Part shown: positions 1 through 64,000 of the stretch, piece by piece
Layout of the letters: every line of letters begins with the position of its first letter
Position numbering within the stretch: the stretch's first letter is position 1
Source of the DNA: Microtetraspora malaysiensis
GTDB lineage: Bacteria > Actinomycetota > Actinomycetes > Streptosporangiales > Streptosporangiaceae
NCBI RefSeq assembly: GCF_001528665.1
Contig: NZ_BBYJ01000032.1
Location: 1 to 64,000, forward strand
Length of the DNA stretch: 64,000 nucleotides
Reading direction: 5' to 3'
Position numbers and translations under genes: made by a program
The notes under the pieces: model-generated
Told to the model about the DNA's origin: nothing
Seen by the model: the letters and a program-made list of their open reading frames with translations, nothing else
Database searches by the model: none

Positions 1-33
1 CAGCCCGGCGTCGTGGCCGGTGAAACCGCTTGT

Positions 34-48
34 CTGAATGTCATTCAT
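34..48. promoter_or_regulatory. Operator copy 1 of a 15-bp palindrome
   Basis: CTGAATG-T-CATTCAT differs from a perfect inverted repeat only at the last base. The same element recurs at 234-248 and 2606-2620. It lies about 245 bp before the first gene, so it may serve a gene to the left of the window, possibly a divergent regulator. The sequence recalls TGAATG/CATTCA operators of TetR-type acyl-CoA-responsive repressors such as Bacillus FadR. The assignment to a regulator class is inference. Confidence 0.5.
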
Positions 49-198
49 TGCCGTCAAGAGGCACCGGTGACCCACGTGTCGGTCCGCCACCGGTGCTCCC
101 GCTCGGCATTGAAGAAGCTAAACACGCTGTTCGAGGGGCGGTCAACCGTCGCAGGTCGTACGCCGCCGGGTTGCGGGAATGTAACGCACACGTGTCCG

Positions 199-228
199 TT
201 GACGCCTTTCTTGGCCCCGTGCTAGACA
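199..228 (+). promoter_or_regulatory. Likely promoter of the acyl-CoA dehydrogenase operon
   Basis: TTGACG (199-204) lies 18 nt before TAGACA (223-228). The predicted transcription start is near 235, inside the palindrome at 234-248, so a bound repressor would block initiation. The -10 match is moderate. Positions 49-198 show no gene. Confidence 0.4.
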
Positions 229-233
229 TCGTC

Positions 234-248
234 CTGAATGACATTCAG
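234..248. promoter_or_regulatory. Operator copy 2, perfect 15-bp palindrome
   Basis: CTGAATG-A-CATTCAG is a perfect inverted repeat around a central A. It sits just downstream of the predicted -10 and 44 bp before the chosen start codon of the first acyl-CoA dehydrogenase. It is the best-conserved of three copies and likely the main control site of the operon. Confidence 0.65.
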
Positions 249-292
249 TCATGTGCCGCCCCTGGAACGGCAGGGGCTTGGGAGGTGCAGTA

Positions 293-1339
293 GTGCTCGC
301 TCTACTCAGTGACGAGCAGCAGATGCTCAAAGAGGTGGCCGCCCAGCTCGCCGGTTCCGCCGGTCCGGCGAATCCCGGCGACCTCCGTACCCTCGACCGG
401 GACGCGGCCTGGCGGTCCCTGGCCCAGTCCGGCCTGCTGGCCCTGCGTACCAGGGACGATGGGCGTCCGGCCGGGTCAGGGGTTGAGGTCGCGGTGGTGG
501 CCGAGGCTCTGGGCGCGGGCTTGGTCCCGGTGCCCTATCTCGGCTCGGCCGTGCTGGCCACCGAACTACTCGCCCTGGCCGGCGCGCACGACGAGGCCGA
601 AGCCCTCGCCGAGGGCACGGCCCGCACCGGCGTCCTGCTCGACCGCGACCTGTCCGCGCTCGCGGTGCTGCCCGGTGACCAGACCGTGTACGGCTGGGAC
701 GTGGACGGGGCCGCCGACGCGCTGGCGCTGACCGCCGTGCCCGGCGGCCACCAGGTGGTACGTGTCTCCCTGGCGACCGGGTTCACCGCCGCGAACGGAG
801 CCGACCTCACCCGGACGCTGCTCCGCTCCGACGGCCCGATCGACGCCGCCGCGCTCACCCCCGTCGGCGGCCCGCTGTCGGACGAGCACCTACGGCGCTG
901 GGAGGCCCTGGCGCTCACCGCGCTCAGCGCCGACACGGTCGGCGTCATGCGCTCCGCCGTAGCCAGGGCCGTCGCCTACACCAAGGAACGGGTGCAGTAC
1001 GGCGTGCTCATCGGCTCCTTCCAGGCGGTTCAGCACATGTGCGCCGAGGCGTACGTCCAGGCGGAGGCGGCGGCGAGCGCCGTGAACTACGCGGCATGGG
1101 CGGTGGACGAGCTGGACCCGGACGAGGCGCTGCTGGCCGCCCGTACTGCGAAGGTGCAGTGCGCGACCGTGGCCCGCGAGGTGACCGAGACCGTCATGCA
1201 GGTGTTCGGCGGCATCGGCCAGACGTACGAGCACATCGCGCACGTCCACACCCGGCGGGCGCTGACCGACCGCCAGGTCCTCGGTGACGAGGGCGTCCAT
1301 CTGCTGCGCATCGCCGACGTCCGACTGACGGGAGAGTGA
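293..1339 (+). CDS. Acyl-CoA dehydrogenase, small (beta-like) subunit
   Basis: FadE-type flavoprotein fold, 348 residues from GTG 293. That start is preceded by GGAGGTG at 281-287; an in-frame ATG at 251 directly abuts the operator and has no ribosome site, so I rejected it. The C-terminal half carries acyl-CoA dehydrogenase motifs: an R-x-Q-Y-G-x-x-I-x-x-F-Q stretch and a GGIGQTYEH block. The usual YEG catalytic glutamate motif near the C-terminus is absent. It overlaps the start region of a second dehydrogenase. Pairs like this form alpha2beta2 enzymes in actinobacterial steroid side-chain degradation (FadE26/27, FadE28/29), so I infer that this is the non-catalytic partner. The substrate is unknown. 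Confidence 0.85.
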   Translation: MLALLSDEQQMLKEVAAQLAGSAGPANPGDLRTLDRDAAWRSLAQSGLLALRTRDDGRPAGSGVEVAVVAEALGAGLVPVPYLGSAVLATELLALAGAHDEAEALAEGTARTGVLLDRDLSALAVLPGDQTVYGWDVDGAADALALTAVPGGHQVVRVSLATGFTAANGADLTRTLLRSDGPIDAAALTPVGGPLSDEHLRRWEALALTALSADTVGVMRSAVARAVAYTKERVQYGVLIGSFQAVQHMCAEAYVQAEAAASAVNYAAWAVDELDPDEALLAARTAKVQCATVAREVTETVMQVFGGIGQTYEHIAHVHTRRALTDRQVLGDEGVHLLRIADVRLTGE

Positions 1340-1341
1340 CC

Positions 1342-2469
1342 ATGGACTACCGCGACACTGCGGAGGAGGCGGAGTTCCGTGCCTCCCTGCGCGAGTGGCT
1401 GAGCACCACCATCCCGGCCGGCTGGGACAAGATCGAGGACGAGGACGAGGCCGTGCGGCTCCGCAAGGAGTGGCACCGCACCCTCTACCGGGCCGGATAC
1501 ATGGGCCTGAGCTGGCCGGAGGAGTACGGCGGCCGGGGACTGAGCCCGGTCTACGACGGCATCCTCAACGAGGAGTGCGGCAACCTGAACGCCCCGCCGC
1601 TGCCCTCCGTCGGCTACATCGGCCGGGCCATCTTCATGTACGCGGGCGAGGAGCAGAAGCGGCGCTTCCTGCCGCCACTGCTGTCCGGTGAGGTGAGCTG
1701 GTGCCAGGGTTTCAGCGAGCCGGAAGCCGGGTCGGACCTGGCGTCGTTGCGCACCACCGCCCGGCTCGACGACGACCACTACGTGGTCAACGGGCAGAAG
1801 ATGTGGACCAGCGGCGGCCAGTACGCCGACTGGTGCCTGCTGCTGGCCAGGACCGACCCGGACGCCCCCAAGCACAAGGGCATCTCGGCCTTCCTGGTGT
1901 CGATGACCGAGCCCGGTGTCACCTGCCGGCCCATCGTGATCGCCAGCGGTGAGGCGGAGACCGCCGAGGTGTTCTGGGACGACGTGCGCATCCCGGTGGA
2001 CCAGCGGCTCGGCGCGCCGGGCGAGGGCTGGCGGATCGCGATGACCACGGTCACCTACGAGCGCGGCCCGGCCGACATCGGCTTCATCGCGAACTACCGG
2101 CGCACGCTGCGCAAGGTCGAGGCGCTGGCCGCCGAGCGGGGGCTGCTCGACCTGCCGGAGACCCGAAAGGCGCTGGCCCGCGCGTACGTGCGGGGTGAGG
2201 TGCTGCGGCTCAACTGCATGGAGCAGCTTTCCATGCGTGTCTCGGGACGGCCGCCGGGCCCGGAGGGCTCCGTCGCCAAGCTGCTGTGGGCCGACGCCGA
2301 GCAGTCGTTGCAGCACCTGGCGATGGACATCCTCGGTGCCGACGAGATGACCGGCGTCGCCGACGGCTGGCTCAGTTCCTACTTCACGTCCCGCCCCGTC
2401 AGCGTGTACGGCGGGTCGGCGCAGATCCAGAAGAACATCATCGCCCGCATGCTCGACATGCCCCGCTGA
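1342..2469 (+). CDS. Acyl-CoA dehydrogenase, large (alpha-like) subunit
   Basis: A 375-residue flavoprotein that oxidises an acyl-CoA to the 2-enoyl-CoA and passes electrons to ETF. Visible motifs are the substrate/FAD segment QGFSEPEAGSDLAS (around residues 120-134), the KMWTSG stretch, and a C-terminal YGGSAQIQKNIIA block. Glycine replaces the glutamate of the usual YEG base, as in FadE proteins that place the base elsewhere. ATG 1342 is preferred over GTG 1336 because GGGAGAG lies 6-7 nt upstream of it. It follows the smaller dehydrogenase immediately, supporting a heteromeric enzyme. The ETF genes at 15371-17116 would accept its electrons. Confidence 0.92.
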   Translation: MDYRDTAEEAEFRASLREWLSTTIPAGWDKIEDEDEAVRLRKEWHRTLYRAGYMGLSWPEEYGGRGLSPVYDGILNEECGNLNAPPLPSVGYIGRAIFMYAGEEQKRRFLPPLLSGEVSWCQGFSEPEAGSDLASLRTTARLDDDHYVVNGQKMWTSGGQYADWCLLLARTDPDAPKHKGISAFLVSMTEPGVTCRPIVIASGEAETAEVFWDDVRIPVDQRLGAPGEGWRIAMTTVTYERGPADIGFIANYRRTLRKVEALAAERGLLDLPETRKALARAYVRGEVLRLNCMEQLSMRVSGRPPGPEGSVAKLLWADAEQSLQHLAMDILGADEMTGVADGWLSSYFTSRPVSVYGGSAQIQKNIIARMLDMPR

Positions 2470-2605
2470 TCCGTCCGGAGTCCCGCCCCGGCGACGTCGG
2501 CGGCCGCATCGCTGTGATCTTCCGGTGGCCGGTGACACAGGCCCGGCCACCCCTGACATCCCCCAGACACGGTGCCGCTTCGCGGGCACACGTGTCCTCA
2601 CCCTC

Positions 2606-2620
2606 CTGAACATCATTCAG
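2606..2620. promoter_or_regulatory. Operator copy 3, before the transporter genes
   Basis: CTGAACA-T-CATTCAG keeps the CTGAA...TTCAG arms with two mismatched inner positions. It lies 28 bp before the ATG of the binding-protein gene. This suggests a second start point of transcription under the same repressor as the acyl-CoA dehydrogenase genes. No convincing -35/-10 pair is visible here. Confidence 0.5.
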
Positions 2621-2647
2621 TCGCATTGCTCGGCTGAGGAGGCCGCT

Positions 2648-3889
2648 ATGAGATCACGCCACATCCGTCTTTCCGCGATTTCGCTCAGTGCGCTGCTCGC
2701 GCTCACCCTGTCCGCGTGCGGCGCGTCCGGGAGTGACGGCGCGTCCGGCGACGACGCGGACAAGCCCTTCATCGTCTACTTCACCGGGGACTACTCCGGG
2801 GCGGTCTCCACCAACAACGCGAGCCTGGACGCGGGTATCAAGATCGCCGCCGAGGAGTTCAACGCCGCCGGGGGGATCAACGGCCGCAAGATCGTCGTCG
2901 AGACGGCCAACGACCAGAACGACCCGACCAAGGCGGTCAGCCTGCTCCAGCAGCGGCTCTCCTCCGGCAGCAAGCCCGACCTCGTCTATCCCGGCGGCTC
3001 CAGCGCGGTCTCGTTGTCGCTGCTGCCCATCCTGAGCAGGCAGAAGATCCTGTCCGTCGGTGGCACCGTGAGCACCCTGCTCAACGACCCGGCCAAGTTC
3101 CCCTACCACTTCGGGATCTCCTCGCCCGGTAAGGACTACGCGCCCGCGCTGATCAGCGAGGCGAAGGCCAAGGGCTACAAGAAGATCGCGATGCTGTACT
3201 CCAACGACGCCACCGGGCAGAGTTCGGCCGAGATCTACAAGGAGGCCGTCGAAGGCGCGGGCATGCAGTTCGTCGAGGCCCGCTACGAGGCCACCGCGCT
3301 CGACATGACCTCCCAGCTCAGCCAGCTCCGCGCGCAGGACCCCGACGCCCTCATCCTCAACGGGTACGGCGCAGCCGCCCTGTACGTGATGCGCAGCCGA
3401 GCCCAGATCGGCTGGGACGTCCCGTCGTACTGCGACCAGCTCGCCTCCGGCTTCCCGTACATGAAGAACCTGGACGCCGGGCAGTTGAAGAACATCAATG
3501 TGGTGGTCTCCACCGCGACCCTGGCCTCCACCGAGCCCCACCCGGGTCTCGCCGGCTTCATCGAGAAGATCAAGAAGGGCCCGGCGGCCGACGGGATCGC
3601 CAGCACCGGCGTGGGCCTGTACACCACGGGACACGACGCGCTCGCGCTCGTCGTCTACGCGGCGCAGCAGGCCAAGTCCACCGACTCCGACAAGGTCAAG
3701 GCCGAACTGGAGAAGCTGCCCCAGCCCACCGGCGCCCCCCTGTGGTACTCCGGCGGACCGGCGGGACAGTACGTGCAGTACGCCTACACGGCGCAGGACC
3801 ACTTCCCGACCGCGAGCGAGGAGACCTTCCAATACGTCGCGCCCGGCGTGTTCGACGGCGACGGTTTCTACGCCTCCGGCAAGGCGTGA
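2648..3889 (+). CDS. Liv-type ABC transporter substrate-binding lipoprotein
   Basis: A 413-residue Peripla_BP_6 type binding protein. The N-terminus has positive residues, a hydrophobic stretch and the lipobox LSAC (Cys around residue 23), so it should be lipid-anchored outside the membrane. The mature part begins KPFIVYFTGDYSG and contains FNAAGGINGRKI, both typical of branched-chain amino acid or aromatic acid binding proteins. ATG 2648 follows GAGGAGG at 2636-2642; the longer in-frame extension upstream is rejected. It heads the permease and ATPase genes. Because the neighbours are beta-oxidation enzymes, the ligand is more likely an organic acid than an amino acid; that is inference. Confidence 0.92.
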   Translation: MRSRHIRLSAISLSALLALTLSACGASGSDGASGDDADKPFIVYFTGDYSGAVSTNNASLDAGIKIAAEEFNAAGGINGRKIVVETANDQNDPTKAVSLLQQRLSSGSKPDLVYPGGSSAVSLSLLPILSRQKILSVGGTVSTLLNDPAKFPYHFGISSPGKDYAPALISEAKAKGYKKIAMLYSNDATGQSSAEIYKEAVEGAGMQFVEARYEATALDMTSQLSQLRAQDPDALILNGYGAAALYVMRSRAQIGWDVPSYCDQLASGFPYMKNLDAGQLKNINVVVSTATLASTEPHPGLAGFIEKIKKGPAADGIASTGVGLYTTGHDALALVVYAAQQAKSTDSDKVKAELEKLPQPTGAPLWYSGGPAGQYVQYAYTAQDHFPTASEETFQYVAPGVFDGDGFYASGKA

Positions 3890-3896
3890 GGTCCCG

Positions 3897-4763
3897 ATGA
3901 CGACGGTCTGGGCCGGACTGGCGACCGGCGCGATCTACTCCCTGATCGCGATCGGGTACAACATCGTGCTGCTCGCCTCCGGGACGTTCAACTTCGCCCA
4001 CGCGCAACTCCTGATGGTGGGAACGTTCCTCGCCTACACGGGGGCGGTCACCTTCGGGCTGCCCGTGCTGCCGACCGTGCTGCTGGCCGCCGCCGGGGTG
4101 GCGGTCATCGCCCTCGTGGAGGAGCGCGTCGCCATCCGGCCGCTGCTCGGCCGCACCGACAGCCACGGCACGCTGATCACCACGGTCGGAGCGGCCACCA
4201 TCCTCGACGGCCTGGCCGCCGCCATCTGGGGCAGGCAACCGCTGACCGTGCCCCCGGTCCTGCCGGACGAGCCGCTCACCCTGCTCGGCGGCACCGTACG
4301 GCCGGTGGACCTGGCGCTCATCGGGTTCACCCTGGTCGTCGGCGTCGGCCTGCACCTGTGGTCCCGGCACACGCTGACCGGCCTGGCGTCCCTGGCCTCC
4401 GCTGAGGACAGGGACGCCGCCTCGGCCCGCGGCATCAACGTGCGGCTGCTCGGCGTCGGCGCGTTCGCCGTCGCCGGGGCCGTGGCCGGCGTGTTCGGGC
4501 TGCTGGTCGGGGCACGCACGTACGCCGTCTTCGACCTCGGCCACTCCCTGGCGCTGTTCGGGTTCGTGGCTATCGCGATCGGCGGCTCCGGCAGCCAGCT
4601 CGGCGGGCTGATCGGAGGTTTCGCCACCGGACTCGTCTACGCGTTCGCCGCCAGGTACATCGGCGCGGCGTACCCGCAGATCGTCGTCTTCGGGGTGTTC
4701 CTCCTCATCCTGTTCCTGCGACCGCGCGGGCTCTTCGGTGCCGCGCTCGAACGGCGGGTGTAG
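3897..4763 (+). CDS. Branched-chain-type ABC transporter permease (LivH family)
   Basis: A 288-residue integral membrane protein with about eight hydrophobic segments. The N-terminal GAIYSLIAIGYNIVLLASG followed by FNFAHAQLLMVG is the LivH family hallmark. ATG 3897 lies 7 nt after the binding-protein stop codon. The longer reading frame to the left overlaps that gene and is an artefact. It forms the membrane channel with the LivM half of the next gene. Confidence 0.93.
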   Translation: MTTVWAGLATGAIYSLIAIGYNIVLLASGTFNFAHAQLLMVGTFLAYTGAVTFGLPVLPTVLLAAAGVAVIALVEERVAIRPLLGRTDSHGTLITTVGAATILDGLAAAIWGRQPLTVPPVLPDEPLTLLGGTVRPVDLALIGFTLVVGVGLHLWSRHTLTGLASLASAEDRDAASARGINVRLLGVGAFAVAGAVAGVFGLLVGARTYAVFDLGHSLALFGFVAIAIGGSGSQLGGLIGGFATGLVYAFAARYIGAAYPQIVVFGVFLLILFLRPRGLFGAALERRV

Positions 4764-4765
4764 CC

Positions 4766-6616
4766 ATGAACGCACTCATCCACCGGTTCCGCCCGCTGGG
4801 CGTGCTCCTCGTGCTGGTCCTGCTGCTGATCGCGCCCACGGTCGGCCTGCTCGACGGCTACTGGTCCCGTACGGTCATGCTGATCGCGATCCTCAGCCTG
4901 CTGGTCAGCGGCCTGAACGTGGTCCTCGGCTACGCGGGGGAGCTGGCCATGGGCCAGGTCGCCCTGTACGCCGTGGGCGCCTACGTCGCCGGATACCTCG
5001 GGGTCGAGTTCGGCCTGACGAACGTGCTGGTCGCCCTGCTCGCCGCCATGCTGGCCGCGGTCGTGGTCGGGCTGATCACCGGCATTCCCGGGTTGCGGCT
5101 CGGCGGCTGGTCGCTGGCCATGGTGACCTTCTTCCTGGTCACGCTGGTGCCGAACCTGGTGGACGTCTTCTCCGACGTCACCGGCGGCACGCTCGGCATG
5201 GCCACCGCCGTACCGACCCTGTTCGGCATGGAGATCGTCGGCGATCGGCTGTACTGGCTGGTCATCCTGGTCGTGATCGCCTGGTTCACGGTCGCCCGCA
5301 ACCTGCTGCTGTCCCGGCACGGCAACATGTTCCTCGTCCTTCGGCAGAGCCCGATCCTCGCCTCCGTGCTCGGCGTCTCGGTGTACCGGCTCAAGCTGCT
5401 GGTCTACGTCGTCGGCGCGATCCCGGCGGCGCTGGCCGGCGCGCTGTTCTCCATGCTGGACGGGTTCATCGCGCCCGACACCTTCACCTTCGCGCTGGCG
5501 CTCAGTGTGCTCGCCGCATCCGTCGTCGGCGGCGCGACCTCCGTGTACGGCGCCATCGCGGGCGCGGCGGTGATGCAGCTCGGCCAGCAGACCTTCACCC
5601 AGTTCCAGACCTGGCAGCTCGTCATCTACGGTGCCTTCCTGCTGATCGCCGGGATCGCCTTCAACCGGGGGCTGGTCGGGCTCTTCCAGGACGGGCTGGC
5701 CGCAGCGCGCCGCAGGGGATGGTTGCCCGCCCGCCCGGCCACGGCCGCCATACCACCCGGCGGGGACGGACCGGTGGAGACCCGGCTGGAACCGCTGGAC
5801 GGCGTGGTCCTGCGCACCGAGGGACTGAGCAAGTCCTTCGGCGGCAACCGGGCGCTCGACGACGTCACCGTCGAGGCCCACCCCGGCGAGGTCACCGCGC
5901 TCATCGGTCCCAACGGGTCGGGCAAGACCACCCTGCTCAACCTGATCTGCGGCCTGTACAAGCCCTCCGGCGGCCGGTTGCTGCTCGGCGACCAGCAGAT
6001 CGGCGGGCAGCCGACGTACCGGATCGCCCGGCACGGCGTCGCCCGTACCTTCCAGACGCCGCTCATCCCCAAGGACATGACCACGCTCGCCTTCGTCGCG
6101 ACCGGCAGGTACATGAACCACAAGGTCGGCATCCTGCCCGCGATCCTGCGGCTGCCGACGTTCCGCCGGGGGTACACGGCCGACGACGAGCGGGCCATGG
6201 CGCTGCTGCGGCTGGTCGGCATCGCCGACGTCGCGGGCAAGCAGGTGGACTCCCTGGCCCTGGGCACCCGGCGGCTGGTCGAGGTGGCCCGCTCGCTCGC
6301 CTCAGGGGCACGGGTCTTCCTCTTCGACGAGGTCGGGTCCGGCCTGGACGAGAGCGACCTCGCCGTGCTCGAACGGGCGATCGGCATGATCCGTGAGGCC
6401 GGAGGCACCGTGATCCTCGTCGAGCACAACTTTCCGCTGGTGCTCAAGCTGGCCGACCGGATCCACGTGCTCAGCCAGGGCAGGCTGCTCGCCTCCGGCA
6501 CCCCGGCCGAGATCCAGGCCGACCGCAGGGTCCTCGCCGAGTACACCGGCGCGACCGACCTGCCCGAGGAGCCGGACGACGCGCACACCCCCGCGACGCC
6601 GAAGGGAGCCAACTGA
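4766..6616 (+). CDS. Fused LivM permease and LivG ATPase
   Basis: One 616-residue protein joins two subunits that are usually separate. Residues about 1-325 are a LivM permease with many hydrophobic helices (GYAGELAMGQVALYAVGAY is typical). After a linker, residues about 345-600 form an ATP-binding domain with Walker A GPNGSGKTT near residue 381, Q-loop RTFQTP, Walker B FLFDE and the H-loop VEHN. The ABC signature is poor: SLALGTRR stands where LSxGQ-type residues are expected. The ATG is 2 nt after the LivH stop; the stop overlaps the LivF start as TGATG. The partner ATPase LivF has a normal signature, so the importer may have one weak ATP site. Confidence 0.93.
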   Translation: MNALIHRFRPLGVLLVLVLLLIAPTVGLLDGYWSRTVMLIAILSLLVSGLNVVLGYAGELAMGQVALYAVGAYVAGYLGVEFGLTNVLVALLAAMLAAVVVGLITGIPGLRLGGWSLAMVTFFLVTLVPNLVDVFSDVTGGTLGMATAVPTLFGMEIVGDRLYWLVILVVIAWFTVARNLLLSRHGNMFLVLRQSPILASVLGVSVYRLKLLVYVVGAIPAALAGALFSMLDGFIAPDTFTFALALSVLAASVVGGATSVYGAIAGAAVMQLGQQTFTQFQTWQLVIYGAFLLIAGIAFNRGLVGLFQDGLAAARRRGWLPARPATAAIPPGGDGPVETRLEPLDGVVLRTEGLSKSFGGNRALDDVTVEAHPGEVTALIGPNGSGKTTLLNLICGLYKPSGGRLLLGDQQIGGQPTYRIARHGVARTFQTPLIPKDMTTLAFVATGRYMNHKVGILPAILRLPTFRRGYTADDERAMALLRLVGIADVAGKQVDSLALGTRRLVEVARSLASGARVFLFDEVGSGLDESDLAVLERAIGMIREAGGTVILVEHNFPLVLKLADRIHVLSQGRLLASGTPAEIQADRRVLAEYTGATDLPEEPDDAHTPATPKGAN

Positions 6617-7368
6617 TGTTGTCCGTCACCGGAGTCACCGGCGGATACGGCGACCTGCGCGTTCTGTGGGACGTGGAGGTGACCGTACGGCCCGGACGGA
6701 TCACCGTCGTGCTCGGCCGCAACGGCGCGGGGAAGACCTCGCTGCTGTCGGCCGTCGCGGGCCTGCTGCCCACCGTGAGCCAGGGCAGGATCGAGCTGGA
6801 CGGCCAGGACCTGGCCGCCGCCCCCGCGCACCGCAGGGTGCGGTCCGGGCTGGCCCTCGTTCAGGAGAACAAGCGGGTCTTCCGCGCCAGGACCGTCGAG
6901 GAGAACCTGCTCCTCGGCGGCTACACCCTCGGCGGGTTCGGCCTGCGCCGCGGCGCCCGCCGGGCGGCCCTGGAACAGGCGTACGAGCGCTTCCCCGTCC
7001 TGCGGGAGCGGCGGCGCGCCCCGGCGGGCAGCCTGTCCGGCGGCCAGCAGCAGATGCTCGCCATCGGCCAGGCGCTGATGCCGGGGCCCAAGCTGCTGAT
7101 GCTCGACGAACCCTCCGCCGGGCTCGCCCCCTCCATCGTCAACGAGGTCCTCACGATGGTGGCCGCGCTGCGCGACCAGGAGGGGTTGTCGATCCTCCTC
7201 GTCGAACAGCGGATCGAGCACGCCCTGGAGATCGCCGACGACGTCGCGGTCATGGAGAACGGACGCATCATCACCGCCGGTCCCAAGTCCGCCTTCGACG
7301 ACGGCGCGGTGATCCGTGAGGTGTATCTGGGCCGGTCCGGCGAAGAGCTGGCCCCCGGCAACCACTGA
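6616..7368 (+). CDS. Branched-chain-type ABC transporter ATPase (LivF family)
   Basis: A 250-residue cytoplasmic ATPase. It has Walker A GRNGAGKTS, signature LSGGQQQM, Walker B LLMLDEPSAGL and the switch histidine region replaced by VEQR, as is normal in LivF. It overlaps the fused LivM-LivG gene by one base. It completes a four-gene importer with one binding protein, two permease domains and two ATPase domains. Confidence 0.94.
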   Translation: MLSVTGVTGGYGDLRVLWDVEVTVRPGRITVVLGRNGAGKTSLLSAVAGLLPTVSQGRIELDGQDLAAAPAHRRVRSGLALVQENKRVFRARTVEENLLLGGYTLGGFGLRRGARRAALEQAYERFPVLRERRRAPAGSLSGGQQQMLAIGQALMPGPKLLMLDEPSAGLAPSIVNEVLTMVAALRDQEGLSILLVEQRIEHALEIADDVAVMENGRIITAGPKSAFDDGAVIREVYLGRSGEELAPGNH

Positions 7369-7382
7369 AAGGAATGAACCCC

Positions 7383-8129
7383 ATGCGTTTGAAGGACAGG
7401 GTCGCCGTGGTGACCGGCGCCGCGCAGGGCATCGGCCGTGCCGTCGCCGAGCTGTACGCCAGGGAGGGCGCGCGGGTCGCGGTCGTGGACGTGCAGGCCG
7501 AGGCCGCGGAGAAGGTCGCCGCGGGCATCCGCGAGTCCGGCGGCGACGCCGTCGCGGTCGTGTGCGACGTGTCGGACCGGGCGGCGGTGAACGAGGCCGC
7601 CGCCACGGTCAAGGAGACGTACGGCCCGATCGACATCCTGGTGAACAACGCGGGGGTGACCCGCCCGGCGATGGTGCACAAGATGACCGAGGAGCAGTGG
7701 GAGACCGTGCTGGCGGTCCACCTGCACGGCTCGTTCTACTGGTTGCAGGCCGTGGTCCACGACATGATCGAACGGGAGACCGGCCGGATCATCTTCACCT
7801 CCTCCTCCACGGCGCAGAACGGCTCGATCGGCCAGATCAACTACGCCGCCGCCAAGTCCGGCATGCTCGGCATGGTCCGTACCGCCGCCCGCGAGCTGGG
7901 CCGCTACAACATCCTGGTCAACGCGGTCGCCCCGGCCGCGGCGACCGAGATGACGCTCAAGGTGCGGACCGACCCGCGCTTCGCTGACGCGGTCAAGCGG
8001 CTGCCGCTGCGCCGCCACGCCGAACCGGAGGAGATCGCGCCGACCTTCGTCTACCTGGCCTGCGCCGAGTCCGGCTACATGACGGGCCAGGTGCTCTCGG
8101 TGGACGGCGGCGGGATGATGGTGCGTTGA
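7383..8129 (+). CDS. SDR family oxidoreductase (FabG-like)
   Basis: A 248-residue classical short-chain dehydrogenase/reductase. It shows the TGAAQGIG nucleotide-binding motif, NNAG, the catalytic Ser in TSSSTA and Tyr-x3-Lys in YAAAK. The C-terminal SVDGGGMM is typical of FabG-like enzymes. GAAAGGA at 7367-7373 is 9 nt before ATG 7383 but directly touches the alternative ATG 7374, so 7383 is chosen. In this operon it most likely oxidises a hydroxyacyl-CoA or a ring alcohol; the substrate is inferred only from context. Confidence 0.9.
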   Translation: MRLKDRVAVVTGAAQGIGRAVAELYAREGARVAVVDVQAEAAEKVAAGIRESGGDAVAVVCDVSDRAAVNEAAATVKETYGPIDILVNNAGVTRPAMVHKMTEEQWETVLAVHLHGSFYWLQAVVHDMIERETGRIIFTSSSTAQNGSIGQINYAAAKSGMLGMVRTAARELGRYNILVNAVAPAAATEMTLKVRTDPRFADAVKRLPLRRHAEPEEIAPTFVYLACAESGYMTGQVLSVDGGGMMVR

Positions 8130-8131
8130 CG

Positions 8132-9274
8132 GTGACGGCGAGCCCGCGGGGTCCGCTCGACGGAGTACGGGTGGTGACCTTCGCCCCGCTCTACCAGGGG
8201 CCGCACGCGACGACACTGCTGGCCGAGCTCGGCGCGGACGTCGTCACGGTCGAACGGCCGGGCACCGGCGACGGCGCCCGCGTCCAGGGACACATGTTCG
8301 GGGCGCTCAACCGGGGCAAGCGTTCCATCACCCTGGACCTGAAGGACCCGGAGGACCGGGAGAGGGCCGGGCGGCTCGCCGGGACGGCGGACATCCTCGT
8401 CGAGGCGTTCCGGCCCGGCACCATGGACCGGTACGGCCTCGGCTATCCGCGGCTCAGCGCCGCCAACCCCGGCCTGGTGTACGTGTCGTTGTCCGGGTTC
8501 GGTCAGGACGGCCCGTACCGGGATCGGGCCGGGCACGACCTCATGTACCAGGCGGCGGCCGGGCTGCTCGACGCGCTGGCCGACCGCCCCGGCGCGGTCC
8601 ACCCGCCGCCCGACCTGGAGGCCGGGGCCATCGTCGGCGCGCTCTACACGGTCATCGGCGCGCTGGCCGGGCTGGTCGGCCGGTCCGCCCTGGGCCGGGG
8701 CACGCACATCGACCTGTCCACCCACGAGGCGCTGCTCTCCGTGATCCCGCTGCGACTCGACCCGGTGCTCAACGGCGGCGGGGTGCCACGGAGAGCCGGC
8801 CACGATCCCGGATACGGCCTCTACCGCTGCGCCGACGGCCGGCTGATCGCGCTCGGCATCGGCTTCGAGGACCACTTCTGGACGGCGTTGTGCGGGGTGA
8901 CCGGCCTGGCCGAGTACGCCACTCTGCCGCAGGCCGACCGGGTGGCCGCGTGCGACGAGATCGTCGCCCGGTTGTCCGAGGCGCTGGCCACCCGCCCGTA
9001 CCCGGAGTGGCAGGCCGAGTTCGACCGGATCGGCGTGCCCGCCGGCCCGGTCAACCGGCTCACCGACATCCCGGCCGACCCGCACGTACGGGCCCGTGCG
9101 GTGATCCGCGCCACGCGCGGCCACCCGGCCCGGCAGTACGTTCGGCAGCCGCTCCGGCTGAGCGGATACCCCGAACCCGAACCAGGCCCGCCCCCCGAGC
9201 TGGGCGAGCACACCGCTTCGCTCCTTCGTGAGCTGGACGACCCGTCACTCCACCCCGAGGAGGTACAGCTATGA
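8132..9274 (+). CDS. CaiB/BaiF (family III) CoA transferase
   Basis: About 380 residues. Family III transferases move CoA between carboxylic acids. The start contains GPLDGVRVV, followed by ELGADVVTVERPGTGD, NRGKRSITLDL and the catalytic aspartate in GHDLMYQ (about residue 136). The start codon is either TTG 8126, overlapping the preceding stop, or GTG 8132; neither has a good ribosome site, so translational coupling is likely. Together with the acyl-CoA ligase downstream it gives two ways to load CoA on the imported acid. Confidence 0.9.
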   Translation: MTASPRGPLDGVRVVTFAPLYQGPHATTLLAELGADVVTVERPGTGDGARVQGHMFGALNRGKRSITLDLKDPEDRERAGRLAGTADILVEAFRPGTMDRYGLGYPRLSAANPGLVYVSLSGFGQDGPYRDRAGHDLMYQAAAGLLDALADRPGAVHPPPDLEAGAIVGALYTVIGALAGLVGRSALGRGTHIDLSTHEALLSVIPLRLDPVLNGGGVPRRAGHDPGYGLYRCADGRLIALGIGFEDHFWTALCGVTGLAEYATLPQADRVAACDEIVARLSEALATRPYPEWQAEFDRIGVPAGPVNRLTDIPADPHVRARAVIRATRGHPARQYVRQPLRLSGYPEPEPGPPPELGEHTASLLRELDDPSLHPEEVQL

Positions 9275-11379
9275 CCCCGACCCAGGACCGGCCGGCGCTC
9301 GACCGGCTGCTCTCGCCCCGCTCGATCGCGATGGTCGGCGCGTCGAACAGCCCAACCCGCATCGGCGGCACCGTGTTCGGCAACCTGCTGCGGAACTTCC
9401 CCGGCGAGGTGTACCCGGTGCACCCCAAGGACGAGGTCGTCCAGGGCCGTACCGCCTACCGCAGCGTGCGCGATGTACCGGAGGCCGTGGACATGGCGGT
9501 GATCGCGGTGCCCGCCCCGGCCGTCGTGGACGTCGTCGCCGAGTGCGCGGCCCTCGGCGTCGGCGGCGCGACCGTCATCACCTCCGGCTTCGCCGAGGCG
9601 GGGCCGGAGGGCCGCGCGCTCCAGGACCGGCTCACCGCCGTGGCCCGCGAGACCGGCATCCGCGTCATTGGCCCCAACTGCATCGGCTACATGAACACGC
9701 ACGGCGGCGTGATGGCCAACTTCATGCTCACCCCGGATCAGCCGATGCCGGAGGCGGGCCCGGTGGCGCTCGTCTCGCAGAGCGGCGGCTTCGGGTCGTA
9801 CATCACCAACAAGGCCGTGCTCGCCGGGCTGCGGCTCGGCTGGTTCGTCTCCACCGGCAACGAGGCCGACGTGAACGTGGCCGCCGTGCTGCGCCACCTG
9901 GTGGAACGGCCCGAGGTCGGCGTGCTGCTCTCGTTCGTCGAGACCCTGCGCGACCCCGAGGTGTTCGTGGACACCGCCCGCCGCGCGGCGGAACTCGACA
10001 AGCCGCTGGTGCTGCTCAAGGCGGGCCGCTCGGAGGAGGCCGCGCGGGCCGCGATGAGCCACACCGCGTCCATCGTCGGCTCCGCCCAGGTGCTCGACGC
10101 GGTCTGCCGCCAGTACGGCGTGTTCGTCGCCTCCACCATGGAGGAACTGCTCGACCTCGGCACGATCTTCCAGGACGGCCGCCGGACCGCCGGTGACCGG
10201 GTGATCGTCATGACCTCCTCCGGCGGCGCGGGTGTCCTGCTCGCCGACGAGGCCGGGCAGGCCGGGCTGTCGGTGCCGGAACTCCCGCAGGACGAGCAGG
10301 CCGCCCTCGCCGCCGACATGCCGGTGCCGTTCTACGGCAGCACGGCCAACCCGGTGGACACCACCGCGCAGACCACGGCCATGCCCGACGCGTACCGCAA
10401 GGTGCTGAACAAGGTCGCGGCCAGCCCGTCCGCCGACATGCTGACCGCCGTCACCTGGGCGGGCCCCGGACCGGCCAACGATGCGATCGTCGAGATGTAC
10501 CGGACCACCACCAAGCCGGTCGCCATCCTGTCCACCGCCTGGTCCCCGCAGTTCCAGCAGGCCGGGGTGCCGACCTTCACCGACCCGTGCCGCGCCATGG
10601 TCGCCCTCGCCGCGCTGGCCAGGCAGTCGGACCGCGGCCCGCTGCCGCCCGACCCCGCCGCGTTCGCCGCCGACGCCGGCCGCGTACGACGGGTCCGCGA
10701 GCTGATCGCCGAGGCCGGGACGGAGACCACGCTGCTGGAATCCACCGGCAAGCGCATCCTCGCGATGTACGGCATCCCGGTCACCCGGGAGGAGATGGTC
10801 ACCGGCGAAGACGCGGCGGTCGAGGCGGCCGAGCGGATCGGCGGCCCGGTCGCGATCAAGGTGATGTCCTACCAGCTTCCGCACAAGTCCGACGCCGGGG
10901 CGATCCGGCTCGGCCTGCGCGGCCCGGACGCCGTACGCGCCGGATACCGGGACATGTTCGACGAGGTGGCCCGCCGCGCGCCCGGCGCGGCCGTGGAGGG
11001 TGTGCTCGTCCAGCAGATGGCCCCCGCCCGGCTGGAACTCACCTGCGGCGTGCAGCGCGACCCCGTGTTCGGCCCCATGGTCGCGATCGGGCTCGGCGGC
11101 GTCCTGGTGGAGGTGCTGAGCGAGGCCGTGTTGGTGCGGCCCCCGTTCGACGTGGACACCGCGCGGGCGGCGCTCGGCCACCTGCTCGGCGGACGGCTGC
11201 TCACCGGGCGGCGCGGCCTGGCCGAGGAGGAGCAGCGGGCCGCCGCCGAGATCATGACCGGCCTGGCGACGCTGGCCCTCGAACTGGGCGAGATCGCCGA
11301 GATCGACGTCAACCCGCTGCGAGTCGCCGACGGCGCCCTCCTCGCCGCGGACGCGCTGATCGTGGTGAACCATGACTGA
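9271..11379 (+). CDS. NDP-forming acyl-CoA ligase, single chain
   Basis: A 702-residue protein of the acetate-CoA ligase (ADP-forming) superfamily. Order of domains: CoA-binding Rossmann domain (SPRSIAMVGAS, residues about 12-140), ligase domains with a conserved SHTASIVG segment near residue 263 that carries the phospho-accepting histidine region, then a C-terminal ATP-grasp domain (about 480-700) with GGPVAIKVMS and HKSDAGAI. It activates a carboxylic acid with ATP and CoA and is reversible in this family. ATG 9271 overlaps the transferase stop (ATGA) and follows GAGGAGG. Substrate not predictable from sequence alone. Confidence 0.9.
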   Translation: MTPTQDRPALDRLLSPRSIAMVGASNSPTRIGGTVFGNLLRNFPGEVYPVHPKDEVVQGRTAYRSVRDVPEAVDMAVIAVPAPAVVDVVAECAALGVGGATVITSGFAEAGPEGRALQDRLTAVARETGIRVIGPNCIGYMNTHGGVMANFMLTPDQPMPEAGPVALVSQSGGFGSYITNKAVLAGLRLGWFVSTGNEADVNVAAVLRHLVERPEVGVLLSFVETLRDPEVFVDTARRAAELDKPLVLLKAGRSEEAARAAMSHTASIVGSAQVLDAVCRQYGVFVASTMEELLDLGTIFQDGRRTAGDRVIVMTSSGGAGVLLADEAGQAGLSVPELPQDEQAALAADMPVPFYGSTANPVDTTAQTTAMPDAYRKVLNKVAASPSADMLTAVTWAGPGPANDAIVEMYRTTTKPVAILSTAWSPQFQQAGVPTFTDPCRAMVALAALARQSDRGPLPPDPAAFAADAGRVRRVRELIAEAGTETTLLESTGKRILAMYGIPVTREEMVTGEDAAVEAAERIGGPVAIKVMSYQLPHKSDAGAIRLGLRGPDAVRAGYRDMFDEVARRAPGAAVEGVLVQQMAPARLELTCGVQRDPVFGPMVAIGLGGVLVEVLSEAVLVRPPFDVDTARAALGHLLGGRLLTGRRGLAEEEQRAAAEIMTGLATLALELGEIAEIDVNPLRVADGALLAADALIVVNHD

Positions 11380-11818
11380 CCGCAGCCATCTCATCGGGCA
11401 CACCTACACGCCGTACACGTTCCCGGTGGAACACGGGAAGGTGCGCGAGTTCGCCGGGGCGGTCAAGGACGACGACCCCGTCTACCGCGACGTCGAGGCG
11501 GCCAGGGCCGCCGGGTACGCGCACCTGCCCGTGCCGCCGACGTTCTCCGCCGTGACCTCGCACTGGGCCGTACGGGACACCGACGTGCTGGGGCTCGACC
11601 TGCGCCGGGTCCTCGCCGGCGGCTCGGAGTGGGAGTACCTGGGCGATGTCGTCGCCGGCGAGTGGATGACCGTGCGGTCCAGGATCGCCGACGTGCAGTA
11701 CAAGACCGGCAGTCGCGGGCCGATGACGCTCGTGATCACCGAGTACGACTTCGTCAACCAGCACGAGGAGACCGTGTTGCGGCTGCGCAGCACGGTGATC
11801 GAATTGGGGGAGCAGTGA
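11372..11818 (+). CDS. FAS1-like / MaoC N-terminal hot-dog dehydratase subunit
   Basis: A 148-residue single hot-dog domain of the MaoC_dehydrat_N type. The segment EFAGAVKDDDPVYRDVEAAR and PVPPTFSAV are typical of non-catalytic partners such as HadA/HadC. It overlaps the ligase gene by 8 nt and is followed by a MaoC protein of the same length that has the catalytic motif. The two are expected to form a heteromeric enoyl-CoA hydratase. Confidence 0.85.
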   Translation: MTDRSHLIGHTYTPYTFPVEHGKVREFAGAVKDDDPVYRDVEAARAAGYAHLPVPPTFSAVTSHWAVRDTDVLGLDLRRVLAGGSEWEYLGDVVAGEWMTVRSRIADVQYKTGSRGPMTLVITEYDFVNQHEETVLRLRSTVIELGEQ

Positions 11819-12261
11819 GAGAGCCGGACACCGTGCCGGCGGCCCCGGAGCGCCGGGTCGGGCCGCTGACCCGCACCGACTTCGTCAGGTACGCCGGAGC
11901 GGGCGGAGACTTCAACCCGATCCACCACGACGAGACCTTCGCCCGCGCCGCCGGATATCCGTCCGTCTTCGGGCACGGACTGCTCACCGCCGGGATCCTC
12001 GGCGGCTACGCGGCCTCCTGGCTGGGCCGGCGCAACCTGCGCCGGTTCAACGTCCGCTACGTCGGCCAGGTCTGGCCTGGCGACACCCTCGTCTTCAGCG
12101 GCGAGGTTCTGCGAACCGAGACGGGCCCGGACGGCTCGGTCGAGGTCGAGGTCGGCCTGGCCGTCCACAGCGAGGCCGACGGGCGCGAGCCCCGGCTGGT
12201 GTTGCGCGGTGGGGCCACCGCCGCCTACCCGGCCCCCGCCACAGAGGGGAGCCGGTCATGA
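11815..12261 (+). CDS. MaoC-family enoyl-CoA hydratase, catalytic subunit
   Basis: A 148-residue hot-dog protein with the hydratase-2 motif GDFNPIHHDETFA; Asp32 and His37 are the predicted catalytic pair. It should add water to a 2-enoyl-CoA. GTG 11815 overlaps the upstream stop (GTGA) and has a GGGGGAG ribosome site at 11806-11812. A longer upstream reading is rejected. Companion to the FAS1-like subunit before it; the pair resembles ChsH1/ChsH2 of cholesterol side-chain degradation. Confidence 0.9.
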   Translation: MREPDTVPAAPERRVGPLTRTDFVRYAGAGGDFNPIHHDETFARAAGYPSVFGHGLLTAGILGGYAASWLGRRNLRRFNVRYVGQVWPGDTLVFSGEVLRTETGPDGSVEVEVGLAVHSEADGREPRLVLRGGATAAYPAPATEGSRS

Positions 12262-12641
12262 CCGGGCCCGCACCGCACCGCGAGTACACCGACCGGCTCA
12301 CCGCCGGGAGCCTGCCGTACCAGAGCTGCGACGGCTGCCTGTCCGCTGTCTTCCCGCCCCGGGTGATCTGCCCGTTCTGCGGGGCCACCGACCTGGGCTG
12401 GCGGGAGAGCGCCGGACTCGGCACGGTCTACTCGACCAGCGTCATCGCGCCCCGCGACGCCGACCCCTACCCCGTCGTGCTGGTCGATCTCGATGAGAGA
12501 TTCCGGATCATGAGCACCGTCGTGGACGTCCCCGCGGGGGACGTGCGGATCGGGATGCGGGTCCGCGCCGGCATCGATCCCGGCGGGCCGACCGGCCCCC
12601 GGGTCGTCTTCACCCCCGAGGAACGGGAGACCGCGTCATGA
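12258..12641 (+). CDS. DUF35 Zn-ribbon/OB-fold protein
   Basis: A 127-residue protein with an N-terminal rubredoxin-like zinc ribbon, CDGC at about residues 28-31 and CPFCG at about 39-43, followed by an OB-fold. In steroid side-chain degradation the DUF35 domain of ChsH2 binds the thiolase-like aldolase Ltp2 and completes its active site. Here it is a separate polypeptide directly before a thiolase-like gene (ATGA overlaps on both sides), so the same partnership is inferred. Confidence 0.9.
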   Translation: MTGPAPHREYTDRLTAGSLPYQSCDGCLSAVFPPRVICPFCGATDLGWRESAGLGTVYSTSVIAPRDADPYPVVLVDLDERFRIMSTVVDVPAGDVRIGMRVRAGIDPGGPTGPRVVFTPEERETAS

Positions 12642-13804
12642 CTCTGCCCGACCTGCGGGGCTCGACCGCGATCGTGGGGGTCGCCGAGTCCGATCTCGGC
12701 GAGGTGGGACCCGACAGGTACGCCATCGAACTGGCCGCCCAGGCCGCCGGAGCCGCGCTCGCTGAGGCGGGACTGACCACCCGCGACGTGGACGGGCTGT
12801 TCTGCGCCATCGCCGGGCGCGGGATGGCGCCGCTCGATGTGGCCGAATACCTCGGCATCCGGCCCAGATACACCGACGGCACGATGGTCGGCGGCAGCTC
12901 CTTCATCTCCCACCTGCACCACGCCGCCCTGGCCATCACCACCGGGGCCTGCGACGTCGCCCTGATCACGTACGGCAGCACCGCCCGCTCCGACAGCGGA
13001 CGCGGCAGGCTCGCCATGGGGCCGCCCGAGCTGCCGTCGTACGAGGCCGCCTACCGGCCGCGCCCGCCGATCACCGGGTACGCGCTGGCCACCGCCCGGC
13101 ACATGCACCAGTACGGCACCACCCGCACCCACCTGGCCGAGGTCGCCGTCGCCGCCCGGAAGTGGGCCGCGCTCAACCCGAAGGCGTTCGTCCGCGACCC
13201 GCTGACCATCGAGGACGTGCTGGCCGCCCGCATGGTGTCCAGCCCGCTGACCACGCTCGACTGCTGCCTGGTCACCGACGGCGGCGGCGCGGTCGTGGTC
13301 ACCGGCGCCGACCGGGCCCGCGACCTGCCCAAGCCGCCGGTCTACCTGCTGGGCGCGGGCGAGGCACACTGGCACCGCGCGATCTCCCAGATGCCCGACC
13401 TGACCGTCACCGCCGCGACCGAGTCCTCCGTCCGCGCCTACACGATGGCCGGGGTCGGGCCACAGGACGTGGACGTGGTGCAGCTCTACGACGCCTTCAC
13501 CATCAACACCATCCTGTTCCTCGAAGACCTCGGCTTCTGCGCGAAGGGCGAGGGCGGCGACTTCGTCTCCGGCGGCCGGATCGCGCCCGGCGGCGACCTG
13601 CCGGTCAACACCAACGGCGGCGGGCTGTCGTACTGCCATCCAGGGATGTACGGCATCTTCCCCCTCATCGAGGCGACCCGGCAGATCCGCGGCGAGGCGG
13701 GCGACCGGCAGCGGCCCGGCGTGACGATCGCGCTCGCACACGGCAACGGCGGCCAGCTGTCCAGCCAGGTCACCGCCGTCCTCGGAGGAGGGGACAGCCT
13801 GTGA
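12638..13804 (+). CDS. Thiolase-fold protein, probable Ltp2-type acyl-CoA aldolase
   Basis: A 388-residue protein of the SCP-x/lipid-transfer thiolase family. The nucleophilic cysteine of thiolases is missing: the segment around residues 84-89 reads VGGSSF where a Cys is expected. The C-terminal Cys-x-G motif is replaced by AHGNGGQ (about 367-373). The NEAF-like motif is LYDAFT with Tyr284. True thiolysis therefore looks unlikely. Retro-aldolases such as Ltp2 also lack these cysteines, use tyrosines and need a DUF35 partner, which is encoded just upstream. I infer C-C cleavage of a 3-hydroxyacyl-CoA. A plain 'acetyl-CoA acetyltransferase' name would be misleading. Confidence 0.88.
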   Translation: MTLPDLRGSTAIVGVAESDLGEVGPDRYAIELAAQAAGAALAEAGLTTRDVDGLFCAIAGRGMAPLDVAEYLGIRPRYTDGTMVGGSSFISHLHHAALAITTGACDVALITYGSTARSDSGRGRLAMGPPELPSYEAAYRPRPPITGYALATARHMHQYGTTRTHLAEVAVAARKWAALNPKAFVRDPLTIEDVLAARMVSSPLTTLDCCLVTDGGGAVVVTGADRARDLPKPPVYLLGAGEAHWHRAISQMPDLTVTAATESSVRAYTMAGVGPQDVDVVQLYDAFTINTILFLEDLGFCAKGEGGDFVSGGRIAPGGDLPVNTNGGGLSYCHPGMYGIFPLIEATRQIRGEAGDRQRPGVTIALAHGNGGQLSSQVTAVLGGGDSL

Positions 13805-14565
13805 GCCCCGTACTCACCGAACACGACGGCCCGGTGCTGACCGTGACGCTGAACCGGCCGCAGGTGCTCAACGCCCTGGACGCCACCACCCTGCACGCGC
13901 TCGCCGACGCCTGGCAGGAGGCGGCCGACCCCGGAGTCAGGGCCGTCGTCGTCACCGGCAGCGGCCGGGGCTTCTGCGCCGGGGCCGATCTGCGCGCCCC
14001 GGCCGACCCGTCCCCGCCCGGTGGGCTGCGTCGCGCCTACCACCCGCACGTGCTCGCGATGGCCGCGCTGGACAAACCCGTGATCGCCGCCGTGAACGGC
14101 CCAGCCGCCGGAGCCGGGCTGTCCCTCGCCGCCGCCGCCGACGTGCGGGTCGCCGCCGACACGGCCAGGTTCGTCCCGGCCTTCGCCGCGATCGGGCTGG
14201 TGCCCGACGCCGGGGGCGCGTACTTCCTGCCCCGGCTGCTCGGCTACGCCCGTACGTACGAGTGGCTGGCCACCGGTCGCCCGCTCGACGCCGAGGAGGC
14301 CCTGCGCTGGGGGCTGGTGTCCCAGGTCGTTCCGGTGGACGACCTGCTCGCCACCGCCCTCGACCTGGCCCACCGGATGGCCGCCGTGCCGGGGGCCGCG
14401 CTTGGGCTCACCAAACAGCTGCTCGACTACGGCCTGACCCACGGCCTGGCCGACCTGCTGAACGAGGAGGAACGGCTCCAGGCCCGCGCCGTGGCCGACC
14501 CCGCCAGGCAGCGGGCCCGCGCCGAGACGGTCGGCCGCCTTTCCCGCGAAAAGGAGAACCGATGA
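13801..14565 (+). CDS. Enoyl-CoA hydratase/isomerase (crotonase family), first copy
   Basis: 254 residues. It shows the crotonase landmarks LNRPQVLNALD, GFCAGADL and NGPAAGAGLSLAAAADV. The second acidic position is Asp in GLVPDAGG, as in PaaG-like proteins, so it may be an isomerase or a hydratase. GTG 13801 overlaps the previous stop and follows GGAGGAGGGG at 13784-13793. The gene reads on into a second crotonase. Confidence 0.9.
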   Translation: MSPVLTEHDGPVLTVTLNRPQVLNALDATTLHALADAWQEAADPGVRAVVVTGSGRGFCAGADLRAPADPSPPGGLRRAYHPHVLAMAALDKPVIAAVNGPAAGAGLSLAAAADVRVAADTARFVPAFAAIGLVPDAGGAYFLPRLLGYARTYEWLATGRPLDAEEALRWGLVSQVVPVDDLLATALDLAHRMAAVPGAALGLTKQLLDYGLTHGLADLLNEEERLQARAVADPARQRARAETVGRLSREKENR

Positions 14566-15365
14566 GTGACTACACGACATTGCTGGTGGACGTGGACGAC
14601 GGGCTCGCCACCATCTCGCTGAACCGCCCCGACCGGCTGAACGCCATCGGCGGCGGACTGGAGCGGGAACTGGCCGAGGCACTCAGAGAGGTCGCCGCCC
14701 GCCGGGACGTGCGGGCCGTCCTGCTGCGCGGCGAGGGACGGGCGTTCTGCGTCGGCGGCGACGTCAAGGAGATGGCGGTACATGCGGAGGACGAGGAGGG
14801 ACCCAGCGCAGGACAGCAGGTCTACCAGATCCTGCACGGCCGCGACATCCTGGAGACCATCCTGTCTGTGCCGCAGCCCGTCGTGGCCGCCGTCCACGGA
14901 TATGCGATGGGGCTGGGCGCGACGATCGCGCTGTTCTGCGACGTCGTGATCGCCGCCGAGGACGCGCAGTTCGCCGACACCCATGTCGCGGTCGGCCTGG
15001 TCGCCGGGGACGGCGGGGCCGTCGCCTGGCCGCTGGCCATGCCGCTTGGCGCGGCCAGGTACTACCTGATGACCGGCGACCGGCTCGACGGCGCGGAGGC
15101 CGCCCGGCTCGGGCTCGCCCTGCGGGCCGTACCCGCCGGGGACCTGCCGGCCGAGGCGACCGCCGTCGCCCGCAGGCTGGCCGCCGCCGCACCGCTCGCG
15201 GTGCAGGGAACCAAGGCCACGGTCAACAAGATCGTGCGCGAGCGGATGAATCTGGTGCTCGACTTCGGGCTGGCCCTGGAGGGCGGCACGTTCGTCAGCG
15301 ACGACCACAAGGAGGCCGCCGCCGCGTTCGTGGCGAAGCGCGCCCCCGTGTTCCGGGGCCGGTGA
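14562..15365 (+). CDS. Enoyl-CoA hydratase/isomerase (crotonase family), second copy
   Basis: 267 residues. Motifs LNRPDRLNAIGG, AFCVGGDVKEM and GYAMGLGATIAL place it in the crotonase family. It differs clearly from the preceding copy, so the pair is not a recent duplication. The ATG overlaps the upstream stop (ATGA) and follows AAGGAGA. The two crotonases plus the MaoC pair give three potential hydration/isomerisation steps in one operon. Confidence 0.9.
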   Translation: MSDYTTLLVDVDDGLATISLNRPDRLNAIGGGLERELAEALREVAARRDVRAVLLRGEGRAFCVGGDVKEMAVHAEDEEGPSAGQQVYQILHGRDILETILSVPQPVVAAVHGYAMGLGATIALFCDVVIAAEDAQFADTHVAVGLVAGDGGAVAWPLAMPLGAARYYLMTGDRLDGAEAARLGLALRAVPAGDLPAEATAVARRLAAAAPLAVQGTKATVNKIVRERMNLVLDFGLALEGGTFVSDDHKEAAAAFVAKRAPVFRGR

Positions 15366-15370
15366 CGCCG

Positions 15371-16144
15371 ATGGACATCGTGGTCTGCGTCAAATACGTC
15401 CCCGACATGGCCGACCAGCCCCGGTTCACCGCCGACCACCGGGTGGACCGGGCGGGCGGGCAACTCTCCGAGCTCGACGAGTACGCGGTCGAACAGGCGC
15501 TGCGCGTCGCCGACACCGTGCCGGGCACACACGTCACCCACCTGACCGTCGGCCCGCCCCCCGCCGCCGAGGCGCTGCGCCGCGCCCTGGCCATGGGCGG
15601 CGATGCCGCCGTCCACGTCAGCGACGACGGCATCGCCGGATCCGATGCGCCCGCGACCGCGCTGATCCTGGCCGCCGCGCTGCGCCGCCTCACCCCCGAC
15701 CTCGTCCTGTGCGCGATGGCCTCCACCGATGGCGGCACGTCACTGGTTCCGGCCATGCTGGCCGAACACCTGGAGTGGCCCCAGCTCACCTTCGCCGCCG
15801 AGATGACGCTCGACCAGGGCGGCACCGTACAGATCAGGCGGGAGGCCGCAGGGGAGGTGCGGCACCTCGCGGCGGAACTGCCCGCCGTCGTGTCGGTGAC
15901 CGACCGGATCGGCGACCCGCGCTACCCGTCCTTCAAGGGGATCATGGCGGCCAAGAAGAAACCCTTGGACACCTGGACCCTCGCCGACCTCGGCGTGCCC
16001 GCCGACCGGGTCGGTCCGGCCGCCCGAACGGTCGTGGACGGGATCACCGCCAGGCCGCCCCGGGCCGCCGGGACGATCGTGCCCGCCGAAGGCGAAGGAG
16101 GACGGCGACTCGCCGACTTCCTGTCCACGCAGAAGTTCATCTGA
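15371..16144 (+). CDS. etfB: Electron transfer flavoprotein beta subunit
   Basis: 257 residues. It begins MDIVVCVKYVPD, as ETF-beta proteins do, which is why ATG 15371 is preferred over GTG 15362. Other landmarks are ASTDGGTSLVPAMLAE and the C-terminal PRYPSFKGIMAAKKKP. With the alpha subunit it takes electrons from the acyl-CoA dehydrogenases and passes them to the respiratory chain. No ETF-quinone oxidoreductase is in this window. Confidence 0.95.
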   Translation: MDIVVCVKYVPDMADQPRFTADHRVDRAGGQLSELDEYAVEQALRVADTVPGTHVTHLTVGPPPAAEALRRALAMGGDAAVHVSDDGIAGSDAPATALILAAALRRLTPDLVLCAMASTDGGTSLVPAMLAEHLEWPQLTFAAEMTLDQGGTVQIRREAAGEVRHLAAELPAVVSVTDRIGDPRYPSFKGIMAAKKKPLDTWTLADLGVPADRVGPAARTVVDGITARPPRAAGTIVPAEGEGGRRLADFLSTQKFI

Positions 16145-16150
16145 GGAGGG

Positions 16151-17116
16151 ATGGCCGTGTCAGATGTTCTGGTGCTCGTCGGGCACCTCGCGGGACCGGT
16201 CGGCAAAGCGAGTCTGGAACTGCTCACCCTGGCTCGACGCTTGGGCGACCCGGTCGCCGTCTGCGCGGGTACGGTCGACGAGCGGGCCGTGGAAACCCTC
16301 GGCAGGTACGGCGCGCGGCGGGTCCACGTCATCGAATCCGATGACGTGCGGGAGTACCCGGTGGCCTGGGTACGCGCCCTGGCCGACCTCACCGCCGACA
16401 CCCGGCCGGTGGCCGTACTGACCGAATCCACCCCGGACGGCAGGGAGACGGCGGCCCGCCTTGCCGTACGGCTGGACAGCGGCGTCCTCACCGATGTTGT
16501 GGACATCCAGGACGGACCGGACGGACCGGTTGCCACCCAGTGGGCGTTCGCCGCGGGCTACACCGTCACCTCCCGGGTGGTCGGAGGCATCCCGATCATC
16601 GCGGTCAAATCCAACGCCGCTGTGCCCGAGGAGGCCCCAGCCACGCCGGCGGTCACCCGGAGTCCGCTCGTGCTCGACGAGGCCGACCGCCGTACCAGGG
16701 TGGTGTCCCGCGAACCCCGGGAGAGCACCGGCCGGCCCCAGCTCACTGAGGCCGACATCGTCGTGTCAGGTGGTCGGGGCCTCGGCGGGGCCGAGCAGTT
16801 CGAGCTGATCGAACGGCTCGCCGACGCGCTGGGCGGCGCGGTCGGCGCGTCCCGCGCGGCGGTGGACGCGGGCTGGTACACGCACACCCACCAGGTCGGG
16901 CAGACCGGCGTCACGGTGTCCCCGCAGCTCTACATCGCCGTCGGGATCTCCGGCGCGATCCAGCACCGCGCCGGAATGCAGACCAGCAAGACCATCGTGG
17001 CCGTGAACAAGGACGCCGAGGCGCCCATCTTCGAACTCGCCGACTACGGCGTGGTCGGCGACCTGTTCGAGGTGGTGCCGCAGCTTCTGGACGAGGTCGC
17101 CAGGCGGCGGGCCTAG
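16151..17116 (+). CDS. etfA: Electron transfer flavoprotein alpha subunit
   Basis: 321 residues. The C-terminal FAD domain has the signature segments [36 protein letters not shown] and [21 protein letters not shown] 16151 follows GAGGAGGG with good spacing. Its presence next to the catabolic genes suggests an ETF dedicated to this pathway. Confidence 0.96.
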
Positions 17117-18349
17117 ATGGGCGGCTTCCGGGAACTGCCGCGCGAAGTCAAGATCCTGACCGCCGTCGCGTTCACGGTGGCGGTCGGGTTCGGCATCCAG
17201 TCACCGGCCATCCCCGTGTTCGCGGGGGAGTTCGGGGTGGGCAGCGCGGCGGTCGGCGCGGTGGTCTCGGCGTTCGCGTTCATGCGCCTGGCCACCGGCC
17301 TGCCCGGCGGACGCCTGGTCAACCGGTTCGGGGAGCGGGCCGTGCTGACCGCCGGTATGGCGTTGCTCGCGGTCACCAGCATCCTGGCCGGGCTCTCCTG
17401 GAACTACCCGCAGCTGCTGATCTTCCGGGGCGCGTGCGGTGTCGGGTCCGCGCTCTACACCGTGTCCGCGATGAACATGCTGCTGCGGGTCACCCCTGCC
17501 TCGCACCGGGGACGGGCCACCGGCTACTTCCAGGGCGGGTACTACCTCGGCACCGTGACCGGGCCCGCCCTTGGTGGCGGGCTGCTCGGCGTCTCACCCC
17601 GGCTGCCGTTCTTCGTGTACGGCGTGGCGGTCGCGATCGCGGGTGCCATCGCGACCGTCGCGCTCTCCAAGGCCGTGCCGATCACCGATGCCGTGGCCAG
17701 GACCGGGACCGCGGCGAAAACCGGGACGGGGAACGGAGCCGGACCTGGGGCCGGTGCCGGGGACGGCCGGCCAGGGATCACCCTGGGCCGGGCGCTTCGG
17801 CACCGGTCGTACCTGGCGGCGCTGACCACCAACTTCGGGCTCGGCTGGGCGGTCTTCGGAGTCCGTGTCTCCGTGTTGCCGCTCTATCTGCTGGTCGTGA
17901 TCAAGGCCGACGCCGCCTGGATCGGCACCGGGCTCGCGGTCGGTGCGATCATGCAGGCGGTCACCCTGCCGCTCGCCGGGCGGGTGGCCGACCAGTGGGG
18001 TCGCCGCCCCTCGCTGCTGCTGGGCCAGGGACTCATCCTCGGCTGCCTCGTCATGGTCATCACGTGGCAGACTCTCGTGGCGTACCTGGCCGCGTTCGCG
18101 CTGATGGGACTCGGTACCGCCTTCTGCACCACGGGTGGGGCGGCCACCGTGGGCGACGTCACCCGGGGACGCGGCGGCACCGTGGTGGCGGGCTACCAGA
18201 TGACCGCCGACCTCGGCATGACCGTCGGCCCCCTGGTGGCCGGTCAGCTCGCCGCGTCGTACTCGTACGAGGTGGCCTTCCTGGCCACCGGCGCGGTCGT
18301 GCTGATCGGATGGATCATGGCCCTCGTTATGCCGTCCCGCCCCACTTGA
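17117..18349 (+). CDS. MFS transporter
   Basis: A 410-residue membrane protein with about 12 hydrophobic helices. It has the loop motif GGRLVNRFGERAVL after helix 2 and its repeat GRVADQWGRRPSLLL in the second half. A Gly/Ala/Thr-rich stretch around residues 195-218 is the central loop. The ATG directly follows the etfA stop codon. It probably exports or takes up a pathway compound; substrate unknown. It is the last gene of the catabolic run. Confidence 0.9.
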   Translation: MGGFRELPREVKILTAVAFTVAVGFGIQSPAIPVFAGEFGVGSAAVGAVVSAFAFMRLATGLPGGRLVNRFGERAVLTAGMALLAVTSILAGLSWNYPQLLIFRGACGVGSALYTVSAMNMLLRVTPASHRGRATGYFQGGYYLGTVTGPALGGGLLGVSPRLPFFVYGVAVAIAGAIATVALSKAVPITDAVARTGTAAKTGTGNGAGPGAGAGDGRPGITLGRALRHRSYLAALTTNFGLGWAVFGVRVSVLPLYLLVVIKADAAWIGTGLAVGAIMQAVTLPLAGRVADQWGRRPSLLLGQGLILGCLVMVITWQTLVAYLAAFALMGLGTAFCTTGGAATVGDVTRGRGGTVVAGYQMTADLGMTVGPLVAGQLAASYSYEVAFLATGAVVLIGWIMALVMPSRPT

Positions 18350-18529
18350 GCGTCGTCGGCGCAGCGCGCGCATGCCACTGGTCGGTCTGCTCTTCGCCTC
18401 CCGGCCCGAATCGCTTGAAAAGTCATCGCAGGCGCTTGATCTGCGGGTCGACCTGAGCTGGCGGCGCGGGCGAGGTCGGTCCTCGCGTCACTCCGCCTCC
18501 TGTATCTGATCGCGCTCCGAGTGTTCGGT

Positions 18530-18556
18530 TGGCAAATCCGTCCGTCGACGTAGACT
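18530..18556 (+). promoter_or_regulatory. Candidate promoter for a leaderless small gene
   Basis: TAGACT (18551-18556) lies 7 nt before ATG 18564, so transcription would begin at the start codon. TTGGCA (18530-18535) is 15 nt upstream of it, slightly short for a -35. No ribosome binding site is present. The rest of 18350-18529 shows no gene or clear terminator. Confidence 0.35.
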
Positions 18557-18563
18557 CCGACCT

Positions 18564-18773
18564 ATGGCGGATTCTGCATTTCCCTGCCCTGTTTGCGCGA
18601 ACGTGATGGAATCGGGGATTGTTGTGGGAAGACCGCCCGGGGTCAAGTTCAAGAAGCAGGTGGACGTGCTCGGCGACCTTGGCGGCGTGCTATTGACGAG
18701 CGGTTTCTTCTACCACAGCGTTTCGGCCCTGCGATGCGGCGACTGTGGCACCGTGGTCATTCCGGGCCGCTGA
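18564..18773 (+). CDS. Small zinc-ribbon protein
   Basis: 69 residues with two cysteine knuckles, CPVC at about 8-11 and CGDC at about 58-61, flanking a hydrophobic middle. This is a typical single zinc ribbon. Function unknown. It lacks a ribosome site and may be translated leaderlessly. It is not co-transcribed in any obvious way with either neighbour. Confidence 0.7.
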   Translation: MADSAFPCPVCANVMESGIVVGRPPGVKFKKQVDVLGDLGGVLLTSGFFYHSVSALRCGDCGTVVIPGR

Positions 18774-19351
18774 ACTCAATCGCGCTTACCGTTGGGGGCG
18801 CCCGACGAATTGTTGCTCGCATCGCCCTCTCCTGCGCCAGGAGGCAGGTCACCCGCTCTCAGAACCACGGCTCGGGCCGGGACATGAGTACGGCCCGAGC
18901 CGCGAATATTTCTTGCCGCTACGCCCGAATCCACTGGTTCACCAAGGACACCACCGCTGCCTCCTGGGACTGGATGCAGGGCCGAAGCGTGTTGCGGGTC
19001 GCTATGACACGCCGGGCACCGGCATGTTCGCGAATCCCCGCCCTCCCGCAAGCAGCTGATGGGCGATCGCCGGCTGTCCGGTGCGCGCCTCCCCGGGGCC
19101 GCAAGCCCGCTCGGTCACGCTGATCGACGTCCCGGATCTCCTCCTGTCGCATGCCGCCGACGATCGTCATGGGAATGGGGTTTCCGCAGCTCGGGTCAAC
19201 CTCGTCGGCGTCACGGGTGACGTCGTCGGCGGTACCGGAGTCGGCGGCGGATACGGCGCCTTCGCGGGGTTGGGGACGTCGGCCATGCCGCACGAACACT
19301 TCTCGGAACCATGGCGGCGGTTCAGCCCAGGAGGTCGCCAGGCGTAGCGCT
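18774..19351. other. Intergenic stretch without recognisable gene
   Basis: Open frames exist on both strands, but none has a ribosome site, a recognisable motif or actinobacterial codon bias over its length. Base composition is a little less GC-biased around 18880-18960. It could be remnant DNA. Confidence 0.4.
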
Positions 19352-19396
19352 TTGACACCTCCAACAGCTAACCGCTATCTATTGGCTAACCGTTAG
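19352..19396 (+). promoter_or_regulatory. Promoter and repeated operator of the PadR-ABC operon
   Basis: TTGACA (19352-19357) is 18 nt before TATCTA (19376-19381). The octamer GCTAACCG occurs at 19367-19374 and 19385-19392, one copy before and one after the -10. The second lies within the palindrome CTAAC-C-GTTAG (19386-19396). The placement fits autorepression by the PadR protein encoded 10 nt downstream. Confidence 0.55.
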
Positions 19397-19405
19397 GGGG
19401 GTGGA

Positions 19406-19939
19406 GTGCAGGACGCAGTGCTGGCGATGCTCGCCAAAGAACCGTCGCACGGGTACCACCTGCGCGCTCGGCTGCAGCAGAGCCTCGGACCGCTGGGCGA
19501 GTCGATGAATCCCGGGCAGATCTACGTGACCCTGGCCCGGCTCGAGAAGGCGGGCCTCGTCGTCTGCGAGCGGGCGAACGGGCTTCCCGAGCGGCCGGAC
19601 CGCAAGGTCTACGCCCTGACCCCGGCCGGGCACCAGCGGGTGGCTACCTGGCTGACCGAGGTGGGCTGGCCGAAACCGGATTTGGCGGAGTTTCATCTCA
19701 AGCTCACCGCGGCCGCCGCGGCCCGGCTCGCCGACCCGGTGCAGCTCGTGGCGGCGCAACGCCGCGAGCTGCTGCGCCGTTTGCGTGAGGTGCAGCACGC
19801 GGCGCTGGCCGAGCCGGCGGGATCGGCCGCTGTCCTGCTGCTGGAAGGGGTCGTGCTGCGGCTGCAGGCGGACCTGCGCTGGTTGGACGCCTGCGAGCGA
19901 GCCTGGTCCAAGGTCGATGACGAATCCGAGGGTGCATGA
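19406..19939 (+). CDS. PadR family transcriptional regulator
   Basis: 177 residues. The N-terminal winged helix has the PadR pattern AVLAMLAKEPSHGYHLRARL, then SMNPGQIYVTLARLEKAGLV and the wing DRKVYALTPAG. The C-terminal half is the helical dimerisation domain. GTG 19406 follows a G-rich ribosome site. It overlaps the ABC ATPase gene (ATGA), so it most likely represses its own exporter operon and responds to an exported compound. Confidence 0.93.
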   Translation: MQDAVLAMLAKEPSHGYHLRARLQQSLGPLGESMNPGQIYVTLARLEKAGLVVCERANGLPERPDRKVYALTPAGHQRVATWLTEVGWPKPDLAEFHLKLTAAAAARLADPVQLVAAQRRELLRRLREVQHAALAEPAGSAAVLLLEGVVLRLQADLRWLDACERAWSKVDDESEGA

Positions 19940-20676
19940 ACGTGTCGAGTGCCGTGGTTCGGGTCCACGGCCTGGTGAAGCAGCATGGTCGGGGGCAGGG
20001 CCGGGTCCGGGCGGTCGATGACGTCGACCTGGAGGTGCCCGAGGGCCAGATGCTGGCCGTGATGGGGCCCAGCGGTTGCGGGAAATCCACCCTGCTGCAC
20101 CTGCTGGGTGGCCTGGAGCGGCCCAGCGACGGGGAGGTGTGGCTCGCCGGTCAGCGCATCGACACCCTGAGCGAGCGGGCTTTGGCGCGGCTGCGGCGCC
20201 GGTCGGTGGGATTCGTCTTCCAGGCCTTCCATCTGGTGGAGGAGTTGTCGGCGGCCGAGAACGTGGAGCTGCCCGCGCTGCTGGCCGGACGCTCGCGCCG
20301 CCAGGCCAGGCGGCGCGCGAGCCTGCTGCTGGAACGGGTCGGGCTCACCGACCGTGCCCGGCACCTGCCGTCGCAACTGTCGGGCGGTCAACGCCAGCGG
20401 GTCGCCGTCGCCCGCGCGCTGGTCAACGACCCGCTGGTCGTCCTGGCCGACGAGCCGACCGGCAACCTCGACTCCGCGGCGACGCTGGACGTGCTGAGGA
20501 TCTTCGAGGAGTTGCGTTCGGTGGGGCAGACCTTCGTGATCGTCACGCATGACGAGCGGGTCGCGGCCACCGCGGACCGGCTGATCTCGATGCGCGACGG
20601 GATGTTCGTCGACGACACCCGGCTGGCAGGCACCGGAACGGGGCGGCTCGGCGACCTGATCGGGCTGGAGGACTGA
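19936..20676 (+). CDS. ABC transporter ATPase (MacB/LolD type)
   Basis: 246 residues. Walker A GPSGCGKST, Q-loop FVFQAFHLV, signature LSGGQRQRVAVARAL, Walker B VVLADEPTGNLDS and H-loop VTHD are all intact. The GNLDS ending is typical of FtsX-linked exporters. It pairs with the permease downstream and lies under PadR control. Confidence 0.95.
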   Translation: MNVSSAVVRVHGLVKQHGRGQGRVRAVDDVDLEVPEGQMLAVMGPSGCGKSTLLHLLGGLERPSDGEVWLAGQRIDTLSERALARLRRRSVGFVFQAFHLVEELSAAENVELPALLAGRSRRQARRRASLLLERVGLTDRARHLPSQLSGGQRQRVAVARALVNDPLVVLADEPTGNLDSAATLDVLRIFEELRSVGQTFVIVTHDERVAATADRLISMRDGMFVDDTRLAGTGTGRLGDLIGLED

Positions 20677-20681
20677 ACGTC

Positions 20682-22469
20682 ATGGGCTCCATCGTGCTCA
20701 TCGTCCGCCTCGTGCTGGCCGACGTCCGCCGGCACAAGGTCCAGGCCGCGATGCTCCTGCTCGCGGTGACCGTGGCCACCGCCACGATGGCCCTGGGCCT
20801 GTCCCTGCGCGGCGTGAGCGAGGCGCTGTACGAGCAGACCCGCGCGGCCACCGCCGGGCCGGACGTGGTGGCACTTTCCGGCGACGCGGGCCCCGCCGCG
20901 ACCTCGGCCCTGGCCTCGCTGGCGGACGATCCCGAAGTGGTCGCCCACCATGGCCCCTATCGCATCGTCTACGCCGACCTCACCACGCGCGATTCCACGT
21001 CGTCCCCAGTGGTGGTGCACGGCTTCGCCGAGACACCCGGCGCGGTCAACCGGCCGCTGGTGACCTCGGGCCATTGGGTACGCCCTGGAGGCACGGTCCT
21101 CGAACGCGGCTTCGCCACCGCGCTGGGCGTCGGCGTCGGCGACCACGTCACCATCGCCGGCCGGTCGTACCCCGTCGTCGGGATCGCTGTCACCGCGGCC
21201 ACCTCCATCTACCCCTGGGCGGCGCAGATCGGCCCGGGCGGCGGCCCCAGCGACTCCAGCGGCCTGGCCTGGATGACCCGATCAGATGCCCGGACACTGG
21301 CGTCGTCCCACGATCTTCCGGTGACTTTGGCCCTGGACCTCAAGCTGCGCGACCCCGCCGCGACCGAGGCCTTCCTCGACGCCGACCGTGCCTCCACTGT
21401 GACCAACCTCCGTTCCTGGCAGTTCACGGCCGAGCAGGACATGGTCATCCTCAAGAACAGCCAGCCCATCCTGGTCGTCGGTAGCTGGCTGCTCAGCTTT
21501 CTGGCCGTCACCGGAGTGGCGGCGCTGGCCGCGGGACGCGCCGTCGAGCAGACGCGCCGGGCCGGGCTGCTCAAAGCCGTCGGCGCCACCCCGGGGCTGA
21601 TCGCCACCGCCCTGCTCACCGAATACCTGGCGCTGGCGCTGGCCGGCGACGCGCTGGGGCTGGGGATTGCCCGCCTGACCGTGCCCGCCATCGCCAGTCC
21701 CACCGCCAGCCGGATCGGCGACGCGGCCGGGCCCGGCGGTGCCACCGTCGCCACGGCGACCGTCCTCGCCGTGGCGGTGGCGGTGCTGTCCACGCTGCGT
21801 CCCACGCTGCGGGCCATGCGCACGGCGACCGTCACGGCGCTGACCGCCACCGCGCGCCGGCCCCGTCACCGGCCCTGGCTCACCGCGCTGTCCGCGTTGC
21901 TGCCCACGCCGCTGCTGCTCGGGCTGCGGCTGACCGCCCGCCGGCCGGGCCGCGCCGTGCTGCAGGCGTGCTCCACCGCCACCACGGTGATCGCGATCGT
22001 CGCCCTGCTGACCTTCTACGCCCAGCCGACGAGGGGCTACGGCCCGGACGGCTCCTCCGCCCTGCCCAACCTGCGAGACGTTCACGACCGCCGACTGCTG
22101 CTTGCGGTCACCGTCCTGCTGATCGCACTCGCCGTCGTGAACACCATCACGCTCACCTGGACCACTGCCATAGAGGCCCGGGCGAACATGGCCATCGCGC
22201 GTACGCTCGGTGCCACCCCGGGCCAGATCTCCGCGGGGCTGTCCAGCGCCCAGCTCCTGCCCAGCCTGCCCGGTGCCGTCATCGGCGTCCCTCTGGGCGT
22301 CGGCCTGCTCTCGCTCTTCGCCGCCGGGAATCCGGCGGAACCCCCCTCCTCCTGGCTGCTCGGCGGCGTGCTCGCGACTCTTCTGGCGACGGCGGCACTC
22401 ACCGCCCTGCCCGCACGCCTGGCGGCCCGCCGATCCGTGGCGCAGGCCCTCAGCGGCGAAACAGCGTGA
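20682..22469 (+). CDS. FtsX-like ABC transporter permease
   Basis: 595 residues. One N-terminal helix (about 12-35) is followed by an extracytoplasmic region (about 40-260). Then come two FtsX-type three-helix domains at about 265-390 and 470-595, each with the conserved AVGATPG/TLGATPGQI turn. It should export a peptide, lipid or drug using the preceding ATPase. It starts 5 nt after the ATPase stop. Confidence 0.92.
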   Translation: MGSIVLIVRLVLADVRRHKVQAAMLLLAVTVATATMALGLSLRGVSEALYEQTRAATAGPDVVALSGDAGPAATSALASLADDPEVVAHHGPYRIVYADLTTRDSTSSPVVVHGFAETPGAVNRPLVTSGHWVRPGGTVLERGFATALGVGVGDHVTIAGRSYPVVGIAVTAATSIYPWAAQIGPGGGPSDSSGLAWMTRSDARTLASSHDLPVTLALDLKLRDPAATEAFLDADRASTVTNLRSWQFTAEQDMVILKNSQPILVVGSWLLSFLAVTGVAALAAGRAVEQTRRAGLLKAVGATPGLIATALLTEYLALALAGDALGLGIARLTVPAIASPTASRIGDAAGPGGATVATATVLAVAVAVLSTLRPTLRAMRTATVTALTATARRPRHRPWLTALSALLPTPLLLGLRLTARRPGRAVLQACSTATTVIAIVALLTFYAQPTRGYGPDGSSALPNLRDVHDRRLLLAVTVLLIALAVVNTITLTWTTAIEARANMAIARTLGATPGQISAGLSSAQLLPSLPGAVIGVPLGVGLLSLFAAGNPAEPPSSWLLGGVLATLLATAALTALPARLAARRSVAQALSGETA

Positions 22470-22658
22470 TCGGCCCCGCTCAGCAGGCCCCCGCAGTAGC
22501 CGCGTGTAACGATCCGCGACGCCTGCGGTATCGAATTGACGACGTCAGTGACGGTAGGTCCCGCGGAGACCTCGGCCGCCGCACCGGCGTTCGCTCGACG
22601 GGCGCCGGCCCACCGGTGTCTGAACGAATCGATCTGATCGACGGAAAGGGGCCACGAA

Positions 22659-23798
22659 GTGGTAGCTGACGCCGCCGGCATTCGGCGATTCATGGCGGAC
22701 ACGGGCGAACCCCGCGGATGGGTGTTCACCAGGACCGACCTGGTGATGGCGCTGCTCGGAGTCTGGTTCGGGGTCGGACTGATGATCGACGCCTGGGCGC
22801 ACAGCAACCTGGCGGAGCTGGAGACGTTCTTCACTCCATGGCACGCGGTGTTCTACTCCGGCTTCGCGGTGGTCTCCGGCTGGATCATCTGGCAGGTGTG
22901 GCGCAACGTGCGCGCCGGACGGCAGGGGTTGGCGGCCGTCCCCGTCGGCTATCTCGCCGGGCTGGTGGCGATTCCCGCGTTCGCCGCCTTCGGATTCGCC
23001 GACATGATGTGGCACACCATCCTCGGCATCGAGACGACCATCAACATCTTGTTCAGCCCGTCACACCTCGGCCTCATCGTGACGATGATGCTCATCATCA
23101 CGACACCGCTGCGCTCGGCGTGGAACGCCCCCGATGTCGGCGCCCGGCCCTCGCTCGGCCGCCTGCTGCCCGCGCTGCTCGGGCTCGCGTTCGCCGCCAC
23201 GCTGGTGTCGCTGTTCCTGTCGTACGGCGACGCCATGCAGTACCGTCCCGAGGGCATCGTTCGGGCGTTCTCCATGCTGAAGGACTCGGGCCCCGGGCCG
23301 CAGGGGGGCGGCCCCAGACCGGTGGGCCCGGGCGCCGACCGGGTAGCCGTCGCGATGGTCGTCACCAACGTCGTCATGCTCAGCCCGGTGCTGCTCCTGG
23401 TGCGCCGCTGGCTGCTGCCGTTCGGTTCGGTGACCGTCATGTACACGATCATGGTGCTCATGCCGGGTGCCCAGACGGCGTTCCGCAACGTGCCGATCCT
23501 GTTGTCGTTCGTGGCCGCCGGGTTCGTGAGCGACCTGCTGATCCGCCGGCTGCGGCCGTCGGCTGAGCGGCGTGCCGCCTACTGGGCCTTCGCCGGGCTG
23601 TCGGCCTTCGCCACCTGGTCGCTGTACATCGGGGTCGCCTCGGCCACCGGGGGCGGACTGCCCGACGTGCCCGAGCTGTGGACCGGAGCGCCGGTCGTCG
23701 CCGGGCTGATCGGGCTGGCGCTCGGGGCGCTGTTCCTGCCCAACGCGGTCACAGCCGGGCCGGTTCCGCCCAGTGCGGCCGGCGCCGAGCGGGCATGA
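22659..23798 (+). CDS. Polytopic membrane protein of unknown function with membrane-edge histidines
   Basis: 379 residues with about ten hydrophobic segments. GTG 22659 follows GGAAAGGGG. Histidines sit at helix edges: DAWAHSNL, FTPWHAVFY, ADMMWHTILG and SPSHLGL. This is the kind of pattern seen in metal- or heme-binding membrane proteins. It overlaps the next gene (ATGA), which encodes a secreted protein with two histidine-containing beta domains. I do not recognise the family; a role in copper or heme handling is inference from this context. Confidence 0.8.
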   Translation: MVADAAGIRRFMADTGEPRGWVFTRTDLVMALLGVWFGVGLMIDAWAHSNLAELETFFTPWHAVFYSGFAVVSGWIIWQVWRNVRAGRQGLAAVPVGYLAGLVAIPAFAAFGFADMMWHTILGIETTINILFSPSHLGLIVTMMLIITTPLRSAWNAPDVGARPSLGRLLPALLGLAFAATLVSLFLSYGDAMQYRPEGIVRAFSMLKDSGPGPQGGGPRPVGPGADRVAVAMVVTNVVMLSPVLLLVRRWLLPFGSVTVMYTIMVLMPGAQTAFRNVPILLSFVAAGFVSDLLIRRLRPSAERRAAYWAFAGLSAFATWSLYIGVASATGGGLPDVPELWTGAPVVAGLIGLALGALFLPNAVTAGPVPPSAAGAERA

Positions 23799-25108
23799 TC
23801 CGAGTTCTGTGCCTCGCCGCCGCCCTCGTGCTGGCGATGGCCGCCCCCGCCGCGGCGCACAGCGTCACGGCGGGGGCGGACCTGCGGATCGCCCAGACAA
23901 TCGCCGGCGCCGAGGTGACAGTGGTGGTCAAAGGAACAACCCGGGTGCCGGGGCCGCTGCGGATCGGCGTCATCGCGTACCAGCCGGTGTCCGGGCTGCC
24001 CATCGGCCTCGAAGTCCGCTCGGTCGAGGACGGCCACACGGTGACCGGCACCGTCCAGGCGGCGGCGAACCCGCAGTACACGCAGCTCCAGGTGGAGCGG
24101 ACCGGGCCGCACGAGCTGAAACTGAGCGCCGGGAACGAGACCGCCGTCATCCCGTTCCGTGTCCTCGTCGCACGCGGATCGGCCGGGGACTTCCTCATCT
24201 ACGGCGGCCTGTTCGTGGCCGCGCTCCTGCTGGTGGGCGGCCTGCTCAGCGGGGCGCCGGCCCGACCGGGACGGGCGATGGCGATGGCCGCGGGCGCCGC
24301 GGCCGGGGTGACGGTCGCCGCCATGGTCATCGTGTTCGAGTCGCAGATACCGGCACCCCCACCTGAGGGTGCCGCCCCCACTCCCACGACATCGACCGCG
24401 GGAGGGCGGCCGTACGTACAGGCCCGCATGGAGACGCTCCCAGCCCGGCCGGAGGCGGGAGAGGAGTTCACCCTGCGAGTCGATCTCATCGACGGCTCCA
24501 CCGGGCGGTCCGTCGACGACCTCACCGCGCACCACGAAGCGCTCGCCCACGTGGTCGTCACCAGCGAGGACGGACGCTACTTCCGCCATGTCCACCCCCT
24601 GCGCACGGCGCCCGGGCACCTGGAGGTCAGACTGACCGCCGACCGCCCCGGCCGGTACCTGGCACACGCCGAGATCGAACGGGAGGACTCAGGCGGGCAA
24701 CTCGTCGCCGCGGACTTCACCGTCGGAGGGACAGCCAAAGCATCGCGAAAGGCCGACACAGTCTCGCGGTCCGGTCAAACCGGCGAACCCGCCACGCCGG
24801 CCGGTCCGACCGGCACGCCGCGACTACAACCCGCCGTGCCCGTCGCGGGCCGTCCCACGACGATCGAGCTGGGCACCCCCGCCGGCGTCCGGACCTGGCT
24901 CGGCATGACCGGCCACCTGCTCATACGCAGTCAGGATGGCCGTTTCTTCGGCCACGTGCACGAGATGGGCGCACCGCGATCCCGGGTGCGCTTCACCTTC
25001 AGCTTCCCCGAACCGGGCCGGTACCTCGCCTGGGTCCAGTACGCGACCGCAGACCGCATCGTGACCGCACCCTTCACCGTGAACGTGACCGCATCGGAGG
25101 CCCAGTGA
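23795..25108 (+). CDS. Membrane-anchored secreted protein with two HxH beta-sandwich repeats
   Basis: 437 residues. A signal peptide (about 1-22, ending AAAHS) is followed by a beta-rich region. Then come two transmembrane helices (about 130-185) and two related domains. The domains carry AHVVVTSEDGRYFRHVHP (about residues 250-267) and GHLLIRSQDGRFFGHVHE (about 370-387). The shared pattern H-x(n)-S-x-DGR-x-F-x-HVH looks like a metal-binding site and resembles YtkA/FixH-like and copper-related secreted proteins. It lies between the polytopic membrane protein and a YtkA-like gene, with overlaps on both sides. No function has been shown from sequence. Confidence 0.8.
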   Translation: MIRVLCLAAALVLAMAAPAAAHSVTAGADLRIAQTIAGAEVTVVVKGTTRVPGPLRIGVIAYQPVSGLPIGLEVRSVEDGHTVTGTVQAAANPQYTQLQVERTGPHELKLSAGNETAVIPFRVLVARGSAGDFLIYGGLFVAALLLVGGLLSGAPARPGRAMAMAAGAAAGVTVAAMVIVFESQIPAPPPEGAAPTPTTSTAGGRPYVQARMETLPARPEAGEEFTLRVDLIDGSTGRSVDDLTAHHEALAHVVVTSEDGRYFRHVHPLRTAPGHLEVRLTADRPGRYLAHAEIEREDSGGQLVAADFTVGGTAKASRKADTVSRSGQTGEPATPAGPTGTPRLQPAVPVAGRPTTIELGTPAGVRTWLGMTGHLLIRSQDGRFFGHVHEMGAPRSRVRFTFSFPEPGRYLAWVQYATADRIVTAPFTVNVTASEAQ

Positions 25109-25500
25109 TCAAGAGGTGGCAGGCGGTGGCCGCGGCCACGCTCGTGACCGCGGCAGTGGCGCTGTTCGTCGTGGTCAGGAGCACGGCCGCCGAACCGGTC
25201 AACCTGACCATCACGGGCACCCGCTACGCCGCCACCGTCCTCATCGCGGACCCGGCTCCCGGCCAGGTCACCGTGGAGATCAAGGTGAGCAAGGGCGACG
25301 CCGACACCGTGGCGCTGTCGGCGGTCATGGCCGAGATGGGACACTCCACACCCGAGATCTCCGCCACCAAGCGTGAGCCCGGCCGCTTCGTGGCCGTGGG
25401 CGAGCTGTTCCCGATGAGCGGCGTCTGGGAACTGTCGATTCGCCTCGACGGCCCCGCGGGCGAGGAACAACTCGCCGTCAAAACGCTGATCACACGATAG
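25105..25500 (+). CDS. YtkA/FixH-like secreted or membrane-anchored protein
   Basis: 131 residues. One N-terminal hydrophobic segment (about 6-27) is followed by a single beta-sandwich domain containing AEMGHSTPEISATKREPGRF and GELFPMSGVWELSIRLDG, the YtkA-like pattern. The GTG overlaps the preceding stop. Such domains accompany copper-handling or respiratory-complex genes. A weak hairpin AGTCGC-TCGG-GCGACT follows at 25543-25558. Confidence 0.8.
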   Translation: MIKRWQAVAAATLVTAAVALFVVVRSTAAEPVNLTITGTRYAATVLIADPAPGQVTVEIKVSKGDADTVALSAVMAEMGHSTPEISATKREPGRFVAVGELFPMSGVWELSIRLDGPAGEEQLAVKTLITR

Positions 25501-25736
25501 ACGGCAGCGGGACGATCGATATGAAGCAATTGCAAAACCGGCAGTCGCTCGGGCGACTCCGCGGCGGGCCGACCACCAAGCCGCACCCGCTCGTCGAGCC
25601 CGCGGGTTGCCGCTGGTCCCGCACCTGACCGGCGGCAACACTGAGGTGCCCCGCGTTCATGGCCGTCCCCTGGAAATGTCAGCGCGGGATGATTGGATCC
25701 TCCTACTCGGTTCGGGCTGACGCGCAGGGAGACCAG

Positions 25737-26708
25737 GTGAGCAGGAACACGGAACATCTGGCGGCACGAGGCCTTGATCCCGACGCCATCCGGCGCAGGC
25801 TCTCCCAAGGCGGGGACCGCAGCTATCCCCGCAGCAAGAACGAAGACCTCCACGAGGCCGCCTACGAAGGTGCGTCCCAGGCGATCGACGTGCTCGTCGA
25901 GTACGGGGCGGATGTGGAGTCACTGGTGTGGGAGGAGACGCCGCTGTGGGTCGCGGTCCGCCGGGGCCACCGTGCCGCGGTAGCGGCACTACTGCGGGCA
26001 GGGGCCGACCCGTGGCGGCCGATCGTCGCCGGCCGCTCGGCGGGCGCGCTCGCGCTGACCGGCCCGCTCGCCGACCTGTTCACCGGCCTGCCTGCAGCTC
26101 CCGTCCTCGATTCCGGCAGTGTGCGGCGGCAGGCGGAGGCCGACGCGCTCGTCGCCCGCTATGACAACTGGGATACCTACTGTGGCGACGGCGAAGGGTT
26201 CGCGTTCGTCGCTGACGTCGATGAGGACGAGGCCATCCGCCGCCTTGGACTTGATCCTGCCTCTTGCCCGCTTCTCGACGAGGACGAGTACCACGAGATC
26301 TGGTCGGAGGCCGACGGAGACGCACTCTGGCTGGGGCAGCCGCCGGGTGGTACCGGAGTCGCGCTGTTCACCATGGTCAGCTTCGATCCGGGCAGCGACC
26401 ACCTGTGGCGCCCGCTCAGCTCACCCGGCAGCGCCGTCTGCATCAGTACCAACATGGTCGCCCCCACCACGGTAGAGGTGTGGCGCGATGGAACCTGCAT
26501 CCGGGATTTCCAGACTATGTCCGAACCTGACAACGACACGCTGGCCGAAGAGTGGCTCTGCCGCTTCTACGACCGCTCCGACGGCTCCGCGAGTACGTTG
26601 GCCCTCGGCCAGGCCCTCGGCACTTTGCTCACCGGGGTCGACATGGATGAGGACTGGCTGTTCCACGCACCCAAACGGCTCCTGGTCGTCCCCGGAAACA
26701 TGCCATGA
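25737..26708 (+). CDS. Ankyrin-repeat protein
   Basis: 323 residues from GTG 25737, which follows AGGGAGA at 25726-25732; a longer in-frame extension from 25659 has no ribosome site. Residues about 30-100 contain ankyrin-like helices: NEDLHEAAYEGASQAIDVLV, then TPLWVAVRRGHRAAVAALLR. The C-terminal two thirds, acidic with several DEDE stretches, I do not recognise. Likely a cytoplasmic protein-binding protein. No operon partner is evident. Confidence 0.75.
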   Translation: MSRNTEHLAARGLDPDAIRRRLSQGGDRSYPRSKNEDLHEAAYEGASQAIDVLVEYGADVESLVWEETPLWVAVRRGHRAAVAALLRAGADPWRPIVAGRSAGALALTGPLADLFTGLPAAPVLDSGSVRRQAEADALVARYDNWDTYCGDGEGFAFVADVDEDEAIRRLGLDPASCPLLDEDEYHEIWSEADGDALWLGQPPGGTGVALFTMVSFDPGSDHLWRPLSSPGSAVCISTNMVAPTTVEVWRDGTCIRDFQTMSEPDNDTLAEEWLCRFYDRSDGSASTLALGQALGTLLTGVDMDEDWLFHAPKRLLVVPGNMP

Positions 26709-26811
26709 CCGACGCGCTGAACGCCTCGGCTTCGGTGGCACAGGCAAGTCACCAGGTGGTTCACGGAGCCCGGGTGTGACACGATGCGAACCATGACGAT
26801 CAGAAAGGGCG

Positions 26812-27237
26812 ATGCCGCGTAGGCCGCCGAGCGCCATGCGCGCTCACCAAGCAGCAACCCGACGAGGTCGGTCAGTTCGCCAGATTCCCGGCCTGTCGAG
26901 CGGGACCGTTGCGGCGATCGCCCGCCTCGAGGCCCAAGGGTTGGGGACAGATACAGTCGCTGAAGCTTTTGATCAATACAGGGGTTTCCTCCAACGTCGC
27001 GGCCGGATCCTGTACCTCCCCATACATGAATGTCCCTGCTGCGATCCCACCGAGGCGCGGGACACTCTGGAACTCGCACTACGCCGACTGCCGCCCGCAG
27101 CCCGTCGCGATCTTGGGCGGCTGATCCGCCGCCTCGACGAGGAGTACCGCAGACGCACCCTCCCTGAGCCGCATCCTCACCAGCTGCCTCCGTGGAAGCT
27201 CGACGGATGGTGGCACCAGCGCATTGCCGACGACTGA
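26812..27237 (+). CDS. Hypothetical protein with a CxC-type cysteine cluster
   Basis: 141 residues. The middle contains YLPIHECPCCDPTEARDTLE, with three cysteines in a short stretch, followed by an arginine-rich helix LGRLIRRLDEEYRRRTLP. The cysteines could bind a metal. I do not recognise the family. The start codon is uncertain. The segments 26709-26811 and 27238-27439 hold nothing clear. Confidence 0.6.
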   Translation: MPRRPPSAMRAHQAATRRGRSVRQIPGLSSGTVAAIARLEAQGLGTDTVAEAFDQYRGFLQRRGRILYLPIHECPCCDPTEARDTLELALRRLPPAARRDLGRLIRRLDEEYRRRTLPEPHPHQLPPWKLDGWWHQRIADD

Positions 27238-27439
27238 CGCGGACCTCAAATCCCGGCATCCACCACACCGTCCACGCCGGCCGGCACTTCGGCCCGGACG
27301 TACCGGGGGAGTCGTCTCCGCAGGGCAGCGCCACAGACCGCGCACCTACGCTTTGTCCTTCGGTGCGGCGTCGGCGATCACGCGCGGGCCGTCGGTTCTG
27401 GCCGGCTCGACTGTGTACCCGCCGGCGGCTTCACGCGGG

Positions 27440-28288
27440 TCAGCCCCGCCTGCTGTAGAGGCGGAGGGTGAGCGGCGCGCACACTGCGGTGATGACGGCG
27501 GTCGCGATGAGCGACCAGGCGACAGATCCGCCGGTGCCGCCGGCGTTGCTCATCAGACCCCTGGCCGCGGTCGCGACGTGGCTGAGCGGGTTGACCGCGA
27601 CGAAGGCTTGGAGCCAGCCGGGCATGGTGCCGGGCTGGGCGAAGATGTTGCTGGCGAACGACAGTGGCATCAGTACGACGTTGGCGATGCTGATGACGAC
27701 GGCCGGGTCGCGCACGAGCAGGGCGACCGCGGCCCACAGCAAGGACAGGGAGAGCCCGAAGGCGACGACCAGGGCTACTGCGGCGAGCACACCGGGTGCG
27801 CCACCGTCGGGCCGATAGCCCATGATCAGCCCGAGGGCCACCACGATGGCGGACGCGAACAGGTAGCGGGCGGCATCGCTCAACAGACCACCGAGCACGA
27901 AGGCGCCGCGCCAGACGGACAGGGCACGGAAGCGATCGAAGGCACCCGTGGTCACGTCCTGGGCGAGACGGGCACCGCCGTACATGGTGACGATGGCGAT
28001 GCTCATAGTGAGCACACCGGGCAGGAGGAACTTGAGGTAGTCGCCGGGTGAGCCGCTGATGGCGCCGCCGAACAGGTAGGTGAACAGCACGGTGAACAGG
28101 ATCGGGATGGCGACCGAGTCCACAAGCTGTTTGGGGTCGTGCTTGATCTTGAGCATCGCCCGCCGGCCGAAGGTCGCGGAGGCGGCGAGTGCTCCGGCAC
28201 GGCGGCGTGACCGGCCTGCGGCGAGCAGGATGTCGATCTGGTGGGTCTGCGCCGCGGCGGGGCGCGTGACGGCGGCCGGGGCGCTCAT
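27440..28288 (-). CDS. ABC-2 type exporter permease (DrrB-like)
   Basis: 282 residues with six hydrophobic helices. It contains the ABC-2 patterns [20 protein letters not shown] and [13 protein letters not shown]. The ATG overlaps the stop of the ATPase gene upstream on the same strand. Membrane half of a drug or lipid exporter controlled by the divergent TetR gene. Confidence 0.92.
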
Positions 28289-29301
28289 GCGCTCACATCC
28301 TGGTGGTCGATGGCGGTTGGGCCGGCCGTGTGGCCGGTCAGGGCGAGGAAGGCCTCGTCCAGGCTGGGCTGGCCGAGAGCGACCTCGGCGACACCCACCC
28401 GGGCTTCGGCGAGCTGGATCATGGCGCGCCCGACCATCCGGCCCACGTCTGTCCCGTCAGCGGGGGTGGCGACCAGCATGGACAGGGCGAGCGGGTCGGC
28501 GGCGAGATGCACCGTCCCCTCCAGGGCGCCGGCCAGGACCTGTTGCGCTCGCGGACGCTGGTCGCCGTCGAGGAGCCGGACGTGCAGCGTGCCCGAGCCG
28601 ACTCGGGATTTGAGCTGGGCGCTGGTGCCTTCGGCGACGATCCGGCCGTGGTCGATGACGGCGATCTGCTCGGCGAGCTGGTCGGCCTCCTCAAGGTACT
28701 GAGTGGTGAGCAGCACCGTGGTGCCGGCCGTGGCGATCTGGCGGACCAGCTCCCACACCTGGCTGCGGCTGCGCGGGTCGAGCCCGGTGGTCGGCTCGTC
28801 GAGGAACAGCAGGTCCGGGGTCACGATCAGGCTGGCCGCGATGTCCAACCGGCGGCGCATCCCGCCGGAGTATCCACCCACCGGGCGGCCGGCCGCGCCG
28901 GTCAGCTCGAAGGCGGCGAGCAGGTCATCGGCTCGCTGTTTGCCGGCGGCGCCGGACAGGCCGTTCAGGCGGCCGAGGATGATGAGGTTCTCATACCCGG
29001 TCAGGTCCTCATCCAGGGCGGCGAACTGCCCGGTCACGGCCACCCGGGCCCGGATCGCGTCCCGCTCGCTGATCACGTCGTGACCGAGGACACGGGCGGT
29101 GCCGCTGTCAGGCCGGGTCAAGGTGGCCAGGATGCGGATCGTGGTGGTCTTGCCCGCTCCGTTGGGGCCGAGGAACCCGAACACCTGACCGCGCCGGACC
29201 GTGAGGTCGATCCCGTCCAGCGCTCGGTTCTCGCCGTAGACCTTGACCAGGTCGTGCGCCTCGATCGCCGGGTGGTCCCCGGCCTTGCTTTTCTTTGACA
29301 T
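28285..29301 (-). CDS. ABC exporter ATPase (DrrA-like)
   Basis: 338 residues. Walker [11 protein letters not shown], signature [15 protein letters not shown], Walker [13 protein letters not shown], and the DrrA-type C-terminal extension. No ribosome site precedes ATG 29301: the inverted repeat at 29305-29326 is only 4 nt away, and TTGACA on this strand lies at 29336-29331. The transcript may be leaderless and repressed from that operator. Confidence 0.95.
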
Positions 29302-29304
29302 GTT

Positions 29305-29326
29305 GTAAGAGTTGATTATCTCTTAC
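29305..29326. promoter_or_regulatory. Operator between the DrrAB genes and tetR
   Basis: A 22-bp inverted repeat with perfect 7-nt arms, GTAAGAG and CTCTTAC, and an 8-nt spacer. It lies between the divergent ATPase gene and the TetR gene. Repression of both directions by the TetR protein is the simplest reading. Confidence 0.65.
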
Positions 29327-29366
29327 GGCTTGTCAAGGCTATGGCCGAACGGATAGCTTGGCCGGG

Positions 29367-30026
29367 ATGGATGACTCGCCAGACACCGCCACGTCGGCCC
29401 GCCCCCGGCGGTCCGACGCCCGGCGCAGCATCGACGCCATCCTCAACGCGGCCCGCATCGTGCTCGGCGAGCGACTCGACGCCAGCATGGGAGAGATCGC
29501 CACCGCGGCCAACGTCACCCGCCAGACCGTCTACGCGCACTTCCCCTCACGCGACGCCCTCATTGCCGCCCTCATTGAGGCCGCAGCCGCCGAATACTCC
29601 GACCTGCTCGACGCCGCCGGCCTGGAAACCGCCCCGCCCGCCGACGCGCTGGCCCAGTTCCTCGACGCGGGCTGGCAGTTCCTCCGCCGCTACCCCCTCC
29701 TGCTGAGCCCCACGCTGACCGGGATCCCGCGGCCCAAGACCAACGACCCCCACGACCTCGTGCCCCCACGGCTCGAACGGCTCATCCGGCGAGGCCAGCG
29801 CGCAGGCGACTTCGACCGGTCACTCCCGGCTGCCTGGCTCGTCGCCGCCGTCATCGGGCTCCAGCACGCCGCCGCGGCAGAAGTCGCCGACGGGCGCCTC
29901 ACTGCCCGTGAGGCGGCGGCGCTGTGCCTGGACAGCACTCTGCGCCTCTGTGGCGGCAGCGACCGGCCAACTGCGAGCCGCCAGCGTCCTGACTCGAACG
30001 CCCGGCGCCGACCCTGCGAGCCCTGA
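29367..30026 (+). CDS. TetR family transcriptional regulator
   Basis: 219 residues from ATG 29367; an upstream TTG at 29358 is possible. The N-terminal helix-turn-helix reads IDAILNAARIVLGERLDASM, then EIATAANVTRQTVYAHFPSR. The C-terminal ligand domain is unlike well-known members. It is divergent from the DrrAB-like exporter and probably senses its substrate. It ends 6 nt before the convergent phosphate gene. Confidence 0.92.
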   Translation: MDDSPDTATSARPRRSDARRSIDAILNAARIVLGERLDASMGEIATAANVTRQTVYAHFPSRDALIAALIEAAAAEYSDLLDAAGLETAPPADALAQFLDAGWQFLRRYPLLLSPTLTGIPRPKTNDPHDLVPPRLERLIRRGQRAGDFDRSLPAAWLVAAVIGLQHAAAAEVADGRLTAREAAALCLDSTLRLCGGSDRPTASRQRPDSNARRRPCEP

Positions 30027-30032
30027 CCGGCC

Positions 30033-30665
30033 TCAGCGTTTCATCGCGCCGTCGGCGGCGGCGTCCGCGGCCTGGGCGACAGCCAGGCCGGCGGTCTGCA
30101 GCCGGCCCGCCAGCTCACGCTCCTTCAGCGCCGCGGCGCTCGGCTCGCCGGAGAGGATCCGGGCGAGCTCGTACTGGTACATCCTGCGCACCGCGCCGCC
30201 GGCCTTCTTGGCGACCAGGGCGTCCTGCACCGCGGCCGACGGCTGTGACGCCAGGCCCCGCACGGCCTCCTCCAGCGCCTCGATGCCCGCGATCACCTGG
30301 TCGAGCAGCGGGATGAACCTGACCTGCCGCGGAACCCCGTACAGGTGCGACTCCCTGACGAAGTCACGCAGTGAGTCGAGCACGTCGTCGATCGAGCGGG
30401 ACAGCCTGAACAGGTCCTCGCGGTCGATCGGCGTGACCAGCGCATGTCTCAGCTCCTCGACCAGCCGTGCCCGTTCGCGGTCGCCGACGTGCTCGATCGC
30501 GCGCATGCGCTCATGCGCGCCCGCCCGGTCCACCTCGCCGCCGAGCATCGCCATCGCCAGCCAGGCGCCCTCCTTGGCCGCCCCGAGCTGCGCCATCAGG
30601 GCCTCGGTCAGCGCGCTGTCCATGCGTCCCGCCAGCAGGTCGCGGAGGCGGCCCAGCCGTCTCAT
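30033..30665 (-). CDS. PhoU-like/DUF47 family Pit accessory protein
   Basis: A 210-residue all-helical protein. It has the DUF47 features REDLFRLSRSIDDVLDSLRD and a final region rich in charged helices. The ATG at 30665 overlaps the stop of the Pit permease gene, its usual partner. Such proteins modulate low-affinity phosphate transport. A much longer upstream reading frame overlaps the permease gene and is an artefact. Confidence 0.88.
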   Translation of the reverse strand: MRRLGRLRDLLAGRMDSALTEALMAQLGAAKEGAWLAMAMLGGEVDRAGAHERMRAIEHVGDRERARLVEELRHALVTPIDREDLFRLSRSIDDVLDSLRDFVRESHLYGVPRQVRFIPLLDQVIAGIEALEEAVRGLASQPSAAVQDALVAKKAGGAVRRMYQYELARILSGEPSAAALKERELAGRLQTAGLAVAQAADAAADGAMKR

Positions 30666-31588
30666 GCCGTCGCCGTTCCGGCCATCGCGAACGCCGCCAC
30701 ACCGCCGAGGGCCGCACTCGCGGGAAGTGTCAGCAGCCAGGCCAGGGCGATCCTGGCGGCGGCGTGCCAGCGAACCCGGCCACCGCCTCGCATCAGGCCG
30801 GCGCCGATCAGGCCGCCCGCGACCGACTGGGTCATGCTCACCGGCATCCCGGCCGCCGCGCAGCCGATCACCGTGACGCCCGAGCCCAGCTCGGCCGCCA
30901 CGTTGTGCAGCGGGCGTGAGGCGATGATCTCGCGGGCGAGCGTACGACCCGCGCGCGGCATTCCGTACAGCGCCCCGGCGCCGAACAGCACGGCGGCCAG
31001 CGCGGTGACCGCCGGCGGCGCGCCCGGCACGCCCAGAGCCAGGGTGAAGACGGCGAGCATCTTCTGTCCGTCGTTGGCGGCGTAGGCCAGGCACTGCAGC
31101 CCGAACCCGGCCCAGTGCCAGTGCCGCAACCCCCGCACCGTGGTCACGAGAGTCAGCAGCCGGGACACCACCGGCGCCGCCAGCGCTCCGGCGAACGGCG
31201 CGGCCAGCCCGACCGCCAGGACGAGGGCGACCGCGCCCGCGTCAACGGGCATCCCGCCGCCGAGCGCGGTCCCGGTGAGCCCGCCGACGACGGCCAGCGT
31301 GAGACTGGTCGGCCGCCCGAAATGGGTGAGCGTGAGCACGACGGCCAGGGCCGCGAGCACCGCGACCGTCGTCGTGCCCTGGCCGGCGGGACCGGCGAGG
31401 CGCCGTACGAACGTCCGCGCCACTTCGTGGGTGAGCAGCGGCACCAGCGCGTTGGCCGCCACCAGTACGGCGAGACCGAGGGCGGGCCGCACGGTGGGCA
31501 GCTTGTGACCTGTCGCGAGTAGCGCGCCGCCGTCGTTCATGCCCGCGACGACGGCGAACAGCGCGGCGACCGCGACCCCTAACGCCAT
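30662..31588 (-). CDS. Inorganic phosphate transporter, PitA family
   Basis: 308 residues with about ten hydrophobic helices. The family signatures are GMNDGGALLATG near the N-terminus and YAANDGQKMLAVFTLAL in the middle, the repeated G/A-x-N-D-G motif of Pit proteins. It is translationally coupled to the DUF47 gene. It lies 22 nt after a ROK regulator on the same strand, so read-through from that gene is possible. Confidence 0.92.
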   Translation of the reverse strand: MALGVAVAALFAVVAGMNDGGALLATGHKLPTVRPALGLAVLVAANALVPLLTHEVARTFVRRLAGPAGQGTTTVAVLAALAVVLTLTHFGRPTSLTLAVVGGLTGTALGGGMPVDAGAVALVLAVGLAAPFAGALAAPVVSRLLTLVTTVRGLRHWHWAGFGLQCLAYAANDGQKMLAVFTLALGVPGAPPAVTALAAVLFGAGALYGMPRAGRTLAREIIASRPLHNVAAELGSGVTVIGCAAAGMPVSMTQSVAGGLIGAGLMRGGGRVRWHAAARIALAWLLTLPASAALGGVAAFAMAGTATA

Positions 31589-31610
31589 GCGAGCCGTCCG
31601 GGCCGTGCCG

Positions 31611-32708
31611 TCACAGGTCGAGCCTCTCGCGTTCCACGTGGTCGAGGGCCATCCGTACGCCGCCGAGCGCGATGCTCTCCTCGCCGAAGGTGGAGAGCGC
31701 GACCTCGGGCGGGTTGAGGCACATGCCGGCCAGGTGGGTGCGCATCGGGCCGAGCAGCAGTTCCCCTGCGCGGGAGAAGCCGCCGCCCACCACGACCAGC
31801 TCGGGGTCCACCACGAGCACGAGCGCCGAGGCGCCGCGGGCCAGGCCGTACGCGAGACGGTCGACCACGGCCAACGCCCGTTCCTCGCCCGCCCGCGCCG
31901 CCTCGAAGACCTCCTCCGCGTCGCGTCCGTCGCGCGCGAGCACGACGGACATGTCCTCCCAGCCGACGAGGGGCAGCCTTCCCAGCTCGCCCGCGCTACC
32001 GGTACGCCCGGCGCGCAGCCGGCCGTCGAGCATCAGGCCGTGGCCGGCCCGGTAGCCGGACAGCACGTAGACCATGTCGTCGACATGCCGTGCGCTGCCG
32101 CGCCAGTGCTCGGCGAGGGCCGCGAGGTTGGCGTCGTTGGCGGCGAAGCCCGGGCAGTCGAACCAGCGCCCGACCTGCCCCCCGAGGTCGAGCCCGGTCC
32201 AGCCGGGGATCAGGTGGGACACGCTTACGCGGCCCGAGCGGTCGACGACGCCGGAGGTGCCCGCCGTGGCCGCCCACACACCCCCGCGCGAGACGTCGGC
32301 GGCGCACGCGGTGGCCGCCTGCTCGGCCAGGGCGAGCCGCTCGGCGGCCGGCAGGTGCTCGTCGACGTCGAGGCGCCGCTCGGTCAGGACGTCGCCGTTC
32401 AGGTCGGCCAGCATGGCGAAGATCCGGCGAGGGCCGATGTCGACTCCGACGACGTGACCCGCTTCGGCCCGGAACCTGAAGCGCCGGGCGGGCCGGCCGG
32501 CGCCGCCCTCGGTGGGTGCCGCCTCCTCGGCGAGGCCGCGCTCGGTCAGGTCGGCGATCGCCACCTCGGCGGTCTGCCGGGACAGGCCCGCGGCCCGTGC
32601 GAGCTGGGTGAGCGTCTGGGCGCCCCCCTGCCGCAGGACCTGCAGGGTGGCTCGCGTGTTGAGCCGGCGGAGGAGCGCGGTGTCATGAGATACACCGGAT
32701 GTTCTCAT
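31611..32708 (-). CDS. ROK family transcriptional regulator
   Basis: 365 residues. An N-terminal winged helix (TLTQLARAAGLSRQTAEVAI, about residues 31-50) is fused to a ROK sugar-kinase-like domain with VVGVDIG and DPELVVVGGGFS. AAGGGGGG precedes the ATG. It is divergent from a carbohydrate-type uptake operon starting at 32781 and probably represses it. The usual CxCGxxGC zinc motif of active ROK kinases is not visible, consistent with a purely regulatory role. Confidence 0.92.
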   Translation of the reverse strand: MRTSGVSHDTALLRRLNTRATLQVLRQGGAQTLTQLARAAGLSRQTAEVAIADLTERGLAEEAAPTEGGAGRPARRFRFRAEAGHVVGVDIGPRRIFAMLADLNGDVLTERRLDVDEHLPAAERLALAEQAATACAADVSRGGVWAATAGTSGVVDRSGRVSVSHLIPGWTGLDLGGQVGRWFDCPGFAANDANLAALAEHWRGSARHVDDMVYVLSGYRAGHGLMLDGRLRAGRTGSAGELGRLPLVGWEDMSVVLARDGRDAEEVFEAARAGEERALAVVDRLAYGLARGASALVLVVDPELVVVGGGFSRAGELLLGPMRTHLAGMCLNPPEVALSTFGEESIALGGVRMALDHVERERLDL

Positions 32709-32780
32709 ATCCCCCCTTGACTGTTCTCCTGGGCAAACTCTAGCTTTACGTCGCGTCTTCTCATAATTGGAGAGTTACAG

Positions 32781-33245
32781 GTGATGCAGCAAGTCAGCCT
32801 TGCCCTCGTGGGCGCGGGCGCCCGGGGGAGCAGGTACACCACTTGCGCGACAGAGGGTGGCCGGGCGCGGCTCGCCGCCGTCGCGGAACCGGACCCGCGG
32901 CGCCGCGCGGGCATGCTCGCCGAGCACCCCGGCGCACTCGGCTTCGAGGACTGGCGCGAGCTGGCCGCGCGTCCGCGCGTCGCCGATGCGGTGATCATCG
33001 CCACGATGGACGCGGACCACGTCGAGCCCGCCGTGCGCTTCGCCGAGCTGGGGTACCACATCCTGCTGGAGAAGCCGATGGCCGTCCGGCTGGAGGACTG
33101 CCGGCGGATCATCGAGGCGGCCCAGAAGTCGGGCGTGGTGTTCGCCGTCTGCCACGTCATGCGCTACACGCCCTACACCCGGGCCGTGAAGGCCGTGCTG
33201 GACAGCGGCCGGATCGGTGAGATCGTCAGCGGGGCTTGCCCCTGA
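32781..33245 (+). pseudogene. Gfo/Idh/MocA oxidoreductase, N-terminal half, split by an insertion sequence
   Basis: The NAD-binding half of a Gfo/Idh/MocA dehydrogenase. ALVGAGARGSRY near the start and LLEKPMAV mark the family. GTG 32781 or ATG 32784 follow GGAGAG. The native sequence ends at codon 150 (Ser, 33228-33230), where the IS begins; the frame then runs four foreign codons to a stop. Joining 33230 to 34552 restores an uninterrupted 413-residue protein in the same frame. The intact enzyme would oxidise or epimerise a sugar, inositol or similar polyol. Confidence 0.92.
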
Positions 33246-33257
33246 AGCGTGGACACC
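33231..33257 (+). repeat. Left terminal inverted repeat of the IS
   Basis: Begins GGGGCTTG and ends GTGGACACC. It matches the reverse complement of 34522-34548 at 23 of 27 positions. Confidence 0.9.
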
Positions 33258-33299
33258 TTGACTACCGGATGATGGAGATCCGGAGACAAGGAGTTCCAC

Positions 33300-33629
33300 G
33301 TGGCGATGAAGTCGTACCCGCCGGAGTTCAAGGCGGACGCCGTCGCGTTGTACCTGTCCGATCCGGCCCGAACGCTGAAGTCGGTCGCGCAGGATCTGGG
33401 CATCAGTCGTGAAACCCTGCGTAACTGGGTCCGCCAGGCCCAGGCGAACGGCACCGCTGGGGCAAAGCAGACGGGCCCGGCGAAGAAGCCTGCGCGTGGC
33501 CCACTATCCTCCGACGACGTGCTGGAAGAGGAGAACAAGCAGCTCAAGGCGCGGATCCGGGAGCTGGAGATGGAGCGCGACATCCTGCGCCGGGCGGCGA
33601 AGTATTTCGCGGGCGAGACGAACTGGTGA
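33300..33629 (+). CDS. IS3-family transposase OrfA
   Basis: 109 residues. An N-terminal helix-turn-helix (SVAQDLGISRETLRNWVRQA, about 29-48) binds the ends. A leucine-zipper-like coiled coil follows around 76-100. GTG 33300 follows AAGGAG. Its stop overlaps the OrfB start as GTGA, which allows coupling; a programmed -1 frameshift to an OrfAB fusion is usual in this family, but no clear slippery heptamer was seen. Confidence 0.94.
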   Translation: MAMKSYPPEFKADAVALYLSDPARTLKSVAQDLGISRETLRNWVRQAQANGTAGAKQTGPAKKPARGPLSSDDVLEEENKQLKARIRELEMERDILRRAAKYFAGETNW

Positions 33630-34516
33630 GCCGTTTCCAGTTCGTTGCCGACCACCGGGACGCCTTCGGGGTGAAGCGGCTGTGCCGGGTGCTGGCGGTG
33701 TCTCGATCCGGCTTCTACCAGTGGCTTAAGGCGGCACCGGCTCGGGCGGAGCGGGCCGAGGCCGATGCCGCGCTGGCGGAGGAGATCAAGCGGATCCACG
33801 ATGAGTTCGACGGCACCTACGGCAGCCCGCGCGTCACCGCCGAACTGCGTGCCCGGGGGCGGCGGGTCAACCGCAAGCGGGTGACACGGGTGATGCGTGT
33901 CTTCGGCATCGCCGGGCTGCGGTTGCGCAAGAAGGTGCGCACCACCGTCAGCGAGCCGTCGCACCAGAAGGTGCCCGACCTGCTCCAACGTGACTTCACC
34001 GCGCCCGCACCCGGCCGGCGCTATGTCGGCGACATCACCTACCTGCCGCTGGCCGACGGCGGTTTCCTCTATCTGGCGACCGTGCTGGACCTGCACTCGC
34101 GCCGCTTGGCGGGCTGGTCGATCGCCGATCACATGCGCACCGAGCTGGTCGCCGACGCGCTGAGGGCCGCTCAGGCGACGCGCGGCAGCCTGACCGGGGC
34201 GATCTTCCACTCCGATCATGGGGCGCAATATACCTCCGCCGAGTTCGCGGCCCTGTGCGGCCGGCTCGGGGTGCGTCAATCGATGGGTGTTGTGGGGAGC
34301 AGCGCTGACAACGCCGCGGCCGAGGCGTTCAACGCCAGCCTCAAACGCGAGACCCTTCAGGGGGCTCGGCATTGGTCTACCGCCCACGCCGCCCGCCTGG
34401 CCGTCTTCCGATGGATCACCCGCTACAACACCCGAAGAAGACACTCCGCTCTCGACTACCTCAGCCCGACCGAGTACGAGCAGCGTCCTCTCGATAAGGT
34501 GCTGCTCGCCGCATGA
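33626..34516 (+). CDS. IS3-family transposase OrfB
   Basis: 296 residues. An HTH_21-type N-terminal region (YGSPRVTAELRARGRRVNRK) precedes an rve integrase core. The catalytic triad is visible: Asp136 in GDITYLP, Asp197 in HSDHGAQYTS and Glu233 in AAAEAFNASLK, with 35 residues between the last two (DD35E). The reading frame is complete, so the transposase is likely functional. Confidence 0.96.
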   Translation: MSRFQFVADHRDAFGVKRLCRVLAVSRSGFYQWLKAAPARAERAEADAALAEEIKRIHDEFDGTYGSPRVTAELRARGRRVNRKRVTRVMRVFGIAGLRLRKKVRTTVSEPSHQKVPDLLQRDFTAPAPGRRYVGDITYLPLADGGFLYLATVLDLHSRRLAGWSIADHMRTELVADALRAAQATRGSLTGAIFHSDHGAQYTSAEFAALCGRLGVRQSMGVVGSSADNAAAEAFNASLKRETLQGARHWSTAHAARLAVFRWITRYNTRRRHSALDYLSPTEYEQRPLDKVLLAA

Positions 34517-34521
34517 CCACC

Positions 34522-34548
34522 GGTGTCCACACTTCGGGGTGAAGCCCC
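34522..34548 (-). repeat. Right terminal inverted repeat of the IS
   Basis: GGTGTCCAC...AAGCCCC. It is the inverted partner of 33231-33257, followed at once by the AGC target duplicate. Confidence 0.9.
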
Positions 34549-34551
34549 AGC

Positions 34552-35343
34552 ATCGAGCACCTCGAGCCGGTCGGCTGGTGGCATCACGCGCACTCCTATG
34601 TGCGGGGCAACTGGCGGCGTACGGATGAGGCCACCTTCATGCTGCTCGCCAAATCGTGCCATGATCTCGACTGGCTCACGTACATGATCGGCCAGCGCGT
34701 CACGCGGGTCTCGTCGTTCGGCGGACTCAAGCACTTCACGGCGGCCAACCGGCCCGACGCGGCGGCGGACCGCTGCCTCGACTGCACGCTGGTCTCCTCC
34801 TGCCCGTACGCGGCCCAGCGCATCTACCTCCCCTACGTCGGCGGCGCCGAAAGCTGGCCGCTGAACGTGCTGACCTCGGACCCCACAGAGGAGGGCGTGC
34901 TGCACGCCCTGCGTGAGGGTCCGTACGGCCGGTGTGTCTACGCCTGCGACAACGACGTGGTCGACCACCAGGTGGTCAACCTGGAGTTCGAGGGCGGCGC
35001 GACGGCGTCGTTCACCATGACGGCCTTCTCTCCCAAGGCGCCGCGCAAGACCCGCATCTTCGGCACCCGGGGCTCGATCGACGGCGACGGCGCCCTGCTC
35101 ACCGTCACCGACTTCGTGACCGGGGCGACGGAGGTCATCGACGCCCACGTCCCCAAGGACGGGCACAGCGGCGGCGACGAGGGCCTCATCACCGCCTTCC
35201 TCGACGCGGTCGGCGGCGCGGACCCGGCCGCCATCCGCTCCAACCCCAAGGAGAGCCTGCACAGCCACGAGATCGCGTGGGCGGCCGAGGAAGCCAGGCT
35301 CACCGGAACCGTCGTCACCATCCCCTCGAAGGAGCAGCCATGA
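34552..35343 (+). pseudogene. Gfo/Idh/MocA oxidoreductase, C-terminal half, split by an insertion sequence
   Basis: This is the substrate-binding half of the gene begun at 32781. It resumes with IEHLEPVGWWHHAHSY and includes the active-site histidine segment SCHDLDWL. A cysteine cluster CLDC...CPYAA is seen in some Gfo/Idh subfamilies. The frame continues to the native stop, which overlaps the binding-protein ATG. A GTG at 34600 could allow some translation of the fragment, but without the NAD domain it would be inactive. Confidence 0.92.
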
Positions 35344-36596
35344 CCAGACCCCTCATGCTCACCGGCGCGCTGACACTGGCGCTCGCCGCCACCGCCGCGT
35401 GCGGAGGCGGAGGCGGAGGCGACCAGACCGCCGCGGGTGACGGGCGCGGCCCGATCACCTTCACCGACACGCAGAGCCACGAAGAGGCCAGCCGAAAGGT
35501 CATCGACGCCTGGAACGCCGCGCACCCCGACGAGAAGGTGACGCTGGACATCCAGCCCAAGGACGCCGACAGCCAGCGGCAGCGCCTGATCAACAACGCC
35601 CAGACCAAGTCCGACGCGATGGACGTCATCATGCTGGACGCGGTGTGGACGGCCGAGTTCGCCGCGAACCGCTGGGTGGACGAACTGCCCGCCGACACGG
35701 TCAAGGCGGACGACCTCCTCGCACCCACCCTGGAGACCGCCGAATACCGCGGCAAGCTCTACGCGATGCCCTGGCTCACCGGCACCGGCCTGCTCTACTA
35801 CCGCAAGGACCTGGTCGACAAGGCCCCCACGACCTGGGCGGAGATGAAGGACACCTGCGACAAGGTCCTGCCCAAGCAGAAGGGCATGTCCTGCTACGCC
35901 GGGCTGCTCGACAAGTACGAGGGCCTGACCGTCTCCTTCGCCGAGGCCGTCCAGTCGGCCGGCGGCACCGTCCTGGACGACTCCGGCACTCCCACGCTGG
36001 AGACCGACGTCGCCAAGGCGGGCCTGAACTTCCTCGTGGACGGCCTCAAGAGCGGCCTGATCCCGAAGGAGGGCATCACCTTCAAGGAGGACGAGGTCAA
36101 GAACGCCCTCCAGACCGGCAAGGTGCTGTTCGCCCGCAGCTGGGCCTCGCTGTACGGCACCGCGAACGCTCCCGACAGTCCCGTGACCGGCAAGGTGGAC
36201 GTCGCCCCCATCCCCGGACTGGACGGTCCCGGCAGCGGCACCCTCGGCGGCGCCAACCTGGCCATCTCCGCGTTCTCCAAGCACAAGGCCACCGCCCGGG
36301 ACTTCCTGGCCTTCTTCACCGCGGGCGAGCAGATGAAGACCTGGGCCACGATCAACAGCACCCCCGTGGCGCGTACCGGCCTTTACGACGACCAGGACCT
36401 CATCGCCAAGTACCCCTACCTGCCGTCGCTGAAGGAGGGCGTCCTCAAGGCCAAGGCCAGGCCGGTCGCGGTCAAGTACGGTGACGTGACCTCGGCGATC
36501 CAGAACGCCGTCTACCCGGCTCTGACGGGTGAGGTGACGCCCGACCAAGCGCTGTCCGGGCTGCAGCAGCAGCTGTCGGGGCTGCTCAAGCAATGA
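35340..36596 (+). CDS. Carbohydrate ABC transporter substrate-binding lipoprotein (family 1)
   Basis: 418 residues. A short signal peptide ends in the lipobox TAAC (Cys about 21), followed by a glycine-rich linker. The mature part has family-1 solute-binding features: WNAAHPDEKVTL, MDVIMLDAVWTAEFAANRWV, LYAMPWLTGTGLLYYRKDL and the lobe closing with GGANLAISAFSKH. It resembles trehalose/maltose-type binders. The ATG overlaps the oxidoreductase stop (ATGA). The ligand is not predictable. Confidence 0.92.
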   Translation: MTRPLMLTGALTLALAATAACGGGGGGDQTAAGDGRGPITFTDTQSHEEASRKVIDAWNAAHPDEKVTLDIQPKDADSQRQRLINNAQTKSDAMDVIMLDAVWTAEFAANRWVDELPADTVKADDLLAPTLETAEYRGKLYAMPWLTGTGLLYYRKDLVDKAPTTWAEMKDTCDKVLPKQKGMSCYAGLLDKYEGLTVSFAEAVQSAGGTVLDDSGTPTLETDVAKAGLNFLVDGLKSGLIPKEGITFKEDEVKNALQTGKVLFARSWASLYGTANAPDSPVTGKVDVAPIPGLDGPGSGTLGGANLAISAFSKHKATARDFLAFFTAGEQMKTWATINSTPVARTGLYDDQDLIAKYPYLPSLKEGVLKAKARPVAVKYGDVTSAIQNAVYPALTGEVTPDQALSGLQQQLSGLLKQ

Positions 36597-37486
36597 GGCG
36601 CGGCTCGCGGTGGTTCGCCGCACTGATGATCTCCCCGACGCTGCTCGTCCTCGTCCTCGTCGTGCTCTATCCGCTGCTCGCCGCGGCTCGCGAGTCGATG
36701 TACGTCCGTGGCGAGGGCCTTGACGCCGACGGCTTCGTGGTCGAGGGCGAGCGGTTCGTCGGAGTGGCCAACTACGCCGGTCTGGTGGGCGAGCGCTTCG
36801 TCAACGCCTTCGCCAACACCACCGTGTTCACCCTCGCCACGGTGGCGGTGGAGACCGTGCTCGGTGTCGCGATGGCGCTGGTCATGCACGGCGTTCTGCG
36901 CGGCAGGGGACTGGTGCGGGCGAGCATCCTCATCCCGTGGGCGGTGCCGACCGCCATCTCCGGGCTGATGTGGCGGTGGGTGTTCCAGGCCGACGGCGTC
37001 GCCAACGCGATCATCGGCCAGAAGATCCTGTGGACCACCGAGGGCGTCCAGGCCAAGCTCGCCGTCATCATCGCCGACACGTGGAAGACCGCGCCGTTCA
37101 TCGGGCTGCTCGTGCTGGCCGGGCTGCAGATCATCCCGGACATGGTGTACGAGGCGGCGAAGGTGGACGGCGCGTCGGCCTGGCAGACGTTCTGGCGAAT
37201 CACCCTGCCGCTGGTCAAGCCGGCTCTGGTGGTGGCCGTCCTGTTCCGCATCCTCCAGGCGCTGGCGATGTTCGACCTGCCGTTCGTGATGATCGGCCGC
37301 GGCAAGTTCTCCGTGGAGACGCTGTCCGCCCTGATCTGGGACGAGGCCACCCAGCTCAGGTACGGACCCGCGGCGGCGTACGGCATCGTGCTCATCGCCT
37401 ACGTCTCCGTCATCGTGTTCGTCTTCGTCCGGCTGCTCGGCGCCGACCTGCTGGCCGATGCGCGATCAAGGAAGGAGCGGGCGTGA
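36593..37486 (+). CDS. Carbohydrate ABC transporter permease 1 (MalF-like)
   Basis: 297 residues with six hydrophobic helices and the EAA-loop motif EAAKVDGASAWQTFWRITLP (about residues 184-203). It overlaps the binding-protein gene and the second permease gene by 4 nt each. No ATPase gene is in this operon; a shared MsiK-type ATPase encoded elsewhere is usual in actinobacteria. Confidence 0.94.
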   Translation: MRRGSRWFAALMISPTLLVLVLVVLYPLLAAARESMYVRGEGLDADGFVVEGERFVGVANYAGLVGERFVNAFANTTVFTLATVAVETVLGVAMALVMHGVLRGRGLVRASILIPWAVPTAISGLMWRWVFQADGVANAIIGQKILWTTEGVQAKLAVIIADTWKTAPFIGLLVLAGLQIIPDMVYEAAKVDGASAWQTFWRITLPLVKPALVVAVLFRILQALAMFDLPFVMIGRGKFSVETLSALIWDEATQLRYGPAAAYGIVLIAYVSVIVFVFVRLLGADLLADARSRKERA

Positions 37487-38289
37487 GGAGGACCCTCACC
37501 GCCGGGCTCATCGTGGTGTACTGCCTGGCGCCGTTCTACTGGATGGTCGTCTCCAGCCTCCGTCGTACGGTCGACATCTTCTCCACCACACCCTGGCCTT
37601 CGCCGCCGTCGCTGGAGAACTACGCGGCGGTCTTCGGCGGGCACAGCGACTTCGGCCGGGCACTACTCAACAGCCTGATCGTCTCGGGCGTCACCACCGT
37701 GCTCACGCTGGCCGTCGGCGTCTGCTGCGCGTACGCGCTGGCCCGGCTGACCTTCCGCGGCAAGAACCTCGTGCTGGCGCTGATCATCGGCACCTCGATG
37801 TTCCCCGGTGCGCTGCTGATCGTGCCGCTGCTCAAGCTGTTCACCGAACTGGGCTGGATCAACACCTACCACGCCATGATCGTGCCGAGCATGTCGTTCG
37901 CTCTGCCGCTGGCCGTCTGGACGCTCACCGCGTTCTTCCGCCAGATGCCGCACGAACTGGAGCAGGCCGCCACCATCGACGGCTGCACCCGCTGGGGCGC
38001 GTTCCGGCGGGTGATCCTGCCGCTGGCGGCGCCGGGCGTGTTCACCACGGCGATCCTCGCGTTCTTCGCCACCTGGAACGAGTTCATGATCGCCCTGACC
38101 ATGATCAGCAAGGCGGACATGCAGACCGCCACCATTCGGGTGGCCCAGTTCGGCGGCGCCTCCGACTTCGACACGCCCTTCGGCACGCAGATGGCCGCCG
38201 GCGTCGTCGTCACGATCCCCCTCGTGATCCTCGTTCTGGTCTTCCAGAAGCGGATCGTCGCCGGGCTCACGTCCGGCGCGCTCAAGTAA
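37483..38289 (+). CDS. Carbohydrate ABC transporter permease 2 (MalG-like)
   Basis: 268 residues with six hydrophobic helices and the EAA loop EQAATIDGCTRWGAFRRVIL. GTG 37483 overlaps the preceding stop; GGAAGGAG lies just upstream. The longer reading frame to the left is an artefact of the overlapping permease gene. It forms the channel with the MalF-like protein. Confidence 0.94.
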   Translation: MRRTLTAGLIVVYCLAPFYWMVVSSLRRTVDIFSTTPWPSPPSLENYAAVFGGHSDFGRALLNSLIVSGVTTVLTLAVGVCCAYALARLTFRGKNLVLALIIGTSMFPGALLIVPLLKLFTELGWINTYHAMIVPSMSFALPLAVWTLTAFFRQMPHELEQAATIDGCTRWGAFRRVILPLAAPGVFTTAILAFFATWNEFMIALTMISKADMQTATIRVAQFGGASDFDTPFGTQMAAGVVVTIPLVILVLVFQKRIVAGLTSGALK

Positions 38290-38310
38290 CCAGGAAAGGA
38301 ACCCCCCACG

Positions 38311-39138
38311 ATGAGCATCAGCAGGAGAGGTCTGCTCGGCGCGACCGCGGTCGCGATGGCCGGCGTCGGACTGGCCGCGATCCCCGCGTCCGCGACGGTG
38401 GAGAAGCGCCGGATCAAGCGCGGGGTCATCCGCGTGGCCTCCTTCAACATCCACTACGGCGCCGGGGCCGACAACGTCTTCGACCTCCAGCACGTGGCCG
38501 AGGTCATCGAGGCGATCGACGCCGACGTGATCGGCCTGCAGGAGGTCGACAAGTTCTTCCGTCCACGCAGCAACTGGCTCGACACCGCGAGCGAGCTGGC
38601 CAAGATGCTCGGGATGCACCACACCTACGGCCCCAACATCGACCAGGACCCGCTGGAGGAGGGGCAGCCGCGCAGGCAGTACGGCACCGCGTTCCTGTCC
38701 CGCTGGCCCATCCTCGAATCGCGCAACACCCACCTGCCGCTGTACGCCGGCAGTGAACCGCGCGGCCTGCTGGAGGCCGTCGTCGACATCCAGGGGAAGC
38801 GGGTACGGTTCGGCAACTCGCACATGCAGCACACCAGCGACGCCGAGTGGCAGGAGCAGGCCGACACCATCGTGAACCTGCTCGGCCAGTCGGCCGAACC
38901 GGTCGTCTTCCTGGGCGACACCAACGCCGTGCCCGCCTTCGGCGGCATCAAGACGTTCACCGACCGCTACGACGACGTGTGGGCACGGGTCGGCATCGGC
39001 GAGGGTCTGTCGGCGGACAACAAGTGGCGCTTCGACTACGTCTTCGTGCCCAAGGGCACCGACGTCCGCTCGGCCTGGCTGATGTGCACCGACGCCTCCG
39101 ACCACCAGCCGCTCGTCACCGACCTTCTGCTGTCGTGA
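38311..39138 (+). CDS. Tat-exported endonuclease/exonuclease/phosphatase (EEP) family hydrolase
   Basis: 275 residues. The N-terminal SISRRGLLGATAVAMAG fits a twin-arginine signal followed by a hydrophobic core. The EEP fold is marked by SFNIHYG, GLQEVDKF (metal-binding Glu), NSHMQH, FLGDTNAVP and SDHQPLVTDL (catalytic His). Such enzymes cleave phosphodiesters or phosphomonoesters using Mg2+. Export plus an adjacent sugar importer suggests release of an importable polyol or sugar from a phosphorylated polymer or lipid head group; that is inference. Confidence 0.92.
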   Translation: MSISRRGLLGATAVAMAGVGLAAIPASATVEKRRIKRGVIRVASFNIHYGAGADNVFDLQHVAEVIEAIDADVIGLQEVDKFFRPRSNWLDTASELAKMLGMHHTYGPNIDQDPLEEGQPRRQYGTAFLSRWPILESRNTHLPLYAGSEPRGLLEAVVDIQGKRVRFGNSHMQHTSDAEWQEQADTIVNLLGQSAEPVVFLGDTNAVPAFGGIKTFTDRYDDVWARVGIGEGLSADNKWRFDYVFVPKGTDVRSAWLMCTDASDHQPLVTDLLLS

Positions 39139-39149
39139 AAGGGACGACG

Positions 39150-40334
39150 GTGCTCCGCGCCCTGCTCGTCGCCTCACTCGGCCTGGCGTTGACCGCCGCA
39201 CCTGCCCGGGCGGACATCGACGACCACTGGACCGACGCCTGGGCCACCGCGCTCCATCGCTCGTCGGCCGCCACGCCGCCGCCGGTCTACCAGGACCAGA
39301 CCATCCGCATGGTCGTGCCCATGCGCGGCTCCGGCAACGCCGTGCGCGTCCGGCTCTCCAACGCCCACGGAGACCAGCCCGTCACGTTCGGCGCGGCCAC
39401 GGTGGCGCTGCGGGACAGCGGCGCCGCCCTGGCGGACGGAACGCTGAAGCAGGTCACGTTCTCCGGCGCGACCTCGGTGACGGTCCCCGCCGGGCAGGTT
39501 GTGCACAGCGACCCGGTACGCCTGCACGTCACCGAGGGCCAGGACCTGGCGGTCAGCGTCTACCTGCCCTCCGCCACCGGCCCGGCGACCTGGCACCGCT
39601 CCGCCGTACAGACCAACTACGTCTCCGGGCCCGGCGACCACACCGTCGACCCGGACGGCGGCTCCTTCCCTGCCACTGTGCGGAGCTGGATCTTCCTGGA
39701 CGCGGTCGCCGTGACCAGGGGTCCGACCCCCGGCACGCTGGTGGCCGTCGGCGACTCCATCACCGACGGCTCGGGCACCGCGGTCGACGGCTTCGAACGC
39801 TGGCCCGACTACCTGGCGGCCAGGTTCGCGGCCAAGCCGGGACGCCACCCCGCGGTGGTGAACGCCGGCATCGGCGGCAACAGCGTGCTCGCCGACACCG
39901 CCCAGGACGGCCAGAGCCTGCTGAACCGCATGGAACGCGACGTGCTCGCCCGGGAAGGACTGACCCACGTCATCCTCCTCGAAGGCGTCAACGACCTGCG
40001 CAACAGGGCAACCGCCGACGAGCTCGTCGCCGCCTACCGGGAGATCATCGCCAGGGTGCACGCCCGGGGCGCGAAGATCTACGGCGGCACGATCACCCCG
40101 TTCAAGGGCGGCTCCGCCCACACACCCGCCGCCGAAGCCCACCGCCAGGCGGTCAACGCGTGGATCGCCACCAGCGGCGAGTTCGACGGCGTGGTGGACT
40201 TCGCCGCCGCCGTGGCCGACCCCGAGGACCCGCAGTCGCTGAATCCCGCCTACGACCGGGGCGACCATCTCCACCCCAACGCCGCGGGCTTCGCCGCGAT
40301 GGCCGCGGCCGTGGACCTCTCCCTCTTCCGCTGA
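39150..40334 (+). CDS. Secreted SGNH/GDSL hydrolase
   Basis: 394 residues from GTG 39150, which follows AAAGGGA at 39138-39144; GTG 39135 overlapping the previous stop is an alternative. A signal peptide (ending APARA) precedes a beta-rich N-terminal region (to about 185). The SGNH domain then follows: VAVGDSITDGSGT with the nucleophile Ser, GIGGNSVL, GVNDL and DHLHPN with the catalytic Asp-His. It should act as an extracellular esterase or lipase and is coupled to the EEP hydrolase gene. Confidence 0.92.
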   Translation: MLRALLVASLGLALTAAPARADIDDHWTDAWATALHRSSAATPPPVYQDQTIRMVVPMRGSGNAVRVRLSNAHGDQPVTFGAATVALRDSGAALADGTLKQVTFSGATSVTVPAGQVVHSDPVRLHVTEGQDLAVSVYLPSATGPATWHRSAVQTNYVSGPGDHTVDPDGGSFPATVRSWIFLDAVAVTRGPTPGTLVAVGDSITDGSGTAVDGFERWPDYLAARFAAKPGRHPAVVNAGIGGNSVLADTAQDGQSLLNRMERDVLAREGLTHVILLEGVNDLRNRATADELVAAYREIIARVHARGAKIYGGTITPFKGGSAHTPAAEAHRQAVNAWIATSGEFDGVVDFAAAVADPEDPQSLNPAYDRGDHLHPNAAGFAAMAAAVDLSLFR

Positions 40335-40346
40335 CCTGTCTGTCCG

Positions 40347-40375
40347 CCCCGGCCCGGATGCCCCTCGGGCCGGGG
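40347..40375. terminator. GC-rich hairpin between convergent genes
   Basis: A perfect 10-bp stem CCCCGGCCCG/CGGGCCGGGG with a 9-nt loop, 12 nt after the hydrolase stop and 26 nt before the convergent phosphotransferase stop. No U-tract follows, as is common in high-GC actinobacteria. It probably works in both directions. Confidence 0.65.
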
Positions 40376-40401
40376 CGGGGTATCGGCGGGTCTATCGCAG
40401 G

Positions 40402-41418
40402 TCAGTCCCGGATGGATTCGAGATAGCCGGTCAGATAGGTCAACGACGCGGCGATGTCCGCACCGAGGCCGTGCGGCCGGCGCAACTCGTCGACGAAGGC
40501 GGCGATGTCGGCCAGCCGCCACCAGAGAGAGTAGAGAGCGAGGCCGGCCGGTGTGACGGTCCGTCCGGTGGCCCGGCTGTAGCGGGAGAGTACGTCGGCG
40601 GCGTCGCCATCCGGGTCTTCGCCGAGCATGCGGGCGAGGGCGGGGGTGAGCATCCACAGGTCCCGTTCCGGCGGAGCGATCTGCACGGTGCCCCAGTCGA
40701 TGAGCCGGAGTCCGGCCGGGGTACGCATGACGTTGCCGGGGTGCGGTTCGCCGTGGGTGATCACCCAGACCGGCACGGTGTTCTGTACGTGGTCGACCCG
40801 CCGGTCGAAGTCGGCGAGCAATCGTCGGACTTCCCCGGCATGGACGGACAGCAGCTTGCGGGCCGGCTCGGCATAAGGCCCGCCGGTCCACTCCCGATCG
40901 AGGTCCCGCAGCGCCTCCTCCAGCTTGTCCCGGCCGGGCAGCACCAGGTCAGCCCGTGACGCGGTGTCCGCCACGAGCGGGGTCGCCCGGTGCAACTCGG
41001 CCAACAGGTCGATCACCTCGGCGCGATCCTCGGGCCGGTGCGCGCCGAACTGCCCGGCGACACCCGCCACCATCGGAAACACCGACAGGGCGTACCGCGA
41101 GGTCAGCCGCCAGAGCGCGGCGCCGGTCGCGGCCGGGATCGGCGCGAGGACGAAGTCGAGCCCCGCCTCCCGGTGCAGTGCCAGGGCGGCGCCGAACGAC
41201 TGGCCGAGCCGGTCGAACGCGCCATCACGACCGATGTCCTCCACGCCGAGGTCATCGACCTTGACGAACCATGCCGTCCCACGCCGGTCCCCCACGGACC
41301 AGTGGTAACTGCCTGCGCCCACGGGAAGGTACTCGACCGAGTGGGGCTCAATGCCCCAGCCCTCGGTCAGTGCCACCATCAGCTCGGCCTCCGCCAGATC
41401 TGCCGGTCTGTCCCTCAT
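40402..41418 (-). CDS. Aminoglycoside phosphotransferase/choline kinase family protein
   Basis: 338 residues from ATG 41418; a longer frame upstream lacks kinase features. The APH-type kinase core shows WFVKVDDL (ATP lysine region), the Brenner-like catalytic loop VITHGEPHPGNVM and LIDWGTVQIAPPERDL. The catalytic loop has Glu where HGD is usual; I regard this as a subfamily trait rather than damage. Substrate unknown, so antibiotic resistance should not be assumed. Confidence 0.88.
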   Translation of the reverse strand: MRDRPADLAEAELMVALTEGWGIEPHSVEYLPVGAGSYHWSVGDRRGTAWFVKVDDLGVEDIGRDGAFDRLGQSFGAALALHREAGLDFVLAPIPAATGAALWRLTSRYALSVFPMVAGVAGQFGAHRPEDRAEVIDLLAELHRATPLVADTASRADLVLPGRDKLEEALRDLDREWTGGPYAEPARKLLSVHAGEVRRLLADFDRRVDHVQNTVPVWVITHGEPHPGNVMRTPAGLRLIDWGTVQIAPPERDLWMLTPALARMLGEDPDGDAADVLSRYSRATGRTVTPAGLALYSLWWRLADIAAFVDELRRPHGLGADIAASLTYLTGYLESIRD

Positions 41419-41619
41419 GCGCCGACATCCTGCCTCAATTTCCGCAGAGCCGCGGATCATTTGTGACGCGCCGTCAATCCCCGTAGCGGTGCAACAGCAA
41501 ATCGGGCTCGGCACGCCTGGCGCTGGTGCATGAACTTCACCGGCCGGCATCACGGCCGGGGCGCCTTTCCGAATTCGTGCAAACTGGTGAACCGCCACCG
41601 TGGCCGGTACCGTACGCCG

Positions 41620-42165
41620 ATGTTCACCATCCGTATGAACGAGGCGGCGGCATCTGCGCTTCAACCGCTGGCGCCTGCCGATCCGCCACCCGCGGCTCCC
41701 GTTGTCGGTCAAGGGCTACATGACAAGTTCGCCCAGGGGCTCACGTACAACGAAGGTGCTCTGACATTCGCTGACCACGTCGGCCAATGGGCTGCGCAGC
41801 CTTCTGTGTCGGCAGCGATCGCCGAGATGGGTTGGCAGGATCTGACCGGCTATGAGGGCAACGTCAACGCTTTTCATCTGGAGGACTATGCGCCGGTTCA
41901 TGTGGCGATCCTTGATGGCGGGCAACCCCAGATCAGGTACGAGGATCAGGTCATGTTGCTGCGGCTCGGCCTGGTTGTAGCGGACAGCGTGTTCGGCCTC
42001 ATCCGAGCTCTACCGGAGCCGGTTCCCGTCCGATGCGTTATCAACGCGAACGAAACCGCCGCCACATTTCGCTTTCACCAGATCCGCTCCGGGGAAGACT
42101 GGGTCAATCTGGAGTTGGACCGGTACCGGGCGGACATGGTAGCCGTCATTGACCGCCATCCCTGA
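41620..42165 (+). CDS. Hypothetical protein
   Basis: 181 residues from ATG 41620. The frame is open 90 nt further upstream, and no ribosome site helps to decide. Composition is that of a soluble globular protein with a Pro/Ala-rich N-terminus (LAPADPPPAAPVV) and a later helix-strand pattern. Not recognised. Divergent from the phosphotransferase gene across about 200 bp. Nothing is visible in 42166-42331. Confidence 0.55.
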   Translation: MFTIRMNEAAASALQPLAPADPPPAAPVVGQGLHDKFAQGLTYNEGALTFADHVGQWAAQPSVSAAIAEMGWQDLTGYEGNVNAFHLEDYAPVHVAILDGGQPQIRYEDQVMLLRLGLVVADSVFGLIRALPEPVPVRCVINANETAATFRFHQIRSGEDWVNLELDRYRADMVAVIDRHP

Positions 42166-42331
42166 TCGGAGATCCACTCCTGGAAACGCGCGCGTTGTGT
42201 CTTCGCCTCGCGCCGGAATTGCCGCTCCGCAGGAACGCTTCACGCCTGCCGAGGAAGACGAAGGCGTTGTCGGACCGGTCGACGTAGGAGGCGAGGCACT
42301 CGGTCAGGCCCAGCCCGCAGGCTCATTCCCT

Positions 42332-42775
42332 CTATTGCCATGGTGCGAGGTGGTGAACAGGATCGTCTTCGAGGGAGAGCTCACGCCGGATGAGAGCGTA
42401 GGTCGAGCAGAACTGCACAGGTTTCTCCAGGTGGAGAGCGGTGAACGGTTCCGATGCCGCGCGCGTTACATCCAATCTGATGGTGTAGCCGGTGTTCAGA
42501 ACCTCGTCGTCCGACCCCTGGCTGTCGATCGAGCTGAATCGAAGTGAATCTTCCGTCCCTTGCCATCCACCCGCAGCCTGCCATTCATAATGCAACTCCA
42601 CACTCTCAGGTTTCGGGCAGCGCCAGCGAAAGCGGCCGATGTCCATGCCGCCCGCGAGGTTGGCCCACGCACTCCAGCCGCGGCCATCCGGTAGAAATCC
42701 CAGCCAGCTGGTCTCCATGGACCCAAGGTCGTAGGGACCGCTGTCCCAGAGGCCTACCAGGTTCTCGTCGTACAT
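42332..42775 (-). CDS. Hypothetical protein, beta-rich
   Basis: 147 residues from ATG 42775; ATG 42841 or GTG 42868 would add 22 or 31 residues, and none has a good ribosome site. The start MYDENLVGLWDSGP and the alternating polar/aromatic pattern (GWSAWANLAGG, FRWRCPKPESVELHYEW) suggest a small lipocalin-like or beta-barrel fold. Family not recognised. Confidence 0.6.
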   Translation of the reverse strand: MYDENLVGLWDSGPYDLGSMETSWLGFLPDGRGWSAWANLAGGMDIGRFRWRCPKPESVELHYEWQAAGGWQGTEDSLRFSSIDSQGSDDEVLNTGYTIRLDVTRAASEPFTALHLEKPVQFCSTYALIRRELSLEDDPVHHLAPWQ

Positions 42776-42868
42776 GCCCGTCAGGGTGGCATCGATGCGG
42801 CGGCCGTACAACGTCTGATCGTCGCGCCAATAGCGTGCCATAACGGACGGCGACCAGCGGGTAACCAC

Positions 42869-43257
42869 GGGGCCTAATGATCACTCGACCACGCTGATCT
42901 GAACCCCTGTTTTCCCAGTTCAGGACGGCAGGATCAGTAACCTTTTCCCCGGCTGGCAGCTCCGAGGACGCCGTCACTCGATGGCTCCACCTTGTTTCCT
43001 GCCAAGTGGCGACGAGGTTCGGCGGCTCAGTCCGTGCACCCCGAGGCCCCGCCCGTTACCGTGCGATCGACCCCGCCGCCTGGACGACCATAGTCGCTGC
43101 GAGTATGAGTTCGGGAGTGATTTTCGGTTGACACGAGTACCGGTCGACAAAGGGTTGGTCGTCCTGACCTGCACTGAACTGCTGGAACGACACGAGATCA
43201 AGTCTTTAATCCGCTGATTCGTGCGTTGGCCTTCGGACGTGCTTTTCTGGTGGGACG
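42869..43257. other. Intergenic stretch without recognisable gene
   Basis: Two overlapping open frames on opposite strands (42981-43217 plus, 42974-43261 minus) have no ribosome site and no motif. They are basic, low-complexity translations typical of non-coding GC-rich DNA. The part from about 43080 on is less GC-rich than its surroundings. Confidence 0.4.
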
Positions 43258-43623
43258 TCACTCGCAGGAGGCCGCCGTTTCAACGATGAGATCTTCAGGC
43301 CGTGGGAGCGCGGCCGGCTCATCTTCGATGGAGTAGACCTCAAGACGCGAAAGGTGGCCTTCTTCGACGAAGAGCAAGGCGCCGTCACTGCGCCCGCGTA
43401 CGGCGGCGGAGATCAGCACGCCGTATTGCACCGGTGATGTGAGCGCGCGAGGTTCTGTTCCCGCGCGGAGGTCCACTGTCGCGCATCCGCATGCGCATCG
43501 CCCGCTGATAACTGCCGAAGGAACCTGAGCCCGAAGTTCGTCCGCGCCGGGGAAGTCCTGCGCGAGGAGCGCCAGGATGACGGCTTGCTCCTCGACTGAA
43601 AGATGACGCTCGCTACTCGACAC
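43258..43623 (-). CDS. Hypothetical protein with CxCxC motif
   Basis: 121 residues from GTG 43623. It contains SGRCACGCATVDL, a compact cysteine cluster that may bind metal, followed by GALLFVEEGHLSRLEVYSIE. The sequence reads like a conserved small protein rather than a shadow frame. Function unknown. Confidence 0.65.
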   Translation of the reverse strand: MSSSERHLSVEEQAVILALLAQDFPGADELRAQVPSAVISGRCACGCATVDLRAGTEPRALTSPVQYGVLISAAVRGRSDGALLFVEEGHLSRLEVYSIEDEPAALPRPEDLIVETAASCE

Positions 43624-43745
43624 GGCGTCACGGTAGCGGATCGGGTGTGGCCAAGAGGCCGGCGGCCTTCAGTGACGTCCGGTGATTTTCCGGCAGTGCT
43701 TCGGGGGCTCATCGGACACCTCTTAACGGCCCCGAGTTTCGCGCT

Positions 43746-43751
43746 TATGAT
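43746..43751 (+). promoter_or_regulatory. -10 box for a leaderless membrane-protein gene
   Basis: TATGAT ends 6 nt before GTG 43758, so the transcript would start at the start codon. No ribosome site is present. A -35-like CTTAAC lies at 43722-43727 with a slightly long spacer. Confidence 0.4.
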
Positions 43752-43757
43752 CATTTG

Positions 43758-44252
43758 GTGGCGTATTCCACCTCCGACCCGGGAGCGGCCTCGTCGTCGC
43801 GCGTTGCGATACGGCTGTGGACGCTTCGAGTCGCCCAGATTGTGGGCGCTGGGGCGGTCGGGGCTCTGATGACGGTCTGCTTGGTACCACTGTTGATTTT
43901 CGGAATGCTTATTGCGGGTGGGGCCGGCCTCATTTTCGTCTCCATCCCCGTGGGCATCGTCGGCACAGTCGGACTGCTGGCCGTGGTCGCCCTCTTGACC
44001 GGTGGTGCCTCGTCGCTCGCGTCCGCGTCTCGGGTGGGTTGGGCCATCCTTGTCTTTGTCGGGGGGACGGCGGGTTGGATTACCGGCGCTTTGATCTTCC
44101 AAGGCGGGTTTCCCGGCCCTCGCGGGGCGGTCCTGGTCTACAGCGGTATCCCTTTCGCCTTGGCGGCCATAGCCTGCATGGGCCGCTGGGCGATAGCCAT
44201 CTCCCTCCTGACAGCCGTGGCCGTGCTGGCGACGCTGCTCCACGTGAGGTAA
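43758..44252 (+). CDS. Small integral membrane protein
   Basis: 164 residues from GTG 43758 (TTG 43755 also possible). About five hydrophobic segments, with Gly/Ala/Val-rich helices such as IVGAGAVGALMTVCLVPLLI. No domain recognised. Probably translated from a leaderless transcript. Confidence 0.7.
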   Translation: MAYSTSDPGAASSSRVAIRLWTLRVAQIVGAGAVGALMTVCLVPLLIFGMLIAGGAGLIFVSIPVGIVGTVGLLAVVALLTGGASSLASASRVGWAILVFVGGTAGWITGALIFQGGFPGPRGAVLVYSGIPFALAAIACMGRWAIAISLLTAVAVLATLLHVR

Positions 44253-44285
44253 CGACTGCGACGGAAATGCCGACAGCTGACAGCG

Positions 44286-44480
44286 CCCCGGGTACTGCAC
44301 ACCCATAGGTGGCAGACCGCCTACAGCGAAATCATGCCCGCCGGCTACCTGAACGGGTCACTAATCGGCGAGCGCAAGGCCATGTGGAAAACCCGGCTCA
44401 CTGCCGTCGGCCCTGAATCGGATCACGCCTCCTGCCTGCTCGTCGTCGCCGAGGGCGCCGCCGTCGCAGCTCTGTTCGCC
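44286..44480 (+). pseudogene. GNAT acetyltransferase N-terminal relic
   Basis: Translation in the frame of ATG 44334 gives HTHRWQTAYSEIMPAGYLNG, then ERKAMWKTRLTA and ASCLLVVAEG. This matches the start of GNAT acetyltransferases (a W-x2-AY-x-x-I-M/L-P-x-x-Y-L pattern and the W-x2-RL that follows). The similarity stops near 44480 and no acetyl-CoA binding motif appears after it. The open frame then drifts to 44618 as an Arg/Ala-rich translation. No start or ribosome site precedes it. The remaining bases of 44253-44771 show nothing else. Confidence 0.45.
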
Positions 44481-44771
44481 GCCTGCCACACGGGCCGAGC
44501 CCCTCACTGCGACCGTCTGTGGCGCCGACGGAACCTCCGCGCCGGCGCCGCCGACACCGCCGGAACCTCCGTACCGGCGGCGACTGCGCGATCATCGTGG
44601 ATCCGCCCCCGAGCCTGATCGACCAGCTTCCGTGGCTCTTATTCCGTCGGTAATGCGGTGAGGGTCAGTTTGTCAGTCTTGCGCGCAATACTCACCGCTG
44701 GCGATCAGAGCGCGGTTACTCCGGCGCTTGAACGACGAGTTCTGCATCGACCCCAGCGTGGAGGTATCGGC

Positions 44772-47700
44772 ATGAGCGCAGATCGGATGCTGACCTATGT
44801 CGGCGGCGGTTCGGCGAAGTTCTGGGAAGTGCGTCAAAACGGTACAGAGCTGAAAATTCGGTATGGGCGGGTGGGCGCAGCCGGTCAGGCGCAGGTCAAG
44901 TCGTTCGACTCAGCAGCCGCCGCCGAGGCGGCGGCCGACAAACTGGTGGCAGAGAAGGTACGTAAGGGCTACACGGAAGACGAAGCGGTCGCCGCGCCGG
45001 TGACCTCCCCGGCGGGGATCGACAGCGTCGGGGACGAGGACCGGCTGACGATGCCGGCCGCTTGGCTGCGCGCTCTTCATCCGCGGCGGGGTGGCGTGAA
45101 GGTCGCCGTGAAAAGGCTGGACGCGGGCGCGCCGAAGAAACTCGCCGCGACGGTGGACGAGCGTCGGCAGCTGATCCTCGACTCGCTGGCGAAGTCGCCC
45201 GACCCGGAGATCGCCGCCGCGGGCGCGGCGTACCTGGCCGGGGAGCCCACCGCCGCGCCGCTGGGCGCCGCGGTGGTCGCCGCAGTGGTGGCCGTGTCCC
45301 AGGCATGGCATGAGCGGACGTTGCTGCCGCTGTTCGCCGAAGCCTGGCTGGTCGAACGCGGACTGGTGTTCGCGGCAGTGGCCGCGACCGAACTGGCCTC
45401 GCTGGGATTCGATTTCGACGGGCACGCGTGGCCGGTTCGGCGGCTGGCTGCCGGTGATTCCCCTGAGCATTGGTACGGCTGGAAGCGGCTGGAGCCCGCC
45501 ACGCGGGTCCGCGCCGTCCTCGCGGCCGCATCGGACACCGAGTATGCCGAGGTCGTCGCGGCGCTGGCGGTGAGCCGTGAGGGCGGGGCCCACCATCGGG
45601 CCGCGGCTTCCTACCTGGCGCCGAGCGAGGTTGGCTGGGTCGCGGCCGACTGCGCCGAAGTGAGCGACGTCGACCCCGGTCTCGCCCTCGGCCTGGTCGC
45701 CGCGATCAGCACGCCGGAGCATTGGGAGCTCATCGTGAGTTACGTGCGGGGTTACTTCATGATGAGCTCTCTTGCCCTTCCTGCCACGGTTGTCGACGGG
45801 ATGGGTGACGCGGCCGTGCCGGTGCTGGCCGGCTGGTTCGATGAGGCCTACGACGCGGAAAGCCAGCGGCGGCTGCTGGGTATGCTCGCCGAACTGCCGG
45901 CCGACGCGGCGATGCGGGCACTCCTCGACCGGATCGAGCACACGTACACGCAGCCGGCCCTCCTGCGCGCGGCGGCCCGCTTCCCGCGCCGGGCGATGCG
46001 GATGCTGGCCACCTCCGGTGGCAAGGTCGCGGACTTGCTGCTGCGTGCCCACGTGCTGGGCCATCTCGACCTGGTGGCGGAGGTGCTTGCGAGCGTCGAT
46101 GCTGTCGCCGCCGAGCGGATCAACAAGATCGCAACCGCTGAGACCGTCGCCATCGCTCCGCTCGAGGCCTTGCCCGAGATGCTGGTCAGCCCGCCGTGGA
46201 CCCGGCCACGTACGGTCCGCAAGCCGGTTGTTGTGAATGGCCTGGTGTGTGCCGATGAACCGACCGTGGTGTGGGGGCCGGGCGAGCGGGACAACTGGCG
46301 TCCCGCCCGGCCAGGGCAGAGTTCATGGGGTCGGCCCTCGCACCAGCGCTGGGAAGAGATCGCCGACAAGATCGCCGGTGCCGGGGAGGGGGCCAACTGG
46401 TACGACGAGATCGCCCTGTTCGTCTCCGGGCCGGCGGAGCTGGCCGGACCGCTGATCGAGAAGTGGCGTCCGGCTGACCAGTGGGATGCCTCCGAATGGA
46501 TGCCGAGGGTGGTCGCCAGGTTCGAGCTGGCCGCGCTCCCCACGGCGTTGGACAGCGCCCGGCGTAGCCCCGCCGCGATCGCTCCGGCGCTGCTTCCGTT
46601 CGCCGGCCCGGAGGTCGCGGTGCTGATGGCCGAGTGGCTGTCCCGGCTGAAGTCGGTGCGCGCCACCGCGCTGGCGTGGCTGGCGCGCCACCCCGAGGCG
46701 GCCGCGAGGGCCCTGATCCCGGCGGCCCTGGGCAAGCCCGGGGTGGCCCGGCGACAGGCGGAGCAGGCGCTGGCGGTGCTGGCCGCGGGCGGTGGCCGTG
46801 ACGCTGTGGCGGAAGCCGCCGCGGGTTACGGCCCCGCCGCCGAGGCCGCGGTCGCCGACCTGCTCTCGGCTGATCCGCGCGACGCGCTGCCTGCCAAGAT
46901 GCCCGTGCTGCCCGAGTGGGCGGACATCGCGATCTTGGCGCCGATCCACCTGCGCGGCGACGCGGGCGCGCTGCCGGCCGAGGCGGCCCGCCATGTGATG
47001 ACGATGCTGGCGATCTCCCGGCCCGGTGATCCGTACGCCGGTCTCGCCTCGGTCAAGGAGGCCTGCGACAGCCGCAGCCTCGCGGACTTCGGCTGGGCGT
47101 TGTTCCAGCGTTGGCAGGCGGCCGGCTACCCGTCCAAGCAGAGCTGGGTGATGGACGCGCTGGGACTGCTCGGCGACGACGAGACCGTCCGGCGGCTGAC
47201 GCCGTTGATCAGGACCTGGCCCGGTGAGGGCGGACACGCCCGTGCGGTCGCAGGCCTGGACCTGCTGGCCATCATCGGCTCCGAGGTCGCGTTGATGCAC
47301 CTGCACGGCATCGCCGAGAAGGTCAAGTTCAGCGGGCTCAAGAACCGGGCCATGAAGAAGATGGACGAGGTCGCCGCAGAGCTCGGCCTGACGCCGCAGG
47401 AACTGGCCGACCGGCTGGTGCCGGACTTCGGGCTGTCCGCCGACGGCAGCCTGACCCTCGATTACGGCCGCAGGCAGTTCGTCGTCGGCTTCGATGAGCA
47501 GCTCAAGCCATACGTGGCCGACGCCGAGGGGAAGCGGCTCAAGAACCTGCCCAAGCCGGGGGCGAACGACGATCCCGAGCTCGCGCCCTCCGCCTACCAG
47601 CGGTTCGCCGGGCTGAAAAAGGACGTACGCGCCGTGGCCGCGGACAACATCCGACGACTGGAGCAGGCCATGGTGAGCCGGCGCCGCTGGAGCGGTGCGG

Positions 47701-48284
47701 AGTTCAAGCGGCTGCTCGTCGGCCATCCGCTGCTCTGGCACATTGTGCGACGGCTGACGTGGGGGCTCTACGATGCCTCGGGTCAGCTCATGGGCGCCCT
47801 GCGCGTGGCCGAGGACCGCAGTTTCGCCGATATCGAGGACGACACGCTGACGTTGCCCGACGAGGCCGTTGTCGGGGTGGCGCACCCGCTGGAGCTGGGG
47901 GAGAGCCTCGCCGCCTGGGCCGAGGTGTTCGCCGACTACGAGATCCTGCAGCCGTTCCCGCAACTGGGCCGGGAGACATATGACCTGGACGAGACGCTGC
48001 TGACCGAGATCGGCGCCGCCAAGATTCCCACCGGCAGGGTGATCGGCCTGGAACGGCGTGGCTGGCGGCGAGGCGAGCCACAGGACGCCGGCATCCAGGG
48101 CTGGATCGAGCGGGATGTGGCCGACGGCAGGATCATCACGATCGGTCTCAATCCGGGCATCGCGATCGGCTACCACGACTTCGCCGACGAGCAGACCCTG
48201 GAGGGGGTGGGGGGCGTCCTCGACGGCCTCGATCCGATCACCGTCTCCGAGGTCATGCGAGACCTGCGGGAGATCACCCGATGA
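44772..48284 (+). CDS. WGR domain and DUF4132 protein
   Basis: A 1170-residue protein that opens the five-gene operon. Residues about 5-75 form a WGR domain: FWEV at 17-20, KIRYGRVG at 28-35 (Tyr in place of the first Trp), GQAQVKSF, and a helix of Ala and Glu. WGR domains bind nucleic acid or partners in PARP-type proteins. The middle (about 130-880) is a long helical, HEAT-like region. Residues about 930-1110 match DUF4132, with WSGAEFKRLLVGHPLLWHIV near Trp973 and RLTWGLYD. ATG 44772 follows GGAGG; an in-frame GTG 114 nt upstream is rejected. It probably acts as scaffold or target recogniser for the ATPase. Confidence 0.9.
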   Translation: MSADRMLTYVGGGSAKFWEVRQNGTELKIRYGRVGAAGQAQVKSFDSAAAAEAAADKLVAEKVRKGYTEDEAVAAPVTSPAGIDSVGDEDRLTMPAAWLRALHPRRGGVKVAVKRLDAGAPKKLAATVDERRQLILDSLAKSPDPEIAAAGAAYLAGEPTAAPLGAAVVAAVVAVSQAWHERTLLPLFAEAWLVERGLVFAAVAATELASLGFDFDGHAWPVRRLAAGDSPEHWYGWKRLEPATRVRAVLAAASDTEYAEVVAALAVSREGGAHHRAAASYLAPSEVGWVAADCAEVSDVDPGLALGLVAAISTPEHWELIVSYVRGYFMMSSLALPATVVDGMGDAAVPVLAGWFDEAYDAESQRRLLGMLAELPADAAMRALLDRIEHTYTQPALLRAAARFPRRAMRMLATSGGKVADLLLRAHVLGHLDLVAEVLASVDAVAAERINKIATAETVAIAPLEALPEMLVSPPWTRPRTVRKPVVVNGLVCADEPTVVWGPGERDNWRPARPGQSSWGRPSHQRWEEIADKIAGAGEGANWYDEIALFVSGPAELAGPLIEKWRPADQWDASEWMPRVVARFELAALPTALDSARRSPAAIAPALLPFAGPEVAVLMAEWLSRLKSVRATALAWLARHPEAAARALIPAALGKPGVARRQAEQALAVLAAGGGRDAVAEAAAGYGPAAEAAVADLLSADPRDALPAKMPVLPEWADIAILAPIHLRGDAGALPAEAARHVMTMLAISRPGDPYAGLASVKEACDSRSLADFGWALFQRWQAAGYPSKQSWVMDALGLLGDDETVRRLTPLIRTWPGEGGHARAVAGLDLLAIIGSEVALMHLHGIAEKVKFSGLKNRAMKKMDEVAAELGLTPQELADRLVPDFGLSADGSLTLDYGRRQFVVGFDEQLKPYVADAEGKRLKNLPKPGANDDPELAPSAYQRFAGLKKDVRAVAADNIRRLEQAMVSRRRWSGAEFKRLLVGHPLLWHIVRRLTWGLYDASGQLMGALRVAEDRSFADIEDDTLTLPDEAVVGVAHPLELGESLAAWAEVFADYEILQPFPQLGRETYDLDETLLTEIGAAKIPTGRVIGLERRGWRRGEPQDAGIQGWIERDVADGRIITIGLNPGIAIGYHDFADEQTLEGVGGVLDGLDPITVSEVMRDLREITR

Positions 48285-49357
48285 ACGAGCACGTCCAGCG
48301 GCCCCCGGCCGAGATCCGCTACGCCGACGAGCTGGCCCGGCTGCGGGAGAACGACACCGACGACCGCCCGCCCGGCTGGGCGTTGAGCCTGCGGGCCGCC
48401 CGGCGCTTCGTCCTCGGGGACGAGAAGCTGGGCATCAGCCGCAAGTTCGTGGGCGACCCTTCGCTGATCGACCGATCCCTGGTGACGCTCGCGACCAACC
48501 GCGGGCTGATGCTGGTGGGCGAGCCGGGCACGGCGAAGTCGCTACTGTCCGAGTTGCTCGCCGCGGCGGTGAGCGGAACCTCGACACTCACCATCCAGGG
48601 CGGAGCTGCCACCACCGAAGACCAGATCAAATATTCGTGGAACTACGCGCTGCTGGTCGCCGAGGGCCCGTCCACCCGGTCACTGGTGGCCGCTCCGCTG
48701 CTGCGCGGCATGGCCGAGGGCAAGGTGGTGCGCTTCGAGGAGATCACCCGGTGCCCGCTGGAGGTGCAGGACTGCCTGCTGTCGCCGCTGTCGGACCGCG
48801 TGCTCGCCGTACCGGAGCTGACCGGTCCGGAGGCGATGGTGTTCGCCCAGGAGGGGTTCACCGTCATCGCCACCGCCAACACCCGCGACCGCGGCGTCAA
48901 CGAGATGAGCGCCGCGCTCAAGCGCCGGTTCAACTTCGAGACGGTCTTCCCGATCGCCGACTTCGACACCGAGCTGCTGCTGGTGGAGGCGGAGGCCACC
49001 GCTCTCCTGAAGCGGTCGGGCGTCGGCGCGCCGCCACGGCGCGACGTGCTGGAGGTCCTGGTCACCGCGTTCCGGGAGCTGCGCGAGGGGCAGACCGCGC
49101 GCGGTGACGCCACCGACCGGCTGTCGGGGGTGATGAGCACCGCCGAGGCCGTCTCGGTCGCACATGCCGTCGGGCTGCGCGGCTGGTTCCTGCGCGGAGA
49201 GCCCGGCACCGCCGCCGACCTGGTCTCCTGCCTGGCCGGTACGGCGGCCAAGGACAATCCGGAGGACCTGGCGAAACTCCGCAGATATCTGGAGCGGAGG
49301 CGGCACGGAGACCAGTGGAAGGCCTTGTACGAGGCCCGTCACCTGCTGCCGGGCTGA
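48281..49357 (+). CDS. MoxR-type AAA+ ATPase
   Basis: 358 residues. Walker A GEPGTAKS (80-87); Walker B is VVRFEE with Glu153-Glu154 instead of the usual Asp-Glu; sensor 1 and arginine finger follow in IATANTRDRGVNEMSAALKR. A C-terminal lid domain is present. MoxR ATPases work with VWA proteins to remodel or mature protein complexes; a VWA gene lies two genes downstream. It overlaps the WGR-DUF4132 gene by 4 nt. Confidence 0.94.
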   Translation: MNEHVQRPPAEIRYADELARLRENDTDDRPPGWALSLRAARRFVLGDEKLGISRKFVGDPSLIDRSLVTLATNRGLMLVGEPGTAKSLLSELLAAAVSGTSTLTIQGGAATTEDQIKYSWNYALLVAEGPSTRSLVAAPLLRGMAEGKVVRFEEITRCPLEVQDCLLSPLSDRVLAVPELTGPEAMVFAQEGFTVIATANTRDRGVNEMSAALKRRFNFETVFPIADFDTELLLVEAEATALLKRSGVGAPPRRDVLEVLVTAFRELREGQTARGDATDRLSGVMSTAEAVSVAHAVGLRGWFLRGEPGTAADLVSCLAGTAAKDNPEDLAKLRRYLERRRHGDQWKALYEARHLLPG

Positions 49358-49359
49358 CG

Positions 49360-51615
49360 ATGGCGGTCACATTCCTCGGTGTGCGGCACCACAGCCCCGC
49401 CTGCGCCCGGCTGGTCTCCGACACCATTCATTCCGTGCGGCCCGCGTACGTGCTGGTCGAGGGCCCGGCGGACATGAACCACAGGATGGATGAGCTCCTG
49501 CTGGGGCATGAGCTGCCGATCGCGGTCCACACCAGCTACCGAGATTCGGAACGGCGGCACGGTTCGTGGACGCCGCTGTGCGACTACTCCCCGGAGTGGA
49601 CGGCGCTGACCGCGGGCCGTGACGTCGGCTCCGAACTGCGTTTCATCGACCTACCCGCCTGGCATCCGGCGCTGGCCGACGTCCGCAACCGCTACGCCGA
49701 CGCCGAGGCCCGCTACAGCGAGGTGACCGGACGGCTGTGCCGCACCTTCGCGGTGGACAACGTGGACGCGTTGTGGGACCACCTGTTCGAGATCGAGCCG
49801 GCCGACGGGCTGGCCGAACGGCTGGCGACCTACTTTGACCTGGTGCGCGGCGACACGCGGCCCGGGCCGGACGACATGGCCCGCGAGGCGTACATGGCGC
49901 AGTGGATCCGAGCCGCCGTCGCCGACGCGGGCGACAGGCCGGTGGTCGTGGTCACGGGCGGCTTCCACCGCCCCGCGTTGGTCCGGCTGGCCGAGCAGGG
50001 TGACCGCAGCTGGCCGGAGGTGCCGCGGCCACCCGCGGACGCGGTCGTCGGCAGTTACCTGGTGCCGTACTCGTTCCGGCGGCTGGACGCCTTCGACGGC
50101 TATCAGTCGGGAATGCCGTCGCCGGGCTACTACCAGCACCTGTGGGAGTCCGGTCCCGCCGACGCCGCCCGCAGGCTCACCGAGGCGGTGACGGCCCGGC
50201 TGCGCGCCCGGCGTCAGCCGGTGTCCACCGCGGACCTGATCGCCGCTCGGGCCACCGCGGACGGGCTCGCGCTGATGCGCGGTCATCCGCGTCCGGCCCG
50301 GGTCGATGTGCTGGACGGCCTGGCCGGCGCGCTGGTCAGCGAGGCGATCGAGGCCCCGCTGCCCTGGGCGACCCGCGGCCCGCTGCAGGCGGGCAACCAT
50401 CCGGTGATCGTGGAGATGATCGCGGCCCTCAGCGGTGACCGGGTGGGCCGCCTGCATCACTCGACTCCGTTGCCACCCCTGGTTCGCGCGGTTCTCGCGG
50501 TCTTGGGCGGTCCGGGTGAGGAACGGCTCGACCTCGGCAAGGAAACCGACCGCGATCGCAGCCGGTTGCTGCACCGGCTGCGGGTGTTGCGGATCCCCGG
50601 TGTGGTGCGCGCTTCGGGACCGCGCCCGGCAGGCGGTACGGAGCTGGTCGAACGATGGACGCTGACCGAGTCCGACGACCGGCTGCCCGCACTGATCGAG
50701 GCCGGTGGGTACGGCGTGGACCCGCAGGAGGCGGCGGCCGCCGCCCTCGCCGAACGGATCATGGGCGCGGACCTGGACCAGCTGGCCGACGTCCTGTTCG
50801 ACGCGGCGCTGTGCGGCATCGGCGAACTGGCCGGACGGGTGCTGGACGACCTGGCGCGGGCTGTCGGCGCGGCGGCCGACCTGGGAACGTTGGGCCGCAC
50901 CCTCACCGTCGTCCTGGCGATGTGGCGCCACGACGGCCTGTTCCACACCAGCGGCAGCACCACATTGGGCACGGTCCTCCAGGCCGCCACCCGCCGGGCG
51001 CTGTGGCTGGCCGAAGGTGTGCGCGGCGGCCCGGCGCCGGCCGACCTCCGGCGCATCGACGCCATGACCGCCGTCCGAGACGCCCTCAGACACGCCGGCC
51101 CGTCGCTCGGACTGGACACGCACGCGGCGCTGGGCGTCGCGGACCGGCTCGCCGCCTGCCAGGAGGCGCCACCCGACCTGCGTGGGGCGTCGTTGGGTCT
51201 GGGCTGGTCACTGCGTGGTACGACTGCCGCGGACCCCGCCCGGGCGTTGCGCGGCGCGTTCGTCCCGGCGTCAGCCGGGGACTGGCTGGCCGGGTTGTTC
51301 GCGCTCGCCCGCGAGGAGGTGCTGCACGCCGCCGGCATGCTGGAGCTGCTCGACGAGCTGGTCGGAGGGCTGACCGATCACGACTTTCTGGTGGCCTTGC
51401 CCGCGCTGCGCCAGGCGTTCGGATTCTTTCCGCCCCGCGAACGGCACCTCATCGCCACTCGCCTGGTCGAGCGGCGCGCCGGCGGCGCGTCCGGATCGGA
51501 CCTGATGCGGCTGGACATGCGGTTGGACACGGCGCCGGAGCTGGTGGCCGCCGGTAGGGCACTGGACGAGCGGGTCGAGGCGGCACTGCGCCGGGAAGGA
51601 CTGATCGCGTCATGA
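49360..51615 (+). CDS. DUF5682 family protein, possible TraB/ChaN/EreA-like hydrolase
   Basis: 751 residues; ATG 49360 is 2 nt after the MoxR stop. The N-terminal third has three spaced motifs: GVRHHSPAC with His10-His11, VLVEGP with Glu34, and VVVTGGFHRPAL with His203. G-x-x-H, a glutamate after a beta strand and a later G-x-x-H are also the core of the TraB/ChaN/erythromycin-esterase/TIKI superfamily, some members of which are metal-dependent hydrolases. This relation is inferred from motifs only. The remaining 500 residues are helical and Ala/Leu-rich. It would be the effector or enzymatic part of the operon. Confidence 0.88.
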   Translation: MAVTFLGVRHHSPACARLVSDTIHSVRPAYVLVEGPADMNHRMDELLLGHELPIAVHTSYRDSERRHGSWTPLCDYSPEWTALTAGRDVGSELRFIDLPAWHPALADVRNRYADAEARYSEVTGRLCRTFAVDNVDALWDHLFEIEPADGLAERLATYFDLVRGDTRPGPDDMAREAYMAQWIRAAVADAGDRPVVVVTGGFHRPALVRLAEQGDRSWPEVPRPPADAVVGSYLVPYSFRRLDAFDGYQSGMPSPGYYQHLWESGPADAARRLTEAVTARLRARRQPVSTADLIAARATADGLALMRGHPRPARVDVLDGLAGALVSEAIEAPLPWATRGPLQAGNHPVIVEMIAALSGDRVGRLHHSTPLPPLVRAVLAVLGGPGEERLDLGKETDRDRSRLLHRLRVLRIPGVVRASGPRPAGGTELVERWTLTESDDRLPALIEAGGYGVDPQEAAAAALAERIMGADLDQLADVLFDAALCGIGELAGRVLDDLARAVGAAADLGTLGRTLTVVLAMWRHDGLFHTSGSTTLGTVLQAATRRALWLAEGVRGGPAPADLRRIDAMTAVRDALRHAGPSLGLDTHAALGVADRLAACQEAPPDLRGASLGLGWSLRGTTAADPARALRGAFVPASAGDWLAGLFALAREEVLHAAGMLELLDELVGGLTDHDFLVALPALRQAFGFFPPRERHLIATRLVERRAGGASGSDLMRLDMRLDTAPELVAAGRALDERVEAALRREGLIAS

Positions 51616-52730
51616 CCGACCCCACCCTGGAGCGGTGGCGCCTGCTGCTCGGCGAGCCGGGCGGCGCATGCCTCGGCGGAGAGCAGCTCGACGCACGGGC
51701 CGCCGCCCGTGACGCGGCCATGGACTGGCTCTACGGCCGCGACGAGGACTTACGCCGACGTGGTGTACGGCGCGGCGGGATGGGCGAATCGACGCTGACA
51801 ACCTTCGACTGGCTCGACGACATCACCCGGCTGTTCCCCAAGGAAACCATCGAACGACTGCACCGCGACGCGGTCGAGCGGTACGAGATCCATGACGTGG
51901 TGACCGACCCGGCCGTGCTGGCGCGCATCGAACCCAATCCCGCGCTGCTCAAGGCGGTGCTGCGGACCAAGCACCTGATGAACCCGCAGGTGCTGCGGCT
52001 GGCCCGAAGGATCGTGGAGCAGGTCGTCCGGCAGCTGATGGAGAAGCTCGCCACCGAGGTGCGGAGCGCGTTCTCCGGCACCAAGGTGCGACGGCCGGGC
52101 CGGATGCGACTGGCCCGCAATTTCGACATGGCCAGGACCCTGCGCGCCAACCTCGGCCGCTATCGGCCCGAGACCGGCAAGGTGGTGATCGAGACCCCGT
52201 TCTTCTTCTCCCGCACCCGCCGCCACCTCGAGCAGTGGCAGGTGATTCTGCTCGTCGACCAGTCCGGGTCGATGGTCGACTCGGTGATCCACTCGGCGGT
52301 CACCGCGGCCTGCCTGTGGGGGTTGCCCGGTGTACGCACCCACCTGGTCGCCTTCGACACCGAAGTGGTGGACCTGACCGCCGACGTCGACGATCCGGTG
52401 GAGTTGCTGATGAAGGTCCAGCTCGGCGGCGGCACGGACATCGCCCGCGCGGCGTCGTACGGCGCGGGCCTGGTGGACCAGCCGCGCCGGGCGATCGTCG
52501 TGCTGATCTCCGACTTCTACGAAGGCGGTGACCCGCACCGGTTGGTGCGCGTCGTGCGCGACCTGGTGGCACAGGGCAGCAAGGTGCTGGGCCTGGCCGC
52601 CCTCGACGAGCAGGCCAATCCCGCCTACGACCGGGAGCTGGCACAGCGCCTGGCCGATGCCGGAGCCTACGTGGGGGCGATGACACCCGGCGAACTGGCC
52701 TCCTTCGTGGCGGAGCACGTGGGCCGATGA
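51612..52730 (+). CDS. VWA domain protein, MoxR partner
   Basis: 372 residues. The C-terminal half is a von Willebrand factor A domain with a complete metal-ion-dependent adhesion site: Asp216-x-Ser218-x-Ser220 in LLVDQSGSM, Thr275 in GGGTDIA and Asp301 in LISDFYEGG. The N-terminal half is helical and basic. It overlaps both neighbours by 4 nt. In MoxR-VWA systems the VWA protein links the ATPase to its substrate. Confidence 0.94.
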   Translation: MTDPTLERWRLLLGEPGGACLGGEQLDARAAARDAAMDWLYGRDEDLRRRGVRRGGMGESTLTTFDWLDDITRLFPKETIERLHRDAVERYEIHDVVTDPAVLARIEPNPALLKAVLRTKHLMNPQVLRLARRIVEQVVRQLMEKLATEVRSAFSGTKVRRPGRMRLARNFDMARTLRANLGRYRPETGKVVIETPFFFSRTRRHLEQWQVILLVDQSGSMVDSVIHSAVTAACLWGLPGVRTHLVAFDTEVVDLTADVDDPVELLMKVQLGGGTDIARAASYGAGLVDQPRRAIVVLISDFYEGGDPHRLVRVVRDLVAQGSKVLGLAALDEQANPAYDRELAQRLADAGAYVGAMTPGELASFVAEHVGR

Positions 52731-54649
52731 GGACAGATCTACTCGGGCTCTCGGCGGGTTCCCTCGCCGCGCTCACCAATCGCGGCCTGGTCAAACGTGC
52801 CGGTAAGGAAGCCACGCCGGAGCTTCGGACCGACGCCGACGGCACCGTGCACGGCAGCTTCTCCGACGGCCTGACCGCGACCCTGCCTCCCGGCGGCCTC
52901 GATGTGGCCCGTTGCACCTGCGGCGCCACCGGCGTCTGCCGGCACGTCATCGGGGTGATCCTCGCCTACCAACGCCTGCCCGCCGAGGCTGCCCCGGAGC
53001 CCCTGCCCTGGTCGCCGGGGCAGGTGACCGACGACGAACTCACGGCCAAGATCGGTGCCCGGCTGATGGCCGCTGCTCGCCGTACGGAAAGAACCGGGTT
53101 CACCGCGCGGGTCCGCCGCGCGACCCCCACCGATCCGGTACCGCAGGTCGAGCTGGCCACCGCGACCGTGCGCTTCCTGGTTCCCGGCGACCTCGGGTTC
53201 GTCCACACCGACGCCGTCGCCGGCAGCCGCGATGACGTCATCGCCTTGGCGGTGTGGGCGTTCCGGGTCGCCGACGAGCTGCACCCCGGCGTCCCCGAGG
53301 TGCGGGTCGACGTCGGTGGCGCGGCCGAAGCCGGTACCGGATCCGGGCTGGAGCGGGCCCTGGGCCTGGCCGGCACGGTCCTGCGCGAGGGCGCGGCGCA
53401 TCTCGGCCAGGGCCTCGAGGCCACCATCGCCGACGTGCGGCACCATCTGGACGCCGCCGGGCTGCGCTGGCCGCTGCTGGCCGTCGGCGACCTCGCCGAG
53501 CAGCTGACTTCCTATCGCGACCGCAGCTCCCACTACCGTCCCGAACTGCTCGCCGGCCACGTCGCCGAACTACACGCCCGGCACCGGGCGGTGACGCGGC
53601 CGGACGCCACCCTGCGCAGCAGCGTGCTCGGCACCGCCGAGGCCGCCGAGACCCCGTTGCGCCGGGCCCGGCTGGAGAGCCTCGGCTGCCGGATCCGCGG
53701 TTTCGGCGACCAGCGGATCGCCGAGGTCTACCTGGCCCACAGCGACAGTGCCATGGTGCTGGTCCTCCGCCGTCAATGGGACGGCGGCGACGACGGGGCG
53801 GCGCTGGCGCGGCGGCGGATCGCCACGTCCACGCTGGCCGCCCTGGCCACCGGCAACCTGGTCACGGAGTCCGCCGTCCGCAGCGCCAGCCGTTCGGTGC
53901 GGCTTGCCGCAGGGCGGATCTCCAAGACGACGGTCAGCCCGTCACGGGGCGACTGGAGTGAACTGCCGCCATCTCTGGTGGTGACCGACTTCGCCGCGCT
54001 CGGCCGCGAGCTCGACGCCCTCACGCTCCGGCCCATCCGCCCGCGGGTGGAGGCGGAACTGGTCCGGGTCGTCGCCGTCGCTCAGGTGGAGGCCGTCACC
54101 TACGCCCCCGGGGACCAGCGTCTCGACGCTGTCATCGTCGACCAGGCGGGTAACACCGCCACCGTCAGGGCCACGCACACCGGCGCCGCCCCCGGACGCC
54201 TCGACTCGCTGGCCGCCGTGCTCGCCGGTGAGGAGGGCGAACCGCGTTTCGTCAGCGGCGTGGTCGGGCGGACCGCGGGCGGCGTCGTCATCGAACCCGT
54301 CGGTCTGGCGGCCGGCGGCCGAGTCGTCGTCCCCGACCTACAGCCCGCCGGTGGAAGCGGCAGGCTCATGGTCGCCGAGGACGAGCGGCACGAACCACTC
54401 ACCGCGGCTCTGCTCGAAACCCGGGGACTGCTCGCCGAAGTGGCCCATCATGGCTTGGCTCACCTGCCGCCGACCTACGATGACCGGCTCGCCGCCGCAG
54501 CGCGGCGGTTGACCGTGCTCGGACTGCACCGCATCGCGCAGGCCGTCACCGCCTTCGCGGCGACGCGGACCCACGACTCCGACGAGGCGGTCGAGCAGGC
54601 CTGGGTCGACGCCTACCTGCGCCTGGACGTCGCTCTGGACCTGCACTGA
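52727..54649 (+). CDS. SWIM zinc-finger protein
   Basis: 640 residues. A SWIM finger lies near the N-terminus: Cys63-x-Cys65-x5-Cys71-x-His73 in ARCTCGATGVCRHVIG. SWIM fingers bind DNA or protein partners. The rest is a long region of unknown fold with beta-rich stretches. Last gene of the operon (ATGA overlap with the VWA gene). It probably supplies target binding. Confidence 0.92.
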   Translation: MRTDLLGLSAGSLAALTNRGLVKRAGKEATPELRTDADGTVHGSFSDGLTATLPPGGLDVARCTCGATGVCRHVIGVILAYQRLPAEAAPEPLPWSPGQVTDDELTAKIGARLMAAARRTERTGFTARVRRATPTDPVPQVELATATVRFLVPGDLGFVHTDAVAGSRDDVIALAVWAFRVADELHPGVPEVRVDVGGAAEAGTGSGLERALGLAGTVLREGAAHLGQGLEATIADVRHHLDAAGLRWPLLAVGDLAEQLTSYRDRSSHYRPELLAGHVAELHARHRAVTRPDATLRSSVLGTAEAAETPLRRARLESLGCRIRGFGDQRIAEVYLAHSDSAMVLVLRRQWDGGDDGAALARRRIATSTLAALATGNLVTESAVRSASRSVRLAAGRISKTTVSPSRGDWSELPPSLVVTDFAALGRELDALTLRPIRPRVEAELVRVVAVAQVEAVTYAPGDQRLDAVIVDQAGNTATVRATHTGAAPGRLDSLAAVLAGEEGEPRFVSGVVGRTAGGVVIEPVGLAAGGRVVVPDLQPAGGSGRLMVAEDERHEPLTAALLETRGLLAEVAHHGLAHLPPTYDDRLAAAARRLTVLGLHRIAQAVTAFAATRTHDSDEAVEQAWVDAYLRLDVALDLH

Positions 54650-54821
54650 CTGCGTGCGAGCAGGCGCGCCGACCCCCGGGGCGTCGACGCGGCGGTGCCC
54701 GGCGGGAAATCGAGCTCGGGCTTCCGGCCTAGGGCTAATGGGCGATATGCGGATAGATGCGACATGAGTACTGTTTCGCCCCATGCCGCTCGGCAGTGGG
54801 TGGCCCGTACGAGGAGAACAG

Positions 54822-55232
54822 ATGTCGATTGACGGCCAGGCACACATCCGCATCGCACGGCCGACGAGGGACATGGCCGCCGCGGAACGCTTCTGGGTCG
54901 GCGGCCTGGGTCTCGACGTGCTGTTCCGGAAGGAAGGAGACGGCACGCCTGGGAGCCATTCCCTTCTCATGGTCGGCCGGCCGACCGCCGGCTGGCATCT
55001 GGAACTCGTTCATGACCCGGCTCAGCCGGTCGATCCGCGACCGACTCCGGAAGACCTCCTCGTCATCTACCTCGGCAAGGAGGTGCCTGCCGAACTCGTC
55101 GAGCGGCTTGAACGGCACGGAGGCGCCCGGGTCGCGGCGCACAACCCGTACTGGGACGAGTGGGGCGTCACACTTCAGGACCCCGACGGCTACCGCCTGG
55201 TGCTGTCGACCCGGTCGTGGAGCAACTCCTAG
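54822..55232 (+). CDS. VOC (glyoxalase/bleomycin-resistance fold) family protein
   Basis: 136 residues from ATG 54822, which follows GAGGAGA at 54811-54817; an upstream in-frame ATG lacks such a site. Contains AERFWVGGLGLDVLFRK and LQDPDGYRLVLS, typical of the paired beta-alpha-beta modules. Substrate unknown. Possibly a small-molecule binding or detoxifying protein. Confidence 0.88.
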   Translation: MSIDGQAHIRIARPTRDMAAAERFWVGGLGLDVLFRKEGDGTPGSHSLLMVGRPTAGWHLELVHDPAQPVDPRPTPEDLLVIYLGKEVPAELVERLERHGGARVAAHNPYWDEWGVTLQDPDGYRLVLSTRSWSNS

Positions 55233-55323
55233 AACCGGCGTCCATCCGGCCGGGCTCTCTGCTCCCGTGTTCGTACGGCGGACCCGCGGGCCACGAGAAG
55301 CGCGCAGGGGCATGGAGGCCGCC

Positions 55324-56094
55324 TCATCGCGTTCTTCGCGAGGTGACGGCCCCATCGCCGTCCTGCGGCTGGGACGAGGGCCGGCACTGTGCGGAGAGCC
55401 TCTGGCGCCAGTGCTCGGCGGCCTGGGCCATGTCGTGGCCGAGTAGGTCGAAGAACTGGCTTGCCGTGTGAAGCCGTGAGCCTGCGGGGGTCGCGGTTCC
55501 GAGAACGCCGGCTCCACGGCGGGTGGCGTCTGCCCACAGTGCCATCGATCTGGCGCTCGCCAGCCAGGCGCGGTACCACACGTCGTCAACGTCAATGATG
55601 TATCGCTCGCGTCGCCCTTCGCGCTTTCGCCCAACCAGTTCCCGCTGCTCAAGCCAGCTGATCGCCTTGGAGATCGCCGCGGGGCTGACGTTGAGCCGCT
55701 GGACCAGTTCCGCGGCGGTGAGGCTGCCGCTGTCGCTGACGAACAGCGCGGTGAACACCCGAGACGACATCGACGGCATGCCTGTTTCGATCATCATCGC
55801 CGAGAGCTGCTCCTCTAACTCCCGCATCGTTTGATTGGTGCGGCCATTGATGTCGGGAGCGTCGGACGAAGAGTCCAGGCGGGCGATCGGCTTGCGGCGA
55901 CGAGCGCGCCAGCTCGCCGCCCGCTGCGCGCGGCTCGCCTGATAGGCGTGGAGGCCACCGTTGCGCGCGATCTCACGCATGACCGTTGAGCGGGGGCGCC
56001 CGAGACGCCGGGCGATCTCGGCGTAGGTGAGCTTGGCCGCCAGTCCTTCCGCGATGCATTGGCGGTCCTCGAAGGTCAGCCGGCCTCCAGGCAT
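55324..56094 (-). CDS. Transcriptional regulator with HTH_38 and MarR/GbsR-like domains
   Basis: 256 residues. The N-terminus carries an IS30-like helix-turn-helix (LTFEDRQCIAEGLAAKLTYA, then EIARRLGRPRSTVMREI). After a linker, residues about 90-230 form a MarR/GbsR-like winged helix with LTAAELVQRLNVSPAAISKA and ISWLEQRELVGRKREG. ATG 56094 lies 3-4 nt after GGGAGGGG. It is divergent from a P450-SDR pair and likely controls it through the palindromes in 56110-56264. Confidence 0.9.
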   Translation of the reverse strand: MPGGRLTFEDRQCIAEGLAAKLTYAEIARRLGRPRSTVMREIARNGGLHAYQASRAQRAASWRARRRKPIARLDSSSDAPDINGRTNQTMRELEEQLSAMMIETGMPSMSSRVFTALFVSDSGSLTAAELVQRLNVSPAAISKAISWLEQRELVGRKREGRRERYIIDVDDVWYRAWLASARSMALWADATRRGAGVLGTATPAGSRLHTASQFFDLLGHDMAQAAEHWRQRLSAQCRPSSQPQDGDGAVTSRRTR

Positions 56095-56150
56095 TCGCCC
56101 CTCCCTCAAGATTTACGCGCAGGCGATTGCAACCGTGTTGCCTTTATCGC

Positions 56151-56161
56151 CAATGTCATTG
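56151..56161. promoter_or_regulatory. Small palindrome in the regulator/P450 divergent region
   Basis: CAATG-T-CATTG is a perfect 11-bp inverted repeat in the divergent promoter region. GCAAC-CGT-GTTGC at 56129-56141 is a second one. Either could be an operator half of the system. Function inferred from position only. Confidence 0.3.
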
Positions 56162-56226
56162 CTCCGATTATGTGAAGCCTACCTGCGGAAATGTGGCCTG
56201 ACCATTGAACCTGGCGAAAGAGAAAA

Positions 56227-56256
56227 CCTAGCGTTTCTCTGATGGTAAATGTTAGG
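56227..56256. promoter_or_regulatory. Inverted repeat overlapping the P450 ribosome site
   Basis: Arms CCTAGCGTTT (56227-56236) and AAATGTTAGG (56247-56256) pair at 8 of 10 positions across a 10-nt spacer. The right arm overlaps the TAGGAGG ribosome site. It is a candidate operator for the divergent regulator. Confidence 0.4.
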
Positions 56257-56264
56257 AGGCTTCC

Positions 56265-56933
56265 GTGATCGAATCCCCCGTGCCCGCGCTGCCGGCCGAG
56301 CGGCCCGTCGCTCGGCCCTTCGATCCCCCCGACGACCTCGGGGCGCTGCGGAACGACGCACCGGTGAGCCGGATGCGCTACCCGGACGGCCACCTGGGCT
56401 GGCTGGTGACTGGCCACGCCCTGGCCCGTGAAGTACTGGCTGACGCGCGGTTCAGCGTGCGGCCTGAATTGAGGCATGTGCCCGTCGCCGGCGCCCCTGA
56501 AAGCAACCAGCCTGCGCCGCCCGGCATATTCACCGCCATGGACCCACCCCGGCACACGAGGTACCGCCATCTGCTGACCGGCCAGTTCACCGTACGCACG
56601 GCCCTTGAGGACCTCACCCTCGACGGCCGGCGGATCAAGGCCGGTGAGACCGTCACCGTCTCGGTACCCGCGGCCAACCGCGACCCAGGCCACTTCGCCG
56701 ACCCCGACACCCTCGACCTGCTCCGCCGGGCCGGCGGCCACATCGCGTTCGGCCACGGCATCCACCAGTGCCTCGGGCAGCAGTTGGCGCGCGTGGAACT
56801 GCAGGTCGCGCTGCCCGCGCTCTTCACCCGGTTCCCGGCCCTGCGCCTGTCCGTCCCTCCGGAGAACATCGCGATGCGCAGCGAAATGTTGATCTACGGA
56901 GTCCACCGGCTCCCCGTCACGTGGGGTAACTGA
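56265..56933 (+). pseudogene. Cytochrome P450 with a large in-frame internal deletion
   Basis: 222 residues, about half the usual 400. The N-terminal part is a normal CYP105-like start through PPRHTRYRHLLTGQFTVR. The next residues, TALEDLTLDGRRIKAGET, belong to the region after the K helix. The C, D, I and K helices, including the oxygen-binding A/G-x-x-T and the ExxR motif, are therefore missing (junction near 56595). The heme motif FGHGIHQCLG with Cys169 remains. The frame is kept and GTG 56265 has a good TAGGAGG, so a protein may be made, but it cannot fold as an active P450. Confidence 0.88.
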
Positions 56934-56935
56934 TC

Positions 56936-57754
56936 ATGAAAGTAGTCCTCGTTACCGGAGCATCGTCCGGCATCGGCAAGGCCACCGCGCTCGAACTCCT
57001 GCGGGCCGGTCACATCGTGTACGGCGCAGCCAGGCGTGTGCAGCTGATGGACACGATTCGCGACGCCGGTGGCCACGCCCTTCCGCTGGACGCGCGCAGG
57101 CCCGAAGAGCTGGAGCGAGCCGTCCACACCGTCATCGAAGAGCAGGGGCGGATCGACGTCCTGATCAACAATGCGGGCACCGTCCTGCACGGTTCCGCCG
57201 AGGACATGCCATTGGACCTGGCGCGTGACTTGTTCGAGGTCAACCTCTTCGCTCCGGCTCGGCTCGTCCAGCTCGCCCTGCCGTACATGCGCAAGCAGAA
57301 GTCCGGCGTGATCGTCAACGTGTCGTCCATCGGCGGCGAGATCGCACTGCCGCTCGGCTGCTGGTACTACGCGTCCAAGCATGCGCTCGAAGCGTACTCC
57401 GACACGCTGCGCATGGAAGTCGAGCCGTTCGGCATCGACGTGGTGATCATTCAGCCCGGCATCATCAAAACCGGGTTCGAAGACCGCACCGCGCAGGATC
57501 TACGCGAGATTTCCGGCACCACCGCCTACGGGACGATGGCCGAGGCCATGGCACGGCGCAGCGAGATCCAACTCGGCGCCGACAGCCAGGCCTCCGATCC
57601 CGGCGTCGTCGCCGCCGCCATCCGGGAGGCCGTCGAAGCCGCCAAGCCCGAGACGCGCTACGCCGTCGGCTGGCTGGCCGACAGGCTCCTGGAGCTTGAC
57701 CGTACGCTGCCGGACCGCGAGTTCGACAAGCTCGCCACGAACGCCATCAGGTAG
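56936..57754 (+). CDS. SDR family oxidoreductase
   Basis: 272 residues. TGASSGIG, NNAG, Ser in VSSIGG and the catalytic pair YYASK are intact. The substrate-binding part resembles retinol-dehydrogenase-like SDRs (MEVEPFGIDVVIIQPG). It begins 2 nt after the P450 remnant stop and shares its promoter. It may once have worked on the P450 product. Confidence 0.92.
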   Translation: MKVVLVTGASSGIGKATALELLRAGHIVYGAARRVQLMDTIRDAGGHALPLDARRPEELERAVHTVIEEQGRIDVLINNAGTVLHGSAEDMPLDLARDLFEVNLFAPARLVQLALPYMRKQKSGVIVNVSSIGGEIALPLGCWYYASKHALEAYSDTLRMEVEPFGIDVVIIQPGIIKTGFEDRTAQDLREISGTTAYGTMAEAMARRSEIQLGADSQASDPGVVAAAIREAVEAAKPETRYAVGWLADRLLELDRTLPDREFDKLATNAIR

Positions 57755-57758
57755 CAGG

Positions 57759-57796
57759 ACGAACCCCGCCCCCGCAGAGACGGGGGCGGGGTTCGT
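57759..57796. terminator. Strong hairpin terminator between convergent genes
   Basis: A perfect 16-bp stem begins ACGAACCCCGCCCCCG, with a 6-nt loop (cagaga), 4 nt after the SDR stop and 32 nt before the convergent membrane-protein stop. Likely bidirectional. Confidence 0.85.
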
Positions 57797-57828
57797 CGCG
57801 CGGAGCGCCGCAGCTCCATGACGCCGGG

Positions 57829-58269
57829 TCAGGCGGTCACGCTCTTGGGTGTGGACCGGCCGGCCCACAGGAAGGCGACCGCCGCGAGACCGCTCAGACA
57901 GGGAAGCGCGCCGGTGACGGTCACCGCGAGCGGGTGGGGCTGGCTGAAGTTGTAGACCAGCAGGACGCTGCCCACGACGAATGCCGCGGTCGCCGCGATC
58001 CGGAGGCTCCGCGTGCCCTTCCCGGCCTTCCGGGCCATCCACAGCCACAGGACGAATCCGGCGCCGTAGAGGGTGTACAGGTAGCCGGCGATGCTCGCCG
58101 TCGCCATGTCCAGCCAGCCCGGAGCGCGGCCCGGATAGGTGTCGTGAAGGTGGCGGGCGAGGCCCCCGCCCGACTGGTCGACGACCAGGGCGAGTACGGC
58201 TACCAGCGTGAGTGCCGCCCCCGCGTACATGGCGACGGTCGCTTTCCGCATGGGTCCTGTTGCCTGCAT
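57829..58269 (-). CDS. Small four-helix membrane protein
   Basis: 146 residues from ATG 58269, which follows GAGGAGAT; the longer frame overlaps the divergent promoter. Four hydrophobic segments. No domain recognised. It lies back to back with a TetR gene and is a likely target of that regulator. Confidence 0.8.
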   Translation of the reverse strand: MQATGPMRKATVAMYAGAALTLVAVLALVVDQSGGGLARHLHDTYPGRAPGWLDMATASIAGYLYTLYGAGFVLWLWMARKAGKGTRSLRIAATAAFVVGSVLLVYNFSQPHPLAVTVTGALPCLSGLAAVAFLWAGRSTPKSVTA

Positions 58270-58331
58270 GGGATCTCCTCGGTCGTACGGCGTTCCGATA
58301 GTGTGCCGTGTTGGAACTCTGAATATGGAAC

Positions 58332-58350
58332 TTGAAACATCATGTCTCAA
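58332..58350. promoter_or_regulatory. Palindromic operator between the membrane-protein gene and tetR
   Basis: TTGAAACAT-C-ATGTCTCAA, with 8 of 9 arm positions paired. It lies 13 bp before the TetR start and within the divergent promoter region. Autoregulation by the TetR protein is inferred. Confidence 0.55.
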
Positions 58351-58363
58351 ACGAGAGTACAAC

Positions 58364-59209
58364 ATGAGCGATCAGCCACGAATGGCCACAGGTCCCGCCC
58401 GGCGACGCCGCAGGCTGTCGGACGAGGAGACCGAGCGGCGTATGCTCCAGGCCGCCATGGCCGCGATCGACGACACCGGCCTGACCGTCAGCATGGAGCA
58501 CATCAGCTTCGAGGACGTCATCCGCGACGCGGGCGTCTCGCGTAGTGCCGCCTACCGCCGCTGGCCGTACAAGGACCTGTTCTTCAGCGACCTGCTCAGG
58601 GAGATCGCCGGAGCGGCGACGCCCGCGGCGGTCGTGGAGGAAAGGTCGGCGAGCGAGCTGATCAGGGCCGTGGCCAGGGATCGGCTGAACTGGCTGGAAT
58701 CACCCGAACGGCGCCGGGAGCTGTGCGCGGAGATGCTCCGCCAGGGGGCGCTGCACGACTTCGAGATCATCCACGGATCGACGCAGTGGCGGACCTACCT
58801 CGCCCTGCACGCGACGTTCCTGAGCCTGGACGACGGAACGCTGCGTGCCGACGTGCGCGACGCCCTCGCCCGGTCGGAACGGGCGTTCGTGAATCAGATC
58901 GCCGAGGCCTACCGGCAGATGGCCGACCTGCTCGGCTACCGCCTGCGGCCCGAACTCCACGCCACGTTCGAGACGATGGCGAGTTTGGCCCACGCCACCA
59001 TGCGGGGCCTGGTCATCATGGCCATGTCCACCCCGGAGATCGCGACGCGACGCGTCGAAGCACATCCCTTCGGAGCGTCGGAGGCGGCCGAGTGGTCGTT
59101 GCCGGCGATCGGGATCGCCGGCACCGCCTTCACCTTCCTGGAGCCCGACCCCGCGATCGAATGGAACGACGAACGGCTCCGCGAGGTCCGCCAGGCTCTC
59201 GTCCAGTGA
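58364..59209 (+). CDS. TetR family transcriptional regulator
   Basis: 281 residues from ATG 58364. The helix-turn-helix region is AAMAAIDDTGLTVSMEHISF, then EDVIRDAGVSRSAAYRRWPY. The C-terminal domain is long for the family. An upstream in-frame ATG at 58325 lies before the palindrome and is less likely. It is divergent from a small membrane protein. Confidence 0.9.
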   Translation: MSDQPRMATGPARRRRRLSDEETERRMLQAAMAAIDDTGLTVSMEHISFEDVIRDAGVSRSAAYRRWPYKDLFFSDLLREIAGAATPAAVVEERSASELIRAVARDRLNWLESPERRRELCAEMLRQGALHDFEIIHGSTQWRTYLALHATFLSLDDGTLRADVRDALARSERAFVNQIAEAYRQMADLLGYRLRPELHATFETMASLAHATMRGLVIMAMSTPEIATRRVEAHPFGASEAAEWSLPAIGIAGTAFTFLEPDPAIEWNDERLREVRQALVQ

Positions 59210-59210
59210 C

Positions 59211-59278
59211 GCCTCGGACCCGGCCCGTCCCGGACCGTACCCTCCTGGTCATGGGGGCACCAGGAGGGTGCCCGAGGC
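59211..59278. terminator. Nested hairpin between convergent genes
   Basis: The inner stem is ACCCTCCTGGT/ACCAGGAGGGT (59239-59249 and 59259-59269, 11 bp perfect). The outer arms are GCCTCGG (59211-59217) and CCGAGGC (59272-59278). It separates the TetR stop from the aldehyde dehydrogenase stop and likely acts in both directions. Confidence 0.7.
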
Positions 59279-59288
59279 GGCGCGGCGG

Positions 59289-60839
59289 TCAGCCGAGCTG
59301 GTAGCCGAGGTCGGGTTCGACGGTGGCGACGTCCATCTGCGCCTTCTGCAGCCGGCCCGAGTAGTCCCAGTTCATCGCCTGCCACCGGGTGAACTGGTCG
59401 AGCACCCACTGGCCGGACTGGCGGCTGCCGTTCCCGGACTTGCCGTTGCCGCCGAAGGGCAGGTGGGCCTCGGCGCCCGAGGTGGAGTTGTTCACGCTCA
59501 CCATGCCGGCGCGGATCCTGCGGCGGAACCGGAACACCTTGGCCGGGTCGACCGTGTAGATCGACGACGAGAGGCCGTATCCGGGGGCGTTCGCCAGCTC
59601 GATCGCCTCGTCGAGGCTCCGGTACGGCGTGACGCCCACGAGCGGGCCGAACGTCTCGTTGTCGAACAGCGCGTCGCCCGGCCGCACGCCGGACACGATG
59701 ACCGGGTGGTAGTAGAGCCCCCGCTCGGCGTCCCCGGAGAACCCGGCCCTGGGGTTGTCCGGCCCGATCCGCCCGATTCCGGATGATCCGTGGAGGGAGT
59801 GGGCGGCCCCGATCCACTCCAGGTGCTTCTCGTGCGACTGGGCGAACTTCTCGTCCAGCATGGGCCCGTACAGCACGTCGCCGGTCGGGTCGCCGATCAC
59901 CGCCGCGCGGGCCGCCTCGTCGAACAGTCGGATGAAGTCCGAAACAACAGACTCGTGGACAATCGCCGTGCCAAGTGAGGTGCACCGCTGCCCGGCGGTG
60001 CCGAAGGCGGAGAAGAGCGCCCCCTCCACCGCCTGGCCGAGGTCGGCGTCCTCGGTCACCACCATGGGGTTCTTGCCGCCGAGTTCGAGGCACGGCGACT
60101 GCAGGTGGCGGCCGCACAGCTCGCCGATGCGCACGCCCACCTCACTCGATCCGGTGAAGCCGACCTTGTCCACCAGCCCCGCCTCCAGGGCGTCCGTCAA
60201 CCCGGTGAAGGTCTCCCGCCCCTCGGCGTACACCACGTTGAAAACGCCGGAGGGGACGCCCGCGTGCGCGAACAGCTCGTACACCGCCTCGGCGCAGGCG
60301 GCGGCGTACTCCGCGGGCTTCCACACCACCGCGTTGCCGCACAGCAGCGCCGGCACGATGTACCAGGACGGGACGGCCACCGGGAAGTTGCCCGCGGTGA
60401 TCACGGCGGCCACGCCCACCGGGTCGCGGAAGGTGAAGAGCTGCTTGTCGGGCATCTCCGACGGGACCGTCTGCCCGTAGAGGCGCCGCCCCTCACCCAG
60501 GAAGAACGCGCAGGTGTCGGCCAGCTCCTGGACCTCGCCGCGCGCCTCCTTCAGCGGTTTGCCGACCTCCTGGACGATCAGCCGGGCCAGCCGTTCCGCG
60601 TTGGTGTGCACGAGCCGGCCCACGTTCGCGATGACCTCGCCGCGCACGGGAGCCGGGACGTCGGCCCAGGCGCGCTGCGCGTCCCGGGCCGTACGGCACG
60701 CGGCGACGAAGCCGCGCTCGTCGCTGAGCCGCACCTCGGCGACCAGCTCGTCGGTACGCGCCGGATTCGTGGAGCGGAACATCCGGGCGCCGTCGGACGA
60801 GCGGTCGCCCCCGACGATGGATCGGATGGTGCGGGACAT
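59289..60839 (-). CDS. NAD(P)-dependent aldehyde dehydrogenase
   Basis: 516 residues. Landmarks are FPVAVPSWYIVPALLCGN and WKPAEY (cofactor site), GFTGSSEVG, LELGGKNP with the general-base Glu, FGTAGQRCTS with the catalytic Cys, and NETFGPLVGV. It is paired with a GntR regulator and is divergent from an amino-acid importer, so its substrate is probably an amino-acid-derived semialdehyde. The exact pathway is not determinable here. Confidence 0.93.
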   Translation of the reverse strand: MSRTIRSIVGGDRSSDGARMFRSTNPARTDELVAEVRLSDERGFVAACRTARDAQRAWADVPAPVRGEVIANVGRLVHTNAERLARLIVQEVGKPLKEARGEVQELADTCAFFLGEGRRLYGQTVPSEMPDKQLFTFRDPVGVAAVITAGNFPVAVPSWYIVPALLCGNAVVWKPAEYAAACAEAVYELFAHAGVPSGVFNVVYAEGRETFTGLTDALEAGLVDKVGFTGSSEVGVRIGELCGRHLQSPCLELGGKNPMVVTEDADLGQAVEGALFSAFGTAGQRCTSLGTAIVHESVVSDFIRLFDEAARAAVIGDPTGDVLYGPMLDEKFAQSHEKHLEWIGAAHSLHGSSGIGRIGPDNPRAGFSGDAERGLYYHPVIVSGVRPGDALFDNETFGPLVGVTPYRSLDEAIELANAPGYGLSSSIYTVDPAKVFRFRRRIRAGMVSVNNSTSGAEAHLPFGGNGKSGNGSRQSGQWVLDQFTRWQAMNWDYSGRLQKAQMDVATVEPDLGYQLG

Positions 60840-60848
60840 GACGTCTCC

Positions 60849-61511
60849 TTACGCGTTCGAGCGGATGCTGTGCGAGCACCCCTGCAAGTGGTCCTCTGCG
60901 GTGCGACGGGCCAGGTCGCCGTCGCGCTCGAGAATCGCCGCGATGACCTCGCGCTGGTCCAGCACGTGCGGACTCAGGTCGGGCAGGTGGCTCAGCCGGT
61001 GGAACCAGATCCGCATGCCCAGGTTGAGGTAGGTCGTCAGCGTGCTCTCGAGGTAGGGGTTGTGGGCGGCGCGGTAGACGGCCCGATGGATCTCGGCGTC
61101 GAGGAGGACGAGGGGCAGCATGTCGGCCCCACCCGCGATCTCCCGGGTGATGTCCTCGGACAGCCGCTCCAGTGTCCGCCGCTCCTCCGCGGACGCCCTG
61201 CGGGCGGCGCGGTCGGCGGCCAGACCCTCCAGCGGCACCCGCACCTCGGTGAGCCACAGCTCGTCGTCGAGCTGTATCTCCGAGGCGAACGTGCCGCGCC
61301 GCGGGTAGACCGTGACCAGCCGCTCGACCGACAGGCGCTTGAGCGCCTCGCGCACCGGCGTACGGCCGACACCGAGCTCACGCATCAGCTTCTCCTCATC
61401 GACCGGGCTGCCGGGTGGGATCCCCACGGTGACGATCTGGTCGCGGATGTACACGTAAGCCCGCTCGGCCATGAGCTGACTTGTGCTGGATTCGCGCACG
61501 CCCTCCGCCAT
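60849..61511 (-). CDS. GntR/FCD family transcriptional regulator
   Basis: 220 residues. The winged helix has EKLMRELGVGRTPVREALKR and VTVYPRRGTF. The FCD domain shows the metal-binding pattern in LLDAEIHRAVYRAAHNPYLE, followed by a later Asp/His helix. It ends 9 nt before the aldehyde dehydrogenase start on the same strand. It likely controls both this pair and the divergent importer through the palindrome at 61579-61592. Confidence 0.93.
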   Translation of the reverse strand: MAEGVRESSTSQLMAERAYVYIRDQIVTVGIPPGSPVDEEKLMRELGVGRTPVREALKRLSVERLVTVYPRRGTFASEIQLDDELWLTEVRVPLEGLAADRAARRASAEERRTLERLSEDITREIAGGADMLPLVLLDAEIHRAVYRAAHNPYLESTLTTYLNLGMRIWFHRLSHLPDLSPHVLDQREVIAAILERDGDLARRTAEDHLQGCSHSIRSNA

Positions 61512-61578
61512 CCACGCCTCCCTGTTCTGGTCGGAAGTATTGACGCGCTTTCGTCGCGAAGTCTACATTCCTGAGCAC

Positions 61579-61592
61579 TCTGATATATCAGA
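61579..61592. promoter_or_regulatory. Palindromic operator upstream of the amino-acid importer
   Basis: TCTGATATATCAGA is a perfect 14-bp inverted repeat between the GntR gene and the binding-protein gene. It is a good candidate site for the GntR protein. It also contains the most AT-rich hexamers of the region, so it may overlap a -10 box. Confidence 0.55.
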
Positions 61593-61612
61593 TGTGTGTG
61601 AGATGTGTGTGA
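61591..61612 (+). repeat. Tandem 11-nt direct repeat in the leader
   Basis: GATGTGTGTGA occurs twice head to tail (61591-61601, 61602-61612). It starts at the end of the palindrome and ends 21 nt before the start codon. Possibly a second protein or RNA recognition site; it could equally be slippage. Confidence 0.6.
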
Positions 61613-61633
61613 GTTGCCGGTCAGGAGGAACTC

Positions 61634-62539
61634 ATGGTCAGCAAGCGAGTTCTGGCGATTGTCGTCGCCGGATGCATCCCCTTCGCCCTCAGTGCGTGCA
61701 CGAAGGCGCCGGCCGACGGAGGTGAGCGCGTCGCCAACGCGGCGGTACAGCCCCCCAAGCCCTATGCCGATACGGGCGTCATCAATCTCTGCTCGGCGTT
61801 CACCAACCCACCCCGCATCTACCAGCACGACGGAGAGCGCGTCGGCGCCGAGTTCGAGCTGGGCACGGCCCTGGCCGGAGAGCTCGGCCTGAAGATCAAC
61901 TGGACGCAGTACGAGTCCTCGGGCCTGTTGTCCGGCCTGATCGGCAAGCGCTGCGACATGCTCATCGACGAGTTCGCCGACCGGGCCGAGCGGCGCGACA
62001 AGGTCTGGTGGCTGCCCTCGTCGTACGCGGTCACCCAGGTCGTGGTGCCGAAGGGCAACCCGAAGCAGATCCACAGCTTCGAGGACATGCCCGGCAAGAA
62101 GGTCGGAGTGCCCGACGGCACGCTGGCGCAGGACATGGTCGTCGCCTGGAACAAGAAGATCGTCGCCGAGGGCAAGGCGCAGATCGACGTCGTCACGCTG
62201 CCCAACACCCGCGACATGTTCCAGCAGGTCGCGGCGAAGAACCTGGACGCCGCCGTGGGCACCGACTCCTCGGCCGCGTACTACGGCGCGCTCGCCAACG
62301 GCGGCATCGAGTCGGGCGGCGCCGGCTGCACCTCCGGCACGACCGACGACGACCGGGTCGGGTTCCTGATCCGCAAGGAGGAACCGGAGCTCTTCAAGGC
62401 CATGGAGAAGGCGATGGCCAACCTCCGCTCGAACGGCAGCTACCAGAGCATCTTCGAGAAGCACGGCCTCGGGTCGGTCACGCTGGACAAGTTCGGCGAC
62501 GGCAAGCCGCCGCTGTGCGCCCCCGGGGTCAAGCTGTGA
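61634..62539 (+). CDS. Polar amino-acid type ABC transporter substrate-binding lipoprotein
   Basis: 301 residues. A signal peptide with lipobox LSAC (Cys about 22) precedes an SBP_bac_3 domain with [31 protein letters not shown] and a closing lobe [23 protein letters not shown] 61634 follows TCAGGAGGAA. It may bind an amino acid or a derived compound such as a betaine or opine. Confidence 0.92.
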
Positions 62540-63327
62540 CGTTCGACTGGCACTTCTTCTTCACCCACCTGTTCAACCTCTCGCCCGGCTACTTCGGCGC
62601 GATGCAGCGCACGATCCTCCTCGCGGTGATCGCGCAGACCCTCGGCATCGTGCTGGGGCTGTTCCTCGGCATCGCCCGCCTGTCGAAGTTCCGGCCGATC
62701 CGGTACGCCGCCGCGGTCTACGTGTGGATGCTGCGCGCCGTGCCCGAGCTGGTGATCCTCATGCTGCTCTTCACCGGGCTCGCCGCGGCGGAGATCTACC
62801 GCTTCGAGGACGCCTACCTGTTCGGCCAGATCAAGGTCTCGGCCGGCTTCCAGGCCGCCTGCGTGGGCCTGGCCATCCGCGAGGCCGGCTACATGGGCGA
62901 GATCTTCCGCAACGGCATCCAGTCGGTGGACCGGCGCCAGGTCGAGGCGGCCAAGGCCCTCGGCATGCGGCGCTCCACCATGCTGCGCCGCGTGATCATC
63001 CCGCAGGCCATGCGGGTGATCATCCCGCCGATGGGCAACCAGTTCAACGTCATGCTCAAGGTCACCTCGCTGGCCGCGGTGATCGGTGTGCCCGAGCTGT
63101 TCCAGACCACCGGGACGTACGCCGCGCAGACCTTCCGGGTGTTCGAGCTGTTCGTCGGCCTGGCCGTCAACTACGCGCTCATGACCTCGGTGTGGAGCGT
63201 GGTCCAGTCGGTGATCGAGGCCAGACTGAGCCGGCACGAGGCCACCGCGGGCTCCCGCACGCTGCTGGGCCGGATCCGCGAGCACCTGATCGGCACCGGC
63301 GGCCGGGAAGCGGGGCAGACGACGTGA
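62536..63327 (+). CDS. Polar amino-acid type ABC transporter permease
   Basis: 263 residues with five hydrophobic segments and the HisMQ-type EAA loop [20 protein letters not shown] followed by [19 protein letters not shown] 62536 overlaps the binding-protein stop; a longer left extension is an artefact. Single permease, presumably a homodimer. Confidence 0.94.
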
Positions 63328-63377
63328 CACCCGGAAACGGAGCAGACGACGTGACACCCGGAAACGGTGCGGACGGC
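63324..63377 (+). repeat. Tandem 27-bp repeat across the ATPase start codons
   Basis: Two copies, 63324-63350 and 63351-63377, differing at three positions. Each begins with GTG and contains ACACCCGGAAACGG. A third GTG follows at 63378. The end of the permease gene (CGGGAAGCGGGGCAGACGAC) is a diverged partial copy, so the repeat probably arose by local duplication. Confidence 0.85.
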
Positions 63378-64000
63378 GTGACGACCAAAGTCGCGATCCG
63401 CGCGCAGGACGTGCACAAGTGGTACGGGCAACTGCACGTGCTCAAGGGCATCGATCTCACGGTGGCCACCGGCGAGGTGGTCTGCCTGATCGGGCCGTCC
63501 GGCTCGGGCAAGAGCACGTTCCTGCGCACGATCAACCACCTGGAGTCGATCCAGCAGGGACGGATCTACGTCAACGACGAGCTGGTCGGCTACCGCGAGA
63601 CCCCCGACGGGAAGCTGCAGCCGCTCAGCGAGAACGCCGTCGCCGACGCCCGCCGCCACATCGGGATGGTCTTCCAGGACTTCAACCTGTTCTGGCACAT
63701 GACCCTGCTGGAGAACCTGATCGAGGGGCCGGTCCGGGTCCTCGGGACGCCCAAGGAGGAGGCCGTCGAGCGCGCGCACGGCCTGCTGGAGCGGGTGGGC
63801 CTGGCCGACAAGGCCGACGCGTACCCGCGCAAGCTGTCCGGAGGCCAGCAGCAGCGGGGCGCCATCGCGCGGGCGCTCGCCATGCGCCCGTCCGTGCTGC
63901 TGTTCGACGAGCCGACCAGCGCCCTCGACCCGGAGACGACCGCCGAGGTGCTGACGGTCATGGAGGAGCTGGCCCACCAGGGCATGACCATGATCGTCGC
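63324..64000 (+). CDS. Polar amino-acid type ABC transporter ATPase, cut by the window end
   Basis: At least 225 residues, running past 64000. Walker [11 protein letters not shown]-loop [12 protein letters not shown], signature [15 protein letters not shown], Walker [13 protein letters not shown]. Three in-frame GTG codons at 63324, 63351 and 63378 are possible starts because of the 27-bp repeat. The first overlaps the permease stop; the last gives the usual HisP length. [10 protein letters not shown]-type N-terminal extension would be present if the first is used. Confidence 0.93.

Follow-up and report, generated by a model that had tools for sequence, protein, structure and literature searches.

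A putative hydratase-aldolase with a separately encoded DUF35 partner in a catabolic operon of Microtetraspora malaysiensis

In a window of 64,000 nucleotides of M. malaysiensis (contig NZ_BBYJ01000032.1, positions 1 to 64,000), we have found four consecutive genes whose products, judging by their sequences, probably form a hydratase-aldolase acting on a bulky CoA ester, most likely that of a steroid, from which it would remove a short side chain. In the proposed pathway, an acyl-CoA dehydrogenase pair from the same operon would introduce an alpha,beta-double bond, which would be hydrated by a heterodimer of a FAS1-like and a MaoC subunit, in which MaoC would carry out catalysis and the FAS1-like partner would accommodate the rings. 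A thiolase-fold enzyme, bound by a separate DUF35 protein in a predicted complex, would then split the 3-hydroxyacyl-CoA by a retro-aldol reaction without free CoA, giving a ketone or an aldehyde together with acetyl- or propionyl-CoA. Tyr284 of this enzyme may be the base that acts on the hydroxyl group, and the enolate would be protonated by His334, the probable acid, a residue that the enzyme keeps from its thiolase ancestor. We infer the reaction, the formation of the complex, the role of His334 and the exact substrate. A tertiary hydroxyl is known to rule out oxidation and thiolysis (PMC8399759). New here are the occurrence of the operon within Pseudomonas steroid clusters, one of them in a genome without Ltp2 or Sal, a dehydrogenase subunit whose nearest solved relatives are steroid side-chain enzymes, and a canonical igr cluster in the same genome as the window.

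The four-gene core and its operon

The core genes, all on the + strand, encode the FAS1-like (MaoC_N) hydratase subunit (11372..11818; PF13452 FAS1_DH_region, 112 bits), the ChsH1-like MaoC hydratase subunit (11815..12261, GTG start; PF01575 MaoC, 74.5 bits), a stand-alone DUF35 protein with a zinc ribbon and an OB fold (12258..12641; PF12172 zf-ChsH2 and PF01796 OB_ChsH2_C) and the cysteine-less thiolase-fold protein that we propose as the retro-aldolase (12638..13804; PF22691 Thiolase_C_1, NCBIfam PRK06158). This gene order at 11372-13804, given in a preliminary description, is borne out by the open reading frames and the Pfam and NCBIfam matches. Each gene shares 4 nt (GTGA or ATGA) with the next, and the four are translationally coupled within a larger catabolic operon.

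Upstream on the + strand lie the genes for the two acyl-CoA dehydrogenase subunits. Subunit a (251..1339; PF00441, N-terminal half weakly conserved), a FadE28/ChsE1-like partner, has long matches to 4X28_D and Tcur3481 and is 31% identical to the FadE28 of its own genome over 128 aa. Subunit b (1336..2469), which is 33.5% identical to the FadE29 of its own genome, finds its best PDB matches in the steroid side-chain dehydrogenases Tcur3483 (6WY8, 6WY9) and 4X28, at 180-185 bits versus 134 for the next. There follow, on the same strand, a branched-chain-type ABC uptake system (2525..7368; binding protein, permease, fused permease-ATPase and ATPase, from Pfam and a LivF ORF), a short-chain dehydrogenase/reductase (7374..8129; PF13561, PF00106), a CaiB-type CoA transferase with a TTG start (8126..9274; PF02515, 309 bits) and an ADP-forming acyl-CoA synthetase, the probable activating enzyme (9271..11379; PF13549, PF13607). 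Downstream of the core, again on the + strand, are two crotonase-family proteins (13801..14565; PF00378, 178 bits; and 14562..15365; PF00378, 168 bits), the beta and alpha subunits of an electron-transfer flavoprotein (15362..17116; PF01012, PF00766), which is the probable electron acceptor of the acyl-CoA dehydrogenases, and an MFS transporter (17117..18349; PF07690). The preliminary description made no mention of the upstream dehydrogenase pair or of the igr cluster at a second site.

When aligned with ChsH1 and ChsH2 of the same genome, the MaoC subunit (35% identity to ChsH1) has an intact catalytic Asp/His motif, GGDFNPIHH. The FAS1-like subunit (26% identity to the ChsH2 MaoC domain), aligned with the ChsH2 N-domain and ChsH1, reads DDPVYRD, with the catalytic His replaced by Tyr. 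The pair is therefore of the ChsH1-ChsH2 type, with the dyad in one subunit and a His-to-Tyr change in the other, and ChsH2 itself has been published with Tyr replacing its catalytic His (PMC11321319). This alignment suggests that the FAS1-like subunit is probably a non-catalytic, substrate-shaping partner resembling the N-terminal part of ChsH2. The FAS1-like proteins inspected in three other Pseudomonas genomes adjoin SCPx-type thiolases and not this aldolase.

Active site of the thiolase-fold protein

From the motifs VGGSSF and AHGNGGQ, both of which are present, the thiolase-fold protein had been described as lacking both catalytic cysteines. Its active-site residue set is Gly86, Tyr284-Asp-Ala286-Phe and His334. 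Gly86 occupies the position of the nucleophilic Cys, and since this column is Gly in all 120 readable family members of the alignment, the cysteine is not simply misaligned. The second motif, however, is uninformative, because SCPx-type thiolases also have no Cys at this site; in all seven SCPx controls it reads LQHNIG, with His for Cys, while the nucleophile Cys and HDCF are intact. The diagnostic losses, on the evidence of the alignment, are the nucleophile Cys and the Cys of the HDCF motif, which in this protein reads YDAF.

Tyr284, found in 121/121 clade members, aligns with the catalytic Tyr294 (YDHF) of TcLtp2 (6OK1), and His334, likewise His in all 121, occupies the column of the catalytic Tyr344 of TcLtp2. 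Position 286 is Ala or Ser throughout the clade, so that the YDCY motif of Sal, with its catalytic Cys304, is unmatched. At positions 86/284/286/334, the SCPx controls have Cys/His/Cys/His (7/7) and the Ltp2-type rows Gly/Tyr/(His, Ala or Pro)/Tyr (15/15). The catalytic pairs are Tyr294/Tyr344 in Ltp2 and Tyr302/Cys304 in Sal (PMC12329534); as the known aldolases are thus Tyr/Tyr or Tyr/Cys, the window protein is most simply predicted to be a Tyr/His aldolase. Counting against it, the loop that holds His334 is modelled with low confidence (pLDDT < 50). A Sal variant with a Cys-to-His change in the YDCY motif is dead (PMC12329534), which also counts against the prediction, but the change alters position 286, not 334.

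The retained thiolase fold and thiolase-type His334 could also belong to a Cys-independent thiolase or acyltransferase, or to a decarboxylase or condensing enzyme like the malonyl-CoA-decarboxylating SLP proteins, of which TbSLP weakly decarboxylates malonyl-CoA (PMC12329534), and the NCBIfam and 4U4E titles name the family acetyl-CoA acetyltransferase or thiolase. We consider this very improbable, as both the nucleophile and the HDCF Cys are gone in all members, the Tyr base is conserved and the gene is coupled with those of the hydratase pair and DUF35. Even less probable is an inert relative serving only as an acyl-CoA binder or hydratase scaffold: the absence of the SCPx active-site cysteines would fit, but the invariance of Tyr284 and His334 over 121 sequences is unexpected for a dead enzyme, and one Pseudomonas strain has no other homolog able to cleave.

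Family assignment and comparison with known systems

The retro-aldolase candidate scores 620.7 bits against the PRK06158 (NF004811) profile, whose cut-off is 421, and 243.7 bits against PRK07855 (Ltp2, the igr aldolase), below the family threshold of 469. The phylogeny that the preliminary description had proposed as a check places it outside the SCPx thiolases and beside Ltp2, in its own clade of PRK06158 and relatives (121 sequences, from Actinomycetota and Pseudomonadota). The Ltp2 rows form a separate 100% clade without the window protein and SCPx forms another 100% clade, while the position of Sal, a single row on a long branch, is unsure. The nearest PDB entries are 4U4E, 9MYR and 6OK1; the model matches Sal with a Z of 51.1, Ltp2 with 50.8 and 4U4E with 50.6; SCP2 and classical thiolases reach about 43 and 35, respectively. 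By these comparisons the protein is not an Ltp2 ortholog but a putative functional counterpart from a sister clade. The original reading of an Ltp2/ChsH-type retro-aldolase thus gains sequence support from the tree, Tyr284, the division of the hydratase dyad and the steroid-cluster orthologs described below, with the qualifications that the protein is no ortholog of Ltp2 and has His for the second catalytic Tyr, Tyr344.

The operon resembles the ChsH1-ChsH2-Ltp2 system of igr (TcLtp2 with the ChsH2 DUF35 domain is 6OK1) in its heteromeric MaoC hydratase, of which one subunit is inert, its DUF35 protein, its Cys-less thiolase fold with the YDxF Tyr and its acyl-CoA dehydrogenase pair. In igr, however, DUF35 is fused to the inert hydratase subunit, and the window protein, 36.6% identical to the Ltp2 of its own genome, belongs to a separate clade and has His for the catalytic Tyr344 and Ala for the oxyanion-hole His296. 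Shy-Sal of bile acid degradation (CtSal, 9MYR) likewise combines DUF35 with a Cys-less thiolase fold carrying the YDxx Tyr, the complex here being a predicted one, but Sal has Tyr302/Cys304 and Gln at the His334 position, and the DUF35 of Shy is fused to a homodimeric MaoC and has a C3H1 zinc finger.

The window's DUF35 protein has a C4 zinc ribbon (C-x2-C-x10-C-x2-C) and matches the DUF35 subunits of 9MYR and 6OK1. Its separate coding, remarked on from the outset, holds as an independent open reading frame but is not unusual: of 104 homologous loci, 95 have a separate DUF35 gene next to the thiolase-fold gene, and none was found with a fused one. A separate DUF35 gene in the same operon as a retro-aldolase gene has already been published for Atf1-ChsH4 of Mycolicibacterium neoaurum (PMC10398937), so that this arrangement, which is the rule in the clade, is not the novelty. 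Atf1 differs in being of the Sal type (56% identical to Sal1), with no hydratase pair in its operon (PMC10398937). The Sphaerobacter 'thiolase' 4U4E, of the PRK06158 family, falls in the same clade, has the same active-site set of Gly, Tyr, Ser or Ala, and His, and is 59% identical to the window protein by structural alignment; no published account of 4U4E was found among the papers searched. SCPx/SCP2-type thiolases (PRK08256) share the fold, the GHP-position His and the His at the second-Cys site, but the window protein is missing their nucleophile Cys and HDCF Cys.

Orthologous operons and the substrate

Three Pseudomonas genomes (TTU2014-080ASC, GV085 and one more) carry the same operon inside 9,10-seco steroid clusters. 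The flanking genes encode KstD (7P18, 581 bits), KSI (1ISK), KshA (4QDF, 414 bits; PF19298, 242 bits) and HsaA-, HsaC-, HsaD- and TesEFG-like proteins, although the HsaA-like protein, at 401 bits versus the HsaA cut-off of 450, counts against the assignment. The Pseudomonas operons keep the short-chain dehydrogenase/reductase, have acyl-CoA synthetases 61-62% identical to that of the window and also end with the MFS transporter. In TTU2014-080ASC no further homolog of the thiolase-fold protein was found at E<=1e-20, and this genome is therefore without Ltp2 or Sal.

The absence of ring-degradation genes from the window counts against a steroid substrate. It is possible, though distinctly less likely, that the same chemistry acts on another branched or aryl/alicyclic acyl-CoA (e.g. 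an aryl-propionate or a terpenoid acid) taken up by the ABC system, the steroid context in Pseudomonas being a later recruitment. The ABC uptake system and CaiB are present in the actinobacterial operons and missing from the Pseudomonas ones, and in Acrocarpospora corrugata the operon is present but no convincing HsaA or HsaC was found. Most homologs (60-65% identical, with Tyr/His kept) lie outside steroid clusters, one of them beside phenylpropionate (mhpA/mhpB-type) genes, and the enzyme type is therefore not steroid-specific. IpfE is a DUF35 protein, and the substrate of IpfD-IpfE arises via ring dioxygenation, not dehydrogenation plus hydration. By description, not by sequence, that pair is similar to ours in joining a thiolase-like protein to a separate partner gene and in converting an alpha-branched aryl acyl-CoA, with propionyl-CoA released during ibuprofen degradation (PMC9195938). 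Against another substrate stand the retention of the whole operon inside the steroid cluster in three Pseudomonas genomes, the closeness of dehydrogenase b to steroid side-chain dehydrogenases, and a complete steroid cluster elsewhere in the window's genome.

Two other steroid roles were considered. A part in HIP (C/D ring) breakdown is less likely, as the Pseudomonas genome has its HIP-type genes away from the operon and HIP side-chain shortening requires a CoA ester product. Two-carbon side-chain removal from C21 steroids was dropped for want of support; the single elucidated case of progesterone opening relies on Baeyer-Villiger enzymes (PMC12239570).

Conclusions

With slightly less than even confidence, we suggest that the clade may be, in its mechanism, a third class among the DUF35-type acyl-CoA retro-aldolases, combining an Ltp2-type Tyr base with a thiolase His as acid, widespread in Actinomycetota and Pseudomonadota under the annotation acetyl-CoA acetyltransferase, and in some bacteria replacing Sal and Ltp2 in a so far undescribed route of steroid side-chain degradation. 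If the clade does consist of aldolases, many catabolic operons of soil and water bacteria have been misread because of this database name. The Tyr/His pair, if true, would add to Tyr/Tyr and Tyr/Cys a third way of catalysing the same reaction on one fold, and would suggest a stepwise path from thiolase to aldolase in which the nucleophile was lost, the HDCF His became Tyr and the thiolase His was kept. The protein is also a candidate for the missing enzyme of steroid degraders without Sal and Ltp2, and its family may provide new aldolases for the production of steroid synthons.

Operon organization

The four genes of the preliminary description were found intact on the + strand, each with a strong Pfam match: a FAS1-like hydratase subunit (11372-11818), a MaoC protein with a GTG start (11815-12261), a DUF35 protein (12258-12641) and a thiolase-fold protein (12638-13804). 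Their junctions are 4-nt overlaps, and they sit within a more extended series of genes, all on this strand, which includes two acyl-CoA dehydrogenases (starting at 251 and 1336) and a branched-chain-type ABC system (2525-7368). After the ABC system, an SDR, a CaiB CoA transferase and an ADP-forming acyl-CoA synthetase lead up to the four genes, which are followed by two crotonases, EtfBA and an MFS transporter. The ABC permease and ATPase are fused into one 616-aa protein (4766-6616). The window belongs to an 8.8 Mb actinobacterial genome; further along it, two adjoining ORFs (33300-34516) resemble by eye an IS3-type transposase pair.

At the hydratase motif site of the alignment, the FAS1-like protein has DDPVYRD and MaoC has GGDFNPIHHD, while ChsH2 and ChsH1 from the same genome have EDDNPIYLD and GRDYQDVHHD. 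In the latter pair the dyad sits on ChsH1, and ChsH2 carries Tyr for His, giving space to the steroid rings (PMC11321319). Among 57 wide-flank loci of the clade of the thiolase-fold protein, only 8 have the FAS1-MaoC pair with the thiolase-fold gene, and 28 have a single MaoC.

The DUF35 protein contains a C4 ribbon and finds matches in 9MYR and 6OK1, in both cases the DUF35 subunit. In 95 of 104 clade loci a separate DUF35 gene, an arrangement already known from systems such as ChsH4 with Atf1 (PMC10398937), lies next to the thiolase-fold gene; no fused DUF35 was seen at any of the 104. Two of the other nine lie at contig ends; at loci L017, L020, L023-L025, L028 and L031 no DUF35 was found within 1.5 kb of the thiolase-fold gene, and it may be elsewhere or missing.

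Active site and phylogeny of the thiolase-fold protein

The protein is assigned to PRK06158 (NCBIfam; 620.7 bits, cut-off 421), its closest solved chains are 4U4E, CtSal (9MYR) and TcLtp2 (6OK1), and Microtetraspora fusca, the nearest named relative in the comparison, has a 96% identical protein. In a 65-row tree (LG+C20, SH-aLRT support), PRK06158-like proteins (94), Ltp2 (100) and SCPx (100) form three groups; the position of Sal, represented by one long branch, is uncertain. The group that holds the window protein (99) also has members from Microtetraspora and Acrocarpospora and two from Pseudomonas. Its AlphaFold2 model (pLDDT 87.5, pTM 0.90; low confidence at residues 327-336, including His334) gave tied best matches to Sal (Z 51.1, rmsd 2.1 over 373 residues), Ltp2 (50.8, 2.4 over 370) and 4U4E (50.6, 1.9 over 352), with Z of about 43 for SCP2 thiolases and about 35 for classical thiolases.

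In a 145-sequence alignment, the 121 PRK06158-like rows all have Tyr284 and His334, all but one, too short to read, have Gly86, and position 286 is Ala (104) or Ser (17). The 7 SCPx thiolases have Cys86, His284, Cys286 and His334, and the 15 Ltp2-type rows have Gly86, Tyr284 and Tyr334. The absence of Cys from AHGNGGQ, offered previously as a sign of lost thiolase chemistry, is not diagnostic, since SCPx thiolases likewise lack Cys there. Window Tyr284, Ala286 and His334 align with Tyr294, His296 and Tyr344 of 6OK1. Mutagenesis shows that TcLtp2 relies on Tyr294 and Tyr344, and CtSal on Tyr302 and Cys304; the CtSal residue at the Tyr344 site is Gln (PMC12329534). Read against these experiments, the alignment shows that the window protein has an Ltp2-type base, yet keeps the thiolase His at the site of the Ltp2 acid; His334 is predicted to be the acid.

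Steroid context

The first scan found the operon in five genomes, three from Streptosporangiaceae and two from Pseudomonas, and a third Pseudomonas genome with it came to light afterwards. In the two Pseudomonas genomes of the first scan, it is flanked by 3-ketosteroid 1-dehydrogenase (7P18, 581 bits), ketosteroid isomerase (best match 1ISK), KshA (PF19298, 242 bits; 4QDF, 414 bits), HsaA-, HsaC- and HsaD-like proteins, a hydratase, an acylating dehydrogenase and 4-hydroxy-2-oxovalerate aldolase, which is the 9,10-seco pathway gene set. The stretch read in the third contains KstD, the start of HsaD and a TesEFG set, with KshA, HsaA and HsaC falling outside it. Pseudomonas TTU2014-080ASC has no second thiolase-fold homolog at E<=1e-20 and therefore no Ltp2 or Sal. 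Locus L143 contains a second HsaC-like extradiol dioxygenase gene (G334, contig C16, 23721-24590) beside IpdAB-like and other HIP-type genes, as named by eye. Other Pseudomonas genomes (L185-L187) have a recurrent cassette in which an SCPx-type thiolase, 51-53% identical to the SCPx of the window's genome, adjoins a FAS1-MaoC pair, SDR, acyl-CoA dehydrogenase and CoA ligase, and some carry six FAS1-like copies.

Two observations count against the operon acting on steroids: Acrocarpospora corrugata carries it but lacks a convincing HsaC or HsaA, and most of the remaining clade members have different gene surroundings. On a Sphingobium sp. TomTYG64 plasmid (L188, 17636-19164), a thiolase-fold gene of 68% identity is immediately preceded by a small gene and is close to genes annotated as 3-(3-hydroxyphenyl)propionate hydroxylase and 2,3-dihydroxyphenylpropionate dioxygenase, which suggests a non-steroid use in that branch. 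Acrocarpospora pleiomorpha has 17 thiolase-fold homologs at E<=1e-20 in one genome.

Dehydrogenase b of the window has its closest matches in Tcur3483 and 4X28, both known steroid side-chain dehydrogenases. Contig C11 of the window's genome (about 3,000-46,000; L138-L141) holds a full canonical steroid cluster with HsaC, KshA, HsaA (647 bits), FadE29, fused ChsH2, FadE28, ChsH1 and Ltp2 (706 bits), including the igr-type run ChsE2-ChsH2(fused)-ChsE1-ChsH1-Ltp2; the module in the window thus represents a parallel set, the second in this genome, and not the igr operon itself. It very probably carries out hydration followed by retro-aldol cleavage, and a steroid is its likely substrate. It is an analogue of ChsH1-ChsH2-Ltp2 that belongs to a sister clade and differs in its catalytic set.
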